From contig CAMTOJ010000001.1 in the NCBI GenBank assembly GCA_947074145.1, positions 1 to 64,000 on the forward strand: 64,000 nucleotides of DNA, given 5' to 3'. The notes under the pieces are model-generated. The model worked only from the letters and a program-made list of their open reading frames with translations, ran no database searches and was not told where the DNA came from. Numbering within the stretch: position 1 is the first letter of the stretch; every line of letters begins with the position of its first letter. The DNA is from an uncultured Bacteroidales bacterium (GTDB lineage: Bacteria > Bacteroidota > Bacteroidia > Bacteroidales > JAUNSR01). The position numbers and the translations under genes were made by a program. Positions 1 through 64,000 of this stretch are shown here, in pieces.

Positions 1-46
1 TACACTAATCTTAACACTCTTTCCCTACACGACGCTCTTCCGATCT
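1..46 (+). other. Illumina TruSeq P5 adapter contamination (artefact)
   Basis: This is synthetic DNA, not genome. Bases 1-5 (TACAC) match the end of the P5 flow-cell sequence, bases 6-13 (TAATCTTA) match the 8-base TruSeq HT i5 index known as D506, and bases 14-46 match the complete 33-base read-1 primer site, ending in GCTCTTCCGATCT. The three parts occur in the exact order and spacing of the library adapter. Genomic sequence begins at base 47, inside luxS. Confidence 0.97.
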
Positions 47-483
47 AGCGAAAAACCCTTGTCAAGCACATCTTTTGTATACTCTTTTGCTCCGAAAAGA
101 GAAAGATCTTTATAATTACCACACTGAATTTCGTTTGCAGCCGGGATAGAGTCTGCTCTGAGAATTCTTGTTAAAGATGACTCAAGAGCACTTTTTATAG
201 TCGATGGTTCAATATCACCCCATACTGATAAATAGAATCCGGTTCTACAACCCATTGGAGATAAATCTATAACTCCATCCAGATTTTTTCTTAATTCATG
301 CGCAAGTAAATGCTCCAATCCATGCATAGCAGCTGTTCCGAAAGCCTCTTTATTGGGTTGGAGAAATCTTAAATCGAATTTTGATACAACGTCCCCTTTA
401 GGCCCCTCTAAAAGGCAGCATTTACGAATATATGGGGCTTTAACTATTCTATGGTCTAATTCAAAACTTTCTACTTTTTTCAT
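47..483 (-). CDS. luxS: S-ribosylhomocysteine lyase LuxS, 3' end missing
   Basis: LuxS cleaves S-ribosylhomocysteine to homocysteine and the AI-2 precursor DPD in the cytoplasmic activated-methyl cycle. The zinc-binding HxxEH motif is present as H54-G-L-E-H58, the catalytic cysteine is in MGCRTGFY (C79), and the later metal-ligand cysteine is in QCGNY. The start was placed at MKKVESF because the 18 codons upstream are AT-rich, not LuxS-like, and overlap a possible -7 element (TACCTTTA, 503-510, minus strand). About 145 codons are present against a usual length near 160. The C-terminus is lost at the adapter junction, and any residues read past base 47 are adapter translation. Confidence 0.95.
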
Positions 484-638
484 ATTAATCTTTATTTGAT
501 TGTAAAGGTAGTAAAACCCATGAAAGAAAATAAACATTCTTATTTATATAATGTTTTAATATAAGATTAATTTACACCATATTTCTATGTTGATCTGCTA
601 TAAATTATTATCAGATAAGAATAAATCTACTATAACAT

Positions 639-1607
639 ATGGAAAATAAAATAACAGTATCGCAGCTTCAGCAAGTAATGCAAGAAGCATACGAAACTTA
701 TAAAACAAATAATGAAGGAGCAAATGCAAACTATATTCCATTCCTTGCAAATGTGCCTTCTGATCTTTTTGGTATAGTTATATGCTTACAAGACGGGCGT
801 ATACTAAAAGTTGGAGATACTTCTTTTGTTTTTGGTATAGAAAGCGTTTCTAAGGTTCCAACTGCGATTCTTGCTCTTAAACAATATGGGGCTCAGAAAC
901 TTCTTCAAATGATAGGAGCTGATGCTACAGGGCTTCCTTTTAACTCAATATACGCAATCCTTTTAGAAAATGATCATCCTTCGACTCCATTGGTAAATGC
1001 AGGAGCTATTACCGCATGCAGTATGGTGCTTCCGATAGGAGATTATAAAAGTAAATGGGATGCGATAACAGGTAATATAGAGCAGTTGTGTGGCTCCGCA
1101 CCGGTCCTGTTAGAGGAGCTATACAAATCTGAATCCGAAACAAATTTCAATAACAGAGCCATTAGTTGGCTTTTGAAAAATTATAATAGGATATATGATG
1201 ATCCTACAAATTCATTAGACCTTTATACTCGTCAATGTTCTCTTGGTATAACAGCAGAACAACTTGCCATAATGGGGGCTACTATTGCAAATGACGGGAT
1301 AAATCCTATTACCGGGAAAATTATTTTCGATGCTCAATATGCAGCTAAAATAACATCTCTTATAGCAACGGTAGGTTTCTATCAGCATACGGGTGATTGG
1401 TTATATGAATCGGGTCTTCCTGCTAAAACAGGTGTAGGCGGAGGTATTGTTGGTGTTTATCCCGGATTATTCGGTATAGCTGCTTTTGCACCACCTCTTG
1501 ACTCAGCCGGAAATTCGGTTAAAGCGCAGTTGGCAATAAAATATATTATGAATAAATTGAAATTGCATATTTTCAACAATAATAAGCCTGTTATAATAAC
1601 AGAATGA
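639..1607 (+). CDS. glsA: Glutaminase A
   Basis: Cytoplasmic glutaminase (EC 3.5.1.2) hydrolysing glutamine to glutamate and ammonia, built on a serine beta-lactamase-like fold. Visible family motifs are the SxxK nucleophile (S69-V-S-K72), NAGAI near residue 127, the stretch around YTRQCSLGITAEQLAIMGATIANDG, and the GLPAKTGVGGGI glycine-rich segment near the C-terminus. Its 322 residues are close to the family norm of about 310. It stands alone, divergent from luxS across about 150 bp, and ends in a strong intrinsic terminator. Ammonia release by glutaminase supports acid tolerance in some gut bacteria; that role here is inference only. Confidence 0.95.
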   Translation: MENKITVSQLQQVMQEAYETYKTNNEGANANYIPFLANVPSDLFGIVICLQDGRILKVGDTSFVFGIESVSKVPTAILALKQYGAQKLLQMIGADATGLPFNSIYAILLENDHPSTPLVNAGAITACSMVLPIGDYKSKWDAITGNIEQLCGSAPVLLEELYKSESETNFNNRAISWLLKNYNRIYDDPTNSLDLYTRQCSLGITAEQLAIMGATIANDGINPITGKIIFDAQYAAKITSLIATVGFYQHTGDWLYESGLPAKTGVGGGIVGVYPGLFGIAAFAPPLDSAGNSVKAQLAIKYIMNKLKLHIFNNNKPVIITE

Positions 1608-1614
1608 GATATAT

Positions 1615-1649
1615 AAGAATCGGATAATGATCCGATTCTTATTTTTTTA
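1615..1649 (+). terminator. Intrinsic terminator of glsA
   Basis: A perfect 11-bp stem (1615-1625 with 1630-1640) with a 4-base loop is followed directly by a run of seven T. It lies 8 bp past the glsA stop codon. Confidence 0.9.
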
Positions 1650-1680
1650 CTTTATTTCTTATATTAATATTATAATATCA

Positions 1681-1723
1681 AAAATGAGCAATTTCAAAAT
1701 CCATATTTGAAATTGCTCATTTT
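1681..1723 (-). terminator. Terminator of the YtxH-like gene
   Basis: A perfect 18-bp stem (1681-1698 with 1706-1723) with a 7-base loop lies downstream of the minus-strand gene ending at 1772. It is distinct from the glsA hairpin, so the convergent genes each have their own terminator. Confidence 0.85.
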
Positions 1724-1771
1724 AAAATTTTTATAATATATCTTATTTATAAAGATAGAACTTTTTATATG

Positions 1772-1990
1772 TTAATCAGGTTGGATAATTGATTTTGCTT
1801 CTCCTGCCAATCCTGAGATATCTTTCTTCGCCTGATTCAATCTTGATTTTAAAGCTCTGTTATTTTTCTTGACTATATATACTACTTTTCTTCTTGTTTT
1901 AACACCTTCATCGGGTGCAAACAATAGACCCAATGCAATTCCGGTCATAGCTCCAACTGTAAATCCTATTAGCAAATTTAATGGTTTCAT
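1772..1990 (-). CDS. YtxH-like small membrane-anchored protein
   Basis: A 72-residue protein with one hydrophobic N-terminal segment (about residues 4-24, LLIGFTVGAMTGIALGLLFAP), followed by DEG and a basic, probably helical tail. The glycine-rich helix ending in LLFAPxxG and then a charged helix is the hallmark of the YtxH/gas-vesicle-protein-like family, often associated with envelope stress. No biochemical function is established for the family. The start at MKPLNLL was chosen because the upstream codons are basic, lack family similarity, and would push the membrane segment away from the N-terminus. Confidence 0.8.
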   Translation of the reverse strand: MKPLNLLIGFTVGAMTGIALGLLFAPDEGVKTRRKVVYIVKKNNRALKSRLNQAKKDISGLAGEAKSIIQPD

Positions 1991-2388
1991 ATCGATGTAT
2001 TTTAAAGGTTGTTTACGATAATTTATTAACACGAATAAATCAGATTTGGTTTAAAAAATAACAAGATTTAATCTCTTGTTATCTCTATTATAAGTAGGGA
2101 AATGCAAATTAGAAGTGATCTTTACAATGTAATACAAAATGAATATTAATAAAGAAAAAAGATAAAATTATATACAAGAATTGTATCAGTAGGTTTGTAT
2201 GTGAATTTTCGAAAATCATGCTTATATACTCTTAAAACAATGATTTTAGAACTAATTTAACACTTTCTATAATTTTTTTATTTAATCAAAATGTAATATT
2301 TATAAGTCTTATATAAATATAAACCAATAAAATTCTGTAGTGTTTATAAATTAAAAAATTAATCCAATACATTATAGATCAAACTAAA
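1991..2388. other. Intergenic region upstream of the radical SAM operon
   Basis: About 400 bp, very AT-rich. It holds a 9-bp stem-loop at 2058-2082 (ATAACAAGA/TCTTGTTAT) and several spurious ATG codons. The longest plus-strand peptide starting here is 15 codons (2102-2149). It lacks features of a RiPP precursor (no leader/core pattern, no Cys), so it is not called as a gene. Promoters for both flanking genes presumably lie here but no clear pair of elements was found. Confidence 0.5.
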
Positions 2389-3561
2389 ATGATAATAGAA
2401 AATCTAAATATTAGTTTTAATAATATAACATTCCCGATTTATATTATGACTAAAAGTGTAGGCAATAACTGCAATTTAAATTGTACATATTGTCAGAAAA
2501 AGAGCAGCACAAATAATGATTTAATGAGTATCAATGTTTTGGAGCGTTTTACCAAATTATATATAGAAGCTCAGATACATTCTTCTGTAAATTTTTACTG
2601 GATAGGAGGAGAACCGATGCTCTTAGGTACTGAATTTTATACTAAAGCCATTGAATTCCAGTCTATATATGGAAAAGGCAAAAAGATTAATAACACAATA
2701 CAAACTAACGGAACATTAATCACGGATGAGTGGCTACATTTTCTAAAAGAAAATGACTTCACTGTAATATTGACTATTGACGGCCCACAATTCTGTCACG
2801 ATCATTACAGAGTTGATAAAAACGGTAAAGGAACTTTCAACGATGTTATGGAGTCGTTAAATAAAATTCGGGAATATGGAATCAAGCATAGTATAAAGAC
2901 TACAATTAATGATTTTAACTCTAAGTTTCCTTTAGAGATGTATCATTTTTTCAAGGAAAACAAAATATTAAATCTAAACTTTCAACCTCATGTATCCTCG
3001 ATTCGCGGTAGAGTGACTGAATGGTCGGTTTCACCTATTAGTTACGGCAATTTTCTTTGTTCTATATTTGATGAATGGGTACGTAAAGATATAGGCCGTG
3101 TTAATGTTTCAATATTCGATAATACCTTAAAAGTATTTTGTCGTAAAGAAACCCACAATTGCGTTTATTCTCAAACTTGCGGCCATATTGCTATGGCTGA
3201 TGTTGAAGGAAATCTATATACCTGCAATAAATTTGATGCCGATGATTATCAAATTGGAAATATTGATAATTACACAATTACAAGGATGATGTATGGTAGG
3301 AAACAATTGAAATTCGGACAACAAAAAAGATCAAACTTAACTTTACAATGTAAAAAGTGTCAATTTTTGAAGTTTTGTAATGGTGGATGCCCAAAAGATA
3401 GAATCGGATGTTCAATAAATGGTGAAAAGAAACATAATTTTTTATGTGCAGGATACCAAAAGTTTTATAATCATGTTGCCCCAACTATGACATATATGGC
3501 AGGGGAGATTGCCGAGGGTGGAAATGTCTCTCGTGTTATGACTTTCTTTGAAGATAATTAA
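2389..3561 (+). CDS. Radical SAM/SPASM protein, anSME-like with altered active site
   Basis: The sequence follows the anaerobic sulfatase-maturating enzyme (anSME) family end to end. It has the CxxxCxxC cluster (C28, C32, C35), GGEP for SAM binding (about 73-76), QTNGTL, and all eight auxiliary-cluster cysteines (C258, C264, C279, C321, C324, C330, C334, C353). Classical anSMEs convert a sulfatase Cys or Ser to formylglycine. Compared from memory with the C. perfringens enzyme, the catalytic-base Asp after the auxiliary cysteine (CD, D277) is Asn280 here, the Gln before GGEP (Q64) is Ile, and the residue after CxxxCxxC (Phe) is Gln. No sulfatase gene lies in the window. Substrate is therefore uncertain. 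It forms an operon with the OsmC-like gene 27 bp downstream. Confidence 0.88.
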   Translation: MIIENLNISFNNITFPIYIMTKSVGNNCNLNCTYCQKKSSTNNDLMSINVLERFTKLYIEAQIHSSVNFYWIGGEPMLLGTEFYTKAIEFQSIYGKGKKINNTIQTNGTLITDEWLHFLKENDFTVILTIDGPQFCHDHYRVDKNGKGTFNDVMESLNKIREYGIKHSIKTTINDFNSKFPLEMYHFFKENKILNLNFQPHVSSIRGRVTEWSVSPISYGNFLCSIFDEWVRKDIGRVNVSIFDNTLKVFCRKETHNCVYSQTCGHIAMADVEGNLYTCNKFDADDYQIGNIDNYTITRMMYGRKQLKFGQQKRSNLTLQCKKCQFLKFCNGGCPKDRIGCSINGEKKHNFLCAGYQKFYNHVAPTMTYMAGEIAEGGNVSRVMTFFEDN

Positions 3562-3588
3562 AGCAGTAACTTATTAATTTACAATACT

Positions 3589-4023
3589 ATGTTAAAAAAT
3601 GCAACAGTAAAATGGCAAGGTGGTCAACGAATTGAAGCTATTATTGATAAGCGTATCATTGTTCTTTCTTCTTCAAATCAAAATGAAACAATGTCGCCTG
3701 AATCTATTTTATTAATCTCATTAGGTTCTTCTTGTGCTTTGGAAATAATTTCACAGCTAAAAATCAGTAAAATTGAAGTAGATTCATTTGAACTCAATAT
3801 TCAGGCAACAAGAGAAAAATTAAATTCCAATATATTTAAGGGTTTTAATATTGATTTTGTTTGTTCCGGTAAATCTATCAATATTCCCAAATTAATAGTT
3901 TCAATTGAAAATGCAATCTTTGAGAACTCCGGTATAGCTATAATGTTTAGTAAATTTGCAACATTGAACTATAAACTTTTTGTGAATGGGGTAACAATTA
4001 ATAAAGAGGATTATTTTAAGTGA
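3589..4023 (+). CDS. OsmC-family protein with displaced/missing catalytic cysteines
   Basis: This 144-residue protein fits the OsmC/YhfA fold: an N-terminal strand pair (ATVKWQGGQRIEAI), then MSPESILLISLGSSCALEIISQL on the central helix, and a C-terminal IMFSKFATLNYKLFVNG. OsmC proteins reduce organic hydroperoxides using two cysteines, in LGxC and YCSVSxxL. Here the first canonical position is Ser and the only nearby Cys is one residue later; the second position is Ser (ENSGIAIMF). A classical Cys-pair peroxidase mechanism is therefore unlikely. It probably shares a transcript with the preceding radical SAM gene, and its stop lies only 14 bp from the stop of the convergent gene, with no terminator between them. 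Confidence 0.75.
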   Translation: MLKNATVKWQGGQRIEAIIDKRIIVLSSSNQNETMSPESILLISLGSSCALEIISQLKISKIEVDSFELNIQATREKLNSNIFKGFNIDFVCSGKSINIPKLIVSIENAIFENSGIAIMFSKFATLNYKLFVNGVTINKEDYFK

Positions 4024-4037
4024 TTATAAAATTTTCT

Positions 4038-5129
4038 TTACATATTAGAATACATAATATAACTCTTATATATTTCGCTTCCTATTGTAAGAATTAATCC
4101 TGACATAGCTTCTTCATTACTGAAAAATTCATTGTATAATTTGATATTACCTTTCGACTTAATCAAATCACCTCTTAATGATCCATCTTTTGTGATCATT
4201 GATAATATGCAGTTGTTTAGCATATTGTCAATATAATATATATAGTCGTCTGCTTTAAGTAATCCTGAATTTATTCCTTTTGAGAGTATATATAACCAAA
4301 TTAATTCTGATATTAATTCATCTTTATCAATATTAGATAAGTTCTCGTTAGACAATAGCTTCGGATTATTTGTGAATTTCCGATAATTTGATGTTGCTTT
4401 ATGGAAATCTTTAATTAGTGGTGCTCTCCTTGTATCTTGTTCGTCAAGGTCATTTATTATCGCTAACATTCCATACAATATCATCTCATTTTCACCTGTA
4501 CGGATATAATTATTGATACATTTTTTAGAGTTAGTTACACCCCATAGATTCATCTTTTTATTAAAAGTCTCCTTTCTTTTATAAAGATTCAATCTTTCAA
4601 TAGCTCTATCGGCGAATAATTTTTCATGCGACAAACTGCTCATTTTTGATAGGATAGGAGCAACAATAAAGAAAAAACTTTCATCAATATAGTCAAGTTG
4701 CGAAACTGAATTAATATACATTTCGCAACTTGATCTTATAGATCGTATTCTTGCGCCTTCGGGGGCGAGTTTGAATAAATCAATATAAACTTTCCCGCTA
4801 TAATAATCTGTAATATTCTTTGTATTGCTTCCTCCTGCTAATTCCCATTCATTATATATACTCCAATCCTCAGCAAATTGATAATATTCATCATCTGCAT
4901 ATATTTTAAAAAGATTCATTAAACCCTCAAAATATAATGACTTTGATAAAATATTAGTTTTTGATCTGTGACTATCTCCAGGATTCAACACTGTATAATC
5001 AGAGTATTTATCCATGTGAAAGGAATTGAGTTTTTTCAATTCATTAAGTATATCATCTGCCTGATATCTCATTTGAGAAAAAACAGTTGTGGAAAAAAAA
5101 CAGAAAAAAGCAATTGTTAAGAATTTCAT
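4038..5129 (-). CDS. Secreted GH105/GH88-like six-hairpin protein, possibly inactive
   Basis: A 363-residue protein with a signal peptide (hydrophobic residues 4-18, FSQ cleavage region). Residues about 64-165 follow the unsaturated-glucuronyl/rhamnogalacturonyl hydrolase pattern (EGLM.L, DWS..NEW, GSNTKNITDYYSGKVYIDLF, YIDESFFFIVAPILSKM). These families remove unsaturated uronic acids from polysaccharide-lyase products. Aspartates align with the usual catalytic positions (D108 and D149), but the LWWRD and RGNGW landmarks that normally follow are replaced by WGVTNSKK and TGENEM. It may be a divergent hydrolase or a carbohydrate-binding remnant. No lyase or SusCD pair is nearby. The family assignment is by eye. 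Confidence 0.55.
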   Translation of the reverse strand: MKFLTIAFFCFFSTTVFSQMRYQADDILNELKKLNSFHMDKYSDYTVLNPGDSHRSKTNILSKSLYFEGLMNLFKIYADDEYYQFAEDWSIYNEWELAGGSNTKNITDYYSGKVYIDLFKLAPEGARIRSIRSSCEMYINSVSQLDYIDESFFFIVAPILSKMSSLSHEKLFADRAIERLNLYKRKETFNKKMNLWGVTNSKKCINNYIRTGENEMILYGMLAIINDLDEQDTRRAPLIKDFHKATSNYRKFTNNPKLLSNENLSNIDKDELISELIWLYILSKGINSGLLKADDYIYYIDNMLNNCILSMITKDGSLRGDLIKSKGNIKLYNEFFSNEEAMSGLILTIGSEIYKSYIMYSNM

Positions 5130-5186
5130 ATATAACTCTTGGAATTTCTACTAAGATATTTTAAAATTATTCTTTATATGAATAAT

Positions 5187-6500
5187 CTAATTCTTACTGT
5201 TTAAGGTATTAAATAATTTCAGTCTCTCCTCAATTAATAGATATTGAGTATCTTTTATAAATGAAACACAAGCTCTTAAGCCTTGTTGATTACTTCCTGT
5301 TGTTTCAAGTGATATTGCGCTTATTCCATAATATAATAACTCTTTCATAAGCTCCGCACCACTCATATCTTTATAAGCAATAGTGAAATAGAATCCGTCA
5401 GCGATATTCTCATCAAGGTCTTTATCATATACGATATTGAATCCATTGTCTGTAAATATTTTTTTAAGTTTGGCAGCTCTACGTCCATACTCTTTAATTT
5501 CATTAATGAAATTGTAGTGACCCTCACAAGCTGCTTTCAACATTGCAGCAAAGGCATACTGAGCAGAATGTGATACTCCGGAAGAAAGTGCATATAAAAT
5601 TCTATGAACAAAAACAGAACCGAAAGTAGCTACATTATAACGCTTTGCTAATCCTTCGAAACTCTTTGAATATAAATGATCTGAGATACATGCCACACCA
5701 ATTCGTTGTCCTGCATAACTGAATGCTTTAGATGCAGAGATCAATAACACATAATTATTAGTATATTTTGCTACACTGACCTGAAAAGGGGACTGAAAGG
5801 GTAAGGATAAGTTTTCTCGGAAATCCATTGCAAAATATGCAAGATCTTCAAGTATTATAGTATCATATTTATTTGATAGCTCGCCTATTATTTGGAGTTC
5901 TTCATCTTTTAGGCATATCCAGGAAGGATTATTAGGATTGGAATATATGACTGCTGCGATATTTCCTTTTGAAAGATAACTTTCAAGTTTTTCTTTAAGT
6001 TTCAGGCCTCGGTAATTATAAACGTCAAATGTTTCATATTTATAACCCATCACCGTTAATTGTTGCTTTTGAACAGGAAACCCGGGATCAATAAATAATA
6101 TTGTATCTTTTTTCTCATCACATTGACAACATGTCAAGAAAGAAGCATAAGTACCCTGCATTGATCCTGTAACAGGAATGCATCCTGCAGGATTAATGTC
6201 TATATCTATAAAAGCCTTTACGAATGACGATGCCTGCTGTTTTAACTCAGGTAGACCGTCTACCACCGGATAAATGGAAGCAATACCGGATTCAAGAGCT
6301 TTTATTTCTGCTTGAATTCCTATTTCAGAGGGTTTAAGCCCCGGTACACCCATTTCCATATGGACGAATTCTGTATTCGTATTTTTTTCAAGAATATTAG
6401 ATATGGCAACGACCTCTCTAATCGTTGCTTTTCCGAAATCTTTGATTCCGAAATTTTCAATTGCTTTATTTGCTATCGTTTTATCTATAGGAGTTTCCAT
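5187..6500 (-). CDS. PLP-dependent aminotransferase, class I/II fold
   Basis: A 437-residue cytoplasmic fold-type I enzyme. Recognisable elements are the N-terminal MGVPGLKPSE loop, VYSNPNNPSW before the PLP-binding Asp/Tyr (EDLAYFAMDF), and the Schiff-base lysine in SASKAFSYAGQRIGV. The C-terminal SLETTGSNQQGLRACVS carries the substrate-carboxylate Arg. The amino-acid donor cannot be read from sequence; this clade in Bacteroidales is normally annotated only as a PLP-dependent aminotransferase. It begins at METPIDK. A short open frame lies 44 bp upstream on the same strand. Confidence 0.9.
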   Translation of the reverse strand: METPIDKTIANKAIENFGIKDFGKATIREVVAISNILEKNTNTEFVHMEMGVPGLKPSEIGIQAEIKALESGIASIYPVVDGLPELKQQASSFVKAFIDIDINPAGCIPVTGSMQGTYASFLTCCQCDEKKDTILFIDPGFPVQKQQLTVMGYKYETFDVYNYRGLKLKEKLESYLSKGNIAAVIYSNPNNPSWICLKDEELQIIGELSNKYDTIILEDLAYFAMDFRENLSLPFQSPFQVSVAKYTNNYVLLISASKAFSYAGQRIGVACISDHLYSKSFEGLAKRYNVATFGSVFVHRILYALSSGVSHSAQYAFAAMLKAACEGHYNFINEIKEYGRRAAKLKKIFTDNGFNIVYDKDLDENIADGFYFTIAYKDMSGAELMKELLYYGISAISLETTGSNQQGLRACVSFIKDTQYLLIEERLKLFNTLNSKN

Positions 6501-6544
6501 ATAATGTTAACTTTTATAATTAAATCGCAAATAAAGCGCTTTTT

Positions 6545-6712
6545 TTAATATTTTTTACTTATATATCTAATATAATGTTCAAATATTTTTCTCTCTTCAT
6601 TATTAAGATATCTTTCACTATGAACTATTTCATATATGGCAGATGGTGATTTAAAGAAAATCACAGATGCTCTTAAATAATAAAGCCTATTGATTGATTT
6701 GATATATTTCAT
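6545..6712 (-). CDS. Possible 55-residue small protein
   Basis: An open frame from ATG (6710-6712) to TAA (6545-6547) encoding a basic, aromatic-rich peptide, MKYIKSINRLYYLRASVIFF at the N-terminus and ending HYIRYISKKY. I recognise no family. It sits 44 bp upstream of the aminotransferase on the same strand and could be co-transcribed with it. Composition (many Tyr, Lys, Ile) is what AT-rich noncoding DNA would also give, so it could be a chance frame. Confidence 0.35.
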   Translation of the reverse strand: MKYIKSINRLYYLRASVIFFKSPSAIYEIVHSERYLNNEERKIFEHYIRYISKKY

Positions 6713-6918
6713 ATAAATTTAAATAGATTCGTTTTATCTAATTCATTAAGCATTAGCTCTTGTTAATTTGTGTTCTTGGTATAAATTATTGCAAATATAA
6801 TACAACTTATGTATAAAACGAGAAAAATATATCTAAAATATATATCCATTCTACTTTAACACTTTTATTGTAATTGCATAAGAATAATGTTTACATTATC
6901 TACATTAATATTTAGTAT

Positions 6919-6926
6919 TATATTTG
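6919..6926 (+). promoter_or_regulatory. Bacteroidetes -7 element upstream of nadE
   Basis: TATATTTG fits the Bacteroidetes TAnnTTTG -7 consensus and lies 24 bp before the nadE ATG. No convincing -33 TTG partner was found. It overlaps the alternative TTG start at 6924, which argues against that upstream start. Confidence 0.6.
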
Positions 6927-6950
6927 TCGAATATTTTAATCGGTGAAAAT

Positions 6951-8876
6951 ATGAAATACGGATATTATAGGATAGCTGCTGCCATACCAAAAGTAAAGAT
7001 TGCTGACTGCAACTATAATTTAGATGAAATAAAAAAACTTATTATAAGAGCTGAGCAAGAGAATGTTTCAATAATAACCTTTCCCGAACTCTCTTTAACA
7101 GCCTATACATGTGCTGATCTTTTTAGTCAATCACTATTAATAGATAAAACCCTAATTTCAATTTCAGAACTTTTAAAGTTCACCAAAGATAAGCAAATTA
7201 TTGCAATTATTGGAGCGCCTCTGAGAATTGATGAGTATCTCTTTAATACAGCCATTGTAATTCAAAAGGGCGAAATAAAAGGGATAGTTCCAAAGATATT
7301 TTTGCCTAATTATAGTGAGTTTTATGAATCCAGATGGTTTACTTCAGGAAAAGATATTAAAAAGACACACATTGATATACTTTCCATGCAGGTTCCTTTT
7401 GGTAATGATCTGCTTTTCAGATCGGATGATTTGTGTTTTGGAATCGAAATTTGTGAAGACCTTTGGACTCCGATGCCACCATCTTCAGATATGGCATTGA
7501 GTGGGGCAAATATTTTATTTAATCTTTCAGCAAGTAACGAACTGGTAGGAAAAAATGATTATTTGAAATCATTAATCTTACAACAATCTGCAAGAACAAT
7601 ATCTGCATATATTTATTCTTCTGCCGGTTTTGGAGAATCTACAACCGATCTTGTATTTGCAGGAAATGGATTAATTGCAGAGAATGGAGAATTTCTAAAT
7701 CAAAGTGATCGTTTTTCTCTCGAGGATCAACTTATTATTAGTGATGTTGATATTGAAAAACTAAATAATCAGAGATCAAAGACTACTACATTTAATAAAA
7801 GACTTTCAGACACAAATACATGTTATCGCTCTATTTCTTTAGAATGTAATCAAATTAATGGATTTTCCGATTTCAGACGTAGCGTGAATCCATATCCCTT
7901 CATACCAAACGATACATATATGAACGAAAGGTGTGAGGAGATATTCAGTATTCAGGTTATGGGACTTGCTCAACGTATTTCTCATACGAATGCTAAAAGT
8001 TCTGTGATAGGAATAAGCGGAGGTTTAGACTCAACATTGGCTCTTCTTGTATGCGTACTTACCTATGATAAACTAAATATATCAAGAAAGAATATTATAG
8101 GTGTTACAATGCCAGGTTTCGGCACTACATCCCGTACATACAATAATGCTGTAAATCTTATGAAGTCCTTAGGAATTACAATAAGAGAGGTTGATATAAA
8201 GAAGGCTTGCATGCAACATTTTGAGGATCTCAATATTGATCCCTCTGTTCATGATGTAACATACGAAAATACACAGGCAAGAGAGAGAACACAAATACTT
8301 ATGGATATTGCCAACCAGACAGATGGTATGGTGATTGGTACAGGCGATCTATCAGAACTTGCTTTAGGTTGGGCTACTTACAATGGCGATCATATGTCGA
8401 TGTATGGAGTAAATGGCAGTATACCTAAAACTCTTGTCAAATATCTTGTAAAATGGGTAGCGCTTAATAAGACAGATAAGGAATCCGCTGACATACTTCT
8501 TGATGTAATAGACACTCCAATCAGTCCTGAGCTGATACCTGCAGACGAAAATGGAGAGATAAAACAAAAGACAGAAGATCTTGTTGGTCCATACGAATTG
8601 CATGATTTCTTCTTATATAATTTTATGCGTCAGGGTTTTTCTCCTTTAAAGATATACGAATTGGCAAAAATTGCCTTTACCAATGTATATGATGAAGAAA
8701 CAATCAAAAAGTGGCTGAAAATATTTGTACGAAGATTTTTTAATCAACAGTTTAAACGCTCTTGTCTTCCTGATGGGCCCAAAGTAGGATCTGTATCACT
8801 TTCTCCAAGAGGAGACTGGAGAATGCCAAGCGATGCTTCATCAGCATTATGGCTTTCGGAATTAGAAAACATATAA
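6951..8876 (+). CDS. nadE: Glutamine-dependent NAD+ synthetase
   Basis: Amidates nicotinic acid adenine dinucleotide to NAD+ with ammonia from glutamine, the last step of NAD synthesis. The N-terminal nitrilase-type glutaminase domain shows its triad as E46 (FPELSL), K115 (VPKIFLP) and C168 (EICEDLW). The C-terminal synthetase domain has the SGGLDST P-loop near residue 356 and GTGDLSELALGW. Its 641 residues match the long two-domain form. ATG at 6951 was preferred to TTG at 6924 because the TTG lies inside a good -7 element. It is monocistronic, ending in a strong terminator. Confidence 0.96.
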   Translation: MKYGYYRIAAAIPKVKIADCNYNLDEIKKLIIRAEQENVSIITFPELSLTAYTCADLFSQSLLIDKTLISISELLKFTKDKQIIAIIGAPLRIDEYLFNTAIVIQKGEIKGIVPKIFLPNYSEFYESRWFTSGKDIKKTHIDILSMQVPFGNDLLFRSDDLCFGIEICEDLWTPMPPSSDMALSGANILFNLSASNELVGKNDYLKSLILQQSARTISAYIYSSAGFGESTTDLVFAGNGLIAENGEFLNQSDRFSLEDQLIISDVDIEKLNNQRSKTTTFNKRLSDTNTCYRSISLECNQINGFSDFRRSVNPYPFIPNDTYMNERCEEIFSIQVMGLAQRISHTNAKSSVIGISGGLDSTLALLVCVLTYDKLNISRKNIIGVTMPGFGTTSRTYNNAVNLMKSLGITIREVDIKKACMQHFEDLNIDPSVHDVTYENTQARERTQILMDIANQTDGMVIGTGDLSELALGWATYNGDHMSMYGVNGSIPKTLVKYLVKWVALNKTDKESADILLDVIDTPISPELIPADENGEIKQKTEDLVGPYELHDFFLYNFMRQGFSPLKIYELAKIAFTNVYDEETIKKWLKIFVRRFFNQQFKRSCLPDGPKVGSVSLSPRGDWRMPSDASSALWLSELENI

Positions 8877-8896
8877 AGAATAACTTGCATATAAAT

Positions 8897-8937
8897 AAAA
8901 ATCCTGAATGTGATATGGTTACATTCAGGATTTTTTT
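8897..8937. terminator. Bidirectional terminator between nadE and the helicase gene
   Basis: A perfect 15-bp stem (8897-8911 with 8921-8935) has A residues on its left flank and a T-run on its right, so it can stop transcription from both sides. It overlaps the last bases of the convergent helicase gene. Confidence 0.9.
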
Positions 8938-11038
8938 AATTACTATCCTCTTTGAAATCTGATATTATATCAAGTATCTCTTCTCCGAATTTTTCTACTA
9001 TTTTTTTTCCTATTCCCGGTATTGACAAAAGTTCTTTTTCATTCTCAGGCATTTTGTTTGCCAATCCAAGAAGAGCTTTTTGATGAAAAATCGTATAAGG
9101 CGGAATATTTAGTTCCTCCGATTTATCCTTTCTCCATATTCGCAACCTGTTATATAGTTCCGGTTGTTCGATATCGGCAGATATTTCAACTTTTTCTGTT
9201 TCCTTTTTGGTCTTAAGATTCTTTCTTTTCTCATTGCTTAATGATGCTACAGCCCTTGCTTTAAGATACGATTCTATATTAAAACCGTCGGTAGCAGAGA
9301 GTAAACAAGCATTTTTCAGAGTCAATTGATCTATAAGTGTATCATACTCCTTATTAAGAGATTTCTTTAGTTCCTTATTATCTGTTAAAGGTGCAGAATT
9401 ACCTATTCTCTTATTTATAATATTATCAATCTTTTCGGTAAAATAGGCTACACCTTTTCGAACTCTGTCTTTTATGATCTCATTAGTTTCATAATCGGGT
9501 ATTGCCCCCACATAGTTTTGAAGTTGATTGATGAAATTTATGCCAACCGAATATAATTGCTCTTTTGTATCTTTACAAGCCTCCTTAAGACCGAGAATAT
9601 ATGATGGATATAACATTCCTATATTCTCGTCGCATAACCTTGTGTAATGATCAATTCTGTGATATATGCTTTTAAACTCGAATAGATCTGTCAATAACTC
9701 CATAAAATATCGCTTGTGTGCATTATCAAGCATATCTCTATCTGGTTTATTATTGGCAACGTAATCATTGAACTTATCAAGCAAATCATCTTTCTTTACC
9801 AGACTCTGGCTTATTGGAGATAATAAAACTATACCTTCAAGAGTTCTGCATCTACTCATTGCCACATAAACCTGTCCATGAGTAAAAGCTTGTGATACAT
9901 CGATTATCACTTTGTCGAAAGTTAATCCCTGACTCTTATGCACCGTTATAGCCCAAGCTGTCCTAAGCGGATACTGACGGAATTTTCCCTCTATTGTCTC
10001 TTTTATCTCCTTAGTATCGGGATCAATAGTATATTTTGTATTCTGCCACTCAATAGGCGTAACGCTAATCCTTCTGCCTTCAGATTCAACAATTATCTCA
10101 TTATCGCTAATTTTGCTTATAAATCCGATTTTTCCGTTGTAATATAGTTTTTCTTGTCCCGGGTCATTTTTAACAAACATAACCTGAGCACCTGCCTTTA
10201 ACTCCAAAATCTCGTTAGTTGGGTAGGAATATTGTGGAAATTCCCCCTCAATATTTGCTTTAAACTTATATTTTTTAGAATCTATATTCTCAAGTTTCTG
10301 ATCATTTATAGTATTCGATTGTGAGTTATGAGTAGTAAGTGTGATATAACCATCACTTACATTTGACTCAAATCCCGGGATATATCTTTTATTAATCTCT
10401 TTTAGTGACTCATCAGATATCTTCTTATTTCTGATAGAGTTTAGAATATCTAAAAATCTTATATCCTGCTGTCGGTAAACTTTCTGCAGTTCGATAGATA
10501 CATATCCTGCTTTTGCAAGTGCCGTACTATGAAAGAAGAAAGGAGAGGCATAAAAAGAAGATAACATTTTCCATTCATCATCCTTTACAACGGGAGAAAG
10601 TTGCTGTATATCTCCAATCATAACCAATTGAACACCACCGAATGGAAGACTTGAAGATCTGTATCTTCGAAGTGTATCATCAATAGCATCCAACAGATCG
10701 GAGCGAACCATACTTATCTCATCGATAATCAAAGTATCGATACTTTTGATAATATTGATTTTGTCTTTAGAAAATTTATTGGTTTTGTTGACCGTCGTGC
10801 CGTTTGGGAAGAAGGGCGAAAAGGGTAATTGAAAGAAAGAATGGATTGTTACACCTCCGGCATTAATTGCAGCAATACCAGTGGGTGCTACTAAAATAAT
10901 CCTCTTGAAACTATTCTTTTTTATTTTTTTTAGGAATGTTGTTTTTCCTGTTCCCGCTTTACCTGTTAAAAAAATATTCAATGATGTTTCATTTATAAAT
11001 TTCTCTGCCAGCTCAAGCTCATAGTTAGTTTCCGTCAT
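8936..11038 (-). CDS. PIF1/RecD-like SF1 DNA helicase with C-terminal HRDC domain
   Basis: A 700-residue superfamily 1B helicase. Walker A is LTGKAGTGKTTFLKK (about 24-38), followed by APTGIAA, DEISMVRSD (Walker B), IGDIQQLSPVVKD (motif III), and VHKSQGLTFDKVIID with VYVAMSRCRTLEG (motifs V and VI). The final ~80 residues (LYNRLRIWRKDKSEEL to LLSIPGIGKKIVEKFGEEIL) form an HRDC-type nucleic-acid binding domain. This arrangement is common in Bacteroidales. It probably acts in replication-fork or recombination processing; the precise role is unknown. It is divergent from the cyd operon across about 110 bp. Confidence 0.92.
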   Translation of the reverse strand: MTETNYELELAEKFINETSLNIFLTGKAGTGKTTFLKKIKKNSFKRIILVAPTGIAAINAGGVTIHSFFQLPFSPFFPNGTTVNKTNKFSKDKINIIKSIDTLIIDEISMVRSDLLDAIDDTLRRYRSSSLPFGGVQLVMIGDIQQLSPVVKDDEWKMLSSFYASPFFFHSTALAKAGYVSIELQKVYRQQDIRFLDILNSIRNKKISDESLKEINKRYIPGFESNVSDGYITLTTHNSQSNTINDQKLENIDSKKYKFKANIEGEFPQYSYPTNEILELKAGAQVMFVKNDPGQEKLYYNGKIGFISKISDNEIIVESEGRRISVTPIEWQNTKYTIDPDTKEIKETIEGKFRQYPLRTAWAITVHKSQGLTFDKVIIDVSQAFTHGQVYVAMSRCRTLEGIVLLSPISQSLVKKDDLLDKFNDYVANNKPDRDMLDNAHKRYFMELLTDLFEFKSIYHRIDHYTRLCDENIGMLYPSYILGLKEACKDTKEQLYSVGINFINQLQNYVGAIPDYETNEIIKDRVRKGVAYFTEKIDNIINKRIGNSAPLTDNKELKKSLNKEYDTLIDQLTLKNACLLSATDGFNIESYLKARAVASLSNEKRKNLKTKKETEKVEISADIEQPELYNRLRIWRKDKSEELNIPPYTIFHQKALLGLANKMPENEKELLSIPGIGKKIVEKFGEEILDIISDFKEDSN

Positions 11039-11146
11039 CTTTTATCAATTATTACAAACACAAATATAAATCACTTTTTAGTTTTTTTAAAGGCTAAAAA
11101 AAAGAAATTTTCCCTAAGGATTGTTATACAATAAATTCAACTCGAA

Positions 11147-11374
11147 ATGCATGAAAATAATATTTTTTTAAGAGTATTTCATTTTTATCTTGAAGGATTT
11201 AAAAATATGAAATTAGGAAAGACTCTATGGCTCATTATTATTATAAAACTGATAATAATGTTCGGTATTCTAAGAGTTTTCTTTTTTCGAGACTACCTTT
11301 CTCAAAATACTGATAATAAGAAAGAGATTCCTCATTATGTAGGTTCGGAATTAATTAACAGACAAATCAAATAA
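11147..11374 (+). CDS. DUF4492 small membrane protein
   Basis: A 75-residue protein with one transmembrane helix (about 28-48, LWLIIIIKLIIMFGILRVFFF) after an N-terminal FYLEGFKNMKLGKTLW segment characteristic of DUF4492. Family members lie immediately upstream of cydA in Bacteroidota, as here: the gap to cydA is 3 bp. A role in assembly or stability of the bd oxidase, by analogy with the CydX and CydS small subunits, is plausible but inferred from position only. Confidence 0.88.
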   Translation: MHENNIFLRVFHFYLEGFKNMKLGKTLWLIIIIKLIIMFGILRVFFFRDYLSQNTDNKKEIPHYVGSELINRQIK

Positions 11375-11377
11375 TTT

Positions 11378-12961
11378 ATGGATATATCCTCATCTCTTGT
11401 CGATTGGTCACGTGCCCAGTTTGCTCTAACGGCAATGTATCATTGGCTGTTTGTTCCCCTCACACTTGGATTGGGGATAATAATGGCAATAATGGAGACC
11501 ATATATGTTAGAACATCTAAAGAAATATGGAAAAAAATCACCCGATTTTGGATGACATTGTTCGGTGTGAATTTTGCAATAGGTATAGCTACAGGTATTA
11601 TTCTTGAGTTTCAATTCGGAACAAACTGGTCGAACTACAGTTGGTTTGTAGGTGACATATTTGGTGCTCCTCTGGCTATTGAGGGTATAATGGCATTTTT
11701 TCTTGAGGCGATATTTTCTGCAGTGATGTTTTTTGGATGGAATAAAGTGAGTCGTAGATTTCATCTTACCTCAACTTGGATGACAGCCATAGGAGCAACA
11801 TTATCGGCATTGTGGATACTTGTAGCTAATGCATGGATGCAATTTCCTGTTGGAATGACATTTAATCCCGATACTGTAAGGAATGAGATGACCGATTTTT
11901 TTGCAGTGCTTCTTTCTCCTGTTGCAATCAATAAATTCTTGCATACAGTAATCTCATGCTGGGTGTTGGGTTCTGTCTTTGTTATTGGTGTTTCTTGTTG
12001 GTTTCTGATAAAAAAAAGAAATATAGAGCTTGCTATAAAAAGTATAAAGGTCGCTTCTTTGGTTGGTATCTTTTCAATCGTTGGAACACTTGTGACAGGT
12101 GATGATACTGCCAAAGTGGTTGCTCGGGTACAGCCTATGAAACTGGCAGCAATGGAAGGCCTTTACGATGGTAATACTGATCAGAGTATTGTGGCATTCG
12201 GTATTCTCAATCCCGATAAAAGATATGACAATAATGAGAAGGAGTTTCTTTTTGTTATAAGGATCCCTTATGTACTATCTTATCTTGCATACGGTGATAT
12301 TCATTCTTATGTGGCAGGAATAAATGATATAATAAAAGGCGGTTATCAGGCGCAGTATATTGATAAAACACACTACATAATGGAACCGATGGACGAGAGG
12401 ATAGAGAGTGGAAAAACTGCTCTTGCTTCACTGGCTTCGTATAGAAAGGCAAAAAAAGAAAAAAATGATTCATTGATGGATATATCAGGAAAGATACTTC
12501 AAGAGAATTATAAAAATTTCGGATATGGTTACGTTACAGATATAGAGCAGATAATACCTTATGTGCCGATTGTGTTTTATGCGTTCCATACAATGGTACT
12601 TTTAGGATTTTATTTTCTTCTCTTTTTTATCATTTTTATATGTGTAATGGGGCGCAAAAAGTATAACGGCTTAAATAATAGATGGTTGATGTGGATAGGC
12701 CTTTTGAGTATTCCACTTGCATATATAATGTCAGAAGCTGGATGGGTAACTGCCGAAGTTGGTCGTCAACCATGGACAATTCAAGACATATTACCAACTT
12801 TTGCGTCTATTTCACGACTCTCAACTTCTAATGTCCAGACAACTTTTTGGTTGTTTCTGATATTATTTACGGTTTTATTGATTGCTGATATAATGATTAT
12901 AACACGTCAAATAAAGAAAGAAGACATAAACGATAGTCAGTCAGGACATGACGGTTATTAA
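11378..12961 (+). CDS. cydA: Cytochrome bd ubiquinol oxidase subunit I
   Basis: Haem-bearing subunit of the inner-membrane bd oxidase, a high-oxygen-affinity quinol oxidase. The N-terminus DWSRAQFALTAMYHWLFVPLTLGLG carries the conserved haem-ligand His region. MAFFLEAIFSAVMFFGW, the Q-loop region, and the near-invariant AEVGRQPW motif toward the C-terminus are present. Its 527 residues fit the family. It is the second gene of DUF4492-cydA-cydB. Use of bd oxidase indicates tolerance of, and respiration at, low oxygen. Confidence 0.97.
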   Translation: MDISSSLVDWSRAQFALTAMYHWLFVPLTLGLGIIMAIMETIYVRTSKEIWKKITRFWMTLFGVNFAIGIATGIILEFQFGTNWSNYSWFVGDIFGAPLAIEGIMAFFLEAIFSAVMFFGWNKVSRRFHLTSTWMTAIGATLSALWILVANAWMQFPVGMTFNPDTVRNEMTDFFAVLLSPVAINKFLHTVISCWVLGSVFVIGVSCWFLIKKRNIELAIKSIKVASLVGIFSIVGTLVTGDDTAKVVARVQPMKLAAMEGLYDGNTDQSIVAFGILNPDKRYDNNEKEFLFVIRIPYVLSYLAYGDIHSYVAGINDIIKGGYQAQYIDKTHYIMEPMDERIESGKTALASLASYRKAKKEKNDSLMDISGKILQENYKNFGYGYVTDIEQIIPYVPIVFYAFHTMVLLGFYFLLFFIIFICVMGRKKYNGLNNRWLMWIGLLSIPLAYIMSEAGWVTAEVGRQPWTIQDILPTFASISRLSTSNVQTTFWLFLILFTVLLIADIMIITRQIKKEDINDSQSGHDGY

Positions 12962-12991
12962 TATTAGAAACTGAAATAAAAAATTTACTAT

Positions 12992-14137
12992 ATGGATGGT
13001 TTAGAATTTTATCAACATTATTGGTGGTTTATTATATCACTTCTTGCAGCTCTGCTTGTTGTATTTATGTTTGTACAGGGCGGTCAAACATTGATTTTAA
13101 GAATTGGAAAAGATGATATTGAACGGAAAATGATATTAAACTCACTGGGTCGTAAATGGGAAATAACATTTACTACTCTGGTGGTTTACGGTGGTGCTTT
13201 TTTTGCATCTTTTTCTTTATATTATTCGACAAGTTTCGGAGGAGCTTATTGGTTATGGATGATAATCCTCTTTAGCTTTATCATTCAGGCTGTTGCTTAT
13301 GAATATATGAATAAACCCGGAAACTTTCTTGGTCGTAAAACCTATATGGCTTTTCTTTATATTAACGGCTTCATCGGTGTCTATTCAATAGGTATAGCGG
13401 TTTCAACACTATTTACAGGTGCTCCGTTTTATGTCAACAAAGATAATATGTCTGATATGTTTATGCCTGTGATTTCTGTCTGGGGAAATTCTGCACATGG
13501 CCTTGATGCATATTTTAATCTTACTAATATTCTTTTAGGTCTTGCCCTTGTGTTTTTAACAAGAATGTCCGGGTGTTTTTACCTTATGAATAATATTGAT
13601 TATCACGAGATATATCTTAGATGCAGAAAGTTAGCAATAATCAACAGTATTCCTTTTTTAATCTGCTTCCTTGGATTTATAGCATTTATATTTGTAGGGG
13701 AAGGATATGCAGTTGATAATATCAATGAGGTTATTTATCTTGAAAAATATAAATATGCCATCAACATGATACAAGTTCCTTTTATCGGTATAATTTTTGT
13801 TCTTGGCGTATTGTTAGTAGTTTTTTCAATATTTCGTACTGCTTATAGTCATACTGCAAGACAAACATTCTGGTATAATGCTGCAGGTACATTGTTTGTC
13901 GTTCTTGCATTGTTTTTATCACTTGGATATAATGATACCGCATATTATCCTTCAAATATCGACATTCAAAGTTCTCTTACTATCACAAATAGTTCATCAA
14001 GTATTTTTACACTTAAAGTTATGTCGGTAGTTTCACTTCTTATACCTATTGTTCTGGTTTATGGTGCAGTGGTTTGGAGAGCAATGGATAAATGTAAAAT
14101 TACAGAAGCAGAGTTTAAGGATGATACCTCTGAGTAA
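12992..14137 (+). CDS. cydB: Cytochrome bd ubiquinol oxidase subunit II
   Basis: Multi-spanning partner subunit of CydA, 381 residues. The N-terminus (YQHYWWFIISLLAALLVVFMFVQGGQTL) and the internal GRKTY, NSAHGLDAYFN and SHTARQTFWYNA segments are typical of the Bacteroidota CydB type. It starts 30 bp after cydA and ends the operon. A palindromic repeat follows 21 bp downstream of the stop. No cydCD assembly genes are in the window. Confidence 0.95.
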   Translation: MDGLEFYQHYWWFIISLLAALLVVFMFVQGGQTLILRIGKDDIERKMILNSLGRKWEITFTTLVVYGGAFFASFSLYYSTSFGGAYWLWMIILFSFIIQAVAYEYMNKPGNFLGRKTYMAFLYINGFIGVYSIGIAVSTLFTGAPFYVNKDNMSDMFMPVISVWGNSAHGLDAYFNLTNILLGLALVFLTRMSGCFYLMNNIDYHEIYLRCRKLAIINSIPFLICFLGFIAFIFVGEGYAVDNINEVIYLEKYKYAINMIQVPFIGIIFVLGVLLVVFSIFRTAYSHTARQTFWYNAAGTLFVVLALFLSLGYNDTAYYPSNIDIQSSLTITNSSSSIFTLKVMSVVSLLIPIVLVYGAVVWRAMDKCKITEAEFKDDTSE

Positions 14138-14158
14138 TTTAAATTTTCTGCTTGCAAC

Positions 14159-14254
14159 TTTCGCTGCTCCTTGCTAGTTATCAACTGATAACTAGTAAAG
14201 AATCAACTGATAAGTAGCAAGTTATCAACTGATAACTAGCAAGGAGCAGCGAAA
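14159..14254. repeat. Long imperfect palindrome with three direct repeats
   Basis: The 34-nt arms 14159-14192 and 14221-14254 are reverse complements apart from two central positions of each arm. They start and end with TTTCGCTGCTCCTTGC / GCAAGGAGCAGCGAAA. Within them a ~18-nt unit, (T)TATCAACTGATAACTAG, occurs three times in direct orientation: 14177-14195, 14200-14217 (degenerate) and 14221-14239. The RNA would form a long hairpin just after cydB. It has no T-run, so it looks more like a REP-type or mobile palindromic element than a simple terminator. Confidence 0.85.
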
Positions 14255-14456
14255 AATGATTTGGGTAAAAAATAAGTACTTGTGATTATTCTGAATTAGC
14301 CATTTTTGATGAAAGATGTTTATATTAAGTTTTTGTTAATCTCTTATTTTCTAAGTTGATTGAAATAATTTGATTTATAAATTAGATTGACTCTGTATTA
14401 TAATAGTTATGCTTATTTATTTTTTACTTTTGAAAAATTGATAATTAACACATAAT

Positions 14457-14657
14457 ATGGACGCAACAAAGAGAAGTAATATAAAAATTGGTCAGCTTGT
14501 TAATATAGTATTGAAGGCAGATCAGCGTACCGGTGATTTGACAGAAGGAGTGGTGAAAAATATTTTGACCAAATCACCAAATCATCCTCATGGGATAAAA
14601 GTTAGACTTGAAACAGGAGAAGTTGGACGTGTTAAAGAGATTTTAGAAGATGAATAA
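14457..14657 (+). CDS. ywbE: YwbE family protein
   Basis: A 66-residue protein matching the short YwbE/DUF2196 family: RSNIKIGQLVNIVLKADQ, then RTGDLTEGVVKNILTKSPNHPHGIKVRLETGEVGRV. It forms a small beta-rich domain. Its function is unknown. A -7-like TACTTTTG lies at 14425-14432. The next gene begins 14 bp downstream, so the two are probably co-transcribed. Confidence 0.88.
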   Translation: MDATKRSNIKIGQLVNIVLKADQRTGDLTEGVVKNILTKSPNHPHGIKVRLETGEVGRVKEILEDE

Positions 14658-14671
14658 TATCTATATGCTGT

Positions 14672-15610
14672 ATGAAAAGTAGAATTAAAAAGAGGGTATT
14701 GAATTTCGTTATTACAAATGTTGTAATATTTTCTATTATACTAATCGTTATACCAACTGTTATAATGAAAAGTATGCTAAACAAAAAGATTACCTACACC
14801 CAAATGTGGGCACCGGGGGAGTTTGGAATTGAAAAAGCTGATACGCTAAATTTAAAATCATCTGATAATTATAACGTCGAAGTATTTGTTGTAGAAGCCG
14901 ATACGCCTAAGTGTGCAATTATTTGTTTAACGGGTATGCAGAACCCTTCAGTGTCCATTTATTATGGGCACTCGAAGATGTTTCTTGACCAATCTTATTC
15001 ATGCTTTATGACAGAGGTTCGAGGTCACGGTGGGAGTGATGGTGATAAAATCTGTGTCGGCTATCAAGAGTGGAGAGATGTAGAGGCTGTAACGAATTAT
15101 ATTAAATCTCAACCTAAATATAAAGATGTACCTATTGTTATTATGGGAGTATCAATGGGAGGTGTCGTGGCGATAAATTCAACAGGTTTAAATAATGATA
15201 TTGATGGATTGATCTCATTATCTGCATTCTCATCTTGGGAGGATATATTCTGTGATAATATGTCACATAGTGCTCCTTCTATTTGGGTGACTATGGAGCG
15301 ACCATTTATCAACCTTGTATCAGCTTTTAAATATGGAGTTAACTCATGGAGTGTTAGCCCAAAAGAGATGATTAAAGAACTTAATAATCGCCCTGCTCTT
15401 ATTATGCACACCAAGGAGGATAATCAGGTTGGATACTCAAATTTTGAACGAATCATCAATAATGCCCCTCAAGGTGTTGAGACATTTGTTCGTGATAATA
15501 ATAACCATTTTTTTGTGACGGACTTTATAAATCCTCAAAACGATACAGAGTATTGTGAGAGAATTAATGATTTTATTAATAGAGTTATTGAAAGCGGTGC
15601 TCGCAACTAA
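14672..15610 (+). CDS. Membrane-anchored alpha/beta hydrolase
   Basis: A 312-residue serine hydrolase with an N-terminal membrane segment (about residues 9-32). The nucleophile elbow is GVSMGG, preceded by the RGHGGSDGD strand-loop. The acid is likely Asp in HTKEDNQVGY and the catalytic His lies in NNNHFFVTDF. It resembles lysophospholipase/peptidase-type membrane hydrolases, but the substrate cannot be deduced. It follows ywbE closely, probably in one transcript. The start ATG is the first in frame after the ywbE stop. Confidence 0.85.
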   Translation: MKSRIKKRVLNFVITNVVIFSIILIVIPTVIMKSMLNKKITYTQMWAPGEFGIEKADTLNLKSSDNYNVEVFVVEADTPKCAIICLTGMQNPSVSIYYGHSKMFLDQSYSCFMTEVRGHGGSDGDKICVGYQEWRDVEAVTNYIKSQPKYKDVPIVIMGVSMGGVVAINSTGLNNDIDGLISLSAFSSWEDIFCDNMSHSAPSIWVTMERPFINLVSAFKYGVNSWSVSPKEMIKELNNRPALIMHTKEDNQVGYSNFERIINNAPQGVETFVRDNNNHFFVTDFINPQNDTEYCERINDFINRVIESGARN

Positions 15611-15720
15611 ATATTGCTTTTACTTGTCGATTTATTTTTCCTATTGAGCAGATAAGATCTTGCTTTAAAGAATCGAGAACGAGCTTCCAAAAAGAGCTAA
15701 ATGGAAAAGTTGTAAAGTGC

Positions 15721-15765
15721 AAAGCTACACTTATACCGTAAAATGCAGATATAAATGTAGCTTTT
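15721..15765. terminator. Probable shared terminator hairpin
   Basis: AAAGCTACA (15721-15729) pairs with TGTAGCTTT (15756-15764) around a ~26-base loop, between the convergent hydrolase and lipoprotein genes. The T-run is short on both sides, so strength is uncertain. Confidence 0.45.
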
Positions 15766-15779
15766 ATGATTTCAAAATG

Positions 15780-16238
15780 CTAATCAATCTCTAATGGAGA
15801 AGTTGTTTCTTCTAATGTTTCATTATAATGATCCTCTGTTATTTTTAATTTGAAGATAGATCCATCCTCATTAATATCATATATCTCTGTATTGAAGAGA
15901 TTTGTTTTTGATTTATGGTAAGAATAACCTAATTTATTGTATAAAATACATTGACCATCATCAAATAATAGTTTTATAAAACGAATATGCTCCAAAATAG
16001 AATAACAAGTATAAGTAACAATTTCTGTACTTCGCATCTCTTTTGGGGGAATAAATAAATTCCATGACTCTTCAGATTTATTGTAATCTGTATACGCAAT
16101 AATTCTTATACTTTGATTTGTTGTATTCTCATAAATAAATGTCGCCTTGTATTCTTCGTCTGGAGAGCAACTATATACAACAACTAAAAATAGCATTAAG
16201 ATTATACTTATATATCTGTTATTTCCAATTTTCTTCAT
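15780..16238 (-). CDS. Hypothetical lipoprotein
   Basis: A 152-residue protein with a lipoprotein signal peptide: basic N-terminus, a hydrophobic core (about 9-22), and the lipidated Cys24 in VVYSCSPDEEY. The acidic PDEE directly after the Cys resembles the lipoprotein export signals that take Bacteroidota lipoproteins to the cell surface. I recognise no domain in the remainder, which looks beta-rich (ATFIYENTTNQSIRIIAYTD). The start at MKKIGNN was chosen because it places the signal peptide correctly; 13 upstream in-frame codons are not needed. Confidence 0.65.
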   Translation of the reverse strand: MKKIGNNRYISIILMLFLVVVYSCSPDEEYKATFIYENTTNQSIRIIAYTDYNKSEESWNLFIPPKEMRSTEIVTYTCYSILEHIRFIKLLFDDGQCILYNKLGYSYHKSKTNLFNTEIYDINEDGSIFKLKITEDHYNETLEETTSPLEID

Positions 16239-16373
16239 ATTTCTTGAAAAGTTTATCAATTTTATCATCGGTAACACCTGCAGGTTTCCTTTCCTTCTTT
16301 ATAAAAATGCTATTAATATTGATTATATTTTTAAAGCACAATTACAGTATATTGTTTATTTGGTATATTTTGG

Positions 16374-16404
16374 TTGTGAATTTAACATTCAAATATTATA
16401 TTTG
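16374..16404 (+). promoter_or_regulatory. Bacteroidetes-type promoter
   Basis: TTG (16374-16376), a 20-bp spacer and TATATTTG (16397-16404) match the Bacteroidetes -33/-7 consensus. It points into the broken frame at 16417-16606 and could also supply the barrel genes downstream. Confidence 0.6.
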
Positions 16405-16416
16405 CAAAAAAAATAC

Positions 16417-16606
16417 GTGTATTGCTTATGTAAATTTATTAAATGTAAGTGTGCGATTAACGAGGAAGCTCTGAGATATTTTGGGTTGATTAGCAACACT
16501 TAAAGAAACTTTAAATTCTCATAAAATCAAATTAGACCAAGCAGATGCAATCATTGCAGGTCGTCTTGGTAATAATTGGGCAGGCTTCAGAATAGTTAAA
16601 GATTAG
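16417..16606 (+). pseudogene. Small frameshifted gene or gene fragment
   Basis: Two open frames in adjacent registers look like one broken reading frame. The first can begin at GTG 16417 and ends ...INEEALRYFGLISNT with TAA at 16501-16503. The second is open from 16490 to TAG 16604-16606 and ends QADAIIAGRLGNNWAGFRIVKD, which looks like real protein. A +1 shift within 16490-16500 would fuse them into about 62 residues. I do not recognise the family. It lies just after a good promoter. It could be a decayed gene, a sequencing indel, or less likely programmed frameshifting. Confidence 0.45.
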
Positions 16607-16626
16607 TTTCTCTTAAAAATTAGCCT

Positions 16627-17247
16627 ATGCAACGACTCATTACACTAACTATTATCCTTACACTGGTATCAATTGATGGCTTTTCTCAATCTGACTCTAC
16701 AACAAAGAATTATTGGATAATTGGGATGAATGCAGGTCTAAGTGAACTTGTGGATGAAAGCATTTTTTCTTTAGGTTTTAATGCAGGATATGAGATTAAC
16801 TTTCGAAAGCTACCATTCTTGACAATTGATCCCATAATCGGAGTAGGTATAGTAAGAAGTTCTGTACTAAGTACTTTTAAAGAGTTTGTATTGTCAAGTT
16901 ATAAAATTCAATATTTCACCTTTGGAGTAGCTCCTAAACTGCAAATAATTAATCCTGATAGAGATGCTCTTCTCTATTTTGAGAATGAATTATCTTTTTG
17001 GAACGGTGCTGCAGAAATCGAGGATGAAGGATATGATCAAAGCAGAAAGAATCGTCAATATTTTAATTTCTATTATAGTCCTAAAGTTGGAATAGCGATT
17101 AAGGTTAATGATGAATATTTATCAATATGGGTCGGCGTTTCTACTCTTAATATGAATAAAATTCTTAATCACAATCTACATTATGGTCAAGAAGAATATA
17201 GTGATCAAAACATCTCACTATGTTGTGGTTTCAAAATATTATTTTAA
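16627..17247 (+). CDS. Outer-membrane beta-barrel protein (first of tandem pair)
   Basis: A 206-residue protein with a signal peptide (residues about 1-21, ending GFSQS). After it come alternating hydrophobic/aromatic strands with periodic glycines (WIIGMNAGLSEL, FSLGFNAGYEINF, YYSPKVGIAIKV) and an aromatic-rich C-terminal strand (ISLCCGFKILF), consistent with a small 8-strand porin-like barrel. No specific family is recognisable. The second barrel gene begins 14 bp downstream, so the pair is probably co-expressed. Confidence 0.7.
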   Translation: MQRLITLTIILTLVSIDGFSQSDSTTKNYWIIGMNAGLSELVDESIFSLGFNAGYEINFRKLPFLTIDPIIGVGIVRSSVLSTFKEFVLSSYKIQYFTFGVAPKLQIINPDRDALLYFENELSFWNGAAEIEDEGYDQSRKNRQYFNFYYSPKVGIAIKVNDEYLSIWVGVSTLNMNKILNHNLHYGQEEYSDQNISLCCGFKILF

Positions 17248-17261
17248 TTAATTATTCAAAA

Positions 17262-17831
17262 ATGAAAATAACAACACTAGCAATTATGCTACTTTTCTCT
17301 TTTGCGACGTTTGCTCAAAAAGGAAATAAAACTTCGCCTTTTAACATTATGTTTGATTATCATTACAATTTAGGTCTAACAGATCGAGGTTATTTACACA
17401 AATCCAATCGTTCTGATCTAAAGATGTATGGCAACTCTATTCATCTTACAGGTTTGTATAATTTAAATCAAAAATGGTCAGTTGGAGCCGGATTAGGATT
17501 GGATAGGTATGAGAATTTAGGTTATAACACATTCCCTATATTTGTCACTTCCCACTTCTCTCCATTGGAGCATATTCCTTCAGCTTATTTATACACCAAT
17601 TTAGGTTACGCAGTGGGTGGAGAGGCGTTCACAAAGGGGATGTTGTTCGATTTAGGTCTTGGATATAAGTTAATGTTGAAAAGGCACTTTGGATTTAATT
17701 TCCAATTTGGATATAATTTGAAGGATTTTAGAAGAGAAATGACTGTTCTCGATTCTAATGGAAGGATTTATGATAAAAGCTATAACCAGTTGAGAAATTC
17801 TATTTCATTTGGCTTGGGGTTGGTTTTTTAA
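17262..17831 (+). CDS. Outer-membrane beta-barrel protein (second of tandem pair)
   Basis: A 189-residue protein. The start at MKITTLAIMLLFSFATFAQKG gives a clear signal peptide cleaved near FAQ; the 14 in-frame codons upstream overlap the preceding gene and spoil it, so they were dropped. The mature part is glycine/aromatic-rich with barrel-like strands (NLGLTDRGYLHKS, WSVGAGLGLDRY, FGFNFQFGYNL) and ends in SISFGLGLVF, an outer-membrane C-terminal signature ending in Phe. Similar length and context suggest that it functions with, or is a diverged paralogue of, the first barrel. Confidence 0.72.
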   Translation: MKITTLAIMLLFSFATFAQKGNKTSPFNIMFDYHYNLGLTDRGYLHKSNRSDLKMYGNSIHLTGLYNLNQKWSVGAGLGLDRYENLGYNTFPIFVTSHFSPLEHIPSAYLYTNLGYAVGGEAFTKGMLFDLGLGYKLMLKRHFGFNFQFGYNLKDFRREMTVLDSNGRIYDKSYNQLRNSISFGLGLVF

Positions 17832-17907
17832 AATAGTAAATATGAGCAAATATTATTGTTTGCCATTTTATATATATACTTTTATGCAGTGAAGTATTAA
17901 AAAAAAG

Positions 17908-17948
17908 AAGTCTTGGTTGAAAGCTAATTCAACTAAGACTTTTTTTTA
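17908..17948 (+). terminator. Terminator after the barrel pair
   Basis: A 12-bp stem (AGTCTTGGTTGA with TCAACTAAGACT, one G-U pair) at 17909-17940 is followed by eight T (17941-17947 and flanking). It lies about 80 bp beyond the barrel stop. Confidence 0.85.
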
Positions 17949-18176
17949 TTTTTTCTTTACTCCATTTATCTTGAAAAGATATCTCATTTTATACGGATTT
18001 ATAGGAGAAGGCAATATGGGTATAGTTTATATCAAATATTTAAAATATTGGCATTATTAAGTAGACACGATATTGCCGGAGAATGAAATTTCCCCTCAAC
18101 CCCCAAAGAAACCCTCCATACTTTGTATATATTCCGTATTTTGATTTATTTTGAATAATAAATTACATTATAGAAT

Positions 18177-18758
18177 ATGATTGAATATATTAGAGGTGAG
18201 GTGACGGAAGCAAATCCGGCATATGTTGTATTGGAAACAAGCGGAATAGGTTATTTTATAAATATATCATTAAATACTTTTACATCTGTGAAGGTATCGG
18301 AAAAGCTAAAACTTTATATTTATGAGGTTATCAGAGAAGATTCTCACTCCTTATACGGATTTATAGATAAAAAAGAGAGAGAATTGTTTCTTTTGTTAAT
18401 TTCGGTCTCGGGCGTTGGTCCTAATACTGCTCGAATGATATTGTCTTCATTATCAACATCGGAACTTGAGAATGTTATAGCATCCAAGAATGAATCGGTA
18501 TTGAAAAATGTGAAGGGAATAGGTGCAAAAACCGCACAAAGAATAATTGTTGACCTTAAGGATAAAATAAAAACGGCATCTCTTACGTTAGATAACAGTA
18601 ACGTGTCTGTTAACGAAACTTCAGAAGAAGCGATTGCGGCATTGACAATGCTCGGTTTCCCGACTAATGTGTCAAAGAAATGTGTCGATGCTATTTTGAA
18701 GGATGACCCTACCATGAAAGTAGAACTTGTCATCAAACAGGCACTGAAAATGTTATAA
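18177..18758 (+). CDS. ruvA: Holliday junction branch migration protein RuvA
   Basis: Binds Holliday junctions as a tetramer and loads the RuvB motor. The N-terminal OB domain ([31 protein letters not shown]), helix-hairpin-helix motifs ([20 protein letters not shown] and [23 protein letters not shown]), and the C-terminal UBA-like RuvB-binding domain ([12 protein letters not shown]) are all present in 193 residues. It is 11 bp upstream of sprA, a linkage often seen in Bacteroidota that lets one transcript carry both genes. Confidence 0.97.
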
Positions 18759-18769
18759 CATTTTTTTTA

Positions 18770-21700
18770 ATGTCAGAACGTATTAGAAAGCATATATATA
18801 TATTATTTATCATAATAGGCGGGATATTGGGTTGTTCCGCCATATTTGCGTCCGGTTCTCAGATACCTTATTTACCACAGGATAATACCAATAACTCGGA
18901 TGAAGAAGATAAGAAAAATGTAAAATTCTCTGTCAAAAAGACTTTTACAGAGGATTGGGAAGATCTTGATAAACAAAATCCTATCGATCTTAAATCTCCT
19001 TCAAATATCAAAGAGGATATTGAATATGATTATCTTACAGATACTTATGTGTATAAAACTAAAGTAGGAGATCAAGTAATATCTGTTCCTTTTAACATGA
19101 CAAAAGAGGAGTATCTGAATTATACCAGACGAAAACTTATTCAATCCTATTTTAATAGTAAGAATGCTGAATTGCTTGTAAAGGAGGGTGATAATGAGTT
19201 TAACTTCCTTGACATGCAGTTTGGACTCGGACCGGCTGAAAAGATATTCGGTCCCGGAGGTATCCAGGTAAGAACGCAAGGTTCGGCAGAGATATCATTC
19301 GGGCTAAAGAAAAATAAGATTGATAATCCATCACTTCCTGCTAAATCAAGAAACAAAACATATTTTGATTTCGACGAAAAGATTCAGCTTAATGTCAATG
19401 CAAAAGTTGGCGATAAAATGGATTTTGCGTTGAATTACAATACTGATGCTACTTTCGATTTTGATGCCCAGCAGTTAAAACTTTCTTATCAAGGCAAAGA
19501 GGATGAGATAATTAAATCGCTTGAGGCAGGTAATGTGAGTATGACAACCGGATCGTCGCTTATCAGAGGTAGTGCGGCTCTTTTTGGTGTTAAGACAACT
19601 TTGCAATTCGGAAAACTTAATGTTACGGCACTTCTTGCTCAACAGGAGTCTACATCTCAGAGTGTCAGTTCAAAAGGAGGGGCTCAGACAAGAAATTTTG
19701 AGTTTACCGCAGATTCATATGATGAAGATCGTCACTTCTTCCTTTCTCATTATTTCAGGGATAACTATGATCAATTTATCTCAAAACTTCCATACATATC
19801 CTCCGGAATAGAGATCTCAAAAATTGAGGTTTGGGTAACCAATAAAAGAGGAAATTATGATCAGGCAAGAAATATAGTGGCTTTTATGGACCTTGCGGAG
19901 TCGACAAAGCTCGGGAGTAATTACTGGCAATCGTCTGGGATAGGTTATCCGTCAAATACTTCTAATAATCTATATCAAACAATTGTCAATGAATTTCCTG
20001 ATGCAAGAAATATTAATCAGGTAACTCAGTCACTATCACAGCTTTCAGCATTCGGGATAGATGGAGGAAAAGATTTTGAGAAGGTTGAGAGTGCGAGAAG
20101 AATGTCAGAATCAGAGTATATACTTAATAAGAGTCTGGGATATATCTCTCTTAAAAGTAAACTAAACCCTGATGAAGTTCTTGCTGTTGCTTATGAATAT
20201 ACTGCAAATGGCAAGGTGTATCAGGTAGGAGAGTTCTCTACCTCAACTGAGAATTCTCAACAAAGTATGTATCTGAAATTATTGAAAGGTACAGCTGTTA
20301 ATACCAGACTTCCGATGTGGCATCTTATGATGAAGAATGTCTATTCGTTGAATGCTTATCAGATTCAGAAAGATAAGTTTAAGCTTGATATTCAATATAT
20401 GAGCGATACTACCGGTGTTTATCTGAATTATATACAGGCGGGAAATATTGCAGATCAGCTATTGATAAGGGTTTTAAATCTTGACCGTCTTGACTCTCAA
20501 AATGAGAGAAATCCTGACGGTTATTTCGATTATGTCGAAGGTTTTACAGTGATCCCCTCAATTGGACGCGTTATTTTCCCTTCGATTGAGCCTTTCGGTT
20601 CTTTTTTAGCTTCTAAAATCGGAAATGCCCAATTGGCAGATAAATATTGTTATCAGGAACTTTACGATTCGACTCTTACAGTGGCACGACAAGTGGCAGA
20701 GAAAAATAAGTTTCGAATAAAAGGAGAATATCGCTCTTCATCCGGTTCTGAAATAAATCTTAATGCAATGAATGTTCCAAGAGGTTCTGTTGTTGTAACT
20801 GCCGGAGGTGTGACGTTGACCGAAAATACCGATTATACTGTTGATTATACAATGGGTATTGTCACAATCCTTAATCAGAGTATCCTTGATGCCGGAACAA
20901 ACATAAATGTATCACTTGAGAGTCAGTCAATGTTTAGTATGCAAAGAAAAACAATGATGGGACTTGATGTTCAGTATGCCTTTAATAAGGATTTCAATAT
21001 AGGAGCAACCGTAATGCATCTATCCGAAAAACCTTTGACAACAAAGGTAAATATGGATGATATACCTCTGAACAACACAATTTACGGCTTTAATGCAAGT
21101 TATAAAACCTCATTTATGTGGTTGACAAATCTTATGGGATCTGTGCCATGGATAGATGCAACAGCACCATCTTCTTTTTCAATAAACGGAGAATTTGCTC
21201 AGCTTAAACCGGGACACTCAAAGACTATTACTAAAGATGGCCATGCTTATCTTGATGATTTTGAATCATCACAAACAGGTTATGATATTCGTACGCCTTA
21301 TTCATGGCAAATGGCATCAACACCTTATGATCCATCGTCAAATGCTCTGTTTCCGGAAGCTGCATTGTCTAACGATGTGGCATATGGGAAAAATCGTGCC
21401 TTACTTAACTGGTATAATATTGACCGACTGTTTACACAAAAAAATTCGTCACTTACGCCTGCTCATATAAAAAGAGATTTGGAACAGCTTTCAAATCATT
21501 ATGTTCGCGAGGTAAGTTATAGTGAAATATATCCAAATAAAGAGTTAAGCTATGGTGAGTCCGGTATGCTTAATATAATGAATATCTCATTCTATCCTAC
21601 AGAAAGAGGTCCTTATAACCTTGATTGGGAGGGGATTGATGAGATGGGATATCTGACAAATCCTAAATCTCGCTGGGGTGGTATGATGAGAAAAATCGAT

Positions 21701-24700
21701 AATACCGATTTTGAAGCTCAAAATATTGAATATATTCAGTTTTGGATGATGGATCCATTTATTTATGATTCAACCAATCATGTCGCGGGTGGTGATCTAT
21801 ATTTTAACCTGGGAGAGGTATCGGAAGATATTTTGAAAGATGGAATGAAATCATTTGAGAACGGTCTGCCTATAGATGGAGATACAACATATCTTGCAAC
21901 GACAGTTTGGGGACGAGTTTCTAAAAGAACTTCCACCGTATATGCTTTTGAGACAGCAACAGGGGCAAGAAAACTTCAAGACGTAGGTCTTAATGGTCTT
22001 TCGACTGAGGATGAATTTAATTTTTCTTCTTATAAAAATTATGTTGAAAGAGCAAGCGGACGTCTGTCCGATGCAGGATATCAGCGACTTATAAGTGATC
22101 CTTTCTCTTTTCTTAATGACCCTGCAGGTGATAATTACCATTATTACAGAGGTTCGGATTATGATAATCAAGAGGTAGATATCCTTACAAGATATAAACG
22201 TTATAATGCGGTGGAGGGTAACTCTACAGCATCGGAAGATTCGCCTGAGAGATATGATATCTCTGCCAGAACAACTCCTGATGTGGAGGATATTAACCAG
22301 GATAATACACTTAATGAGTATGAGAGATATTATCAGTATAAAATATCTCTTCGTCCAACCGATTTGACAGTTGGTAATAATTATGTCAGTGATGTAAAAA
22401 CATCAAGGGTAAAATTAAGAAACGGAAAAGAGGAAACTATAAAATGGTATCAGTTTAAGATACCTTTAACAGAATATCAAAAGAAAGTTGGAGCGATAAA
22501 CGATTTTAAAACTATTCGTTTCATCCGTTTATTCCTTACTGATTTTGAAAAAGATGTGCATCTTCGTTTTGCTTCTATGGAGTTGATGCGTGGCGATTGG
22601 AGAACCTATACACAAGAACTAAATAAAGACGGAGTTACTCCGGTTTCAAAAGGATCTATTGCTGTTTCTGTAGTAAATATTGAAGAAAATGCAGGATCTA
22701 TTCCTGTAAATTACATTATGCCTCCGGGAGTTACTCGTGTGGTTGACCCGGGACAGTCGCAGATTACTCAGCTTAATGAGCAGTCGATGGCTCTTAAGAT
22801 TGGAGATCTTGCGCCATCTGATGCCCGAGCAGTTTATAAAAACAGTTCTATCGATATGCGTCAATATAAACGAATACAAATGTTTGTACATGGTGAGGCG
22901 TTTATTGATAATCTGACTAATTTAAAGAGTGGTGAACTTTCTGTATTTATGCGTCTTGGTAGCGATTATAAAGACAATTACTATGAATATGAAATACCTA
23001 TTTCTCTTACAGAACCCGGTATTTACAATAATAATAGTCTTACTGACAGAAAAACTGTTTGGCCAGAATCAAATATGTTTGATTTTCCATTGACTTTATT
23101 GACCGATCTTAAACTTGAAAGAAATGCAGAGAAACGTAAGAATTATTCAAATGTTACATTCAATACTGTTTACTCGATTTATGATCCTGAGAAATTGAGA
23201 AATAGGGTATCAATTGTTGGTAATCCTTCTCTTTCAGAGGTCAGAACCATTATGATTGGTGTTAGAAATAATAGTAAAACTATCAAAGATGCTAATGTTT
23301 GGGTTGACGAACTTCGTCTTGTCGGGTTTAATGAAGAGGGCGGATGGGCAGCCAAAGCAAATGCCAGTTTAGGTATAAGTGATATTGCATCTATCAATGT
23401 CGGCGGTCAGATTGAGACAGCCGGGTTCGGTAGTGTGGACCAGAGTCTTAGCCAACGTCGTATTGATAACTATTATCAATATAATATATCTACACAAGTG
23501 GAGGCAGGGCGTCTTATTCCGGAACCTGTAAAACTAAAGGCTCCTGTTTATTATTCTTATTCACAAGAGGTGACAACTCCTGAGTATGATCCTTATAATC
23601 AGGATATTAAACTTTCTCAGAGTCTTGAGAATTGTGATACAAAAGCACAGCGTGATTCTGTAAGATCTCTTTCTCAGGAGGTTGTAACGGTTGAAAGTTT
23701 CAGCGTATCAGGTTTGAAATTTAATATACAAGGAGATAAACCAATGCCTTGGGATCCGGCGAATCTAACTATGAGTTATGCATATTCGAGAACTTCAAAA
23801 CGTGATCCAACAACAGATTTTGAAAATAATTATAATTACCGAGGTTCAATAAGTTATAATTATAGCCCATACTTTAAACCATGGAAACCATTTTCCGGTA
23901 TAAAAAGTAAGTCGCCTTATGTTAGACTTGCCAAAGATTTTACATTTAATTGGTTGCCAAATAATATCGGTTTATATTCAAATATGAACAGAACATATTA
24001 TGAACAACAATTGAAAAATGTGGATGAAACGGGTATGTCGGAGTTTTATGTTCCAATCTCTTTTAGTAAGAATTTCTTGTGGGACAGACAAACAACAATA
24101 AGTTGGGATCTTCTAAAAACGTTGAAACTAAATTTCAATGCATCCACTAATTCTCGTATAGATGAACCGAATACACCTGTTAATAAACAGTTGTATCCTG
24201 ATGAATATGAACATTGGAAGGATTCTGTAAGACAGAATATATTAAGAATGGGTACTCCGATTAAATTTAATCAGACTTTTGATGCTGCTTATACTTTGCC
24301 ATTGAATAAGATACCTTTCCTTGATTGGAGTAGTGCTTCGGTGAAATATAATTCAAGTTATGTTTGGAATAAGGGGACGTTTGTGGATGAGTTCACTAAT
24401 CTTGGAAATAATATTACAAATCAGGCTCAGTACCAGGGTGATATTAAATTTAATATGGAGAATTTATATAATAAATCGGCTTTCTTGAAAGAAACAAACC
24501 GTAAGTTTTCTCCTACCAATAGAGCCTCTAATAATAAGAATAATAATAATAATGCGAAAGCTAAGAAAAAATTCTCTCAAAGAATTCAATTGAAAAAAGA
24601 TACAACAGTTACCGTTAAACATAATCTTGATAATAAAAATCTTAAGGTAACTGCACTGAATTCAAAGAAAGAACCATATTCAATAAAGTATAAGGTAAAA

Positions 24701-26224
24701 GACAAGAATACTATTATTATTACAACTAAGGATTCTGAAGCTGTACAGTTAACCATTAATCAGGGTAAACGCCCCGAAGAGGAATTATGGTATCAGACTG
24801 CTCAATATGGGTCAAGAGCTTTAATGGCAGTAAGAAATATCTCTCTCGGATATAAACGAACATCAAGTACTTATCTGCCATCTTTCCAACCATCAGTGGG
24901 TGATTTCATGGGTCAGAATAACGAATCGTTAATGGCTCCCGGGCTTGGATTTGCTTTTGGATTTGAGACAGGAGAAGAGTATATAAATAAGGCCTTGAGA
25001 AATAACTGGCTTATAGTAAATGACTCATTAACCTCTCCGGCTTCATTTGCAATAACCGAAGATTTGCAGTATAAAATATCTATTGAGCCTTTTAGAGATT
25101 TTAAGATTGATCTTAATGGTAGTCGTGTACACACGCAAAGTTCTACGTATCAGTTTATGTTCCCAGATGTTCCTCGTCAACATTCCGGTTCATTTACAAT
25201 GACAACTATTGCAGTCAAAACATCTCTAAAAAGATATAAAGCAGAGAATGGATATCAGTCGGATGCTTTCGATAATTTAGTAAAATATAGAAGTACAATT
25301 TCAGGAAGAATCAATTCTCAATATGCAGGTGCCAAATATCCCAATACAGGATTTCTTGCATCATCTCATCTTGCGGGAACCACATTTGATCCAAATATTG
25401 CAGGTAACCGACTTAATTCGGCAGATGTTCTTATCCCTGCTTTTGTAGCAGCTTATACGGGAAGAGATGCTAAAAATGTGGGACTTTCTCCATTCCCTTC
25501 TATATTGAGTATTCTACCAAACTGGAGGGTTACTTATGGTGGATTGGTAAGACTTATTCCGGGAGCATCGAAATATTTGAGATCCATTAATGTGAATCAT
25601 GCTTATAGATGTACTTATAGTGTAGGTTCTTTTGCTTCATACTTAAATTATATTGAGAATTCGGAAGGACTAGGTTTTGCACTTGATGCAACTAATGATT
25701 GTCCGATGCCATCTTCTCCTTTTGATATTGGAAGTGTAAGTATTACTGAAAGTTATGCTCCGCTTATCGGATTTGATCTGAATTTCAAAAACGGAGTTAC
25801 TGCTAAGATCGAGTATAAGGATACAAGAAATCTGAGTCTTAATATTACTTCTGTACAGATTGTTGAATCGGTATCGAAAGATGTTACTGTGGGTGCTGGA
25901 TATAAAATAGCCAATTTCAATACTATAATAGGAATGAAAGGTGGTGGTCAAAAAGGTGTGAATCATGATCTTACATTGCGTAGTGATTTCTCTTTCAGAA
26001 AGCAAAATGCTCTTATCAGAAAGATTGATGAAAATTATACACAAGCAACATCGGGCAATAAATCTTTGACTATTAAGTTTACCGCAGATTATACATTTAG
26101 TAAATATTTGACAATCAGAGGATATTATGATAAACAGATAAATACACCGCTTGTTTCTTCATCTTCTTATCCTATTTCAAATTCTAATTTCGGGGTTACT
26201 CTTAAGATGGCGCTTACCAGATAA
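18770..26224 (+). CDS. sprA: Type IX secretion translocon SprA (Sov)
   Basis: A 2,484-residue giant outer-membrane protein, close to the 2,400-2,500 residues known for F. johnsoniae SprA and P. gingivalis Sov. SprA is the 36-strand outer-membrane pore of the type IX secretion system (gliding, protease and adhesin export). It has a signal peptide (about 1-29), early repeats of LQFGPAE-like and VGDKMDFALNYNTDATFDFD text, and YDIRTPYSWQMASTPYDP and WGGMMRKIDNTDFEAQNIEYIQFWMMDPF segments typical of the family. The C-terminal barrel ends in FGVTLKMALTR. An (AAT)n tract near 24529-24553 encodes a poly-Asn linker. No other T9SS gene is in the window. Confidence 0.95.
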   Translation: MSERIRKHIYILFIIIGGILGCSAIFASGSQIPYLPQDNTNNSDEEDKKNVKFSVKKTFTEDWEDLDKQNPIDLKSPSNIKEDIEYDYLTDTYVYKTKVGDQVISVPFNMTKEEYLNYTRRKLIQSYFNSKNAELLVKEGDNEFNFLDMQFGLGPAEKIFGPGGIQVRTQGSAEISFGLKKNKIDNPSLPAKSRNKTYFDFDEKIQLNVNAKVGDKMDFALNYNTDATFDFDAQQLKLSYQGKEDEIIKSLEAGNVSMTTGSSLIRGSAALFGVKTTLQFGKLNVTALLAQQESTSQSVSSKGGAQTRNFEFTADSYDEDRHFFLSHYFRDNYDQFISKLPYISSGIEISKIEVWVTNKRGNYDQARNIVAFMDLAESTKLGSNYWQSSGIGYPSNTSNNLYQTIVNEFPDARNINQVTQSLSQLSAFGIDGGKDFEKVESARRMSESEYILNKSLGYISLKSKLNPDEVLAVAYEYTANGKVYQVGEFSTSTENSQQSMYLKLLKGTAVNTRLPMWHLMMKNVYSLNAYQIQKDKFKLDIQYMSDTTGVYLNYIQAGNIADQLLIRVLNLDRLDSQNERNPDGYFDYVEGFTVIPSIGRVIFPSIEPFGSFLASKIGNAQLADKYCYQELYDSTLTVARQVAEKNKFRIKGEYRSSSGSEINLNAMNVPRGSVVVTAGGVTLTENTDYTVDYTMGIVTILNQSILDAGTNINVSLESQSMFSMQRKTMMGLDVQYAFNKDFNIGATVMHLSEKPLTTKVNMDDIPLNNTIYGFNASYKTSFMWLTNLMGSVPWIDATAPSSFSINGEFAQLKPGHSKTITKDGHAYLDDFESSQTGYDIRTPYSWQMASTPYDPSSNALFPEAALSNDVAYGKNRALLNWYNIDRLFTQKNSSLTPAHIKRDLEQLSNHYVREVSYSEIYPNKELSYGESGMLNIMNISFYPTERGPYNLDWEGIDEMGYLTNPKSRWGGMMRKIDNTDFEAQNIEYIQFWMMDPFIYDSTNHVAGGDLYFNLGEVSEDILKDGMKSFENGLPIDGDTTYLATTVWGRVSKRTSTVYAFETATGARKLQDVGLNGLSTEDEFNFSSYKNYVERASGRLSDAGYQRLISDPFSFLNDPAGDNYHYYRGSDYDNQEVDILTRYKRYNAVEGNSTASEDSPERYDISARTTPDVEDINQDNTLNEYERYYQYKISLRPTDLTVGNNYVSDVKTSRVKLRNGKEETIKWYQFKIPLTEYQKKVGAINDFKTIRFIRLFLTDFEKDVHLRFASMELMRGDWRTYTQELNKDGVTPVSKGSIAVSVVNIEENAGSIPVNYIMPPGVTRVVDPGQSQITQLNEQSMALKIGDLAPSDARAVYKNSSIDMRQYKRIQMFVHGEAFIDNLTNLKSGELSVFMRLGSDYKDNYYEYEIPISLTEPGIYNNNSLTDRKTVWPESNMFDFPLTLLTDLKLERNAEKRKNYSNVTFNTVYSIYDPEKLRNRVSIVGNPSLSEVRTIMIGVRNNSKTIKDANVWVDELRLVGFNEEGGWAAKANASLGISDIASINVGGQIETAGFGSVDQSLSQRRIDNYYQYNISTQVEAGRLIPEPVKLKAPVYYSYSQEVTTPEYDPYNQDIKLSQSLENCDTKAQRDSVRSLSQEVVTVESFSVSGLKFNIQGDKPMPWDPANLTMSYAYSRTSKRDPTTDFENNYNYRGSISYNYSPYFKPWKPFSGIKSKSPYVRLAKDFTFNWLPNNIGLYSNMNRTYYEQQLKNVDETGMSEFYVPISFSKNFLWDRQTTISWDLLKTLKLNFNASTNSRIDEPNTPVNKQLYPDEYEHWKDSVRQNILRMGTPIKFNQTFDAAYTLPLNKIPFLDWSSASVKYNSSYVWNKGTFVDEFTNLGNNITNQAQYQGDIKFNMENLYNKSAFLKETNRKFSPTNRASNNKNNNNNAKAKKKFSQRIQLKKDTTVTVKHNLDNKNLKVTALNSKKEPYSIKYKVKDKNTIIITTKDSEAVQLTINQGKRPEEELWYQTAQYGSRALMAVRNISLGYKRTSSTYLPSFQPSVGDFMGQNNESLMAPGLGFAFGFETGEEYINKALRNNWLIVNDSLTSPASFAITEDLQYKISIEPFRDFKIDLNGSRVHTQSSTYQFMFPDVPRQHSGSFTMTTIAVKTSLKRYKAENGYQSDAFDNLVKYRSTISGRINSQYAGAKYPNTGFLASSHLAGTTFDPNIAGNRLNSADVLIPAFVAAYTGRDAKNVGLSPFPSILSILPNWRVTYGGLVRLIPGASKYLRSINVNHAYRCTYSVGSFASYLNYIENSEGLGFALDATNDCPMPSSPFDIGSVSITESYAPLIGFDLNFKNGVTAKIEYKDTRNLSLNITSVQIVESVSKDVTVGAGYKIANFNTIIGMKGGGQKGVNHDLTLRSDFSFRKQNALIRKIDENYTQATSGNKSLTIKFTADYTFSKYLTIRGYYDKQINTPLVSSSSYPISNSNFGVTLKMALTR

Positions 26225-26237
26225 GACAATAATATAT

Positions 26238-26262
26238 AGCCGGGATAATCCCCGGCTTTTTT
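26238..26262 (+). terminator. Terminator of ruvA-sprA
   Basis: AGCCGGG pairs with CCCGGCT around a short AT loop, followed by six T. It starts 14 bp after the sprA stop and is one of the few GC-rich sites in the surrounding intergenic DNA. Confidence 0.9.
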
Positions 26263-26285
26263 GTGTCTATAAAGATGTTTTTTTT

Positions 26286-26345
26286 ACACCTTGCAAGATT
26301 TATTGTTAAACCTAACAAGGTGTTATATTAAGCCATGCAAGGTGT
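26286..26345. repeat. Dispersed palindromic repeat, copy A
   Basis: Three linked motifs: ACACCTTGCA (26286-26295), AACCTAACAAGGTGTT (26309-26324) and TGCAAGGTGT (26336-26345, the reverse complement of the first). The same two motifs recur at 45342-45400 in a different arrangement. A shorter echo, GAGGTGTTATAT, is near 26428. The surrounding 26,263-26,625 interval has no gene I can support. Confidence 0.75.
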
Positions 26346-26534
26346 CGTATTAAATTTAACATAGAAAGAGAAAATCAATCTAATCTTTTGGAAAACTATC
26401 GATATACAATTATATAATGGCGTACAAGAGGTGTTATATCCAATATAATGCCAGAACTTATATTAATAAATAGAAACTGCATTTTATAATACTGTTTATT
26501 AAATTATCTTTGTATAAGGGTTTGAAAATCTTTC

Positions 26535-26580
26535 TGTAACGTTACAAAACGTTACAAAACGAGATAACATCGTTACAAAA
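26535..26580 (+). repeat. GTTACAAAAC direct repeats with a 12-bp palindrome
   Basis: TGTAACGTTACA (26535-26546) is a perfect palindrome. GTTACAAAAC occurs twice in tandem (26541-26550, 26551-26560), and CGTTACAAAA once more (26571-26580). The array ends 45 bp before the pseudouridine synthase start and could be an operator or a remnant of an element. Confidence 0.7.
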
Positions 26581-26625
26581 GCACTATATGTCAATGTAAC
26601 ATACAGATCATAAGCGAATAATACA

Positions 26626-27318
26626 ATGGTAGTAATTTTTGAGGACAATCATATAATAGCGGTTTCAAAAACTTGTAATGAGATCGTTCAGGGTGATAAA
26701 ACAGGAGATGAGCCTTTAAGCGAAACGCTAAAAAAATGGCTTAAAGAGAAGTATGATAAACCGGGGAATGTATTTGTCGGTGTAACACATCGATTAGACA
26801 GACCAACATCGGGAATCGTTCTTTTTGCTAAAACAAGTAAGGCGCTGACAAGGCTGAATGAGATGTTCAGAAATAGTGAAATAAAAAAGACATATTGGGC
26901 AATTGTAAAAAATAGTAATAAAATAAAAGGAGAGGAGCTTCTTACAAATTATCTTTTAAGAAACGAGAAACAGAATAAGTCTTACGCTTATGACACAGAG
27001 AAAAGTAATTCAAAGAAAGCAATTCTTAAATATCGACATATTGCCAAGGGTGATCGATATTCTTTACTTGAAGTAGATTTAATGACAGGTCGTCATCATC
27101 AAATAAGATGCCAGCTTTCACATATTGGATTACCTATAAAAGGTGATCTTAAATATGGCTTCGATAGGTCAAATCCTGATGGCGGAATATCTCTTCATGC
27201 CAGACGTGTGTCTTTTATTCATCCGGTTTCAAAACAGGAAATAGTTATTGAAGCTCCCGTTCCAGATGACAGATTATGGAAAGATTTGGAGAGAATAACT
27301 CTTTCCGTTGATAAATAA
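26626..27318 (+). CDS. RluA-family pseudouridine synthase
   Basis: A 230-residue enzyme converting uridine to pseudouridine in rRNA or tRNA. The catalytic Asp is in VTHRLDRPTSGIVLFAKT (motif II, HRLDxxTSG), followed by LLEVDLMTGRHHQIRCQLSHIGLPIKGDLKYG and the C-terminal HARRVSFIHP. There is no N-terminal S4 domain, so it belongs to the short RluA/RluC-like group; its target base cannot be assigned. It is monocistronic, preceded by a repeat-rich 360-bp intergenic region. Confidence 0.92.
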   Translation: MVVIFEDNHIIAVSKTCNEIVQGDKTGDEPLSETLKKWLKEKYDKPGNVFVGVTHRLDRPTSGIVLFAKTSKALTRLNEMFRNSEIKKTYWAIVKNSNKIKGEELLTNYLLRNEKQNKSYAYDTEKSNSKKAILKYRHIAKGDRYSLLEVDLMTGRHHQIRCQLSHIGLPIKGDLKYGFDRSNPDGGISLHARRVSFIHPVSKQEIVIEAPVPDDRLWKDLERITLSVDK

Positions 27319-27427
27319 TGATTAGTATAATCACTTTTTAACAAAAGGAAGTCTCACATTTACAGTAGTTTATATTAAAGGGGTATAAATGTAAATTGTT
27401 AGTGGGATTTTCACTATAATAAGTATA

Positions 27428-28672
27428 ATGATAGAAGTTAACAGACATATTTTAAAAAACGGCTTAACGCTTTTGCATCATAGAGATAAAACAACCCAAA
27501 TGGTTGCTGTGAATACTTTATATAATGTAGGTTCAAGGAATGAGGATCCTAATCATACAGGATTTGCCCATTTATTTGAGCATCTTATGTTCGGAGGATC
27601 TATAAATATTCCTGATTTTGATACTCCGTTACAAGCTGCCGGAGGCGAAAATAATGCATGGACAAATGAAGATATTACTAATTATTATGATGTCGTTTCG
27701 TTAGATAATATTGAAACTGTATTATGGCTTGAGTCGGATAGAATGTTATCTCTTGATTTTAGTCAACGTTCACTCGATGTACAGAAACAGGTTGTAATTG
27801 AGGAGTTTAAACAGCGTACTTTAAACCAACCTTATGGAGATATGTCTGATCTTATTAAATCATTGGCATATAAAGTACATCCATATAGATGGTCAACTAT
27901 AGGAAAAGAAATTTCACATATAAGTGACTCTAATCTTGATCAGGTAAGAGATTTTTTTAAGACATATTATGCTCCTGATAATGCTATTATAGCAATTGCA
28001 GGAAATATTTCTTTTGAGAAAACTGTCGAGCTTGTCGAAAAATGGTTTGGAGATATTCCTTCCGGAAATATAAAAATTAAAGATATTCCTCAGGAACCGC
28101 AACAAAAAGAAGCTCGATTTCTTGAAGTTGAAAGAGATGTTCCTCAGGATGCTATTGTTAAAGCTTACCATATTTGTGGTCGTACTGATGAAGAATATCA
28201 TTGCTATGATATCCTTTCAGATGTTCTTTCTAATGGTAGATCGGCTCGTTTACCTCAGAAACTAATAATGGAAAAGAAACTTTTTTCGGAAGTAAATGCC
28301 TATATATCAGGAAGTATTGATCCTGGACTTTTCTATGTAACCGGAAAACCTTCAGAAGGTGTTTCTCTTGAAGAAGCCGATAAAGCTCTTACTGAGGAGA
28401 TTGAGCTTTTGAAAAAGGAGCTTGTCGACGAAACAGAACTTAAAAAATGGGTTAATAAATTTGAGGCTAATGATATCTTTTCAAATATATATTATCTAAA
28501 TAAAGCTACTAATTTATGTTATTTCGAATTGCTTGGAAAAGCTGAAGATATTAATAAGGAAGTAGATAAATATCTGGCTCTAACTCCTGAAAAAATTAAG
28601 ATTGCTGCTAATAAGGCTTTTGTCGAAACAAATTGTTCCACTTTATATTATAGAAGCAAAGAAAAAGCTTAA
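27428..28672 (+). CDS. M16 family zinc metallopeptidase
   Basis: A 414-residue pitrilysin/insulinase-type peptidase with the inverted zinc motif H48-L-F-E-H52 and the downstream Glu ligand region VVIEEFKQRTLNQPYGDM. Two repeats of the M16 fold are visible, with the C-terminal half containing the R/Y pair region (GRSARLPQKLIMEKKLFSEVNAYISGSIDPGLFYV). No signal peptide was found, so it is probably cytoplasmic, degrading peptides. It follows the pseudouridine synthase by 110 bp in the same direction. Confidence 0.93.
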   Translation: MIEVNRHILKNGLTLLHHRDKTTQMVAVNTLYNVGSRNEDPNHTGFAHLFEHLMFGGSINIPDFDTPLQAAGGENNAWTNEDITNYYDVVSLDNIETVLWLESDRMLSLDFSQRSLDVQKQVVIEEFKQRTLNQPYGDMSDLIKSLAYKVHPYRWSTIGKEISHISDSNLDQVRDFFKTYYAPDNAIIAIAGNISFEKTVELVEKWFGDIPSGNIKIKDIPQEPQQKEARFLEVERDVPQDAIVKAYHICGRTDEEYHCYDILSDVLSNGRSARLPQKLIMEKKLFSEVNAYISGSIDPGLFYVTGKPSEGVSLEEADKALTEEIELLKKELVDETELKKWVNKFEANDIFSNIYYLNKATNLCYFELLGKAEDINKEVDKYLALTPEKIKIAANKAFVETNCSTLYYRSKEKA

Positions 28673-28706
28673 TAATAAACCAAGTGTATAAAATATAGAT
28701 ATAAAC

Positions 28707-28777
28707 AAAGAAGTAATATTTGATTAAATTTTTTCAAAGTAATACCTGAAAGAACTTCAAATATTACTTCTTTGGTT
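28707..28777 (+). terminator. Long-loop hairpin after the M16 peptidase gene
   Basis: A perfect 16-bp stem (28707-28722 with 28758-28773) encloses a 35-base loop and is followed by GGTTTT. It probably terminates the peptidase transcript. The loop is unusually long for a terminator. Confidence 0.65.
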
Positions 28778-28993
28778 TTATAAATATAAGCCTCTGATAA
28801 GACTGCTAATCTTACGATATTATAATCATTTACAAATCAATATTTCTGAACAGTTGTGGGTATAAATTTTTATATCTAATTCTAATATCTTTTTAAATCA
28901 TAATTACCATTATGTTAAGTAGGGTTTTTCGTAACTCTTTCCTATCTTCTTAATCTGTGTTATCCTTCGATTTTATCTCATTTTTGAATATAG

Positions 28994-29034
28994 AAAAACC
29001 TCATATTTTGATTAAATCAAAGTATGAGGTTTTA
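28994..29034 (-). terminator. Terminator of dapA
   Basis: AAAACCTCATATTTTGATT pairs with AATCAAAGTATGAGGTTTT (one mismatch), 25 bp downstream of the minus-strand dapA stop. It has A/T runs on both flanks. Confidence 0.85.
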
Positions 29035-29058
29035 ACTTTATATATTTCCGTTTAAATA

Positions 29059-29952
29059 TTAACAAAGAATATTCAATTCTCTTAGAACAGATCTAATTTT
29101 TTCAAAAGTTGTAATTCTTGTTGGTACCAGTGGCAATCTTAATTGATTGTCGATATATCCCATTACATTAAGAATACTTTTAACTCCTGCAGGATTACCG
29201 TCTATAAAAAGAAGATCGAATAATTCAGTAAAACGATGATGAATTGTTAAAGCATTTCTATAATCCCCGGCAAGAGCGAGTCTTACCATTCTGCTGAACT
29301 CTTTAGGAAAAGCATTTCCAATAACAGAAATTACACCAATAGCACCTAATGTTATTAACGGGAAAGTTATTCCGTCATCTCCGCTTATAACATCAAAATC
29401 TTTAGGTTTATTTTTAATAATATCATCCATTTGGGTAATATTACCAGATGCTTCTTTAATTGCAACTATATTATTGAAATCGCGAGCCAGTCTCAAGGTC
29501 GTGTCTGCAGTCATATTAACTCCTGAACGTCCCGGAACATTATATAAAATAATAGGAAGTTTGCTTGCTTTTGCAATTGCTTTATAATGCTGATATATAC
29601 CTTCTTGTGAAGGTTTGTTATAATAAGGAACGACTGATAAGATTGCATCTACACCGTCGAAATCATCTTCTTTAAGATGTTTAACTATATCCATAGTGTT
29701 ATTGCCACCTAAGCCCATGACTAAAGGTACTCTTCTGTTAACTCTCTGAATAACAAATTCCTTAATCTTTTTCTTTTCTTTGTCGCTTAAAGTTGGCGTT
29801 TCAGCAGTAGTTCCAAGCATTACAATATAGTCAGCTGAATTCTGGATCTGAAAATCAATTAATTTACCTAAAGCATTAAAATCTATTGAACAATCATCTT
29901 TAAATGGCGTGACAAGCGCCACACCCATCCCTTTAAGATTAATTTTTGCCAT
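29059..29952 (-). CDS. dapA: 4-hydroxy-tetrahydrodipicolinate synthase
   Basis: Condenses pyruvate with aspartate semialdehyde, the first committed step toward diaminopimelate and lysine. TIM-barrel motifs include GTTAETPTLSDKE, the catalytic Tyr in ILYNVPGRSGVNM, the Schiff-base Lys in VAIKEASGNI, and VISGDDG. Its 297 residues are standard. A -7 element (TAAATTTG, minus strand, 29988-29995) precedes it, so it has its own promoter although ligA, 203 bp upstream, points the same way. Confidence 0.97.
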   Translation of the reverse strand: MAKINLKGMGVALVTPFKDDCSIDFNALGKLIDFQIQNSADYIVMLGTTAETPTLSDKEKKKIKEFVIQRVNRRVPLVMGLGGNNTMDIVKHLKEDDFDGVDAILSVVPYYNKPSQEGIYQHYKAIAKASKLPIILYNVPGRSGVNMTADTTLRLARDFNNIVAIKEASGNITQMDDIIKNKPKDFDVISGDDGITFPLITLGAIGVISVIGNAFPKEFSRMVRLALAGDYRNALTIHHRFTELFDLLFIDGNPAGVKSILNVMGYIDNQLRLPLVPTRITTFEKIRSVLRELNILC

Positions 29953-29987
29953 ATTTTGGAGTTAAAAATTTCGTGAATTATTACAAG

Positions 29988-29995
29988 CAAATTTA
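29988..29995 (-). promoter_or_regulatory. -7 element of dapA
   Basis: On the minus strand this reads TAAATTTG (TAnnTTTG), 35 bp before the dapA start codon. No clear -33 TTG partner is visible. Confidence 0.5.
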
Positions 29996-30155
29996 TAAAT
30001 AATATCTTTTATTTGTGTCATATTAATATAAAATAGACGTATTTTCAATAAAAAGAATGCATTTTTATATCAAATAATGATTAATCCTAAGCTAAAGATA
30101 AACGATAATGAATAACTATGCATATTTATGTTTTTAACTTGTATAATAATTAAGT

Positions 30156-32282
30156 TTATTGATTAATCATTTTTAAAAAATCATCTTCTGAAATAATCTT
30201 AATACCTAATTTATTGGCTTTTTCAAGTTTTGAAGGCCCCATATTGTCTCCAGCCAATAGATAGTCGGTCTTTGATGATACGGAACTTATATTTTTTCCG
30301 CCATTTAATTCAATCAGATGTTTATATTCGTCTCTAGAATGTTTTGTAAATGTTCCGCTAATCACAATTGATGCACCATTCAGAGTATCCGATTTTTCTG
30401 CGTCATCAACTATTTCGTCAATTTTAAATTTAAGACCAGCGTTACGTAAGATTTCAATTGAAATAAGATTTCTATTGTCAGAAAAGAAATCAATAATACT
30501 TTTCGCAATTCTATCACCTACATCTTCAACATCTATAAGATCTTCATATTTTGCAGCAATTAAAGAATCTATATCCTTGAAATGTTTTGCAAGTTTTTTG
30601 GCCACAGTTTCTCCTACAAAACGTATACTTAATGCATATACAACTCTTTCAAAAGGAACATTCTTAGAGTTTTCAATTGATTTAATTATTTTATTCGCAA
30701 TCAATTCTGTGAAGCGTCTATTACTTTTTGCTTTAGCCGGTTGAGTTACAATATTATCGAACAAGCCGCCAATCTTTTGATCTTTAGTATTGTCTGAAGT
30801 ATAATCTTCATAATCATAAATATCAGATGATTTTATTCTTGGACAATTCACTATTCTTTCAACAGTTAGAGAATAAAGATCTGAATAGTTTGTAAGTACT
30901 CCGTTGGCGAAGAAACTGTCAATTGTTTCAGGACCGACTCCGTCAATATTCATTGCTCGTCGTGAGATGAAATGTTCCATTCGTCCTTTTACCTGAGGAG
31001 CACATCCGTTTTGATTAGGACAATAATAACCAGCCTCACCTTCATATCTTATAAGTGGAGTATTACATACGGGGCAATGAGAAATAAAAGTAACTTTAGC
31101 ACCTAATCTTTCATTTCTCGCATCAAGATCGATACCTACGATTTTAGGGATTATCTCCCCTCCTTTTTCCACATAACAGATATCGCCGATATGAAGATCA
31201 AATGCTTTAATTGCATCTTCATTATATAAAGAAGCTCTTTTTACGATGGTACCGGAAAGCTGTATCGGTTGAAGATTAGCTACCGGAGTTATAATTCCGG
31301 TTCGTCCAACCTGAAAAGAAACACTTTGCAATTCCGATTCTGCTCTTTCTGCCTGAAACTTATAAGCAATTGCCCATCTTGGAGATTTAGCTGTGAATCC
31401 AAGTTTCTGTTGCTGAGAGATAGAATCAACCTTTAGAACGATACCGTCTGTTGCAACAGGAAGATTTTTTCTCTCTTTATCCCAATAATTAATGAATGTC
31501 TCAATATCTTCAATATTATCGCATAGTTTGAGATGCTTAGATACATTTAAACCCCATTCTTGCGCCTTTTTAATATTTTCATAATGACTATCTGAAGGGA
31601 GTTCCGAACCGAGCATATAGTAAAGTATAGCTTCAAGTTTTCTGGAAGCCACTATTTTTGAATTTTGAAGTTTAAGGGTTCCCGATGCTGCATTTCTTGG
31701 ATTGGCAAAGAGAGGTTCCTCTTGGGCTTCACGTTCCTTATTTAGTCGGTCAAACTCTTTCCATGGAAGTAATATTTCACCACGAATTTCAAATTCCTGA
31801 GGATAATCACCTTTAAGAATTAAAGGTACGGTTCTGATGGTTTTTACATTTGCCGTAACAACATCACCTTTCTCTCCGTCACCTCTGGTTACGGCAGAAT
31901 CAAGCTTTCCATCTATATAGGTAAGAGAAACGGAAGTTCCATCGTATTTTAATTCTGCACAAATTTTAAAAGGTTCTTTTAAAATAGATGAAGCTCTATT
32001 CAAAAACTCTCTTACCTCATTTATTGTATAGGTGTTGGAAAGAGAGAGCATAGGATATTTATGATTCTGTTGAGAAAAGGAACTAGTTATATCACTTCCT
32101 ACTCTTTGTGTTGGTGAATTAGAATCATAATACTCGGGATATTGATTTTCAAGATCCTGAAGCTCCTTCATCATTTTGTCAAAATCAATGTCGGAGATTG
32201 TTGGATTCGACTCTATATAATACAGATCATTATGTCTGTGTAATTCTCTTCTTAATTCTTCGATATGATTTTTAATATCCAT
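30156..32282 (-). CDS. ligA: NAD-dependent DNA ligase
   Basis: Seals nicks in replication and repair using NAD+. The adenylated lysine is in [13 protein letters not shown] (KxDG). Also present are [26 protein letters not shown], the OB-fold segment [15 protein letters not shown], and a Cys4 zinc finger (CPVCNTPL ... YYCPNQNGC). A tandem helix-hairpin-helix region and a C-terminal BRCT domain ([10 protein letters not shown] to FLKMINQ) complete it. The 708 residues are slightly longer than the usual ~670, because of a low-complexity insertion between the HhH repeats (about residues 480-520, [12 protein letters not shown]). Confidence 0.97.
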
Positions 32283-32373
32283 AGTGGTTATAATTAAAAA
32301 AGGATTAAGCGTATGTTGTTCTTTAAAAAATAGAACTCAACAACTCTATTATAGTTGAATTTGAGGTGATTAT

Positions 32374-33804
32374 TTAAATATCTTTTTTGGAAGCTTCCAA
32401 AGATGAAATTTTATTGAATTCATCAATATTTTCTTCCTGCAATGAATTATCAATAATCAACTGTTTCTGTGCTTTGGCTCCAAGTTGTTTAAGCTTTTCA
32501 ACCTGACTATAAAGATTCCCGTTGCCCGATTTCATAGTAGAGATAGTATCATCCATTCCATTAAGGGCCTGACGGATTTTATTTCTTGAATCATCAAGTT
32601 TATTACATAAGATTACAAATCTATCGTAAAGCATTCCTCCACGTTTTGCAATTTCAAGCGAATTTTTGCTTTGGCGATCTCGTTTCCAAAGATCAGATAT
32701 CAACTTAAGAGCTGTAATAAGATTTGTAGGGCTAATCAAAACAACCCTTTTGTCATATCCGTATTGCCAGATATTAGAATCAGATTGTAATGCAGTAAGG
32801 TATGCCGATTCATTTGGAATAAACATCATTACAAAATCAAGTGTATCTGTATAATCTTGATAACTCTTTCTTGAAAGTTCATCGATATGATTTTTTACAG
32901 ACTGAAGATGCTGTTTTAGAGATGCAGAGTAAGATGCTTCATCTTCAGCTTCACTCATTCTGACAAATGCTGTAAGGGAAACTTTCGAGTCGATAATAAT
33001 CTTTCTATTATCAGGATATTTGACAATTACATCAGGACGCATCCTTTTCCCGTCATCCGAAATAGAAGTATTCCCTTTTTCGTCTTTAAGAGTTTCCTGA
33101 ATAAAATATTCTCTGTCTTTTTGAAGACCGGATCTTTCGAGAATACCTTCGAGTATCATCTCTCCCCAGTCTCCTTGCACTTTGCTATCACCCTTTAAAG
33201 CCTTAGTTAGATTTTTTGCTTCTTCACTAATTCTTGAATTCAGTTCTACGAGTTCTTTGATTTTTGCTTCAAGCGAGAATCTTTGTTTAGACTCCAAATC
33301 GTACGAATCTTCAACTTTTTTCTTAAACTCAGCAATATTGGTTTTAAGCGGATCAAGAATAGTTTTTAGATCGCTCTGATGTTGCTCCGATATTTTTTTT
33401 GAATTATTCTCAAGGATAAGAGATGCAATATTTTTGAATTCAAGTTCGCTACGTCTTCTTTTTTCCTCCTCTTCAGTATTCAATCTATTAATATCATTGC
33501 ATAAGTATTCATTCTCTTTTTTAAGAGATGCAATCTGACTGAAGTAGGTTCTATTAAGTTCATCAGTTCTTCTTAAGGATTCTTTAAGTTCTGACTCTGA
33601 CTCCTTTAATAATGACAAGGTTGTTTCTGTCGAGACAACCTTATTATTTACGTTTAATAATTCTGTTTTCTGTCGATCTAACTCTTTCTGTAAAGAGTCT
33701 ATCTCGTTTATCAGGTTCTGAGATCTATCTAATTTTGTTTTCAAAAAAAGATAACATGAGATGGTTCCACCTAAAAAGGAAATAGTAGCAATAATGTAAA
33801 TCAT
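32374..33804 (-). CDS. rmuC: DNA recombination protein RmuC
   Basis: A 476-residue protein with an N-terminal membrane segment (about 2-20), a long coiled coil (roughly 25-200), and the RmuC nuclease-like core (KVQGDWGEMILEGILERSGL, RPDVIVKYPDNRKIIIDSKVSLTAF, FVMMFIPNESAY). RmuC limits inversions and other rearrangements in E. coli; its biochemical activity is not firmly established. It begins 9 bp after pyrC on the same strand and lies between pyrC and ligA. Confidence 0.95.
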   Translation of the reverse strand: MIYIIATISFLGGTISCYLFLKTKLDRSQNLINEIDSLQKELDRQKTELLNVNNKVVSTETTLSLLKESESELKESLRRTDELNRTYFSQIASLKKENEYLCNDINRLNTEEEEKRRRSELEFKNIASLILENNSKKISEQHQSDLKTILDPLKTNIAEFKKKVEDSYDLESKQRFSLEAKIKELVELNSRISEEAKNLTKALKGDSKVQGDWGEMILEGILERSGLQKDREYFIQETLKDEKGNTSISDDGKRMRPDVIVKYPDNRKIIIDSKVSLTAFVRMSEAEDEASYSASLKQHLQSVKNHIDELSRKSYQDYTDTLDFVMMFIPNESAYLTALQSDSNIWQYGYDKRVVLISPTNLITALKLISDLWKRDRQSKNSLEIAKRGGMLYDRFVILCNKLDDSRNKIRQALNGMDDTISTMKSGNGNLYSQVEKLKQLGAKAQKQLIIDNSLQEENIDEFNKISSLEASKKDI

Positions 33805-33813
33805 GAAATGTTG

Positions 33814-35154
33814 TTATCTGTCAAACTCAACGGCCATACCTTTTACCGTTGGATCAATCACTCCGTTTCGATAAACGATATTTCCGTTTACTATGGTTGT
33901 ATCTATTTTGTTATTGAATATAAATCCCTCTAAAGGAGACCATTTGCATTTGGATAATATATTAGATTTATCCACTAATTGTTTCGATTCCGGATCAACA
34001 ATCACTAAATCGGCATAATAACCCTCTTTTATAAATCCGCGATCTTTAATATTGAAAAGCGTTGCCGGAGCATGAGACATCTTTTCGACCACTTTTTCAA
34101 TATTTATTTCACCCTCTCTTACCTTTTCAAGCATTGTAAGCAAGGAATATTGTACAATCGGTCCCCCTGATGCAGCTTTAAGACAACTTCCCTGTTTCTC
34201 TTCCCAAAGATGTGGTGCGTGATCGGTTGCTATAACATCTATTTTCCCGGTTTTAACACCGTTCATCAATGCAATTCTGTCGTTTTCTGTTTTTATGGAA
34301 GGGTTCCATTTTATTTTATTTCCCAATTTAGGGTAATCAGTATCATTAAACCAAAGATGATGAACACAAACTTCACCAGTGATTTTCTTATTTTTCAACG
34401 GAGCATCACTCAACAGAGACAACTCTCTTGCTGTAGAAAGATGAAGTAAATGAAGACGTCCACCATATTTCGTAGCAAGTTCGACAGCCTCAGAAGAAGA
34501 TGCATAACATGCCTCCTCATTTCTTATTTTAGAATGAAATTCAATTGGAAGATCATCTCCGTACTGAGATGTATATTTTGCAATGTTAGCCTTTATAACC
34601 TCCTCTTTTTCACAATGAGTCGCTACAACTAACGATAATTCTGAAAATATTCTTTTAAGAATCTCTTTTTTATCAACAAGCATATTTCCTGTTGAAGATC
34701 CCATGAAAACCTTAACTCCACAAACTAAAGAGTTGTCAATCTTCTTTAATTCATCAATATTCTCATTATTAGCACCTATATAAAATGCATAATTTGCTAC
34801 AGATTTTTGGGAAGCTATATCACGCTTTTCTCTGATCAACGCCTCCGTAACTGTTTGAGGGATTGTGTTTGGCATATCCATAAATGTTGTTGTCCCTCCT
34901 GCTACGGCTGCCATCGATTCACTCTCCATATCGGCTTTATGAGTCAATCCCGGATCTCTGAAATGAACTTGATCATCTATTACACCAGGTAGAAGGTATT
35001 TCCCCTTAGCATCTATTATTTCATCAAAATTACCAATTGGCAAAGCTTCATCGGTATAGATTTTATAGATTCTGTCATTTTGGATATGAATAGATCCTTT
35101 ATACGTCATATCCTCATTAACTATATAAGCATCTTTGATTAAGATATTTTTCAT
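33814..35154 (-). CDS. pyrC: Dihydroorotase
   Basis: A 446-residue amidohydrolase closing carbamoyl-aspartate to dihydroorotate in pyrimidine synthesis. Characteristic motifs are HFRDPGLTHKADMESESMAAVAGGTTTFMDMPNT, HCEKEEV, LHLLHLSTARE and ATDHAPH. The usual first metal-site HxH (DxHxH) reads D60-D-Q62-V-H64 here, with Gln for the first His. I recall the same DDQVHFRE/DPG text in other Bacteroidales PyrC proteins, so it is probably a lineage feature. The gene sits in a tight run with the glycosyltransferase (10 bp) and rmuC (9 bp). Confidence 0.93.
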   Translation of the reverse strand: MKNILIKDAYIVNEDMTYKGSIHIQNDRIYKIYTDEALPIGNFDEIIDAKGKYLLPGVIDDQVHFRDPGLTHKADMESESMAAVAGGTTTFMDMPNTIPQTVTEALIREKRDIASQKSVANYAFYIGANNENIDELKKIDNSLVCGVKVFMGSSTGNMLVDKKEILKRIFSELSLVVATHCEKEEVIKANIAKYTSQYGDDLPIEFHSKIRNEEACYASSSEAVELATKYGGRLHLLHLSTARELSLLSDAPLKNKKITGEVCVHHLWFNDTDYPKLGNKIKWNPSIKTENDRIALMNGVKTGKIDVIATDHAPHLWEEKQGSCLKAASGGPIVQYSLLTMLEKVREGEINIEKVVEKMSHAPATLFNIKDRGFIKEGYYADLVIVDPESKQLVDKSNILSKCKWSPLEGFIFNNKIDTTIVNGNIVYRNGVIDPTVKGMAVEFDR

Positions 35155-35164
35155 CGAAAGATTA

Positions 35165-35938
35165 TCAGTTGATATGTTTATATTTTTTGAAATAACTTGT
35201 CATTTTAAGTCTTAAAACCCCAAATACGGCTTCTCCGAAAATACTTGAGTTCATTTTTGATTCACCAAGAACCCTGTTTATGAATATTATAGGAATCTCT
35301 TTTATTCTTGCATTCATTTTGTAGGCTGTGAACTTCATCTCTATCTGGAAGGCATAACCTTTGAATTTTACTTTTTCAAGATCCATATTTTCAAGTAATC
35401 GACGAGTATAGCATACAAATCCTGCTGTGGTATCGAAGATTTTCATTCCTGTTGCAATCTTCACATATTTAGAAGCAAAATACGACATTACGACACGTCC
35501 CATAGGCCAATTGACAACATTTACTCCTGTAATATACCTGGAACCTATTGCCAGATCATTACCGTCAGTCGCACATGCTCGATATAATTTTAACAAATCA
35601 TCCGGATTATGAGAAAAATCTGCATCCATCTCAAAAATATAATCATATTTCTTTTCTAATGCCCATTTAAATCCGGTTATATATGCTGTGCCAAGTCCTT
35701 GTTTTCCTTCTCTTTCTATAATGTAAAGTTTGTCCGGGAACTCTTTTTGAACTCTTTTTACGATACTTGCAGTACCATCAGGTGAACCGTCGTCAATAAT
35801 CAGAATATCAAATGATTTAGTAAGATTGAAAACATATCTTATTATTGATTCGATATTTTCCTTTTCGTTATATGTTGGAATTATAACAACGCTATCACTT
35901 TGACTTGAATCATTTCCCCGCACTATATTATCATTCAT
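35165..35938 (-). CDS. GT2 glycosyltransferase, polyprenol monophosphomannose synthase-like
   Basis: A 257-residue family 2 glycosyltransferase with the DPM1-like layout: VVIIPTYNEKENIESII, the nucleotide-binding DDGSPDGTA, GKQGLGTAYITGFKWAL, the metal-binding DADFSHNPDDL, and GSRYITGVNVVNWP. There is no C-terminal membrane domain, so it is the soluble form transferring a hexose (probably mannose from GDP-mannose) to a polyprenyl phosphate. The sugar identity is inferred from the family. It is the first gene of the minus-strand run through ligA. Confidence 0.92.
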   Translation of the reverse strand: MNDNIVRGNDSSQSDSVVIIPTYNEKENIESIIRYVFNLTKSFDILIIDDGSPDGTASIVKRVQKEFPDKLYIIEREGKQGLGTAYITGFKWALEKKYDYIFEMDADFSHNPDDLLKLYRACATDGNDLAIGSRYITGVNVVNWPMGRVVMSYFASKYVKIATGMKIFDTTAGFVCYTRRLLENMDLEKVKFKGYAFQIEMKFTAYKMNARIKEIPIIFINRVLGESKMNSSIFGEAVFGVLRLKMTSYFKKYKHIN

Positions 35939-36092
35939 ACTATTTAAGAGTGAATATTTATCCTTTATATATATTCAAAGATAAATAATAAATATATTTT
36001 ATAAAGGTTTAAACACTTTAAATACTCATTTGTTTCAACTAATTAGAGATTTTTTTGGAATTGCTAAGTTATTTTTTGATTCGAAATAATAG

Positions 36093-36100
36093 TATCTTTG
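36093..36100 (+). promoter_or_regulatory. -7 element of engB
   Basis: TATCTTTG fits TAnnTTTG and lies 23 bp before ATG 36124. It rules out the upstream in-frame TTG at 36055 as the start. Confidence 0.6.
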
Positions 36101-36123
36101 TATCAATATGTAATAAATATTTT

Positions 36124-36720
36124 ATGGAAATAAAAGACGCTAAATTTGTGATAAGTAATACCGATATTCGTAAATGTCCTGAAGACAATTTACCTGAATA
36201 TGCTTTTATCGGACGATCTAATGTCGGTAAATCATCGCTTATCAATATGCTGACAAATCACAAGGGGCTTGCTATGACCTCTTCAATGCCAGGAAAAACG
36301 ATGTTAGTCAATCATTTTTTGATAAATAATGAATGGTATATCGTCGATTTACCCGGTTACGGATATGCTCAAAGAGGAAAACAAGGCAGAGATGAGATTC
36401 GAAAAATAATAGAGAACTATATACTTGAACGTGATCAGATGACAGCGTTGTTTGTTCTTATTGATTCTCGTCATGAGCCACAAAAAATCGATCTTGAATT
36501 TATGGAATGGCTTGGAGAAAATGCCATACCATTTGTTATAACCTTTACTAAACTTGATAAACTTACCAAAGCCGAGGCGCAGAAGAATATCGAAAGTTAC
36601 AAGAATAAACTTCTTGAACAGTGGGAAGAACTCCCTCCTATTTTCATCACATCATCAACAAGCAGATCCGGTCGTGAAGAGATTCTAAATTGGATTGACA
36701 ATATTAATAAAACCCTATAA
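36124..36720 (+). CDS. engB: Ribosome biogenesis GTPase EngB (YihA/YsxC)
   Basis: An essential TrmE-Era-type GTPase acting in late large-subunit assembly. G1 is GRSNVGKSS, switch I lies around SSMPGKT, G3 is DLPGYG, G4 is TKLD and G5 is SSTSRSG. From ATG 36124 the protein has 198 residues, the family length. It heads the probable three-gene run engB-DUF4494-yggS, and is divergent from the glycosyltransferase operon. Confidence 0.95.
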
Positions 36721-36734
36721 TAAATTTAAAGAAC

Positions 36735-37175
36735 ATGATGCATACATGGTTTGAATGTAAGATACGTTACGATAAAACTCTTGAAAACGGAATGCAAAAG
36801 AAAGTAACTGAACCATACCTTGTGGATGCGCTTTCTTTTACAGAAGCGGAAGCTCGCATAATTAAAGAGATTACTCCTTTTATTTCCGGTGAATTTGAAG
36901 TTGCAAATATTAAAAAAGCAAAGATCAATGAGATGTTCTTTGATGAAAATGGCGACAAATGGTATAAAGGAAAAGTATATTTTATAACAATCGACGAGAA
37001 AAGCGGTGTTGAAAAGAAAAGTGCCAGCAACATGCTAATACAAGCTGCAGATCTTGACACTGCCCTGAAAAATCTATTCAAAGGTATGGGTGGAACTCTT
37101 GCTGATTATGAAGTCGCTTCATTATCTGAAACTCCTATTATGGATGTTTTCCCATACGAAGCTGCTGCCGAATAA
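36735..37175 (+). CDS. DUF4494 domain protein
   Basis: A 146-residue soluble protein matching DUF4494: HTWFECKIRYDKTLENGMQKKVTEPYLVDALSFTEAEARI, then KWYKGKVYFITIDEKSG and ending SLSETPIMDVFPY. The family is conserved in Bacteroidota but its function is unknown. Two consecutive ATG codons open the frame and either could be used. It starts 14 bp after engB and ends 18 bp before yggS. Confidence 0.88.
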   Translation: MMHTWFECKIRYDKTLENGMQKKVTEPYLVDALSFTEAEARIIKEITPFISGEFEVANIKKAKINEMFFDENGDKWYKGKVYFITIDEKSGVEKKSASNMLIQAADLDTALKNLFKGMGGTLADYEVASLSETPIMDVFPYEAAAE

Positions 37176-37193
37176 AAAAACGTATTCTTCATT

Positions 37194-37868
37194 ATGAACT
37201 CAATAAAAGAAAATTATTTAAGGATTAAGGAAACGATTCCTTCTGATGTAAAACTTGTTGCCGTTTCAAAATTTAACCCAGCTGATTCAATAAGACAGGT
37301 TTATGATTGTGGGCAAAGAATTTTCGGAGAAAGTAAAGTTCAGGAACTTACGGAAAAATACAACTTATTGCCTCAAGATATAGAATGGCATTTCATAGGA
37401 CACCTTCAAACAAATAAGGTCAAATATATTACTCCTTTCATATCTCTAATTCATAGTGTTGATTCCGCAAAACTATTCAACGAAATAAATAAAGCGGCAG
37501 AAAAAGATAATCGAGTTATTGATGTGCTAATTCAAATACATGTTGCACAAGAAAATACGAAATATGGCTTTTCTCCTGAAGAGGCTCTCTCTTTTATCAA
37601 AAGAGTTTTAAATGAAGATTATTCTTTTATAAAAATCAGAGGCATTATGGGAATGGCAACATTCACTTATGATGAAGATATTGTAAGATCTGAATTTCGG
37701 ATTCTAAAATCTCTGTTTGATGAGATGAAAAATAGCTATTTTACAGAAAATAAAGATTTTGATACTCTATCTTTTGGGATGAGTGATGACTATAAGATTG
37801 CTATTGAGGAGGGATCAAATATGGTCAGAATCGGAAGTAGTATTTTTGGTGAGAGAATGTATATTTGA
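37194..37868 (+). CDS. yggS: YggS/PROSC-family PLP homeostasis protein
   Basis: A 224-residue single-domain PLP-binding TIM barrel without known catalysis, which buffers pyridoxal phosphate and affects amino-acid metabolism. The PLP Lys is in VKLVAVSKFNP. EWHFIGHLQTNKVKYI, GIMGMATF, LSFGMSDDYKIAIEEGSNMVRIGSSIFG are signature segments. It ends the plus-strand run, with a bidirectional terminator following. Confidence 0.95.
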   Translation: MNSIKENYLRIKETIPSDVKLVAVSKFNPADSIRQVYDCGQRIFGESKVQELTEKYNLLPQDIEWHFIGHLQTNKVKYITPFISLIHSVDSAKLFNEINKAAEKDNRVIDVLIQIHVAQENTKYGFSPEEALSFIKRVLNEDYSFIKIRGIMGMATFTYDEDIVRSEFRILKSLFDEMKNSYFTENKDFDTLSFGMSDDYKIAIEEGSNMVRIGSSIFGERMYI

Positions 37869-37946
37869 TCTTCTTACTTATTATGAAATTCAAAATTTAA
37901 GGAAAGATAGATAACCGGAATTAGATAAAATATTCCTATAAAAAGA

Positions 37947-37983
37947 AAAGGAGTCTGAAAAACATTTCAGACTCCTTTTTTAT
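37947..37983. terminator. Bidirectional terminator between yggS and pfp
   Basis: AAAAGGAGTCTGAAA pairs perfectly with TTTCAGACTCCTTTT (37947-37961 with 37965-37979). Further T follows on the right and A precedes on the left. It serves both convergent genes. Confidence 0.9.
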
Positions 37984-37997
37984 CATTTATGTGAGAA

Positions 37998-39656
37998 TTA
38001 TTTAGATTCTTCCAATTGTAGAGTGATTGTTGGCTGATCACATACTTCTGAAGGACCGAAATACTGGATCGGACCAGGATAGATGTATGAAGTTGATTTA
38101 GCCCAATCTTCACGCATAGCAGCAAAAGCAAGGAATGGTTTTCCGTCTAGCTTAACAAGAGCTTTTTGGATTACAGGTTTCATTTCTCCGTGACGACGTT
38201 CCATGTTCATCATCATAGTGATAGGAATACCTCCCGCTACCCATTCAGATGCAGGCGCTGTAAGATTTTTGATAGATGACATATATCCTGTTACTCCTGC
38301 ACCGATCAACATAGAAGCGTTGAATCCTAAAGAGTAGCAATAGTCAGCATCGAAATTAGAAGGAGCAGCACAACGACCTTCATATCCGAAGAAATGGTAT
38401 TGAGCAGCAAATTTACCGTTATAGTGACCATCTTTTTTCATTTCTGAAAGACGACGACCAACCATTTCACCAAGAAGTTTTTCAGTTTCAATCAAAGAAA
38501 CCTGTACGTTTCCGTGTGGGTCTCTATCAAGAGTAAGCTGACGAGCTACACCTTCTGGAAGAGAAGCGTAAACAGCAGCATTTACTTCTGAAAGGTGATT
38601 GATGATATATTCTCTCTGAGCAGATTTTTTAATCATAGCAAATTCCGCACCATTGTGAGCAAGGAAATCGTTTAGTTCAGCGATAAGATTTTTCATCGCA
38701 GGAATAAATTCGATAAGACCTTCCGGTATAAGCACTGTTCCGTAGTTATCTCCGCTTGCTGCACGCATAGCAACGATATCAGCAACATAGTTTACCACTT
38801 CGTCAAGAGTCATGTTTTTAGCTTCAACCTCTTCTGAGATAATACAGATATTTGGTTGGCTCTGAAGAGCACACTCAAGAGCGATATGAGATGCTGAACG
38901 ACCCATCAATTTGATAAAGTGCCAGTATTTCTTAGCTGAGTTACAGTCTCTTTCAATGTTTCCGATAACCTCAGAATATACTTTACATGCTGTGTCGAAT
39001 CCGAAAGATGTAGCGATTTCTGAGTTTTTAAGGTCACCGTCGATAGTCTTAGGACAACCGATAACCTGTACACCAGCATTGATTTGAGCATAATATTCTG
39101 CAAGAACACATGCATTTGTATTAGAGTCATCACCACCGATGATTACAAGTGCTGATATATTAAGTTCTTTAAGGATCTCAAGACCTTTGTCGAACTGACT
39201 TTTTTCTTCAAGTTTTGTACGTCCTGAACCAATGATGTCAAAACCACCTGTGTTACGGTACTCGTCCATAAGTTCAGCTGTGATTTCGATATATTTATGA
39301 TCTACAAGACCACCAGGGCCTAAAAGGAAACCATAAAGTTTGTTTTCAGGGTTCAATGTTTTAAGACCGTCAAAAAGACCTGCGATAACATTGTGACCAC
39401 CAGGAGCCTGACCTCCTGAAAGGATAACACCTGCATTTATAGTTTTAGAAGGAGTCACTTCTGTACTTTCTACGAAAGTCAAAGCAGGAAGACCGTATGT
39501 GTTAGGAAACAAATTTTTGATAGCTTCCTGATCAGCTATTGACTGAGTAGCCTCTCCCTGAGAGATTTTTACTGCGCCTCTTAATGCTTTAGGCAATTTT
39601 GGTTGGTATGCCGCGCGAGCGGTCTGTAATGCACTTTTTTTCATCTTATCAAACAA
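37998..39656 (-). CDS. pfp: Pyrophosphate--fructose-6-phosphate 1-phosphotransferase
   Basis: A 552-residue PPi-dependent phosphofructokinase, reversible in glycolysis and typical of Bacteroidales. [13 protein letters not shown] is the phosphate-binding N-terminal loop. [11 protein letters not shown] carries the GGDD signature of pyrophosphate users, and [12 protein letters not shown]-like text ([11 protein letters not shown]) holds the catalytic Asp. [16 protein letters not shown] and YFGYEGRC-type segments follow. GC content and codon use are visibly higher than in its neighbours, as expected for a highly expressed gene. Confidence 0.95.
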
Positions 39657-39988
39657 TTTCTAATTGTATTTGCTGAAAATTAATTTATGATTTTTTGCAA
39701 AGGAACATATTTATTTTCAGAATTCAAACAGCCTATTATATTATTCTCTTAAAAATACCTTTGACTTCTTTAAATAGAAGTTTTTTACTTGTAGTAGACT
39801 TAATGGATATTAATTAAGATAGTTAACTAACTGCAAGAATCTATCAATAGAAGTTTTCCTTTTACTGATAGATTCAAATATTCTTATGCTGAAAATATTG
39901 GATTATATTTTTAATAGATCACTAAATTGAGGAAATAATGAACGATTCTCATTGTTTAACGAATATGTCTTTTACAAACTAAAATTCT
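39657..39988. other. Intergenic region upstream of pfp
   Basis: About 330 bp without a supportable gene. It contains a 10-bp stem-loop (GAATCTATCA 39837-39846 with TGATAGATTC 39866-39875) lacking a T-run, and the pfp promoter, for which no clear pair of elements was seen. Confidence 0.5.
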
Positions 39989-40582
39989 TTATTTATACCG
40001 TTGAAAACCTCCGGGAACAATGAATGTATGTTCTGATATTTCAGGGTTTTCTTCAAGATAAGTTGCTATAAGATCGGTTTTAGTTTTGTCGTTGTATATA
40101 ATCTGCCTTCTCAACTCTACCCCTTTAAACACCCAAACAAGCATCTCTGAAATCTCTTCATTTTTAAATTTTGCATTGAAAATCGTACATGATTTATCCA
40201 TGAAATCGACAGTGCCCGGACTCTTTATATCAAATTTTTTGATTACTGCAGGAGTTAGATAATTGAAATTTATGTCTAAAGGTGATTTTGCATATTTTCG
40301 ATATGCCTGAATTCCGTAATTTATCTCTATTATAGAATCCTTAGTGACAATAGTTGCATAAGGTAATCCCTCTACATCATATTTAAAACATTGTATATTT
40401 CCATAGTCACTATAATAAAGAACCATCTCCATTGATTTTCCGTCTATACTATAATTATAGTTAACAATTGCGGTTTTAAGACCGTTTCCTTTAAGCTGGG
40501 CAAAAATATTCCCTGATGAAATTATAGAAAGAAAAAAAATCGCGATTATTTTCAATGCGTATTTGTAATTTTCCTTTTTCAT
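39989..40582 (-). CDS. Exported protein of unknown function
   Basis: A 197-residue protein with a signal peptide (hydrophobic about residues 10-27, ending IFAQ). The mature part begins with a predicted strand-rich stretch (KTAIVNYNYSIDGKSMEMVLYYSDYGN). Charged and aromatic residues alternate through the rest, broadly like LolA/outer-membrane lipoprotein-sorting folds, but I cannot support that assignment. It ends EHTFIVPGGFQRYK. It stands alone. Confidence 0.65.
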   Translation of the reverse strand: MKKENYKYALKIIAIFFLSIISSGNIFAQLKGNGLKTAIVNYNYSIDGKSMEMVLYYSDYGNIQCFKYDVEGLPYATIVTKDSIIEINYGIQAYRKYAKSPLDINFNYLTPAVIKKFDIKSPGTVDFMDKSCTIFNAKFKNEEISEMLVWVFKGVELRRQIIYNDKTKTDLIATYLEENPEISEHTFIVPGGFQRYK

Positions 40583-40752
40583 GATTTGTGAATTTTAAAA
40601 TGAGAAATAGTGAATTTACTCTTATCTAATTAACAACTATCATAGTCGTTATTATATATAATTCAAACAAACCATTATACTCTTGGTTCAGATTTAAGTT
40701 AAATTGAAACCCTCGTCATAATCAGTAAATATTTACGAAGAAAAAAGGTTTT

Positions 40753-41328
40753 TTAAATCCGATAATATTTGTCAATACCTCCGAATCCGGGAATTAATTT
40801 ATTCTCTTTGGTCTTTGAAATAAAATTATTCAACCTTTTATTAAACTCATTCGGTCGTTTTCTGGCCGCTTCTATATATGCAACACGAATACGTTTGTAA
40901 GAGTCTGAGAAATTGAGATAATTTTCCCATACTTCATTATCCTCTTTTAGTTTGATTATGATATCTTCAGGAAAAATGAAAGGCTCAGATACTACATCTC
41001 TTACTTTAATCTCATAATCAGGATGAATTATACCCTTTTCAAGAAGATATTTGATTCTCTCTTTATTTGCTTGAGAGTAAATGCTTTTTGTATTTCTTGG
41101 AGTAAATCTTTGAATTTTATGATCTTTGTCAAGAGCCTTCGTTGTACTGTCAATCCAATCAAAACAAAGGGCCTCTTCTACTGCATCATTATAAGAAACC
41201 CCTGATTTTTCTGACGATTTAAGTGGAAAAACAAACCACACTTCACTCCTTTTATCGAAATTATCGATAAGCCAATCTCTCCATTCTTTTCTGGTTTCAA
41301 AAAAGAATATATTATTTTCTTTGTTCAT
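40753..41328 (-). CDS. YdeI/OmpD-associated family protein
   Basis: A 191-residue protein following the YdeI pattern: FFFETRKEWRDWLIDNFDKRSEVWFVFPLK, then SYNDAVEEALCFDWIDSTTKALD, QRFTPRNTKSIYSQANKERIKYLLEKGIIHP, and the C-terminal helical YIEAARKRPNEFNKRLNNFI. Members are annotated in connection with bacteriocin or polymyxin tolerance, with little biochemistry. It is likely cytoplasmic and stands alone. Confidence 0.85.
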   Translation of the reverse strand: MNKENNIFFFETRKEWRDWLIDNFDKRSEVWFVFPLKSSEKSGVSYNDAVEEALCFDWIDSTTKALDKDHKIQRFTPRNTKSIYSQANKERIKYLLEKGIIHPDYEIKVRDVVSEPFIFPEDIIIKLKEDNEVWENYLNFSDSYKRIRVAYIEAARKRPNEFNKRLNNFISKTKENKLIPGFGGIDKYYRI

Positions 41329-41550
41329 AAATATGTGATTTGATTGCTACGACTTTAACGTAATATTGATGATTTTGGATATTAACTTAAAGCAAGGTGG
41401 AAATATCTCAATATTGAAAAATACTTCAGTTATCATAATGAAATATCCAATTGTTATAATAATGGTGTATTATTGAAGTTTGTTAATCATATTGGATCTC
41501 GATAATTGGTAGATGTTATTCATTAATTGATCCTACTTATATACGATAAC

Positions 41551-41979
41551 TTATATGATGTTTAACAAATCTTTCTTATAAGAACCTTTTGCATATTTGG
41601 ACAAAAGTTGAGGATCAGTAAAAGGTTCGACGCTTTGAATATTATAAAATTGTTCAGCGATAATATTACATGATTCTTTCATCTTTTCATAAACAGTTTC
41701 TAGTTGATTTTTTTGATATATAGATAGACGACTTGTTAGCATATGATGTTCTTTATTCATATTATTTATTTCAATCATTATGTCTATATTAATATGATTT
41801 TTATAAACACATCTATTACTTAATTCGGATGAAAGAACTTCTAACACTTGTTTATCTATTTCTAATGTTTGAATTAGAATTGCCTTTATGTCTTCTTGAT
41901 ATTTCTTTTTTAATTTTTTAGCTTCTTCATTTAATTGTTTAACTTTATCAAGATAAGTCTTTAAATCCAATGTTTCCAT
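41551..41979 (-). CDS. Hypothetical coiled-coil protein
   Basis: A 142-residue, Lys/Glu-rich protein predicted almost entirely helical. Heptad-like patterns occur at about 8-35 (YLDKVKQLNEEAKKLKKKYQ) and 75-110. It has no signal peptide or membrane segment, and I recognise no family. It is the first of several AT-rich hypotheticals in the accessory 41.5-43.3 kb stretch. Confidence 0.5.
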   Translation of the reverse strand: METLDLKTYLDKVKQLNEEAKKLKKKYQEDIKAILIQTLEIDKQVLEVLSSELSNRCVYKNHINIDIMIEINNMNKEHHMLTSRLSIYQKNQLETVYEKMKESCNIIAEQFYNIQSVEPFTDPQLLSKYAKGSYKKDLLNII

Positions 41980-42111
41980 ATGAGCTGTTTTAAACGAATA
42001 ATAAATTAAGTACTATTGATAATTATTCTAAAGGTTGTTTTATACTATAAAGAAAATATAACAAAGATGAGAATTAAGTATTAACCCCTTTCTATACACA
42101 TTTTAGCCCCT

Positions 42112-42561
42112 TTACATAGGGAAATTTATTTCAGATTTGATAATATTATCTAATGGTAAAATCTGATATACTTCCATCTTTGAGTAACATATCTCTGAAT
42201 TAATTCTTCTATTTCTTTTATTATAATTATACCTTATTATTAATCTACCTATAAAGTTTTTATACATATCATCAAGTGTAATTTTATATCCCTCTTTTGC
42301 TGTTTCTTCAACTTTAAATATTCCACCAAATAAGTGTAGAGATTCATTTGTGGAATTATTAGTTAAAGGTATTAATGAGAATATATATTTCCTATTAAAC
42401 ATGTTTCTTCTTGGTTTATAAGAATTCCAGTCTAACCATTTCTTCCAATCTTCTAAATAACAATTATATGGATCAATTCCTTCTTTATTTTTTAACGCTA
42501 AATGAAATTTAAAATCGGACTCTCCAGGTAATTTAATGATATTTTCTAATTTTATACACAT
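42112..42561 (-). CDS. Hypothetical protein
   Basis: A 149-residue protein with a soluble, aromatic-rich composition (MCIKLENIIKLPGESDFKFH at the start, YLEDWKKWLDWNSYKPRRN in the middle). It appears similar in layout to small phage- or restriction-associated hypotheticals that begin with a GIY-YIG partner region, but no motif supports a call. It probably belongs to the accessory island with its neighbours. Confidence 0.5.
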   Translation of the reverse strand: MCIKLENIIKLPGESDFKFHLALKNKEGIDPYNCYLEDWKKWLDWNSYKPRRNMFNRKYIFSLIPLTNNSTNESLHLFGGIFKVEETAKEGYKITLDDMYKNFIGRLIIRYNYNKRNRRINSEICYSKMEVYQILPLDNIIKSEINFPM

Positions 42562-42642
42562 AAAATGTAAGTTGTAATTATTTATGTTACAAACATAATA
42601 TTATTTAAAAATATACAATAAATAGATCCAGTTAAATAAATA

Positions 42643-42713
42643 AAAGCTGCGAAATGACATCATTGCAAATTCTTGCCTTTTAACAATATCAATGAGAATA
42701 AAGTGAAGACAAT
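42643..42713 (-). pseudogene. Degenerate partial copy of the DUF486 gene
   Basis: This 71-nt stretch aligns without gaps to 43722-43792, the 3' part of the intact DUF486 gene. In the better-aligned 44-nt half, 37 positions match. Looser similarity extends left to about 42623. The alignment breaks just before a 16-bp palindrome at 42718-42733. Stop codons and lost flanks show it cannot be translated as a DUF486 protein. The two copies lie in the same orientation, about 1.08 kb apart. Confidence 0.8.
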
Positions 42714-42717
42714 ATGT

Positions 42718-42733
42718 CTTATTACGTAATAAG
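42718..42733. repeat. 16-bp perfect palindrome
   Basis: CTTATTACGTAATAAG is self-complementary and begins 5 bp after the DUF486-like remnant ends. It may mark the junction of an insertion or deletion, or be an operator. Confidence 0.6.
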
Positions 42734-42924
42734 TTTAAAAACTAGGTTCTAAACATAAGTGTTAACAATAAGCATTATCACTAATAAAAATAAAAAACTA
42801 TATGTTTATTTTTTTATGATACTAGAATTTGCTGTTTTACACATCTAAATGAATATTATACTATTGAATTCAGGTAGATATATACTCTTTAAGTGCAGGC
42901 TTTTTGATTTTGTACTTTATTACA

Positions 42925-43284
42925 TCAAATTATATAATCATTTGGTTCAGGATACCAAGTTGTAGCATTCATAGAATGGTTTGATATGTGTATTAAAAAC
43001 TGTTTAACTATATCTCTTTTATTCCCGATGAATATTTTATCTTTAAGAGCAGTATGAAAAAATGGAAATGGACAAAAACAATCTTTCTCTAGCTTTAATT
43101 TTTCTTTTATAAAATCATTGTTATTATATACTATCAATCCATCATGTAAACTAACAATAGCATTGTGTTTATATCTGGAATCAATATTAATATAAATATC
43201 CCTAAGATCTTCCTCTATTGAAGTATTTGAGAAACCTACAATTCTATCACAAATTAGAAAACTAAAAATATTATCATATGTATT
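42925..43284 (-). pseudogene. 5'-truncated gene of unknown family
   Basis: The frame is open for 119 codons from just after a stop at 43285-43287 down to 42925, but contains no ATG; the only usable start is TTG at 43137, inside coherent protein. Text before that point (ICDRIVGFSNTSIEEDLRD, YKHNAIVSLHDG) reads as genuine protein with charged/hydrophobic patterning. The C-terminus is NATTWYPEPNDYII. The simplest view is a gene that lost its 5' end. The family is not recognised. Confidence 0.55.
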
Positions 43285-43678
43285 TTAATGTATATTAGAT
43301 TAGTTTATAAAACTATCAATTTATTAGTGTTTATTATTACAATAAATTAGCTGTGAATAAGAGGACTGTCATAGTCGCAATTAGATCTAAATACGTAGAT
43401 TCCTTAATTAATTGTATATTTCTCACTAACGAAATCGATAACTATTCTTTAATATTGATTTCGTTATAAGATAGAAAATTCCTATAAGTTGTATAAAGAC
43501 ATTTATTTAGAATCTTTCATTATATTGCATTTATTAATTTAATGGTTATATGTTATTTTAATGAAAGATATAGTATCGTATGATTAACTTTTTTGTATTA
43601 GTTAGAAACCTTCCTAAACTGTCTATTTTTTCTTTTATTCTTAGAGGTTTATGTAATTACTCCTATTAAAAAAATCTT
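43285..43678. other. Non-coding interval beside decayed genes
   Basis: About 390 bp, AT-rich, with no supportable frame. It contains a stem-loop, TAACGAAATC (43427-43436) with GATTTCGTTA (43457-43466). No recognisable continuation of the truncated gene was found in any frame. Confidence 0.45.
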
Positions 43679-44047
43679 TTATTTCAGAAAAACAAAATAA
43701 ACAGCACCAATCAAACATCCGAAAGCAGCAAAATGATTCCATTGCAAACTCTCACCTTTGAAGAATATCACTGTGAATAGAGTGAAGACAATCAATGTTA
43801 TAACCTCCTGTATGATTTTAAGTTGCATAAGAGTAAAAGGGCCTCCATTTCCGATATAACCTATTTTATTGGCTGGAATTTGAAACGAGTACTCGAAGAG
43901 AGCCAGCAGCCAACTGATTAGGATAATGCCATATAAAGGCCAGTTTGAGATAACCTTCATCTCCTCCAACTTTAAATGACCATACCAAGCAAAGGTCATA
44001 AATATATTAGATATAATAAGAAGAACTATAGTAATAAGAGGTTTCAT
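43679..44047 (-). CDS. DUF486/DMT-family small membrane protein
   Basis: A 122-residue inner-membrane protein with four hydrophobic helices (about 2-18, 36-52, 78-98, 105-120). NIFMTFAWYGHLK, SWLLALFEYSFQIPANKIGY and QLKIIQEVITLIVF are characteristic of DUF486, a member of the drug/metabolite transporter superfamily. The transported compound is unknown. A degenerate partial copy lies about 1 kb downstream in the same orientation, so this locus has undergone duplication. Confidence 0.9.
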   Translation of the reverse strand: MKPLITIVLLIISNIFMTFAWYGHLKLEEMKVISNWPLYGIILISWLLALFEYSFQIPANKIGYIGNGGPFTLMQLKIIQEVITLIVFTLFTVIFFKGESLQWNHFAAFGCLIGAVYFVFLK

Positions 44048-44079
44048 ATATAAAGTAAATTAAACTATTCTTTTAACCA

Positions 44080-44120
44080 AAAAACCGGAACATAATCGTC
44101 AATAACGATAATGTTCCGGT
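44080..44120 (-). terminator. Terminator of the nucleotidyltransferase gene
   Basis: ACCGGAACATAATCGT pairs with ACGATAATGTTCCGGT (one mismatch) at 44084-44120. The A-run on its left is a U-run in the minus-strand transcript. It lies 27 bp beyond the stop at 44148. Confidence 0.9.
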
Positions 44121-44147
44121 AAATATAAATCTTTATATCCGAAGATA

Positions 44148-45056
44148 TTATTTTTTGAATAATGGAGTCGGATATGTACCGTCGTCAGCAAGACCCTGAA
44201 GTTTTGCAACTACAGAGGGACGATCTTCCGCATATGTCACACCGAACCATTTACTTGGAGTATCAAGTACTTTAACTGTAGATGTTCCGTTATTGATCAA
44301 ATGATTGACCATTAATGGAATAAAGAATTCAGCTTTGATGTTATCTGCATTTTCTTTTAGGAAAGAAACGAAGAAATCGTCTGAATGTTTAAAATAATCA
44401 GGAGTGAATCCCCACATATTCATTGAAACAGGGCTCATTTCGTCAACTTCAGTAAATGATCCGTCTTCGTTTTTGAATTTAACAACTCCGTCAATTCTTT
44501 CAATGTGAGTTCTTTCTACAACGCTTGTAAGATTGTCGTTAGCATCTTTAACACAAATACCGCGAGCAACTGCTCCACTTTCGCTAAGAGTGTTACAAAG
44601 ACGATAACCTACCATGCAATAATCGTTGTTCTTGTCATGTTTTGTGTTAAGGAAATCAGCAAGGATCTGGAAACTTTCACGACCATAATAATCATCAGCA
44701 TTAATAACAGCAAAAGGTTCTTTAATTACATCTTTAGCCATCATTACCGCATGATTTGTTCCCCAAGGTTTTACTCTTTCAGGGTTTAATGCAAACCCTT
44801 CCGGTAATTTGTCAAGTTCCTGAAATACAATTTCTACAGGGATAATATGCTCATATTTGCTTACTATTTTTTCTTTGAAATCTTGTTCGAAAAGTGAACG
44901 AATAACAAAAACTACTTTTCCAAAACCGGCATTAACTGCATCAAAAATTGAGTAGTCCATGATAGTTTCTCCGCTTGGACCAACGCCGTCCAACTGTTTA
45001 AGACCTCCGTAACGGCTACCCATTCCGGCTGCAAGCACATATAGTGTAGGTTTCAT
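44148..45056 (-). CDS. NDP-sugar nucleotidyltransferase family protein
   Basis: A 302-residue protein of the nucleotidyltransferase superfamily with the N-terminal signature YVLAAGMGSRYGGLKQLDGVGPSGETIMDYSI, a GxGxR-type NTP loop. VINADDYYGRESF contains the metal-binding Asp region. This branch differs from RmlA and GalU, and I cannot assign its sugar. Bacteroidales annotate it simply as nucleotidyltransferase or sugar phosphate nucleotidyltransferase. It has its own terminator and stands alone. Confidence 0.9.
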   Translation of the reverse strand: MKPTLYVLAAGMGSRYGGLKQLDGVGPSGETIMDYSIFDAVNAGFGKVVFVIRSLFEQDFKEKIVSKYEHIIPVEIVFQELDKLPEGFALNPERVKPWGTNHAVMMAKDVIKEPFAVINADDYYGRESFQILADFLNTKHDKNNDYCMVGYRLCNTLSESGAVARGICVKDANDNLTSVVERTHIERIDGVVKFKNEDGSFTEVDEMSPVSMNMWGFTPDYFKHSDDFFVSFLKENADNIKAEFFIPLMVNHLINNGTSTVKVLDTPSKWFGVTYAEDRPSVVAKLQGLADDGTYPTPLFKK

Positions 45057-45594
45057 AGTAAATTTTATTTGTTTGTTTAATGATTAGTTTTCTAATTATG
45101 GCGCAAATTAAATAAATATATTTTAAACATTTAAATTTTTAATTGTAAAAAATACAATAATAATTATTCTTTATTCTCTAATTATGATGTTGTAATAAAT
45201 ATCAAAGATTAAAGTGCCTTAAATCAGATACATATCACCTCTTTTAATTTTTGACTAAATCTTTTTTCAGTTTTACTTTGTTTAGCATAATATAAATATA
45301 CCAGTCTTCTTGAATACCATTTACATAAAGATAAAATCGAAACACCTTGCAAGGTGTAGGTTATTTCTTTGCCTGGATAAACTTAACACCTTATTAGGTT
45401 TCAATTCAAATATTGCAAAATTGTAATTTTTGTGAACCGTAAAAAAAAGAATGTCCATTATTATCGAATACAAAATGTAATGTTGAGTAAACATGACTAC
45501 ATATTACATAAATTAATAAATATGAATTAAAATAAGTATATTCGCAATAAGGGAATTATAACTCACATTAATATAAACTTAAATTAAAAAAAAG
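45057..45594. repeat. Intergenic region with dispersed palindromic repeat, copy B
   Basis: About 540 bp between divergent genes. It contains the perfect 16-bp palindrome ACACCTTGCAAGGTGT (45342-45357) and AACACCTTATTAGGTT (45385-45400). Both match motifs of copy A at 26286-26345; the second does so in inverted orientation with 15 of 16 bases. Otherwise no gene is supportable. The promoter of the DUF4836 gene probably includes TATATTCG near 45537. Confidence 0.7.
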
Positions 45595-47103
45595 ATGAAA
45601 ATTACCAAATCTCTACTTTCATATTTTTTGTTTTTAGTTATCTGTTTCAATTTATACAATTGTACACCAGACGATGAATATGTAAATTCACTTCCGGATA
45701 ACTCTTCTTTTATTGCTAAAATTGATGCAAAGGATATATTCGCAAAGGCAAATTTTGCAGCTCATAAAGATTTTTCTCAGAATTTCATAAATGGTTTTAC
45801 TGCTGATTTGAAGGGTGAAGAAAAAAAGATGGCTGAAAAGATTCTAAAAGATCCGCAGGCATCAGGTATCTCCTTCTCTACTCCGATTTATGTTTTTACT
45901 CAAGCAAGCCCTACGACAATGGGTATTCTTGCAAAGGTGAAAAGTAAAAAGGACTTAGATAAATATATGGCGACTTTTATAGCAACTTCAGGAGCTGAAT
46001 CGGCAGAAATTGATGGTGTGAATATCCATAGAGTCGGTCCAATCATTTGCGCTTATAATGATAAACGTTTTTTGGTAGTATTCAACAGTGCTACATATGA
46101 TAAGGGTGTAGTAGAGTTGATAAAGAAGGATAATATTCAAACACTTTCACAAAAATCCGGTATGCCGGAATTTACAAAGATTAAAGCGGATATTGCAACA
46201 TGGCAATCCTCTTCTGATATATCTTCATTATTTGGCTCTATTTCGGGAAATGCATCTATTATTGATAGTACATTTATAAAAAACTATTCGAATAACTCTA
46301 CAATGGCAATGAATTTTGAAAAAGGAAAAATATCAATTAATCAGATAACATATCCTTCATCAGATACAAACCGCGAACTTTATGATAAGCTTATGAATTC
46401 ATTGCAGCCGATGAGCGGAAAACTGCTCAATAATCTGCCTGAACAATCAATTCTTAATGCAGGTGCGAATTTCAAAAATCTGGGTATGATTCTTGATATG
46501 TATAAAACTATTCCGGGCTTTGTGGATGCTATAAACTCGGTAAATAAATCGGGCGTTGAGATAGATTCAATAGCTAATATGTTTGGTGGTGATTTTGTTA
46601 TTGATATTGAATCTTTTTCAGATTTAGGGATGCCTAAATTCTCCATAATTGCAGAAGTGTCAAGCAATCAGTTGTTTGAAACTATGCTTTCTATGAATAA
46701 AAATCTTGGAATATCTTTAAAACAGATCTCTCCCGATCTATATACTTTTCAGAATATTTTATATATGTATAATAAGGATGGGATATTTGTTATGACAACC
46801 AATAAAGAAATAATTGATAATATTGATAAAGGTTTCACTCCTTCTATGGCAGATGCTCCTTACGCATCTTTATATAAGAACTCTTATGGTGCGATGTATA
46901 TTGATTTAAGTAGTATATTGTCAATTCCGATGGTTAAAGCAATGATTAATAATGCAGGTAATTATCAAATGGTGTTAAGATCATTAAAATCTGTAACCAA
47001 TATAACAATGACTTCACCTCAAAAGAGCAAGATAGAGATTAATGTAAATTTTGAAAAGAAAGACGTTAACGCTCTTGAGCAGATTTTGTACACTTCAAAG
47101 TAA
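45595..47103 (+). CDS. DUF4836 family lipoprotein
   Basis: A 502-residue lipoprotein. The signal peptide ends at lipidated Cys23 (FNLYNCTPDDEY), immediately followed by acidic residues that resemble a surface-export signal. The start of the mature part (VNSLPDNSSFIAKIDAKDIFAKANF) is the DUF4836 signature. Downstream repeats alternate helices and strands, with GGDFVIDIESFSDLGMPKFSIIAEV in the middle. Its function is unknown. An ABC transporter pair begins 20 bp downstream and may share the transcript. Confidence 0.87.
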   Translation: MKITKSLLSYFLFLVICFNLYNCTPDDEYVNSLPDNSSFIAKIDAKDIFAKANFAAHKDFSQNFINGFTADLKGEEKKMAEKILKDPQASGISFSTPIYVFTQASPTTMGILAKVKSKKDLDKYMATFIATSGAESAEIDGVNIHRVGPIICAYNDKRFLVVFNSATYDKGVVELIKKDNIQTLSQKSGMPEFTKIKADIATWQSSSDISSLFGSISGNASIIDSTFIKNYSNNSTMAMNFEKGKISINQITYPSSDTNRELYDKLMNSLQPMSGKLLNNLPEQSILNAGANFKNLGMILDMYKTIPGFVDAINSVNKSGVEIDSIANMFGGDFVIDIESFSDLGMPKFSIIAEVSSNQLFETMLSMNKNLGISLKQISPDLYTFQNILYMYNKDGIFVMTTNKEIIDNIDKGFTPSMADAPYASLYKNSYGAMYIDLSSILSIPMVKAMINNAGNYQMVLRSLKSVTNITMTSPQKSKIEINVNFEKKDVNALEQILYTSK

Positions 47104-47123
47104 TGATGTAATTCGATAGATTA

Positions 47124-47771
47124 ATGCAACAGATATCTTTAGATCAAACTATTCCTTCAATTTTTATAAAAGACAAGAGAGGTCTTACTTCTGAAATATG
47201 GCTCAATGATTTGAGTTTCTTCAGGGGTAAGACCTACCTTATTGAGGCTGCTTCAGGTATGGGCAAAAGTTCGCTGTGTAGCTTCATCTATGGTATCCGG
47301 TCAGATTATGGCGGATCAATCACTTTTGACAATAAAGACATCAGAGATATAGATAAGTCTCATTGGAATAATATTAGGCGTAACTCATTGAGCCTGTTGT
47401 TTCAGGGATTATCACTGTTTGATGAACTTACGGGAATGGAAAATGTAATGCTTAAAAACAGACTTACAGATCATAAAACAAAAGAACAGATTGAAGAGAT
47501 GTTTTCTCTTCTCTGCATTAGTGATAAGCTCAATCAGAGAGCGGGACTTATGTCTTTTGGTCAGCGACAACGTGTTGCATTGATAAGAGCTTTATGTCAA
47601 CCATTTGATTTCTTACTTCTCGATGAGCCGGTAAGTCATCTTGATAATGAAAATATAAAGGTTTTTTCAAGATTGATTGAAGATGAAGTAAGAGATCAAA
47701 ATGCCGGACTAATTGTCACTTCAATAGGGAAACATCCTGAAATAACATATGATAAAACTTTGAGACTATGA
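47124..47771 (+). CDS. ABC transporter ATP-binding protein
   Basis: A 215-residue nucleotide-binding domain. Walker A is ASGMGKSS, the Q-loop is around LLFQGLSLFDELTG, the ABC signature is MSFGQRQRVALIRAL (FGQRQ variant of LSGGQ) and Walker B is FDFLLLDEP. It belongs to the LolD/MacB-like group that pairs with FtsX-type permeases. Its stop overlaps the permease start by 4 bp (ATGA), so the two are translationally coupled. Substrate unknown; lipoprotein release or envelope maintenance are typical roles. Confidence 0.93.
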   Translation: MQQISLDQTIPSIFIKDKRGLTSEIWLNDLSFFRGKTYLIEAASGMGKSSLCSFIYGIRSDYGGSITFDNKDIRDIDKSHWNNIRRNSLSLLFQGLSLFDELTGMENVMLKNRLTDHKTKEQIEEMFSLLCISDKLNQRAGLMSFGQRQRVALIRALCQPFDFLLLDEPVSHLDNENIKVFSRLIEDEVRDQNAGLIVTSIGKHPEITYDKTLRL

Positions 47772-48958
47772 AAATTCTTTGGAAAATATTACGCTCAAAT
47801 GTTTCGATAACTCAGTTTTCGGGATTCTTTATTGCAAATTTGATTGGTCTTACAATCGTGCTTGCCGGATTGAGATTTAAAGAGGATCTTACCCCTATTT
47901 TCAACCAGGGGGATTCTTTCCTTAAGGATGATTATATGGTGGTTTCTAAAAGAGTCACAGCATTAAATACGCTTGCTATCTCTAATTCAGGTTTTTCGAC
48001 TGCCGAACTTGAAGATTTGGAACAACAGCCATTTGTGAATCAGGTTGGTAAATTTGAAGCGGCACGATATAGGGTATCCGGTGGATTGAAAATGGATGGT
48101 ACGGATCTGTATTTTCAAACTTATATGTTTTTTGAGTCAGTGCCGGACAACTTTATAGATATTCCTCTTGACGATTGGAATTACGATAGTCAAACTAATG
48201 AGATACCGATTATTATACCCCGCGCCTATTTGAATCTTTATAATTTTGGATTTGCCGAATCACGATCAATGCCCAAGTTGTCGGAAGGTATGATAAAGCT
48301 TCTACGCTTGGATATCTATATAAGCGGAAACGGTAAAAAGAAGGAGTATAAAGGAAAAATAGTTGGTTTTTCAAATCGACTTAATACGATTCTTGTTCCG
48401 CAAAGTTTTATGACTCAGGCCAATACTATATATGGAAGTAATAAAACAGAGGAGCCTGTTCGTCTTATACTTGAAGTAAATAATGCCTCTGATGAGCGTA
48501 TAACAAGATACCTTGAGACCAAAAAATATGAAACTGATGGTGAAAAGACTAATGATGGAAAACTTTCATATTTTATGCGTATTGTGATCAATATTGTTTT
48601 GGCAGTTGGAATTCTGATATGTATCCTTTCATTCTTTATTCTTGTTCTAAGCATATATCTTCTTCTTCAGAAAAATGCTGAAAAACTAAGAACTCTGCGT
48701 TTAATAGGCTATTCAGATCTTAATGTCTGTACATTTTATATTCTGGTTGCTATATCTCTTAATCTTATAGCTTCTATCCTTTCTATTTCTTTTGTTGTAT
48801 GGCTACGACAGATATACTTACCTGTATTCACAGAGATTATGCCAAAAACAGATTTCCCGGGAGTATATATGACTATTGTTTATGCTTTAATGATGTTTCT
48901 GGTAGTATCAATAATTGATATATCTATTATTTATAGGAAAATATCAAAATTGATTTGA
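47768..48958 (+). CDS. ABC transporter permease, FtsX/MacB type
   Basis: A 396-residue membrane protein with the four-helix FtsX layout. One TM lies at about 16-34. A large periplasmic domain (about 35-270) follows, then three C-terminal TMs (about 273-300, 320-345, 365-388). It partners the ATP-binding protein whose stop it overlaps. The DUF4836 lipoprotein immediately upstream might be handled by this transporter, but that is only inference from position. Confidence 0.87.
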   Translation: MKILWKILRSNVSITQFSGFFIANLIGLTIVLAGLRFKEDLTPIFNQGDSFLKDDYMVVSKRVTALNTLAISNSGFSTAELEDLEQQPFVNQVGKFEAARYRVSGGLKMDGTDLYFQTYMFFESVPDNFIDIPLDDWNYDSQTNEIPIIIPRAYLNLYNFGFAESRSMPKLSEGMIKLLRLDIYISGNGKKKEYKGKIVGFSNRLNTILVPQSFMTQANTIYGSNKTEEPVRLILEVNNASDERITRYLETKKYETDGEKTNDGKLSYFMRIVINIVLAVGILICILSFFILVLSIYLLLQKNAEKLRTLRLIGYSDLNVCTFYILVAISLNLIASILSISFVVWLRQIYLPVFTEIMPKTDFPGVYMTIVYALMMFLVVSIIDISIIYRKISKLI

Positions 48959-49052
48959 TCGGGAACTGATTGATAATTCGCTTCTTTACAACCTTATTTA
49001 AAAGTTGTAGATCAATAATAAATATATTCTTCCTGGATCTACTTAACGGACA

Positions 49053-49100
49053 ATACAAATAAAAGCAAGATTGATTAATCAGTCTTGCTTTTATTTGTAT
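49053..49100 (-). terminator. Terminator of the arginine decarboxylase/antiporter operon
   Basis: A perfect 18-bp stem (49053-49070 with 49083-49100), with a loop that is itself largely palindromic (TGATTAATCA), lies 14 bp past the minus-strand antiporter stop. Confidence 0.88.
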
Positions 49101-49113
49101 TATAACTTTAATT

Positions 49114-50544
49114 TTATAAATGGGCTTTCCCTATACATATAAGATATATTGAAACAATAGCCGCTATCAAAAGACAGATAGCAATAATTTTTTCATAATT
49201 TTTAAATATAGACTCTCCTTTTTCCTTGTTTTGCTTTCTCGCTAAATAAAAGAAATAAATTCCCGGAAGATAAAATATTGACGATATAAGAAATAATAAT
49301 AATCCTCCTGAATATAACAACCAAAAACAATATAAAGATGCTATACAGCCCATAATTCGATATTTTATTCTTTTATTGTTATACTGAGGACCAAGTTGAT
49401 TTTTTACAATCGAAGCTTTAAAAAGGTATAACCCACAAAATAGATAAGCAGGTAAAACCATTATGCTCGTCAAATCTACAGCTGCTAAATAAATAGATGG
49501 AGCCAGTGCTACCAGAACCATAAATAATTGCATAAACAAACTGGAAATAAATAGTCCGAAAACAGGAGTTCCTTTCTTATTTAGTTTTAAAAACTGATTT
49601 GGTAGGATTTTAACCTGTGCAGCTGTCATAGGAACTTGGGCACATACAAGAGTCCATGCGACCCATCCTCCCAACAATGATATAATAACACTTATTACTA
49701 CAAAATAATAAGCCCAAATACCTACTGCTTCTTTTAAAACATAAGCTACCGAGGGATCTTCTAATTTTGATAGTTCGGGCTGATGCATTATCCCATAACA
49801 AAGTATACTTATTAATGCATACATTATCAGAGCTGCCAAAAATCCAATTACTCCGGCCTTACCAACATCAGTCGATTTTTTTGCCTGACTGGACATCATC
49901 ACCGCTCCCTCAATTCCTATAAAACACCAAAGTGTTACAAGCATTGTACTTTTAATCTGAGAGCTTAACGAACCAATCTCCGGCATATTACCCCAAAAGT
50001 CAAAATTAAGAGTCTTAAATTTAAAGAATATCAATAGTATTACTACAATTAATACTAATGATGCAAATTTTACTATAGTCACAATAGTGTTTAGTGCAGA
50101 AGCTGCTTTTACACCCAGAGCAACAATGAAAAACATGAGCCAAATAAATGCAGATCCGAAGATTACAATTGGCCAATCTTTTAATAATTCGGGGAAAAAA
50201 GCACCAAAAGCCTGACTAAGCATAACTGCATATGCGACGTTACCTGTTGCTACACAGAGCCAATATCCCCATGCAATATTAAATCCCACATAGTTACCAT
50301 ATCCCTCCTTGGCATATTGATAAATCCCGGCATTCAGATCAGGACGTGCATCTGCTAATATCTTAAAAACATAGACAAGAAACAGGATTCCAACACCTGT
50401 AATTAACCAGGATATGATTGTTGCACCAAGTCCTGCACCATTTGCCATATTTTGAGCGATATTAAAAATACCACCACCTATCATAGAGCCGAAAACAATG
50501 GCAATCAATCCTGCCAATCCTAATTTCTTGGTTGAGTCAGCCAT
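49114..50544 (-). CDS. APC-family amino-acid antiporter, probably arginine/agmatine (AaxC-like)
   Basis: A 476-residue, about 12-helix membrane protein of the amino acid-polyamine-organocation family. The N-terminal GLAGLIAIVFGSMIGGGIFNIAQNMA is the classic TM1 unwound GxGIF substrate site. It lies 8 bp downstream of the pyruvoyl arginine decarboxylase, so arginine import against agmatine export is the natural assignment, as in the chlamydial AaxC or E. coli AdiC systems. Substrate is inferred from the neighbour and family, not from specific residues. Confidence 0.85.
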   Translation of the reverse strand: MADSTKKLGLAGLIAIVFGSMIGGGIFNIAQNMANGAGLGATIISWLITGVGILFLVYVFKILADARPDLNAGIYQYAKEGYGNYVGFNIAWGYWLCVATGNVAYAVMLSQAFGAFFPELLKDWPIVIFGSAFIWLMFFIVALGVKAASALNTIVTIVKFASLVLIVVILLIFFKFKTLNFDFWGNMPEIGSLSSQIKSTMLVTLWCFIGIEGAVMMSSQAKKSTDVGKAGVIGFLAALIMYALISILCYGIMHQPELSKLEDPSVAYVLKEAVGIWAYYFVVISVIISLLGGWVAWTLVCAQVPMTAAQVKILPNQFLKLNKKGTPVFGLFISSLFMQLFMVLVALAPSIYLAAVDLTSIMVLPAYLFCGLYLFKASIVKNQLGPQYNNKRIKYRIMGCIASLYCFWLLYSGGLLLFLISSIFYLPGIYFFYLARKQNKEKGESIFKNYEKIIAICLLIAAIVSIYLICIGKAHL

Positions 50545-50552
50545 ATTTTAAA

Positions 50553-51182
50553 TTATTTTGCTATTTCTGCATATTTAAAGTTTAGAAATCCTATAGCAGT
50601 TAAACAATAAGCAAAAGGATTATCCGGTGTAATATTTATAAAATTATGATACAATTCTTTTTCTCCATCTTGTTCTAATCCTCGAATACTTAACTCATGA
50701 TTCAATGATTTAGTCAACCAAAGTTTAGCCTCTGCTGCTGCAATTTCATCATCTATGATAGAATCATAAAATTGAACGTATTCAGCTGCAAATCCACCGA
50801 TAAATTTGCCATCCTTTTTAGCCCAGACAATTCCTACTCCTGTTGCTATTGCTTTATGGTCGCCATAATTTGCTCCTGTTCCTGCCATTATTACCTCAAG
50901 AACAGCTCCATGTTTGAACTGTTTTTTTATTTCCGGTTTAAATGGAAGACTTGGGAATTTCTTATTCATCTCGTCTGTTACTATAACTAAGTTCCCTCGC
51001 ATTTCAGGTGGCATTACTGAAGTATACGGTATGACATTGAAATTTTCTATTGCTGCCTCAAGAAGGGCCAAATCATAAGCGAATGTTTCATACGGTTGTG
51101 GAGGAATTCCATCATTAAAAGCTCCGGCACCACCTGTAACAAATCCGAAAACCGGATAACGAGTTCCTTTAATTTCATCCAT
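50553..51182 (-). CDS. Pyruvoyl-dependent arginine decarboxylase, AaxB-like
   Basis: Proenzyme of 209 residues. Self-cleavage yields a beta chain and a pyruvoyl-bearing alpha chain that decarboxylates arginine to agmatine, consuming a proton. The expected cleavage site is T54-S55 in NFNVIPYTSVMPPEM. Archaeal enzymes have Ser-Ser there, but the chlamydial AaxB has Thr-Ser, which matches. The hallmark GAVLEVIMAGTGANYGDHKAIATGVGIVWAK follows. It is first in a two-gene operon with the antiporter. Confidence 0.92.
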   Translation of the reverse strand: MDEIKGTRYPVFGFVTGGAGAFNDGIPPQPYETFAYDLALLEAAIENFNVIPYTSVMPPEMRGNLVIVTDEMNKKFPSLPFKPEIKKQFKHGAVLEVIMAGTGANYGDHKAIATGVGIVWAKKDGKFIGGFAAEYVQFYDSIIDDEIAAAEAKLWLTKSLNHELSIRGLEQDGEKELYHNFINITPDNPFAYCLTAIGFLNFKYAEIAK

Positions 51183-51685
51183 GATAATCTAAGTTTTGTA
51201 GTTAAAAAATTATAGTTCATATGAAAGAAGTTCGTAAACAACATCTTCTCTCATTTTTAATAAATAGTATTATATCCTCTTTAAAACAAGGCTGCTTTAA
51301 TATTCTGTTATAAACATATTTATTTTATAAAAGTTTTTTTAAGCATCAAATATTTTTACATAGTGTAAATGTTTAACGTTTTCTTCGTGGATAAATAAAG
51401 CAAAATAGAGGTACGATATTCTAACTTTAGAATTTATTAGAACTAAAAATATAGATGTAAATTCCTGTTATATAGGTCGATATGGATGATTGCAAGGTGG
51501 GATTTATAATTATCTTAATAATGTGGATGGTTATAGTTATTGTATAATATGATTAATAATCAGTTTAATAAATTGATATTATAGATTTAATAAAATATTG
51601 TACGATGTTTTATTGAAAAAATCTCAGGAAGATAGTTTAAGGTGTAGCGCATTAAATTGTTTCAATCTTTACCTTTAGATATAAA
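51183..51685. other. Intergenic region upstream of aaxB-like operon
   Basis: About 500 bp with no supportable gene. It carries TGCAAGGTGG at 51491-51500, a partial echo of the palindromic repeat motif. The operon promoter should lie at its left end, but I see no convincing element pair. Confidence 0.4.
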
Positions 51686-51723
51686 GAAAAAAGCAACCAT
51701 CCTATCATAAGATGATTGCTTTT
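51686..51723 (-). terminator. Terminator of tRNA-Trp
   Basis: AAAGCAACCATC pairs (one G-U/mismatch) with GATGATTGCTTT in 51689-51722, leaving a T-rich tail on the minus strand, directly past the tRNA 3' end. Confidence 0.8.
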
Positions 51724-51724
51724 G

Positions 51725-51797
51725 CACGGGTCGAGAGGCTCGAACTCCCGACACCTGGTTTTGGAGACCAGTGCTCTACCAACTGAGCTAGACCCGT
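51725..51797 (-). tRNA. tRNA-Trp (CCA anticodon)
   Basis: A complete 73-nt cloverleaf. Acceptor arms are ACGGGTC and GACCCGT plus discriminator G. The D-arm is TAGCTCAGTTGGTAGAGCA. The anticodon stem CTGGT/ACCAG encloses CTCCAAA, giving CCA, so tryptophan. The T-arm contains GTTCGAGCC. The CCA end is not encoded. It has its own promoter and terminator. Confidence 0.96.
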
Positions 51798-51807
51798 TTA
51801 ACGATTG

Positions 51808-51837
51808 CAAAGGTAGTACGATTTTATTACCACACAA
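51808..51837 (-). promoter_or_regulatory. Promoter of tRNA-Trp
   Basis: On the minus strand, TTG (51835-51837), a 19-bp spacer and TACCTTTG (51808-51815) fit the Bacteroidetes TTG-N19-TAnnTTTG consensus. The element ends 10 bp before the mature tRNA 5' end. Confidence 0.75.
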
Positions 51838-51852
51838 GCCTTTTAGTAAATA

Positions 51853-51887
51853 AAAATAGCCCCGAGAATACTCTGCGGGGCTATTTT
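51853..51887 (-). terminator. Terminator of the nitroreductase-to-maf operon
   Basis: AAAATAGCCCCG pairs perfectly with CGGGGCTATTTT around an 11-base loop, downstream of the maf stop at 51959. It separates the operon from tRNA-Trp. Confidence 0.92.
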
Positions 51888-51958
51888 GTATGTAATGTTA
51901 TTATAATTATCTGAATTTCAAGATTAATGCAAAACGCTACAGCTAATGTTAAATAGTG

Positions 51959-52543
51959 TTATTTTAGATTTTTGAGAACAGTATAAAGTTTCTGCACAGG
52001 TAATCCCATAACATTAAAATAACTTCCTTCAATTTTTTCAACACCTATATACCCTATCCATTCCTGAATGCCGTAAGATCCGGCCTTGTCATATGGAGAA
52101 TATTTATTGATATAATAATCTATTTCTGATTCTGATAATTCTGAAAATGTAACATATGATGTAGTATCGAAAGAGATTGATTCTTTAGATGTTTTTATTG
52201 TTACACCGGTAATTACTTTATGAGTTTTACCTGAGAGTTCGCAAAGCATCTCTTTAGCATGCTCTGCACACTTAGGTTTTCCCATTATTTTTCCCTGAGA
52301 AATTACTACAGTATCAGCTGTGATTAAAAGTGTATCATCTTTAATAAACTCAGAATATGCCTGAGCCTTTTTCTGGGAAAGAAATAGTGGAACTTCATCT
52401 ACAATATGATTTTCAGAATACGACTCATCGACATCAGAAAGTGTTATAATTCTGAATTTTATATCTAAACCGCCAAGCAATTCTTTACGACGTGGAGAGT
52501 TGCTGGCAAGACAAATATCATATTTCGCAAGGTTATTAAGCAT
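51959..52543 (-). CDS. maf: Maf/YhdE-like nucleotide pyrophosphatase
   Basis: A 194-residue cytoplasmic dTTP/UTP pyrophosphatase-type protein that hydrolyses noncanonical nucleotides. The signature is at the N-terminus, LASNSPRRKELL; then ADTVVISQGKIMGKPK, KTHKVITGVTI and the conserved GSYGIQEWIGYIGVEKIEGSYFNVMGLP. Last gene of the five-gene run. Confidence 0.94.
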   Translation of the reverse strand: MLNNLAKYDICLASNSPRRKELLGGLDIKFRIITLSDVDESYSENHIVDEVPLFLSQKKAQAYSEFIKDDTLLITADTVVISQGKIMGKPKCAEHAKEMLCELSGKTHKVITGVTIKTSKESISFDTTSYVTFSELSESEIDYYINKYSPYDKAGSYGIQEWIGYIGVEKIEGSYFNVMGLPVQKLYTVLKNLK

Positions 52544-52560
52544 TATTCTTTATTTAATTA

Positions 52561-53082
52561 TTACCATCCAAAAGCTTCGTTATCCATCCACAAATCCTGT
52601 TCCTTTAAGACTTGTTCTATAACATCTCTTACACATCCTTTACCGCCCTCTTTTCGTGAAATATAGCTTGATATAGCTTTAACTTCATAACAAGCATCGG
52701 AAGGACAAACAGCAAGTCCCACTTTTTTCATAACCTCAAGATCCGGGATATCGTCTCCCATGTAAAGTGTTTGCTGTGGCGTTACCCCTGTTTGTATAAG
52801 GAAATCTTCAAATGCCTTAGTCTTAATCTTTATACCCATATAGATATGATTGACACCAAGAGATTCAAATCTTTTTCTCACTGCCGGTGTATTTCCACCT
52901 GTTATTATACCAACTTCAAGCCCTTTTTTTACAGCAAGCTGAATAGCATATCCATCTTTAATATTTACTGTTCGCATCGGTTCTCCGCTCGGATGCATTG
53001 GTATGACGTCGCACGACAATACACCATCAACATCAAAAATCAGAGCTTTTATCGATTTGAGATCGTATGTTATAACTCCCAT
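52561..53082 (-). CDS. HAD-family phosphatase, KdsC-like
   Basis: A 173-residue C0-type HAD phosphatase, most likely 3-deoxy-manno-octulosonate-8-phosphate phosphatase, which releases Kdo for the LPS core. Motif I is FDVDGVLS, motif II is GIITGG, and motif III/IV reads [24 protein letters not shown], the KDO-8-P phosphatase pattern. It begins 1 bp before the DUF2520 gene ends and precedes maf by 17 bp, so it is operonic. Confidence 0.9.
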
Positions 53083-53083
53083 T

Positions 53084-53851
53084 TTATTTCTTTTTTGAAT
53101 ATTTGTAGATATTTCTGCTAAGAGATAAATATATATCCTTAACGTCCTTATCCTTTATTAATTGAAATTGATTATTTATTATATTTTCATCATATCTCAC
53201 GGCAGGACCGGTTTGTGCCTGACTTGGAGAAAGTGTAAGAATCTTATCATAAGTCTCTTTCAAAAGAGGTTTAATTATATCAAAAGATAATCCGTTTGTT
53301 TCAAGAATCTCAGAAGCAATGTCGTACATATGATTTGTAAAGTTACATGCAAAAACTGCAGCAAGGTGCAGATATTTGCGTTGTTCGGAACTTACTAATT
53401 GAACATCAGAAGATATCTTTTTAGCTAAATCATATAGAATTACCTCATCTTCCTTATTAACAGCCTCTATACATACAGGAATGTTAGTGAAATCAACATC
53501 CTTGGATTTAGAGAATGTTTGTAACGGATAAAATACAGCCGCTCTTGAAGTGTAAGGATTAAAAATATTAATATCTATACTACCTGCCGTATGTGCCCAT
53601 ATCCCATTATTTGGAGTAATCTGTTTTAATATAGATTCTAATGCACTGTCTTTTATAGCAAATAAATAAAGATCTGCATCAACGGGAACAGATAGAATAT
53701 TATTGGTATATGGCACATCCAAAGCTTCTCCTAATGCACAGGCTGATTCAGTTGTTTGGCTATATATCATAATTATCTCCTCTCCTGCTTTTCTTAAAGC
53801 TTTAGCTGTATGAGTAGCAAGATTTCCTGCTCCGATTATAACTATCTTCAT
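53084..53851 (-). CDS. Rossmann-like DUF2520 protein
   Basis: A 255-residue protein with an N-terminal NAD(P)-binding fold ([26 protein letters not shown], GxGxxA motif). A C-terminal DUF2520 domain includes [28 protein letters not shown] and [15 protein letters not shown], the last motif resembling ketopantoate/pyrroline-5-carboxylate reductases. No reaction is established. It sits 4 bp from the membrane-protein gene upstream and 1 bp from the kdsC-like gene. Confidence 0.9.
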
Positions 53852-53855
53852 ATTG

Positions 53856-54188
53856 TTATTTTTTTAGAGAAGAGAATAATAATACCAGTCCGACAATAAT
53901 GAAAGAAGCCGGAATTATCATATAATCGTAAGAGGCTATAAATTTATTTACTGCAGTGAATCTTAATACAAGAGATAATATGACAAGACACAATCCCCAA
54001 ATCTTATTCGACTTGAATATAAGAAAAGAGATGGCGGCATAAATAAATACCGAACGCCAATCTAAAAGCTCTCTTTTAAAATCCTGATTAAGAAAGTTCA
54101 GAAATTTAAATAGATTCAATAATAATAGAGTTCCATAAAATAGGCAGGTTGTTCCTATGCTTAGTGCACTTTGTTTATCCTTTATCAT
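53856..54188 (-). CDS. Small hypothetical membrane protein
   Basis: A 110-residue protein with four predicted short hydrophobic segments (about 12-28, 45-57, 62-76, 86-106). No motif is recognisable. Its tight spacing (12 and 4 bp to its neighbours) in the nitroreductase-DUF2520-kdsC-maf run makes it a real gene. Confidence 0.7.
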   Translation of the reverse strand: MIKDKQSALSIGTTCLFYGTLLLLNLFKFLNFLNQDFKRELLDWRSVFIYAAISFLIFKSNKIWGLCLVILSLVLRFTAVNKFIASYDYMIIPASFIIVGLVLLFSSLKK

Positions 54189-54200
54189 CTTTTATAATAA

Positions 54201-54728
54201 TTACCATTTACCGATATGTACCTTTTCCCATTGAAGTTTGTCGATGTCATGAGGTTTTCTCTCATCGCTTTTATGTCCTATTGCTATAATAGATAAAACT
54301 TCCATTGTATAAGGTATGTCAAGTATTGTTCGTACTGCTTCCTGAGCATCTTGTCCTGCTTCAGTAAATCTATTTCTGATATGAACCCAACAACTTCCAA
54401 GACCTAAATCTTCACATTGTAGCTGTATCAGAGTCGAAGCAATCGAAGCATCCTCGACCCATGTATCTGAAACCATCGGTTCTGCAAGGACAACAATTGC
54501 CAATGCAGCTCCTTTTACAAGAGCAGCGCCATGTTCTTTTGCATATGATAGTCTTTCCAATACTTCTTTATCTTCAACGACAACAAACTGCCATGGATTC
54601 TTGCTTTTTCCCGCCGGAGAAAGCAAAGCCGCCTGCAGAATTGTGGTAACATCATCAGGAGAAAGATTCTCTTCTGTGAATTTTCTTATACTTCTTCTTT
54701 TAATCAATAAGTCGTGAAAGTTTTCCAT
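54201..54728 (-). CDS. Nitroreductase family protein
   Basis: A 175-residue FMN-dependent oxidoreductase. The flavin-binding pattern begins KRRSIRKFTEENLSPDDVTTILQAALLSPAGKSKNPWQFVVVED and continues with SIASTLIQLQCEDLGLGSCWVHIRN. It ends with IIAIGHKSDERKPHD. Physiological substrate unknown. MENFHDL was taken as start because it gives the usual short N-terminus; an ATG four codons upstream is also possible. It is first in the minus-strand operon. Confidence 0.92.
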   Translation of the reverse strand: MENFHDLLIKRRSIRKFTEENLSPDDVTTILQAALLSPAGKSKNPWQFVVVEDKEVLERLSYAKEHGAALVKGAALAIVVLAEPMVSDTWVEDASIASTLIQLQCEDLGLGSCWVHIRNRFTEAGQDAQEAVRTILDIPYTMEVLSIIAIGHKSDERKPHDIDKLQWEKVHIGKW

Positions 54729-54966
54729 ATTTAGAAACAATTAGATTATTATATATTGTTGCAAAGATATACAAAAACAGATAATTTTGCCTTTCTCATT
54801 ATTCTGATATAATGTTTTAAAGATTTCTTCGTTATTATTTAAATAACAAGATTGATTATTGCCGATGCAATCACAGTTTTTAGTTATAGGGTTACGATTC
54901 ATTATAATGTGCAAGTACCCGATTTTTTTATTCATAGCTCTCAAAATGACGCTAAACACGATTTAA

Positions 54967-57366
54967 ATGAGGATTTTACATATATTTTTCTTTTTCTTTT
55001 TTATTACATCTTTTGTATCCGCTCAATTACGTATTAAGATTTCGGGTGTTGTAACAGATACTGACGGATCTCCTATAGAATTGGTACATGTTAGAACTAA
55101 AAACGGTGTAGGTGGTACTTTTACAGATTTTAAAGGGAAATATGAACTTCCTATCCTCTCTTCTGATACAGTAGATATTGTTTATTCTTCAATAGGATAT
55201 AAAAATATTACACGCCGTTTATTTGCTCCTCCGAGTGATATAACAATGAATATTCGTATGACTTCAAATATTGAAGCACTTGGCGAGGTTCATGTAACAA
55301 GTCATCGCGTCCAACCTAATACAATGGAGAAAATTGATATGACTCAAGCTAAACTTATGCCTGATGCATCTGGTAATAGTGTCGAGGCTTTAATCTCTTC
55401 AATGGCAGGTGTAAATTCAAATAATGAATTGAGTTCTCAATACTCTGTAAGAGGTGGTAATTTCGATGAAAATGCGGTATATGTCAATGGAATTGAAGTA
55501 TATCGTCCTTTACTTGTACGTTCGGGACAACAGGAAGGCTTGAGTTTTATTAATCCCGACATGGTATCATCAATCAGTTTTTCTTCCGGTGGTTATTCCG
55601 CGGAATATGGCGATAAGATGTCCTCCGTGCTTGATATAACCTATAAAAAACCGGAAGAATTTGAGGGTTCCGCATCTATTTCTCTTCAGGGAGCTTCTGC
55701 TTCTGTTGGACAGAGCATAGGGAAATTTACACAGGTTCACGGTATTAGATATAAAACAAATTCTTTACTATTAGGAACCCTTGATACAAAGGGTGAATAT
55801 AATCCGAATTTCTTTGATTATCAGGCTTATTTAAACTTCAACTTAAACAAGAAACTTAGCCTCGGCGTACTTGCAAATATATCTCAAAACAATTATAACT
55901 TTCGTCCCGAAAGTCGCTCTACCTCTTTTGGTACCATACAGGATGTAAAACAGTTTAAAGTATATTTTGATGGATGGGAAAAGGATATTTTCCGTACTTT
56001 CTTCGGTGCGGCTACTTTGAATTACGTTGCTACCGAGAAAACTTCCCTACAACTTCTTTTGTCTGCTTTCGCAACCGACGAAACTGAGACTTATGATATT
56101 CGTGGAGAATATTGGCTTGATCAATCTCAGGCTGATGATTCTCAGGGACAAGGCTCATTGGGTGTGGGTGCTTATCAGGAACATGCCAGAAACAAATTGA
56201 ATGCAAAAGTGATAGCTGCAGCTTTAAAAGGGGTAACAAATATCAATTCAAATAGTGTCAGCTATGGGATAAATCTTCAAAAAGAGATTATATCGGATAG
56301 AGTTGCCGAATGGGAAATGCGTGATTCCTCTGGTTATTCTATTCCTAATGCCGACAATGCAATAGATATGTATTATGCACTTAGATCAAAATATACAATA
56401 AACTCTTTAAGAGTCGGAGCTTATATTCAGGATACATATCGCTTTAATACTTCTGCCGGGCGAATAATTGCAACCGGCGGGATTCGTGCTTCATATTGGT
56501 CATTTAATAAAGAGTTTATCTTAAGTCCTCGTGCATCAATTGGATTCATCCCTGAAAATATAAATAATTTCACAGCCCGTTTTGCTACAGGAGTTTACTA
56601 CCAATCCCCATTTTATAAAGAGTTTAGGGATACATTAAGGAATTCAGATGGAAATCTTGAAGTCAAACTCAACGATAAAATAAAATCACAAAGATCGATC
56701 CATTTTATCTTAGGAGCCGATTACTCCTTTCGAGCAATGAACAGACCTTTTAAGCTAACGACCGAACTTTATTATAAAAAACTTGATGATATTATTCCCT
56801 ATGAGGTCGATAATGTCAGAATAAGATATTATGGAGAAAATTGTGCAAAAGGTCATATAGCCGGTTTAGATTTTAAATTATACGGAGAATATGTTCCCGG
56901 AACAGATAGCTGGCTTACATTCTCATTGATGCAGGCAAAAGAGGAGATCAATGGAATAAAAGTACCTCGTCCTACTGAGCAACGCTATTCTATCGGCCTG
57001 TTTTTTAATGATTATATCCCAATGTTTCCTAAGTTTAAGATTAGTCTTAAGGCGATATGGAATGATGGTCTTCCTTTTGGCGCACCTTCAGGTGGCAGAA
57101 GTTCAGCAGTGTTTCGTACACCTGCTTACCGAAGAGTTGATATTGGTCTTTCACGATGCTTTAATGCTGATAACGACCGTTTTATGAATCGTGGTATGTT
57201 TTCTCATTTGAAGAATATATGGCTTGGTGTGGATGCATTTAATCTACTTGACATCGATAATGTAAATTCATACTATTGGGTAAATACAGTTGTGGGTGAT
57301 CAATATGCTGTTCCTAATTATCTTACAGGACGACTTATAAATGTAAGGCTTACGGTTGATTTCTAA
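54967..57366 (+). CDS. TonB-dependent receptor with N-terminal regulatory domain
   Basis: A 799-residue outer-membrane protein. After a signal peptide (about 1-18, VSAQ) comes a carboxypeptidase-regulatory-like beta-sandwich (ISGVVTDTDGSPIELVHV ... GTFTDFKGKYELP). A plug domain follows (VEALISSMAGVNSNNELSSQYSVRGGNFDENAVYVNGIEVY) and then the barrel, ending RLINVRLTVDF. It lacks a SusD partner, so it is not a Sus-type pair. The ligand is unknown. The convergent comEC gene follows with only 83 bp between and no obvious terminator. Confidence 0.93.
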   Translation: MRILHIFFFFFFITSFVSAQLRIKISGVVTDTDGSPIELVHVRTKNGVGGTFTDFKGKYELPILSSDTVDIVYSSIGYKNITRRLFAPPSDITMNIRMTSNIEALGEVHVTSHRVQPNTMEKIDMTQAKLMPDASGNSVEALISSMAGVNSNNELSSQYSVRGGNFDENAVYVNGIEVYRPLLVRSGQQEGLSFINPDMVSSISFSSGGYSAEYGDKMSSVLDITYKKPEEFEGSASISLQGASASVGQSIGKFTQVHGIRYKTNSLLLGTLDTKGEYNPNFFDYQAYLNFNLNKKLSLGVLANISQNNYNFRPESRSTSFGTIQDVKQFKVYFDGWEKDIFRTFFGAATLNYVATEKTSLQLLLSAFATDETETYDIRGEYWLDQSQADDSQGQGSLGVGAYQEHARNKLNAKVIAAALKGVTNINSNSVSYGINLQKEIISDRVAEWEMRDSSGYSIPNADNAIDMYYALRSKYTINSLRVGAYIQDTYRFNTSAGRIIATGGIRASYWSFNKEFILSPRASIGFIPENINNFTARFATGVYYQSPFYKEFRDTLRNSDGNLEVKLNDKIKSQRSIHFILGADYSFRAMNRPFKLTTELYYKKLDDIIPYEVDNVRIRYYGENCAKGHIAGLDFKLYGEYVPGTDSWLTFSLMQAKEEINGIKVPRPTEQRYSIGLFFNDYIPMFPKFKISLKAIWNDGLPFGAPSGGRSSAVFRTPAYRRVDIGLSRCFNADNDRFMNRGMFSHLKNIWLGVDAFNLLDIDNVNSYYWVNTVVGDQYAVPNYLTGRLINVRLTVDF

Positions 57367-57449
57367 TTTTTCTTTTTCCGTATAAATAATTTAGTCCTAT
57401 ATAAACAAGATAATTTACATATGTTTTCATATTATATACAATTGTAAAT

Positions 57450-59693
57450 TTACTCATATATAATGAATGCTCCATCTTTAGAAATATCATGAGTTTTTAT
57501 ACCTAAAGAATCAGCCTCTGATAAAATCCGATTTTTATAAAACTCACTCAAAGAGGACGAGATTATTATTTTATCATAATTAAATAGGTTATTGATCTCT
57601 TTTAATGAACCTTTATATCCTTTTGTAAGAACGGCATAATCTATATTAATTTTATAATCAGATTGTTTATTGTTAAACTCATCGTCAATTATACAGAAAT
57701 TGTAGTTTTTTACTCTGATAAGTCCTCCTCTTTTCACCAATAGTTTATCCTGCGAATCGTCATCGGTAACTATTTTTGAACTATATATTTTCATTCTATT
57801 ATTTATCCTTTTTGTTATCATTTCGATTTTATCTCTATTTATAATTGAATCTTTAGATATTATAAACTCTTTATGCTCATCTTTAAGAAGACAATGAATA
57901 CTTGTATTCTCATAGTTATTAGGTATATAGATACTTATATTAGGTTTTAGAATATATATTATATTATTAGAGATAAAAATTGAAACTAAAATCAAAGAAT
58001 AGATAATATGTTTTGATTTTTTTGTTCTGGTGTATAGAGTAATCATTCCTATAAACAACATAATAATTATTATTTCTATCCCCGAAATAAATATATTGCT
58101 AAAGCTAAGCCAGCTAAAAGAGTTAGAAAAAAATATGGTCGTCCCATTAATAAAAGATGTTATACCATCTATAATATATGACAACACAGATAGGTTTATC
58201 TCAAATATTTCCATTAAAAATAGATGTAATAACAATATTGAAAATAATGGAAATAGAAGTGGAATAACAATTAAATTAGTGATTATGAAGCTAAAAGGGA
58301 TGATATTAAAATAATAAACACTTATAGGAAGAGTTAATATTTGGGCAGATACGGAAAGATTTATCAATGAAAGAATTTTCATTTTCTTTCTTTCAATCCA
58401 TAATGCAATAGATCTCATATTTTGAGGCATGATGGATGTGAGATATGTTATTTTATCACTCTCTTTTATTGATATTGATCTGTCATAATATAGTTTTTCA
58501 ATAATCGGATAATATATTAAAATAGAAAGTACAGCTACAAAGCTTAATTGAAACCCCACATCATATATGAAGAAAGGATTATAAATTAGCATAATAAAGG
58601 CTGTTATGCTTAATGCCGATAAAGAATTATTTCTCTGAAAAAATATTCTCGATATTATTATTATCGATATCATAACAGATGCTCTTACCACAGATGCCGA
58701 AAGACCGGCCACAAAACAGAATATTATTATACCCATTAATGAGAGTAATAATTTCAATACTCTTCCTCTAATCAAAAGTAAAGGTGCAAGAATCCATGAT
58801 AAAATAAGATATATTATACCTGTATGCATTCCGCTTACTGCAAGAATATGGGATAAACCGGACATTGCAAAATAGCCTCTTTGTTCCTCATTTATTTCAC
58901 TCTTTTCCCCTATTGTTAAGGCTTTTAGAAAAGCAATATTCTCTCTTTTACTACTAATTCCTTCTATAATAGTTTCAACTTTTTTTCTGATCTTAATACT
59001 TTTATCGGTAATAAAATTCTCTTTTCCTGTTTCGACGACACATAATGAATCCGCATAGAAACAATATTCAATATTTCTATTTTTCATATATCCTTCATAG
59101 TTAAATTCAAAAGGATTTACTCTATTCTTGATCTTTCGTAATGTGCCATAACACAATAAAATGGTATTTGAATTAAGAGATATAAGTGTATCGGAAAATT
59201 TTTTCGGAAAATACGTAGACAACGAAAAATATCCATTTTTCATATTATTTTCATTGCCGTTATTAATCCCTTTTTTTGATAAATTAGATATGCATTGAGA
59301 GGTGTAATGTTGATATTTTCCCTCTCTATTATTATTCTTACTTGTTCCAAGTTTCAAATAAACAATGTGTTTATCATCCTTTATTTTTTTATACTCATTA
59401 TTTTTATTTTCATTCACTCCTACATTTAGCTGAGCTATTAAAAAAAAGATTAGATAGATATTTAGAGTGAAAATTTTACTGTAGATAAACTTTATATATG
59501 CAGAAAAAGGAAAAAAATAAATAACACAAATAGCAAAACATATTAAAGTCATAATAATATTAATGGTTTTATTATACAACCATTCATAACTTAATACTCC
59601 TATTATATAGCAAATTAATAAAGGAAGAATCGGAGCATCATTAATATGTATATTCTTTTTCAATATAACTTTCTGATTATCTATTTCTAACAA
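57450..59693 (-). CDS. comEC: ComEC/Rec2-family DNA uptake channel
   Basis: A 747-residue polytopic inner-membrane protein. The competence domain has the hallmark GYFAMSGLSHILAVSGMHTGIIYLILSWIL near residue 275, preceded by an N-terminal DUF4131-like domain with several TMs. The C-terminal ~140 residues (from about 605) are soluble, but I see no HxHxDH metallo-beta-lactamase motif, so it is the short form. ComEC passes single-stranded DNA across the membrane in transformation; whether this organism is competent is unknown. Confidence 0.9.
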   Translation of the reverse strand: MLEIDNQKVILKKNIHINDAPILPLLICYIIGVLSYEWLYNKTINIIMTLICFAICVIYFFPFSAYIKFIYSKIFTLNIYLIFFLIAQLNVGVNENKNNEYKKIKDDKHIVYLKLGTSKNNNREGKYQHYTSQCISNLSKKGINNGNENNMKNGYFSLSTYFPKKFSDTLISLNSNTILLCYGTLRKIKNRVNPFEFNYEGYMKNRNIEYCFYADSLCVVETGKENFITDKSIKIRKKVETIIEGISSKRENIAFLKALTIGEKSEINEEQRGYFAMSGLSHILAVSGMHTGIIYLILSWILAPLLLIRGRVLKLLLSLMGIIIFCFVAGLSASVVRASVMISIIIISRIFFQRNNSLSALSITAFIMLIYNPFFIYDVGFQLSFVAVLSILIYYPIIEKLYYDRSISIKESDKITYLTSIMPQNMRSIALWIERKKMKILSLINLSVSAQILTLPISVYYFNIIPFSFIITNLIVIPLLFPLFSILLLHLFLMEIFEINLSVLSYIIDGITSFINGTTIFFSNSFSWLSFSNIFISGIEIIIIMLFIGMITLYTRTKKSKHIIYSLILVSIFISNNIIYILKPNISIYIPNNYENTSIHCLLKDEHKEFIISKDSIINRDKIEMITKRINNRMKIYSSKIVTDDDSQDKLLVKRGGLIRVKNYNFCIIDDEFNNKQSDYKINIDYAVLTKGYKGSLKEINNLFNYDKIIISSSLSEFYKNRILSEADSLGIKTHDISKDGAFIIYE

Positions 59694-59720
59694 TATCGGA
59701 AAGTAAATGTTTTAAAAGAA

Positions 59721-59754
59721 ATTACCCGTATCATGCCTATATGATACGGGTAAT
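59721..59754 (-). terminator. Terminator of rpe
   Basis: ATTACCCGTATCAT pairs perfectly with ATGATACGGGTAAT around a 6-base loop, followed on the minus strand by a T-rich TTCTTTT. It lies between rpe and comEC, which start 28 bp beyond it. Confidence 0.85.
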
Positions 59755-59875
59755 AATGATAATTGATAATAAAGGAGGTCATCTAAATAGTTTGTGTTTT
59801 CATTTTGGTAATAGATGTGAGTTAATAAAGAAGGTATGTATTGAGGGATGCCTCCATTTATCATCGTTACATTAA

Positions 59876-60526
59876 CTATATTTGCTTAAATTGTTTAATT
59901 GTTTGAATCGGATCAGGGGATTTAAAAATATAATTCCCGGCGACAAGTATATCGGCTCCTGCATTTTTCATTTTACGACCGGTCTCAAGATTAATTCCTC
60001 CGTCGACTTCGATTAATGCATTTGATCCTTTTTTTAGTATCAGTTCTTTTAATCTTTCACATTTAGAGATGCTGTTATCTATAAATTTCTGACCTCCGAA
60101 CCCCGGATTAACAGACATTATTAAGACCATATCAACATCTGATATTATTTCTTCAAGTAAAGAGATCGGAGTTGCCGGATTTAAAGTAATTCCTGCTCTC
60201 ATTCCTGAAGTTTTAATTTGATCTATCGCTCTATTCAAATGAGGTGTTGCTTCATAATGTACATTCATTATTTCTGTTCCCAGATCCTTCACTTCATTTA
60301 GAAACTTCATTGGCTCTGTTATCATCAAATGTACATCGAGAGGTTTTGTTGATAGTTCTTTTACATATTTCAATACCGGAAAGCCGAAAGAAATATTTGG
60401 AACAAAGACCCCATCCATTATATCTATATGAAGGTAATCAGCCTCACTTTCGTTTATAATTTGAATATCTCTTTCCAAATTACCAAAATTGGCAGATAAT
60501 AACGAAGGCGATATTTTAATACTCAT
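59876..60526 (-). CDS. rpe: Ribulose-phosphate 3-epimerase
   Basis: A 216-residue TIM barrel interconverting ribulose-5-phosphate and xylulose-5-phosphate in the pentose phosphate pathway. Signature segments are PSLLSANFGNLERDI, HIDIMDGVFVPNISFG (metal His and catalytic Asp), MSVNPGFGGQKF and IEVDGGINLETG. A -7 element TACATTTG lies at 60557-60564 on the minus strand, 30 bp upstream. Monocistronic. Confidence 0.97.
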   Translation of the reverse strand: MSIKISPSLLSANFGNLERDIQIINESEADYLHIDIMDGVFVPNISFGFPVLKYVKELSTKPLDVHLMITEPMKFLNEVKDLGTEIMNVHYEATPHLNRAIDQIKTSGMRAGITLNPATPISLLEEIISDVDMVLIMSVNPGFGGQKFIDNSISKCERLKELILKKGSNALIEVDGGINLETGRKMKNAGADILVAGNYIFKSPDPIQTIKQFKQI

Positions 60527-60556
60527 TGTTTTTAGTTCATATTACGAATTCTTATG

Positions 60557-60564
60557 CAAATGTA
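60557..60564 (-). promoter_or_regulatory. -7 element of rpe
   Basis: TACATTTG on the minus strand (TAnnTTTG), 30 bp before the rpe start. No properly spaced -33 element is apparent. Confidence 0.45.
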
Positions 60565-60780
60565 ATAATAAATTAATCAAATTCTAATTTCAAGTATTAT
60601 AGTTTCTCATATTACCTAAATTTTGGATTACGTTTATTAATTTGATAATACATAATTATCATAAATTATAGTAATAAACAAATAAATTAACTAAAAGGTT
60701 GAGTGAAAAATTGAATTATTTTTTTCAAGTTGTTATGAAAGATACTTATAATAAAAAATTCAAAACATGATAAAAGACAA

Positions 60781-60823
60781 GGATGCAAACTCAACTTCTT
60801 GTATTTCAGTTGATTTTGCATCC
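60781..60823 (-). terminator. Terminator of the sigma factor/small protein unit
   Basis: GGATGCAAACTCAACT pairs with AGTTGATTTTGCATCC with one mismatch. It lies about 50 bp beyond the stop of the small gene at 60872. Confidence 0.8.
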
Positions 60824-60871
60824 CTCTTAATTGTGCTAAATTCTTTTTTAGTTAGAAGAAAATACTTTTCT

Positions 60872-61027
60872 TTAATTTAAAACATTTGCAATTTTAACAC
60901 TATTCGGATTATATGTTCTTGCAAATAATCTTAGAAGAGCTAACGTTTCCTCTTTTGGGTTAACCGTTTTTTTGGTTTTCAAGGACTTTTCTTCTTTTGT
61001 TTTTAAAGGAGTAGAAATTTTGTTCAT
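60872..61027 (-). CDS. Small basic protein downstream of ECF sigma factor
   Basis: A 51-residue open frame from ATG (61025-61027) to TAA (60872-60874), too short for most ORF callers. It is Lys-rich at the N-terminus, with KEETLALLRLFARTYNPNSV toward the end. I recall small Bacteroidales proteins with the same KEETLxxLRxFARxY core next to this kind of sigma gene; I have not checked this. It lies 95 bp after the sigma gene in the same orientation and is followed by a terminator. Confidence 0.72.
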   Translation of the reverse strand: MNKISTPLKTKEEKSLKTKKTVNPKEETLALLRLFARTYNPNSVKIANVLN

Positions 61028-61121
61028 AGGCCATTGTTTTTAAACATTCATATATAAAACGACCGTTTCTACTCATATATTGTATTGATATTCTTAATAA
61101 ATGCTAATTTTTTTTTTTGAA

Positions 61122-61703
61122 TTAAAGTGTCAGAGCAATTCCATTCTCGTCTGCTATTTTTCTTATGTTAATAAGAGCATACCTCATACGACCCAAAGCT
61201 GTATTTATGCTGACATTTGTAAATTCTGCAATATCTTTAAAACTCAGATCTTTATAATATCTCATAATCACAACCTCCTTTTGATTTTCCGGAAGAGTGT
61301 CAATTATTTTCCTCAGATCACTATGTATCTGATTATTCACAATAATATCTTCAATATTCCCATCGCAAAGATCTCTATTGTTTAGCAGATCAAATTCACA
61401 TTCATCATTGGATACCGTTTTTCCGTTTTTTTCCTGACGATACATGTCAATGATAAGATTATGAGCAATACGTGTAATCCATGCTCCAAATTTTCCTGAG
61501 TCTGTGTAACGGTTTTGTTTAATAGTAACGATTGCTTTGACGAATGTCTCTTGGAATATATCTTCAGCTATATCATTGTTTTTTACAATGAAATTGATAT
61601 AAGAAAGCAGTTTACTTTGATGTCTGGAAAGTAAAATATCAAAAGCCTCGTTGTAACCTTTAGCATAGAGCGTGACAAGACGCTCATCCGATAGATTTTT
61701 CAT
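61122..61703 (-). CDS. ECF-type sigma-70 factor
   Basis: A 193-residue extracytoplasmic-function sigma factor. Region 2 is visible as FQETFVKAIVTIKQ with the helix-turn GAWITRIAHNLIIDMYRQEK. Region 4 is DTLPENQKEVVIMRYYKDLSFKDIAEFTNVSINTALGRMRYAL, the DNA-binding helix-turn-helix. The start at MKNLSDE omits three upstream codons. There is no adjacent anti-sigma FecR gene. It resembles the housekeeping ECF found singly in most Bacteroidales. Confidence 0.92.
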   Translation of the reverse strand: MKNLSDERLVTLYAKGYNEAFDILLSRHQSKLLSYINFIVKNNDIAEDIFQETFVKAIVTIKQNRYTDSGKFGAWITRIAHNLIIDMYRQEKNGKTVSNDECEFDLLNNRDLCDGNIEDIIVNNQIHSDLRKIIDTLPENQKEVVIMRYYKDLSFKDIAEFTNVSINTALGRMRYALINIRKIADENGIALTL

Positions 61704-61949
61704 GTTAATCAAATTTGTTATTCGGAGTAAAGGTGCTTTCTATAGGCTTGACAATTTTAGGGTTATTATTTAGATGGCAAATAAAACAGTTTTTTTGTGA
61801 TTAAAGAACAAAAAGTCTCTTTTTTTTCCAATTCTAAGCTATTTTAATACTTATTTATATTAATATTTATCTTTGAGATTAAGATTATATAATATAAATA
61901 CAAATAATTGGCATGAACCATTTTTGGATATATCTTTTCTTAAGAGTAA

Positions 61950-63011
61950 TTATAACCATTTTTTTTTCTTAAAATATATGAGCATAAAAAGAGCTAAACA
62001 TATCATTATTATACATAATATGTAATAAGAAAACCTCCCCTCAAGAAATGGCATATGTTGAAAATTCATACCATATATACCTGCAATGAAAGTAAGTGGA
62101 ATGAAAATAGCAGAAAAGATTGTCAAAACCTTCATCACATCATTTACACTATTAGATATATTAGCGTTATAGCTATTTTGCTGGTCTGAAATCATTGAGT
62201 GATAAATCTCAATAACTTCAAGCGCCTGAGTAGTTAAACCCTCAAGATCTTTAAGATAATTGTATGTTCTTTCGTTTATCAATTCAGAATCAGAAACCAG
62301 GAATCTGCTAATAAGCTCTTTCACAGGACGAACATTTTTTCTTATATAAGCGAGTTCTGTTTTAAAATGATATATTTTTTCAATAATCTCTTTTCCGTTT
62401 TCTGTTATCTCCTGCTCCTGCTCCTCAATATAGCTTCCCAAAGTCTCAATATTGTAAATATAATGATCCACCAAAGTGTCCATCATTGCATAACATAAAT
62501 AATCAGTCGATAAAGCTCGTATTCTTGTGCGTCCATCTTTTATTCTTTTTAATATATCGTTGAAATTATCTTTAGGACTTTCCTGAAACGATATAAGATA
62601 ATTTTTTCCAACAATTATTGACACCTGATCAACATGAAACTTATTAACTTCATCATCTATATACATTGATTTCATTATCACATAAAGATGATTCTCATCA
62701 TCCATAAACTTAGGCCGTTCATCAGTATTTAGGATATCTTCCATAAATAGAGAATTAAGATTAAATTTTTGTCCTAATTGTTCTATAAGTGTAATATCAT
62801 GTAATCCATGAATAGAGATCCATGTAATATACTGATCAGAGAGATAATCCTCTATTTTATTAATACTGTTTACAGTTTCACTTTCAAAAATATCCTGATT
62901 ATATTTGATAATGGTTATCGACGGGGTTTCGATTTTTTGTTTACCAATAAAAATCAACGATCCCGGTGCTGCACCTTTTGACTTCTGTTTATCCTTGAGA
63001 AATCGTGCCAT
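61950..63011 (-). CDS. corA: CorA-family magnesium/cobalt transporter
   Basis: A 353-residue inner-membrane pentameric channel. A long soluble N-terminal domain with a helical funnel (about 180-290) is followed by two C-terminal TMs. The loop between them carries the invariant GMN filter as IYGMNFQHMPFLE. Mg2+ is the usual substrate. Monocistronic; it diverges from the GH3 gene across about 290 bp, where I see no conserved element. Confidence 0.95.
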   Translation of the reverse strand: MARFLKDKQKSKGAAPGSLIFIGKQKIETPSITIIKYNQDIFESETVNSINKIEDYLSDQYITWISIHGLHDITLIEQLGQKFNLNSLFMEDILNTDERPKFMDDENHLYVIMKSMYIDDEVNKFHVDQVSIIVGKNYLISFQESPKDNFNDILKRIKDGRTRIRALSTDYLCYAMMDTLVDHYIYNIETLGSYIEEQEQEITENGKEIIEKIYHFKTELAYIRKNVRPVKELISRFLVSDSELINERTYNYLKDLEGLTTQALEVIEIYHSMISDQQNSYNANISNSVNDVMKVLTIFSAIFIPLTFIAGIYGMNFQHMPFLEGRFSYYILCIIMICLALFMLIYFKKKKWL

Positions 63012-63304
63012 ATATTTGCCTTGTTAATTAATTATTTCACTTATTTGTAAAGAGTTATTAGGCTTTACTTAAGTAATAACAATAAAAAGAAAAAAAAGAT
63101 TTAATAATTCATTAATCTATAAACATCCTTCTCCTATATATAAATAATTATAGATGATTATAATTAAAGTTCAATATCTTTTTGAGTATGATTTGATTCA
63201 CTTTATTTAATCTCTATCAGACATTGATATATCATTAATTATACTAATTTTGGTTATATCACATTACATAAAAGCTTACATCACATTATATAATATAAGA
63301 TATC

Positions 63305-64000
63305 ATGATTAAATATATTTTACCTGTACTCTCGGCACTTACTATTTTAACCTCCTGTACTGAAAGAGATGCAAAAAAAGAGTTAAAAAGCAAGATTGGC
63401 CAAATGCTTATAGTAGGTTTTCAAGGTACATCTCTTGATGAAAAGATCTCTAAAGAGATTAAGAATAATAATATAGGTGGTATAATACTCTTTGAAAGAA
63501 GTCTAAGTAATCCACAAGCTCCACGGAATATTGTAAATAAAGAACAACTTCTAAATCTTACAGCTCAGCTTAAAGCTTTGAATGAGATACCAATGCTGAT
63601 AAGCATTGATCAGGAAGGTGGTACGGTAGCCAGGCTTGCTCCGGATCGAGGATTTTATAATCCGCCATCAGCAATGTATATAGGTAATCTATCATGCATT
63701 GATTCCTCGCGTTATTATGCAGGGCGAAATGCTATGCAATTAGAAGAGTTGGGAATTAATATGAATTTCACTCCTTGTGTAGATATGATAGTCAATCCTG
63801 ACAACCCTATTATTGCCCTTCGAGAAAGAGCCTTTTCAAACAATCCCGATATAATAGTAAAAGAAGCTGAAGTTGTTGTTCAGGAGCACCGTAAACATGG
63901 TATTATTACCTCTTTAAAGCACTTTCCCGGTCACGGAAGTTCCAAAACAGATTCCCATTTAGGCCTAACAGATGTTACGAATACATATATTGAAGAGGAA
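63305..64000 (+). CDS. GH3 beta-N-acetylhexosaminidase-like lipoprotein, 3' end cut by window
   Basis: 232 codons are visible. A lipoprotein signal peptide ends at Cys18 (ALTILTSCTERD). The GH3 barrel follows: KIGQMLIVGFQGTSL, NIGGIILFERSLSNPQ, ISIDQEGGTVARL, NMNFTPCVDM, and KHFPGHGSSKTDSHLGLTDV, the NagZ-type motif whose His/Asp act in catalysis. NagZ-type enzymes release N-acetylglucosamine from muropeptides. Here it is exported rather than cytosolic. Bacteroidales relatives often carry a C-terminal serine-hydrolase domain, which would lie outside the window. Confidence 0.92.
   Translation, partial: MIKYILPVLSALTILTSCTERDAKKELKSKIGQMLIVGFQGTSLDEKISKEIKNNNIGGIILFERSLSNPQAPRNIVNKEQLLNLTAQLKALNEIPMLISIDQEGGTVARLAPDRGFYNPPSAMYIGNLSCIDSSRYYAGRNAMQLEELGINMNFTPCVDMIVNPDNPIIALRERAFSNNPDIIVKEAEVVVQEHRKHGIITSLKHFPGHGSSKTDSHLGLTDVTNTYIEEE

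What the first reader, a model, noticed from the sequence alone, without database searches (positions are those of the whole stretch)
2389..4023. Two-gene operon pairing the altered radical SAM enzyme with a Cys-displaced OsmC protein
The genes are 27 bp apart on one strand, with no other genes in the unit. The pairing of a radical SAM/SPASM enzyme with an OsmC-fold protein is not one I recognise. Both members have lost canonical catalytic residues of their families, which hints at a joint, different function such as binding or modifying a thiol or small peptide.
Basis: inference. Interest (0 to 1): 0.65.

Follow-up and report, generated by a model that had tools for sequence, protein, structure and literature searches.

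The report
Repurposed sulfatase-activator paired with cysteine-less OsmC
Two neighbouring bacterial genes encode an enzyme descended from the activators of sulfatases, but with its sulfatase-specific active-site residues replaced, and a relative of a peroxide-handling protein that has lost its two key cysteines; the pair is conserved in only one other known species, so it is probably a young, lineage-specific partnership with an unknown job.

Summary
2389-3561(+) is a radical SAM/SPASM protein and 3589-4023(+) an OsmC-fold protein, 27 bp apart, followed by a convergent gene. The first gene is an anaerobic sulfatase-maturase (anSME) paralogue. All 11 cluster cysteines are kept, but residues invariant in 82 other anSMEs are replaced, including the catalytic Asp (Asp277 in anSMEcpe), here Asn280. 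Four congeneric genomes carry this altered clade (SH-aLRT 100). No FGly-type sulfatase was found in this genome or in the one other genome with the pair. The second gene is a YhfA-type OsmC in which both signature cysteines are Ser, with a Cys one residue after the first. Both genes are under purifying selection, and the OsmC pocket blocks are 37/39 identical between the two species. The operon occurs only in these two species; in two other congeners the OsmC gene lies behind sprA, 2.5 and 20 kb from the altered enzyme. No OsmC was seen near ordinary anSMEs. Best reading: a repurposed protein- or peptide-modifying radical enzyme that recently acquired a refunctionalised OsmC-fold partner. Substrate unknown; the functional link is inferred, not shown. 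A new variant of known kinds, of moderate interest.

The parts
2389..3561 (+). rSAM': anSME-derived radical SAM/SPASM protein (390 aa); CxxxCxxC at C28/C32/C35; Aux I C258/C264/C279/C334; Aux II C321/C324/C330/C353; anSME-invariant residues replaced (L125T, G127I, S129T, Q197N, E203S, D280N, H281K, V283D)
3562..3588 (+). 27-bp intergenic gap without a terminator-like site; consistent with co-transcription
3589..4023 (+). OsmC': YhfA-type OsmC-fold protein (144 aa) with both signature Cys replaced by Ser (S48, S114) and a Cys displaced to 49
2242..2388 (+). conserved non-coding leader of the operon: 84% identical over 139 nt to G003, against about 49% at third codon positions of rSAM'; contains palindrome TTATAAGTCTTATA at 2300-2313 and a predicted fold that pairs with the start region of rSAM'
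4038..5129 (-). convergent GH88-like secreted protein; flanking gene, not part of the unit; fast-evolving (37% to G003)

Best explanation
rSAM' is a paralogue of anaerobic sulfatase-maturating enzyme that keeps its radical machinery (SAM cluster plus two fully ligated auxiliary clusters; ligands shown by sequence) but has exchanged the residues that make it a sulfatase maturase (shown). It therefore most likely still performs a SAM-dependent oxidation or cross-link on a residue of a protein or peptide other than a C/S-x-P/A-x-R sulfatase (inferred). In the branch leading to this species and G003, the gene for a YhfA-type OsmC protein moved from behind sprA to directly behind rSAM', changed orientation, lost both signature cysteines and settled into a newly constrained pocket (present-day gene order and conservation are shown; the move itself is inferred). 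OsmC' is then most likely the dedicated partner of rSAM': either the protein it modifies, around S48/C49/S114, or a dimeric binding or delivery protein for its substrate or product (inferred, unproven).
For: anSME family above the NCBI cut-off and anSME fold. All 11 cluster Cys retained, while D280, H281, V283, L125, G127 and E203, at or near 100% in 82 other anSMEs, are lost in all four clade members; 17 of 85 near-invariant columns differ in the window protein, enriched on barrel-strand segments (11/17 against 12/68, Fisher p 3e-4; segments chosen after inspection). Clade of 4 with SH-aLRT 100. G004 carries both the altered enzyme and a normal anSME. No FGly-motif sulfatase in G000 or G003, but several in G002 and G004. 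Purifying selection: rSAM' 88% aa against 49% identity at third positions; OsmC' dN/dS about 0.14. OsmC' pocket blocks 37/39 identical against 58/105 elsewhere. Relocation: OsmC behind sprA in G002 and G004, absent there in the window. Conserved operon leader.
Against: The operon is found in only two sister species. rSAM' is older than the pairing and persists without it in G002 and G004, so it does not need OsmC'. OsmC drift is also seen without pairing in G002, where the first Cys is Asn. No interaction, expression or activity evidence. OsmC' has no sulfatase-type CxPxR motif. Orthology of OsmC' to the sprA-linked OsmC rests on a very long branch (bootstrap 91, SH-aLRT 47).
Confidence: 0.45

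Rival explanations
1. The two genes are independent. rSAM' is a repurposed anSME with its own unidentified peptide or protein substrate (RiPP-maturase-like), and OsmC' landed behind it by a local rearrangement in a region where both genes already lay, so the adjacency carries no functional meaning.
For: rSAM' exists unpaired in G002 and G004. Both genes lie in the same Lon-RuvA-SprA region in congeners, 2.5 or 20 kb apart, so a short rearrangement suffices. The pair is limited to two sister species.
Against: The OsmC gene turned into co-orientation with a 27-bp gap and kept it through saturation of synonymous sites. Loss of both Cys, otherwise almost invariant in 50 relatives, is seen only in the paired copies. 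No precursor-peptide ORF shared by both species upstream of rSAM'.
Confidence: 0.35
2. rSAM' is still an anaerobic sulfatase maturase, as automatic annotation would call it, with tolerated active-site changes.
For: TIGR03942 score above the equivalog cut-off; same fold, all cluster cysteines kept.
Against: The catalytic Asp and neighbouring invariant residues are lost in the whole clade. No sulfatase with the FGly motif was found in G000 or G003. G004 keeps a normal anSME as well.
Confidence: 0.08
3. Both genes are degenerate remnants (relaxed selection).
For: Long stem branches in both trees; family-defining residues lost.
Against: Open frames, 88% and 67% protein identity with synonymous sites near saturation, pocket blocks 37/39 identical, all Fe-S ligands kept.
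Confidence: 0.03

Closest known systems
Anaerobic sulfatase-maturating enzyme (anSMEcpe, PDB 4k36-4k39; TIGR03942)
   Same: Fold, length, CxxxCxxC, all eight SPASM cysteines, about 40-46% identity to Bacteroidales anSMEs
   Different: Catalytic Asp277 is Asn; H281, V283, L125, G127, Q197, E203 and the residues after CxxC replaced; no FGly-type sulfatase found in the genome
SPASM peptide maturases related to anSME (DynA, DarE/DarW, ChlB)
   Same: Radical SAM/SPASM architecture; next-ranked family matches (DynA 218 bits; ChlB structure TMt 0.80)
   Different: Scores far below their cut-offs; no precursor-peptide gene recognised nearby; Aux I has four Cys ligands as in anSME
YhfA-type OsmC proteins (E. 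coli YhfA, PDB 1ml8; NF008009)
   Same: Best structural and sequence match; OsmC/Ohr fold
   Different: Both signature Cys are Ser, Cys shifted by one; 32.6 bits against a cut-off of 138. The YhfA subfamily is itself described as the exception to peroxidase activity (PMC4069020)

Membership tests
Anaerobic sulfatase maturase (TIGR03942) | Profile score above equivalog cut-off | tested here: met
   372.8 against 349.45 bits
Anaerobic sulfatase maturase (TIGR03942) | CxxxCxxC and eight SPASM cysteines ligating two auxiliary clusters | tested here: met
   C28/32/35; C258/264/279/334; C321/324/330/353; ligand assignment from PMC5491770
Anaerobic sulfatase maturase (TIGR03942) | Catalytic Asp directly after the third Aux I cysteine (Asp277 in anSMEcpe; its role is from my own knowledge of the anSMEcpe work) | tested here: not met
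   Asn280 here; N, N, Y in the three relatives; Asp in all 82 other anSMEs aligned
Anaerobic sulfatase maturase (TIGR03942) | A sulfatase substrate with C/S-x-P/A-x-R in the genome | tested here: not met
   Only EptA-like, LtaS-like and iPGM proteins match PF00884; no motif. Genome 95% complete
Anaerobic sulfatase maturase (TIGR03942) | Formylglycine formation | not testable with these tools
   needs assay
OsmC/Ohr superfamily (YhfA type) | OsmC fold | tested here: met
   pLDDT 89.7 model; 1ml8 E 7.6e-10
OsmC/Ohr superfamily (YhfA type) | Two signature cysteines | tested here: not met
   Ser48 and Ser114; almost invariant Cys in relatives
OsmC/Ohr superfamily (YhfA type) | Curated profile cut-offs | tested here: not met
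   Pfam 22 against 27.5; NF008009 32.6 against 138. The ordinary G004 OsmC also misses the NF008009 cut-off, so this criterion is weak
SPASM RiPP maturase (DynA, DarE and others) | Family score above cut-off | tested here: not met
   DynA 217.8 against 450 bits
SPASM RiPP maturase (DynA, DarE and others) | Precursor peptide gene nearby | tested here: inconclusive
   No small ORF shared between the two species upstream of rSAM'; a distant precursor is not excluded

The most novel reading that the evidence does not exclude
rSAM' post-translationally modifies OsmC' itself (for example at S48/C49 or S114), installing a radical-derived cofactor or cross-link in place of the lost cysteines, so that an OsmC-fold pocket works with a modified residue instead of a thiol.
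Probability: 0.12. Interest if true: 0.85.

Novelty: new variant of a known kind. Interest (0 to 1): 0.45.

Why it matters
Automatic annotation would call rSAM' a sulfatase maturase in an organism in which no FGly-type sulfatase was found. The clade marks the step at which an anSME changed substrate while keeping its full set of clusters, and G004 keeps old and new copies in one genome, which makes that change directly testable. If OsmC' proves to be the substrate or carrier, it would be a new kind of radical-SAM-dependent protein maturation.

Tried and rejected
Precursor peptide near rSAM': small ORFs in the upstream region are not shared by the two species. Known RNA element in the leader: no credible Rfam hit. 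The palindrome TTATAAGTCTTATA as a regulon box: a single exact copy in the genome, against 6 for the reversed control. Leader copies elsewhere in the genus: only short AT-rich matches; the best one (G001) lies at murE/mraY. Viperin-type (pVip) PADLOC hits are generic radical SAM similarity. Wider distribution of rSAM': phylum, order and named-genome surveys gave only ordinary D-type anSMEs outside the genus among the loci examined. OsmC near anSME elsewhere: none in the named loci with 6-kb flanks or the phylum loci; order-wide OsmC tables were truncated, so this is not a full count. GH88-like gene as a third member: convergent, fast-evolving, absent from G002 and G004. FTN_1133 as a precedent for a one-Cys OsmC: rejected, since PMC4069020 says it is not an OsmC protein.

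Full report
Observation. The two genes are as described: 2389-3561(+) and 3589-4023(+), 27 bp apart, followed by a convergent gene. No terminator-like site separates them.

What the first gene is. It scores above the NCBI equivalog cut-off for anaerobic sulfatase maturase (372.8 against 349.45 bits), its best solved relative is anSMEcpe, and its model (pLDDT 88.4) matches 4k39 at TMt 0.90. All eleven cluster-ligating cysteines are present, including the fourth Aux I cysteine that the other SPASM enzymes compared in PMC5491770 lack. Against 82 other anSMEs from several phyla, 17 of 85 columns conserved at 95% or more differ in the window protein, and ten differ in all four members of its clade. 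Among these ten are L125, G127, E203, D280, H281 and V283. D280 aligns with Asp277 of anSMEcpe, whose catalytic role I know from the literature on that enzyme but could not find in the held papers. The changes are enriched on barrel-strand segments (Fisher p 3e-4; I drew the segments after seeing the data).

Its relatives. Among the genomes searched, only four, all of one genus, carry this clade: the window's genome G000, G003 (88%), G004 (52%) and G002 (49%, cut by adapter sequence at a contig end); clade support SH-aLRT 100. G004 also has an ordinary anSME with D/H. G002 and G004 have sulfatases with the C/S-x-P/A-x-R motif; in G000 and G003 only EptA-like, LtaS-like and mutase-type proteins match the sulfatase family and none carries the motif. 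A phylum-wide sample and named genomes gave no further member. So the altered enzyme survives where sulfatases and the normal maturase appear to be absent, which argues that it no longer matures sulfatases. G002 is 71% complete, G000 and G003 about 95%, so absences in the latter two are strong but not absolute.

What the second gene is. Sequence profiles place it weakly in OsmC (below cut-offs), but the model (pLDDT 89.7) matches YhfA 1ml8 and many OsmC structures. LGGCTGMD has become LGSSCALE and YCGVA has become NSGIA. In an alignment of 53 sequences, every one outside the genus has both cysteines; G002 has lost the first (Asn) and only the paired copies have lost both. The two paired copies are 37/39 identical in the three blocks around the classical active site and 58/105 elsewhere (blocks chosen by inspection). 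That is constraint on a pocket without its thiols, not decay.

Gene order. In G004 and G002 the OsmC gene lies on the opposite strand directly behind sprA, while the altered radical SAM gene is about 20 kb and 2.5 kb away. In the window sprA (18770-26224) is followed by an rluA-like gene instead (gene names here are my reading of the translations), and G000 and G003 have no other OsmC gene. The simplest account is that OsmC moved and flipped to sit behind rSAM' in the ancestor of G000 and G003. The tree agrees, with the four OsmC genes on one side of a branch (bootstrap 91, SH-aLRT 47), but the branch to the paired copies is extremely long, so orthology is inferred, not proven. Among the named loci with flanks up to 6 kb no other anSME has an OsmC gene nearby.

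Selection. Between G000 and G003, rSAM' is 88% identical at protein level with 49% identity at third positions, as conserved as the best neighbouring genes; OsmC' has dN/dS about 0.14 by NG86 with high dS. The 139 nt upstream of the operon are 84% identical and the first 15 codons keep 13 of 15 third positions, which suggests a regulatory leader. A fold that pairs the start region is predicted (z -2.97 here, -1.76 in G003), but two sequences cannot test it by covariation.

Interpretation. Shown: a repurposed-looking anSME clade with intact radical machinery; a Cys-less OsmC under constraint; an operon held in two species. Inferred: modification of a protein or peptide; OsmC' as substrate or partner. 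The leading rival is that the adjacency is an accident of local rearrangement. I give 0.45 to partnership and 0.35 to independence. A search for papers on radical SAM/SPASM with OsmC found none that describes such a pair, in an open-access library only.

Noticed in passing
window 15-46; contigs C1, C30, C55, C58, C79, C97 of G000: Uncut Illumina adapter sequence at contig ends (7 exact copies in the genome). It replaces the C-terminus of luxS at 25-537, so the listed luxS protein is a hybrid. The G002 contig ending inside rSAM' also ends in adapter-derived sequence.
   Followed up: yes
window 2242-2388: Non-coding leader of the operon conserved at 84% between species whose third codon positions are about 49% identical, with a palindrome TTATAAGTCTTATA unique in the genome and a predicted fold over the rSAM' start.
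   Followed up: partly
window 4038-5129 (-): GH88-like secreted protein evolving far faster (37% to G003) than its neighbours (about 66-88%), and absent from the two other congeners with rSAM'.
   Followed up: partly
L147 7659-8837 and 9002-9457 (G004): The ordinary anSME of G004 is divergent from luxS; in the window luxS lies about 2 kb from the altered enzyme, so the paralogues may have arisen near each other.
   Followed up: no
L144 4428-5057 (G002): OsmC behind sprA has Asn in place of the first signature Cys (GGNTGMD) while keeping the second: a second, partial departure in the same genus.
   Followed up: no

Follow-up and report, generated by a model that had tools for sequence, protein, structure and literature searches.

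A palindrome behind cydB is one copy of a dispersed intergenic repeat family with a 22-bp step in an uncultured Bacteroidales bacterium

In MITEs, an autonomous parent with the same ends is often, though not always, present. The MITE-like short elements Correia, NEMIS and BOX fall into discrete size classes or vary in how many inner modules they contain, and we know of no 22-bp dyad step in any of them. Plasmid iterons with 22-bp repeats, such as those of R6K, are direct repeats about two helical turns apart, and Rep proteins bind plasmid iterons at successive sites on one face of the helix. REP sequences are described, in the accessible text, as small palindromes of 20-40 bp, most of them tagged at one end by GTAG or CGTC (PMC3733652). 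As far as the open-access description goes, the nearest published relative of the family reported below is BrickBuilt, a MITE of Porphyromonas gingivalis with 19 intergenic copies in ATCC 33277 (PMC4596501). Its body is a spacer-free tandem minisatellite of 23-nt units with small inverted-repeat ends and long stem-loops; no BLASTn match beyond the species is reported in that text, promoter activity was shown, and tandem repeats of 41, 23 and 22 nt are mentioned for P. gingivalis W83 (PMC4596501). No description of a period common to several species was found in the open-access text searched, passages of the BrickBuilt paper included.

The window analysed here is a stretch of 64,000 nucleotides from an uncultured Bacteroidales bacterium (GCA_947074145.1, contig CAMTOJ010000001.1, positions 1 to 64,000), in which a palindrome lies behind a gene that we take to be cydB from its sequence and family. 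This palindrome is best explained, with a probability of about 0.6, as one copy of a species-specific, non-coding intergenic family of MITE/BIME-like, non-autonomous elements made of arrays of 22-bp dyads, which would spread through a trans-acting activity and owe their step to a protein or to a copying ruler. Judged by description, the family resembles the accessible account of BrickBuilt in its Bacteroidales host, species restriction, intergenic copies, body of tandem units, inverted-repeat ends and long stem-loops, and differs from it by a step of 22 instead of 23, by having no recognised leader or tail, by holding 3-4 sites and by being a near-palindrome over the whole element. The features at the cydB locus are as follows.

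12992-14137, forward strand: presumed cydB, the upstream neighbour, ending 26 bp ahead of the palindrome core
14154-14259, no strand assigned: whole element, aligned with 16 close paralogues (alignment A1, model R1), with an 86-bp core at 14164-14249
14159-14193, forward strand: left arm of the palindrome (repeat search)
14220-14254, reverse strand: right arm of the palindrome (repeat search)
14177-14192, forward strand: dyad box 1, GTTATCAACTGATAAC (motif search)
14199-14214, forward strand: dyad box 2, with a degenerate half, starting exactly 22 bp past box 1
14221-14236, forward strand: dyad box 3, exactly 22 bp past box 2 (motif search)

The preliminary description, made from the letters of the window, had claimed two inverted-repeat arms of 34 nt, and the repeat search returned arms of 35 nt each, 94% complementary and 26 nt apart. 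The same description saw an 18-nt unit repeated three times with a degenerate middle copy. Three copies are indeed present, starting at 14173, 14195 and 14217, with an identity to the first of 66% for the middle copy and 90% for the third, but their spacing is 22 and 22, and the 18 nt are only the conserved part of a 22-bp step. Independently, Tandem Repeats Finder reported 14176-14243 as period 22 with 3.1 copies, 80% matches and 0% indels, the score of 101 being the highest among the 36 rows of the window. Another period-22 row of that program (62649-62709) was dropped, as it lies within a coding gene and has 9% indels. The palindrome is more than a chance structure: its RNA fold reaches -56.6 kcal/mol (z -11.3) and its DNA fold -34.4 (z -10.4), values attained by 0/200 shuffles in either case.

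The genome searched for further copies was the window's own assembly, a draft of 3.71 Mb in 106 contigs that is 95% complete. Allowing up to 2 mismatches, GTTATCAACTGATAAC occurs in it 27 times on the forward and 32 times on the reverse strand, the backwards control giving 2 and 0. The family is dispersed, BLASTN having recovered 17 distinct close copies on 17 different contigs, with a core of exactly 86 bp in 16 of them and of 88 bp in copy C31. The core is laid out in a single polarity as a 9-bp end, three 22-bp units GCNAGTTATCARYTGATAACTN, GC and the inverted 9-bp end, bordered by TTTTYG on one side and CRAAAA on the other, and most close copies have a middle unit with one degenerate half, which gives the element its polarity. 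Variation among these copies takes the form of alternative short blocks, and column covariation in their alignment is found mostly between adjacent columns, that is, as block haplotypes. Copies C1 and C55 share an identical inner stretch of 55 bp between different flanks, as copying would predict.

A covariance model built from the 17 copies, with 150 of 1372 candidates scored, matched the genome 87 times at E up to 1 over the two strands together. These matches comprise the 17 copies and at least 28 further loci, with a best E above 0.05 for 4 of the 28. Twelve of the further loci span 104-106 model positions, 15 span 81-85 and one is partial, the two length classes differing by about one 22-bp unit; most carry CACCTTGCAAGGTG-like boxes, and they sometimes share a contig, as do three on C5. 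The resulting count of at least 45 loci is a lower bound, given the fraction of candidates scored and given that the model missed an element at 45342 in the window itself. A genome-wide search for the arm and the unit had been proposed as a check, with the absence of any other copy as the contrary outcome; the search found 17 close and 28 diverged loci instead. Besides the palindrome, two diverged elements stand in the window.

26272-26361, no strand assigned: second, diverged element with 22-bp steps, CCTTGCAAGG subfamily (lag scan, TRF and sequence)
45342-45430, no strand assigned: third, more decayed element, with an exact ACACCTTGCAAGGTGT box and then degenerate sites at 22-bp steps, a register read by eye in an element that the covariance model missed

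The second element occupies the gap that separates ORF 18770-26224 from ORF 26626-27318, the former, of 2484 aa, being presumably SprA-like. Shortly ahead of this element, at about 26240-26264, is a GC-rich hairpin that has a T run. By eye, copies C31 and C28 pair ends like those of the first subfamily with inner boxes of the second, which argues for a single superfamily, and both subfamilies are read here as such, their common feature being a CTNGCNAG site at each 22-bp step. In 44 copies, consecutive exact CTNGCNAG sites are spaced by 22 (10 times), 44 (15 times) or 66 (4 times) and by no other distance. Allowing up to 2 mismatches, the genome has 69 matches to the pattern CTTGCAAG-N14-CTTGCAAG and 2 to its control. 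Copies C34a (L149, on C34) and C89 (L150) are identical in element and flanks near two contig starts, through either a duplicated region or an assembly overlap.

Growth of a palindromic unit by duplication, as in REP/BIME elements, had been suggested together with a cognate Y1 transposase (RAYT). The first half of this suggestion agrees with the many intergenic copies that differ by whole palindromic units; the second is not supported. The Y1_Tnp profile (PF01797) has 0 matches in the window's own genome, 95% complete, whereas the same search is positive in 28 of 41 genomes of the phylum, a set that includes this one, and in 5 of 14 controls. Of 7 genomes reached by way of named loci, 5 likewise have no match, B. 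fragilis being one of them. Mobilisation of the family by a RAYT is thus very unlikely, even though its copies are dispersed, intergenic, palindromic, polar and mosaic as in REP/BIME families, from which they also depart by their fixed 22-bp step, their greater length, with a core of 86 bp, their lower number and their ends TTTTYGCTGCTCC/GGAGCAGCRAAAA, which have no GTAG or CGTC tag.

The likeness to MITEs lies in short, non-coding, dispersed copies with terminal inverted repeats. A search of the draft assembly for an autonomous parent with the same ends found none, all 31 matches to the arm pattern (up to 3 mismatches) falling inside 16 known copies. Inspection of 17 flanks by eye revealed no consistent direct repeat that could be a target-site duplication; the flanks have in common a T-rich motif about 10-26 bp beyond either end of the core, clear in the first subfamily and weak in the second, which is either part of the element or a preferred target.

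The window family is species-specific at the sensitivity used. BLASTN with the window copy matched 0/59 relatives, 4 of them congeners, and each of 98 relatives has 0-5 matches to CTTGCAAG-N14-CTTGCAAG at up to 2 mismatches vs 69 here. In the four congeners, the covariance model matched only G001:C225, weakly (E 0.05), and this match was rejected as a family member, being another kind of hairpin. Distant blastn of the window copy against plasmid and phage collections, from which the records nearest to this genome may be absent, gave no match; neither did a degenerate arm in viral contigs, where very close records may likewise be absent, nor one exact 21-base arm in a genome contig collection possibly devoid of the closest records. 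The fkpB-aroC gap was considered as an empty site: the element is absent from it in G001 and G002, but the gap has diverged too far to reveal a duplication, no element was recognised in the 500-bp gap of G004, and gene order is broken in G003. In that gap of G004 (L045 300-480), two imperfect direct copies of an AT-rich stretch were seen by eye.

Other species of the genus carry 22-bp arrays of other units. In the closest sister species (L059 / G003), a palindrome of unrelated sequence stands directly after cydB, at L059 5151-5224, and belongs to a family with at least 61 matches at at least 40 places in G003, where 40 of 78 candidates were scored, and 0 matches in the genus's other 4 genomes, the window's own included. 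The copies in G003 are built as arrays of 22-bp units, their linkers resembling CNGTACNG, and successive exact linkers in 40 copies are spaced by 22 (40 times), 21 (once), 44 (5 times) and 66 (once). At lag 22, G001 has 3 arrays in 164 kb at 28/44 matches, other lags having a mean of 0.20, and 0 at 31/44; zeros at a high threshold in samples of this size weigh little, as these two counts illustrate. Two unit types were distinguished there by eye, one at L229 7753 and L231 958 and the other at L227 476 and L232 19859, and G001 seems to own two 22-bp families, one with a GCCACGTACGTGGC palindrome. Only weak arrays occur in G002 (2 at 26/44 vs 0.25 for other lags, 0 at 28), and G004 has no lag-22 array in 198 kb.

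Placement of the window family is intergenic. With a simple ORF caller and a tolerated overlap of up to 30 bp, 0/44 copies lie inside an ORF of at least 80 aa, copy C3 overlapping a gene end by 24 bp. The neighbours of the 44 copies are in tandem in 21 cases, divergent in 13 and convergent in 6, 4 copies being at edges, a distribution much like that of gaps of 130 bp or more in the window (14 tandem, 7 divergent, 3 convergent). Protection of the cyd mRNA by a 3' hairpin, as first surmised, may still be a local effect of the window copy; as a general role of the family it is not supported, the copies having no 3'-end bias and 13 of the 40 with both neighbours called being located between divergent genes.

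That the elements act as RNA at transcript 3' ends, as terminators or mRNA-stabilising hairpins, would suit the very stable fold 26 bp past cydB and the sister family of G003, in which 12 of the 37 copies with both neighbours called are found between convergent genes vs 4 of 30 background gaps, a background that includes the element gaps. Several G003 copies (L183, L186, L189 and others) end in a T run, and these ends together with the convergent-gene excess suggest that the G003 family may double as terminators. At the window palindrome, the T's stand before and the A's after, opposite to the layout of an intrinsic terminator, so that its T run is on the wrong side, and the GC-rich stem-loop followed by a T run is not seen there; 0 terminator-like sites were called in 13900-14700, and Rfam gave no match at gathering score in 11000-18000. 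Added to the copies between divergent genes, this makes an RNA role a quite improbable explanation of the family, and hairpins after genes in these genomes need not be terminators.

Whether it is the hairpin or the duplex that is recognised receives mixed evidence. The 34-bp hairpin beats shuffles on 4 of 5 measures and beats all slid versions, with 91.0% of positions paired vs 89.3% in shuffles (2/500) and a covariation score reached in 1/500, and selection on the hairpin is therefore possible, a point in favour of the RNA role. At variable linker positions, no base-pair covariation was found in three judgeable comparisons (46/72 vs 47.4 expected in the window's own genome, 37/81 vs 40.2 in G003), while two central linker bases of G003 covary slightly more than expected (51 vs 46.0).

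Arrays of sites can also be kept for their position by the cell, as are MatS, Noc and SlmA sites and iterons, and the copies could be architectural or segregation sites bound by a nucleoid protein, not selfish elements. Strict phasing, dyad units, hardly any length change in diverged copies and the scatter of the 17 close copies over as many contigs would all fit such a role, as would the 3 of 40 G003 copies that share an orthologous gap with one of the 45 copies here, namely those after cydB and the pairs C21b/L196 and C34b/L177. This count excludes low-identity protein pairs (22-47%, taken as paralogues) and leaves out C62/L176. Among the candidates, C55/L205 was uncounted, as its homology lies 879 bp away, and C6b/L180 and C78/L178 were on the wrong side. 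Three pairs are somewhat above the one or so expected by chance on a rough guess, and shared placement is thereby only a hint. The other 37 of the 40 G003 copies have no clear orthologous gap in common with the 45 copies examined, diverged copies share contigs, as the three on C5 do, and sequences are unlike between species of a single genus, all of which renders an architectural role rather unlikely.

More widely, self-similarity was scanned at each lag from 12 to 79 in 77 cydB neighbourhoods (L062-L138), a set rich in Bacteroidaceae, of Bacteroides, Phocaeicola, Prevotella-type genera and other Bacteroidales, some species being present twice. At 31/44 matches, lag 22 gives 17 events in 15 of the 77 loci, while other lags average 0.42 and reach 3 at most (44 and 66 excepted; lag 21 gives 2 and lag 23 gives 1), and this excess persists at thresholds from 27 to 33. 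Unit sequences of the arrays vary between species. Of 24 arrays, 21 are located outside ORFs of 100 aa or more, in DNA of which ORFs cover 86%, and a period of 22 is no multiple of 3. Inverted-repeat arms better than in all 20 mononucleotide shuffles are found in 16 of 23 arrays (7 fail), and in 12 of 18 outside the genus. An uncultured Bacteroides (L084 8300-8900) has a long array in which 18 sites resemble CCGTACGG and almost all follow one another at 22 bp. In two further loci from two species, L089 6640-6720 and L098 6930-7010, 22-bp arrays that have only ACACGTNCGTGT in common come immediately after what seems to be the same gene end.

Lag 22 also stands out in B. fragilis, with 3 arrays in 200 kb at 29/44 against a mean of 0.03 for other lags, and 1 vs 0 at 31, but not in most distant samples. 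P. vulgatus has one weak array in 200 kb at 28 and 0 at 29. At 31, twenty other genomes of the order gave a single array in 267 kb (mean 0.29 and maximum 5 for other lags), three genomes from elsewhere in the class gave 1 weak array in 240 kb at 28 and 0 at 31, three genomes from other classes of the phylum gave one in 160 kb, DnaA-box-like, and E. coli gave 0 in 50 kb. The DnaA-box-like repeats with a 22-bp step are at about 4479 of L274, possibly a replication origin. The feature is concentrated in this genus and in Bacteroidaceae and is not universal, the samples being small. Tentatively, and with the odds against it, Bacteroidaceae and some related Bacteroidales may have in common an unrecognised class of intergenic arrays with a period fixed at 22 bp and a unit rewritten between species, built and maintained by one conserved machinery with a two-turn ruler and a fast-evolving specificity, its families replacing each other even in the same gap, as after cydB. 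In that tentative reading, the ruler could be an oligomerising DNA-binding protein or an enzyme duplicating 22-bp segments.

The body of the window family, read by preference as a non-autonomous intergenic element, is an array of 22-bp dyad units of about two helical turns each, with the G/C-centred site CTNGCNAG every 22 bp, an AT-rich dyad in between and mosaic inner haplotypes. Copies would spread through an activity supplied in trans. The 22-bp phase could come from a protein sitting on successive dyads along one face of the helix, or from a copying or cutting enzyme equipped with a 22-bp ruler; a step that stays constant through different sequences suggests either such a two-turn protein geometry or a copying ruler. 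The family could act as a protein array in the manner of R6K-type iterons, while it differs from plasmid iterons by occupying dozens of chromosomal loci and by the lack of a match of the window copy in the plasmid collection. Conserved machinery with a fast-evolving sequence specificity would give a constant period and a changing sequence, the combination expected where something measures DNA and does not read it. If this is true, the unit sequence of each species would be a direct bait for the protein, and the genus, three species of which have distinct families while a fourth has weak candidates, would be a natural experiment on family replacement.
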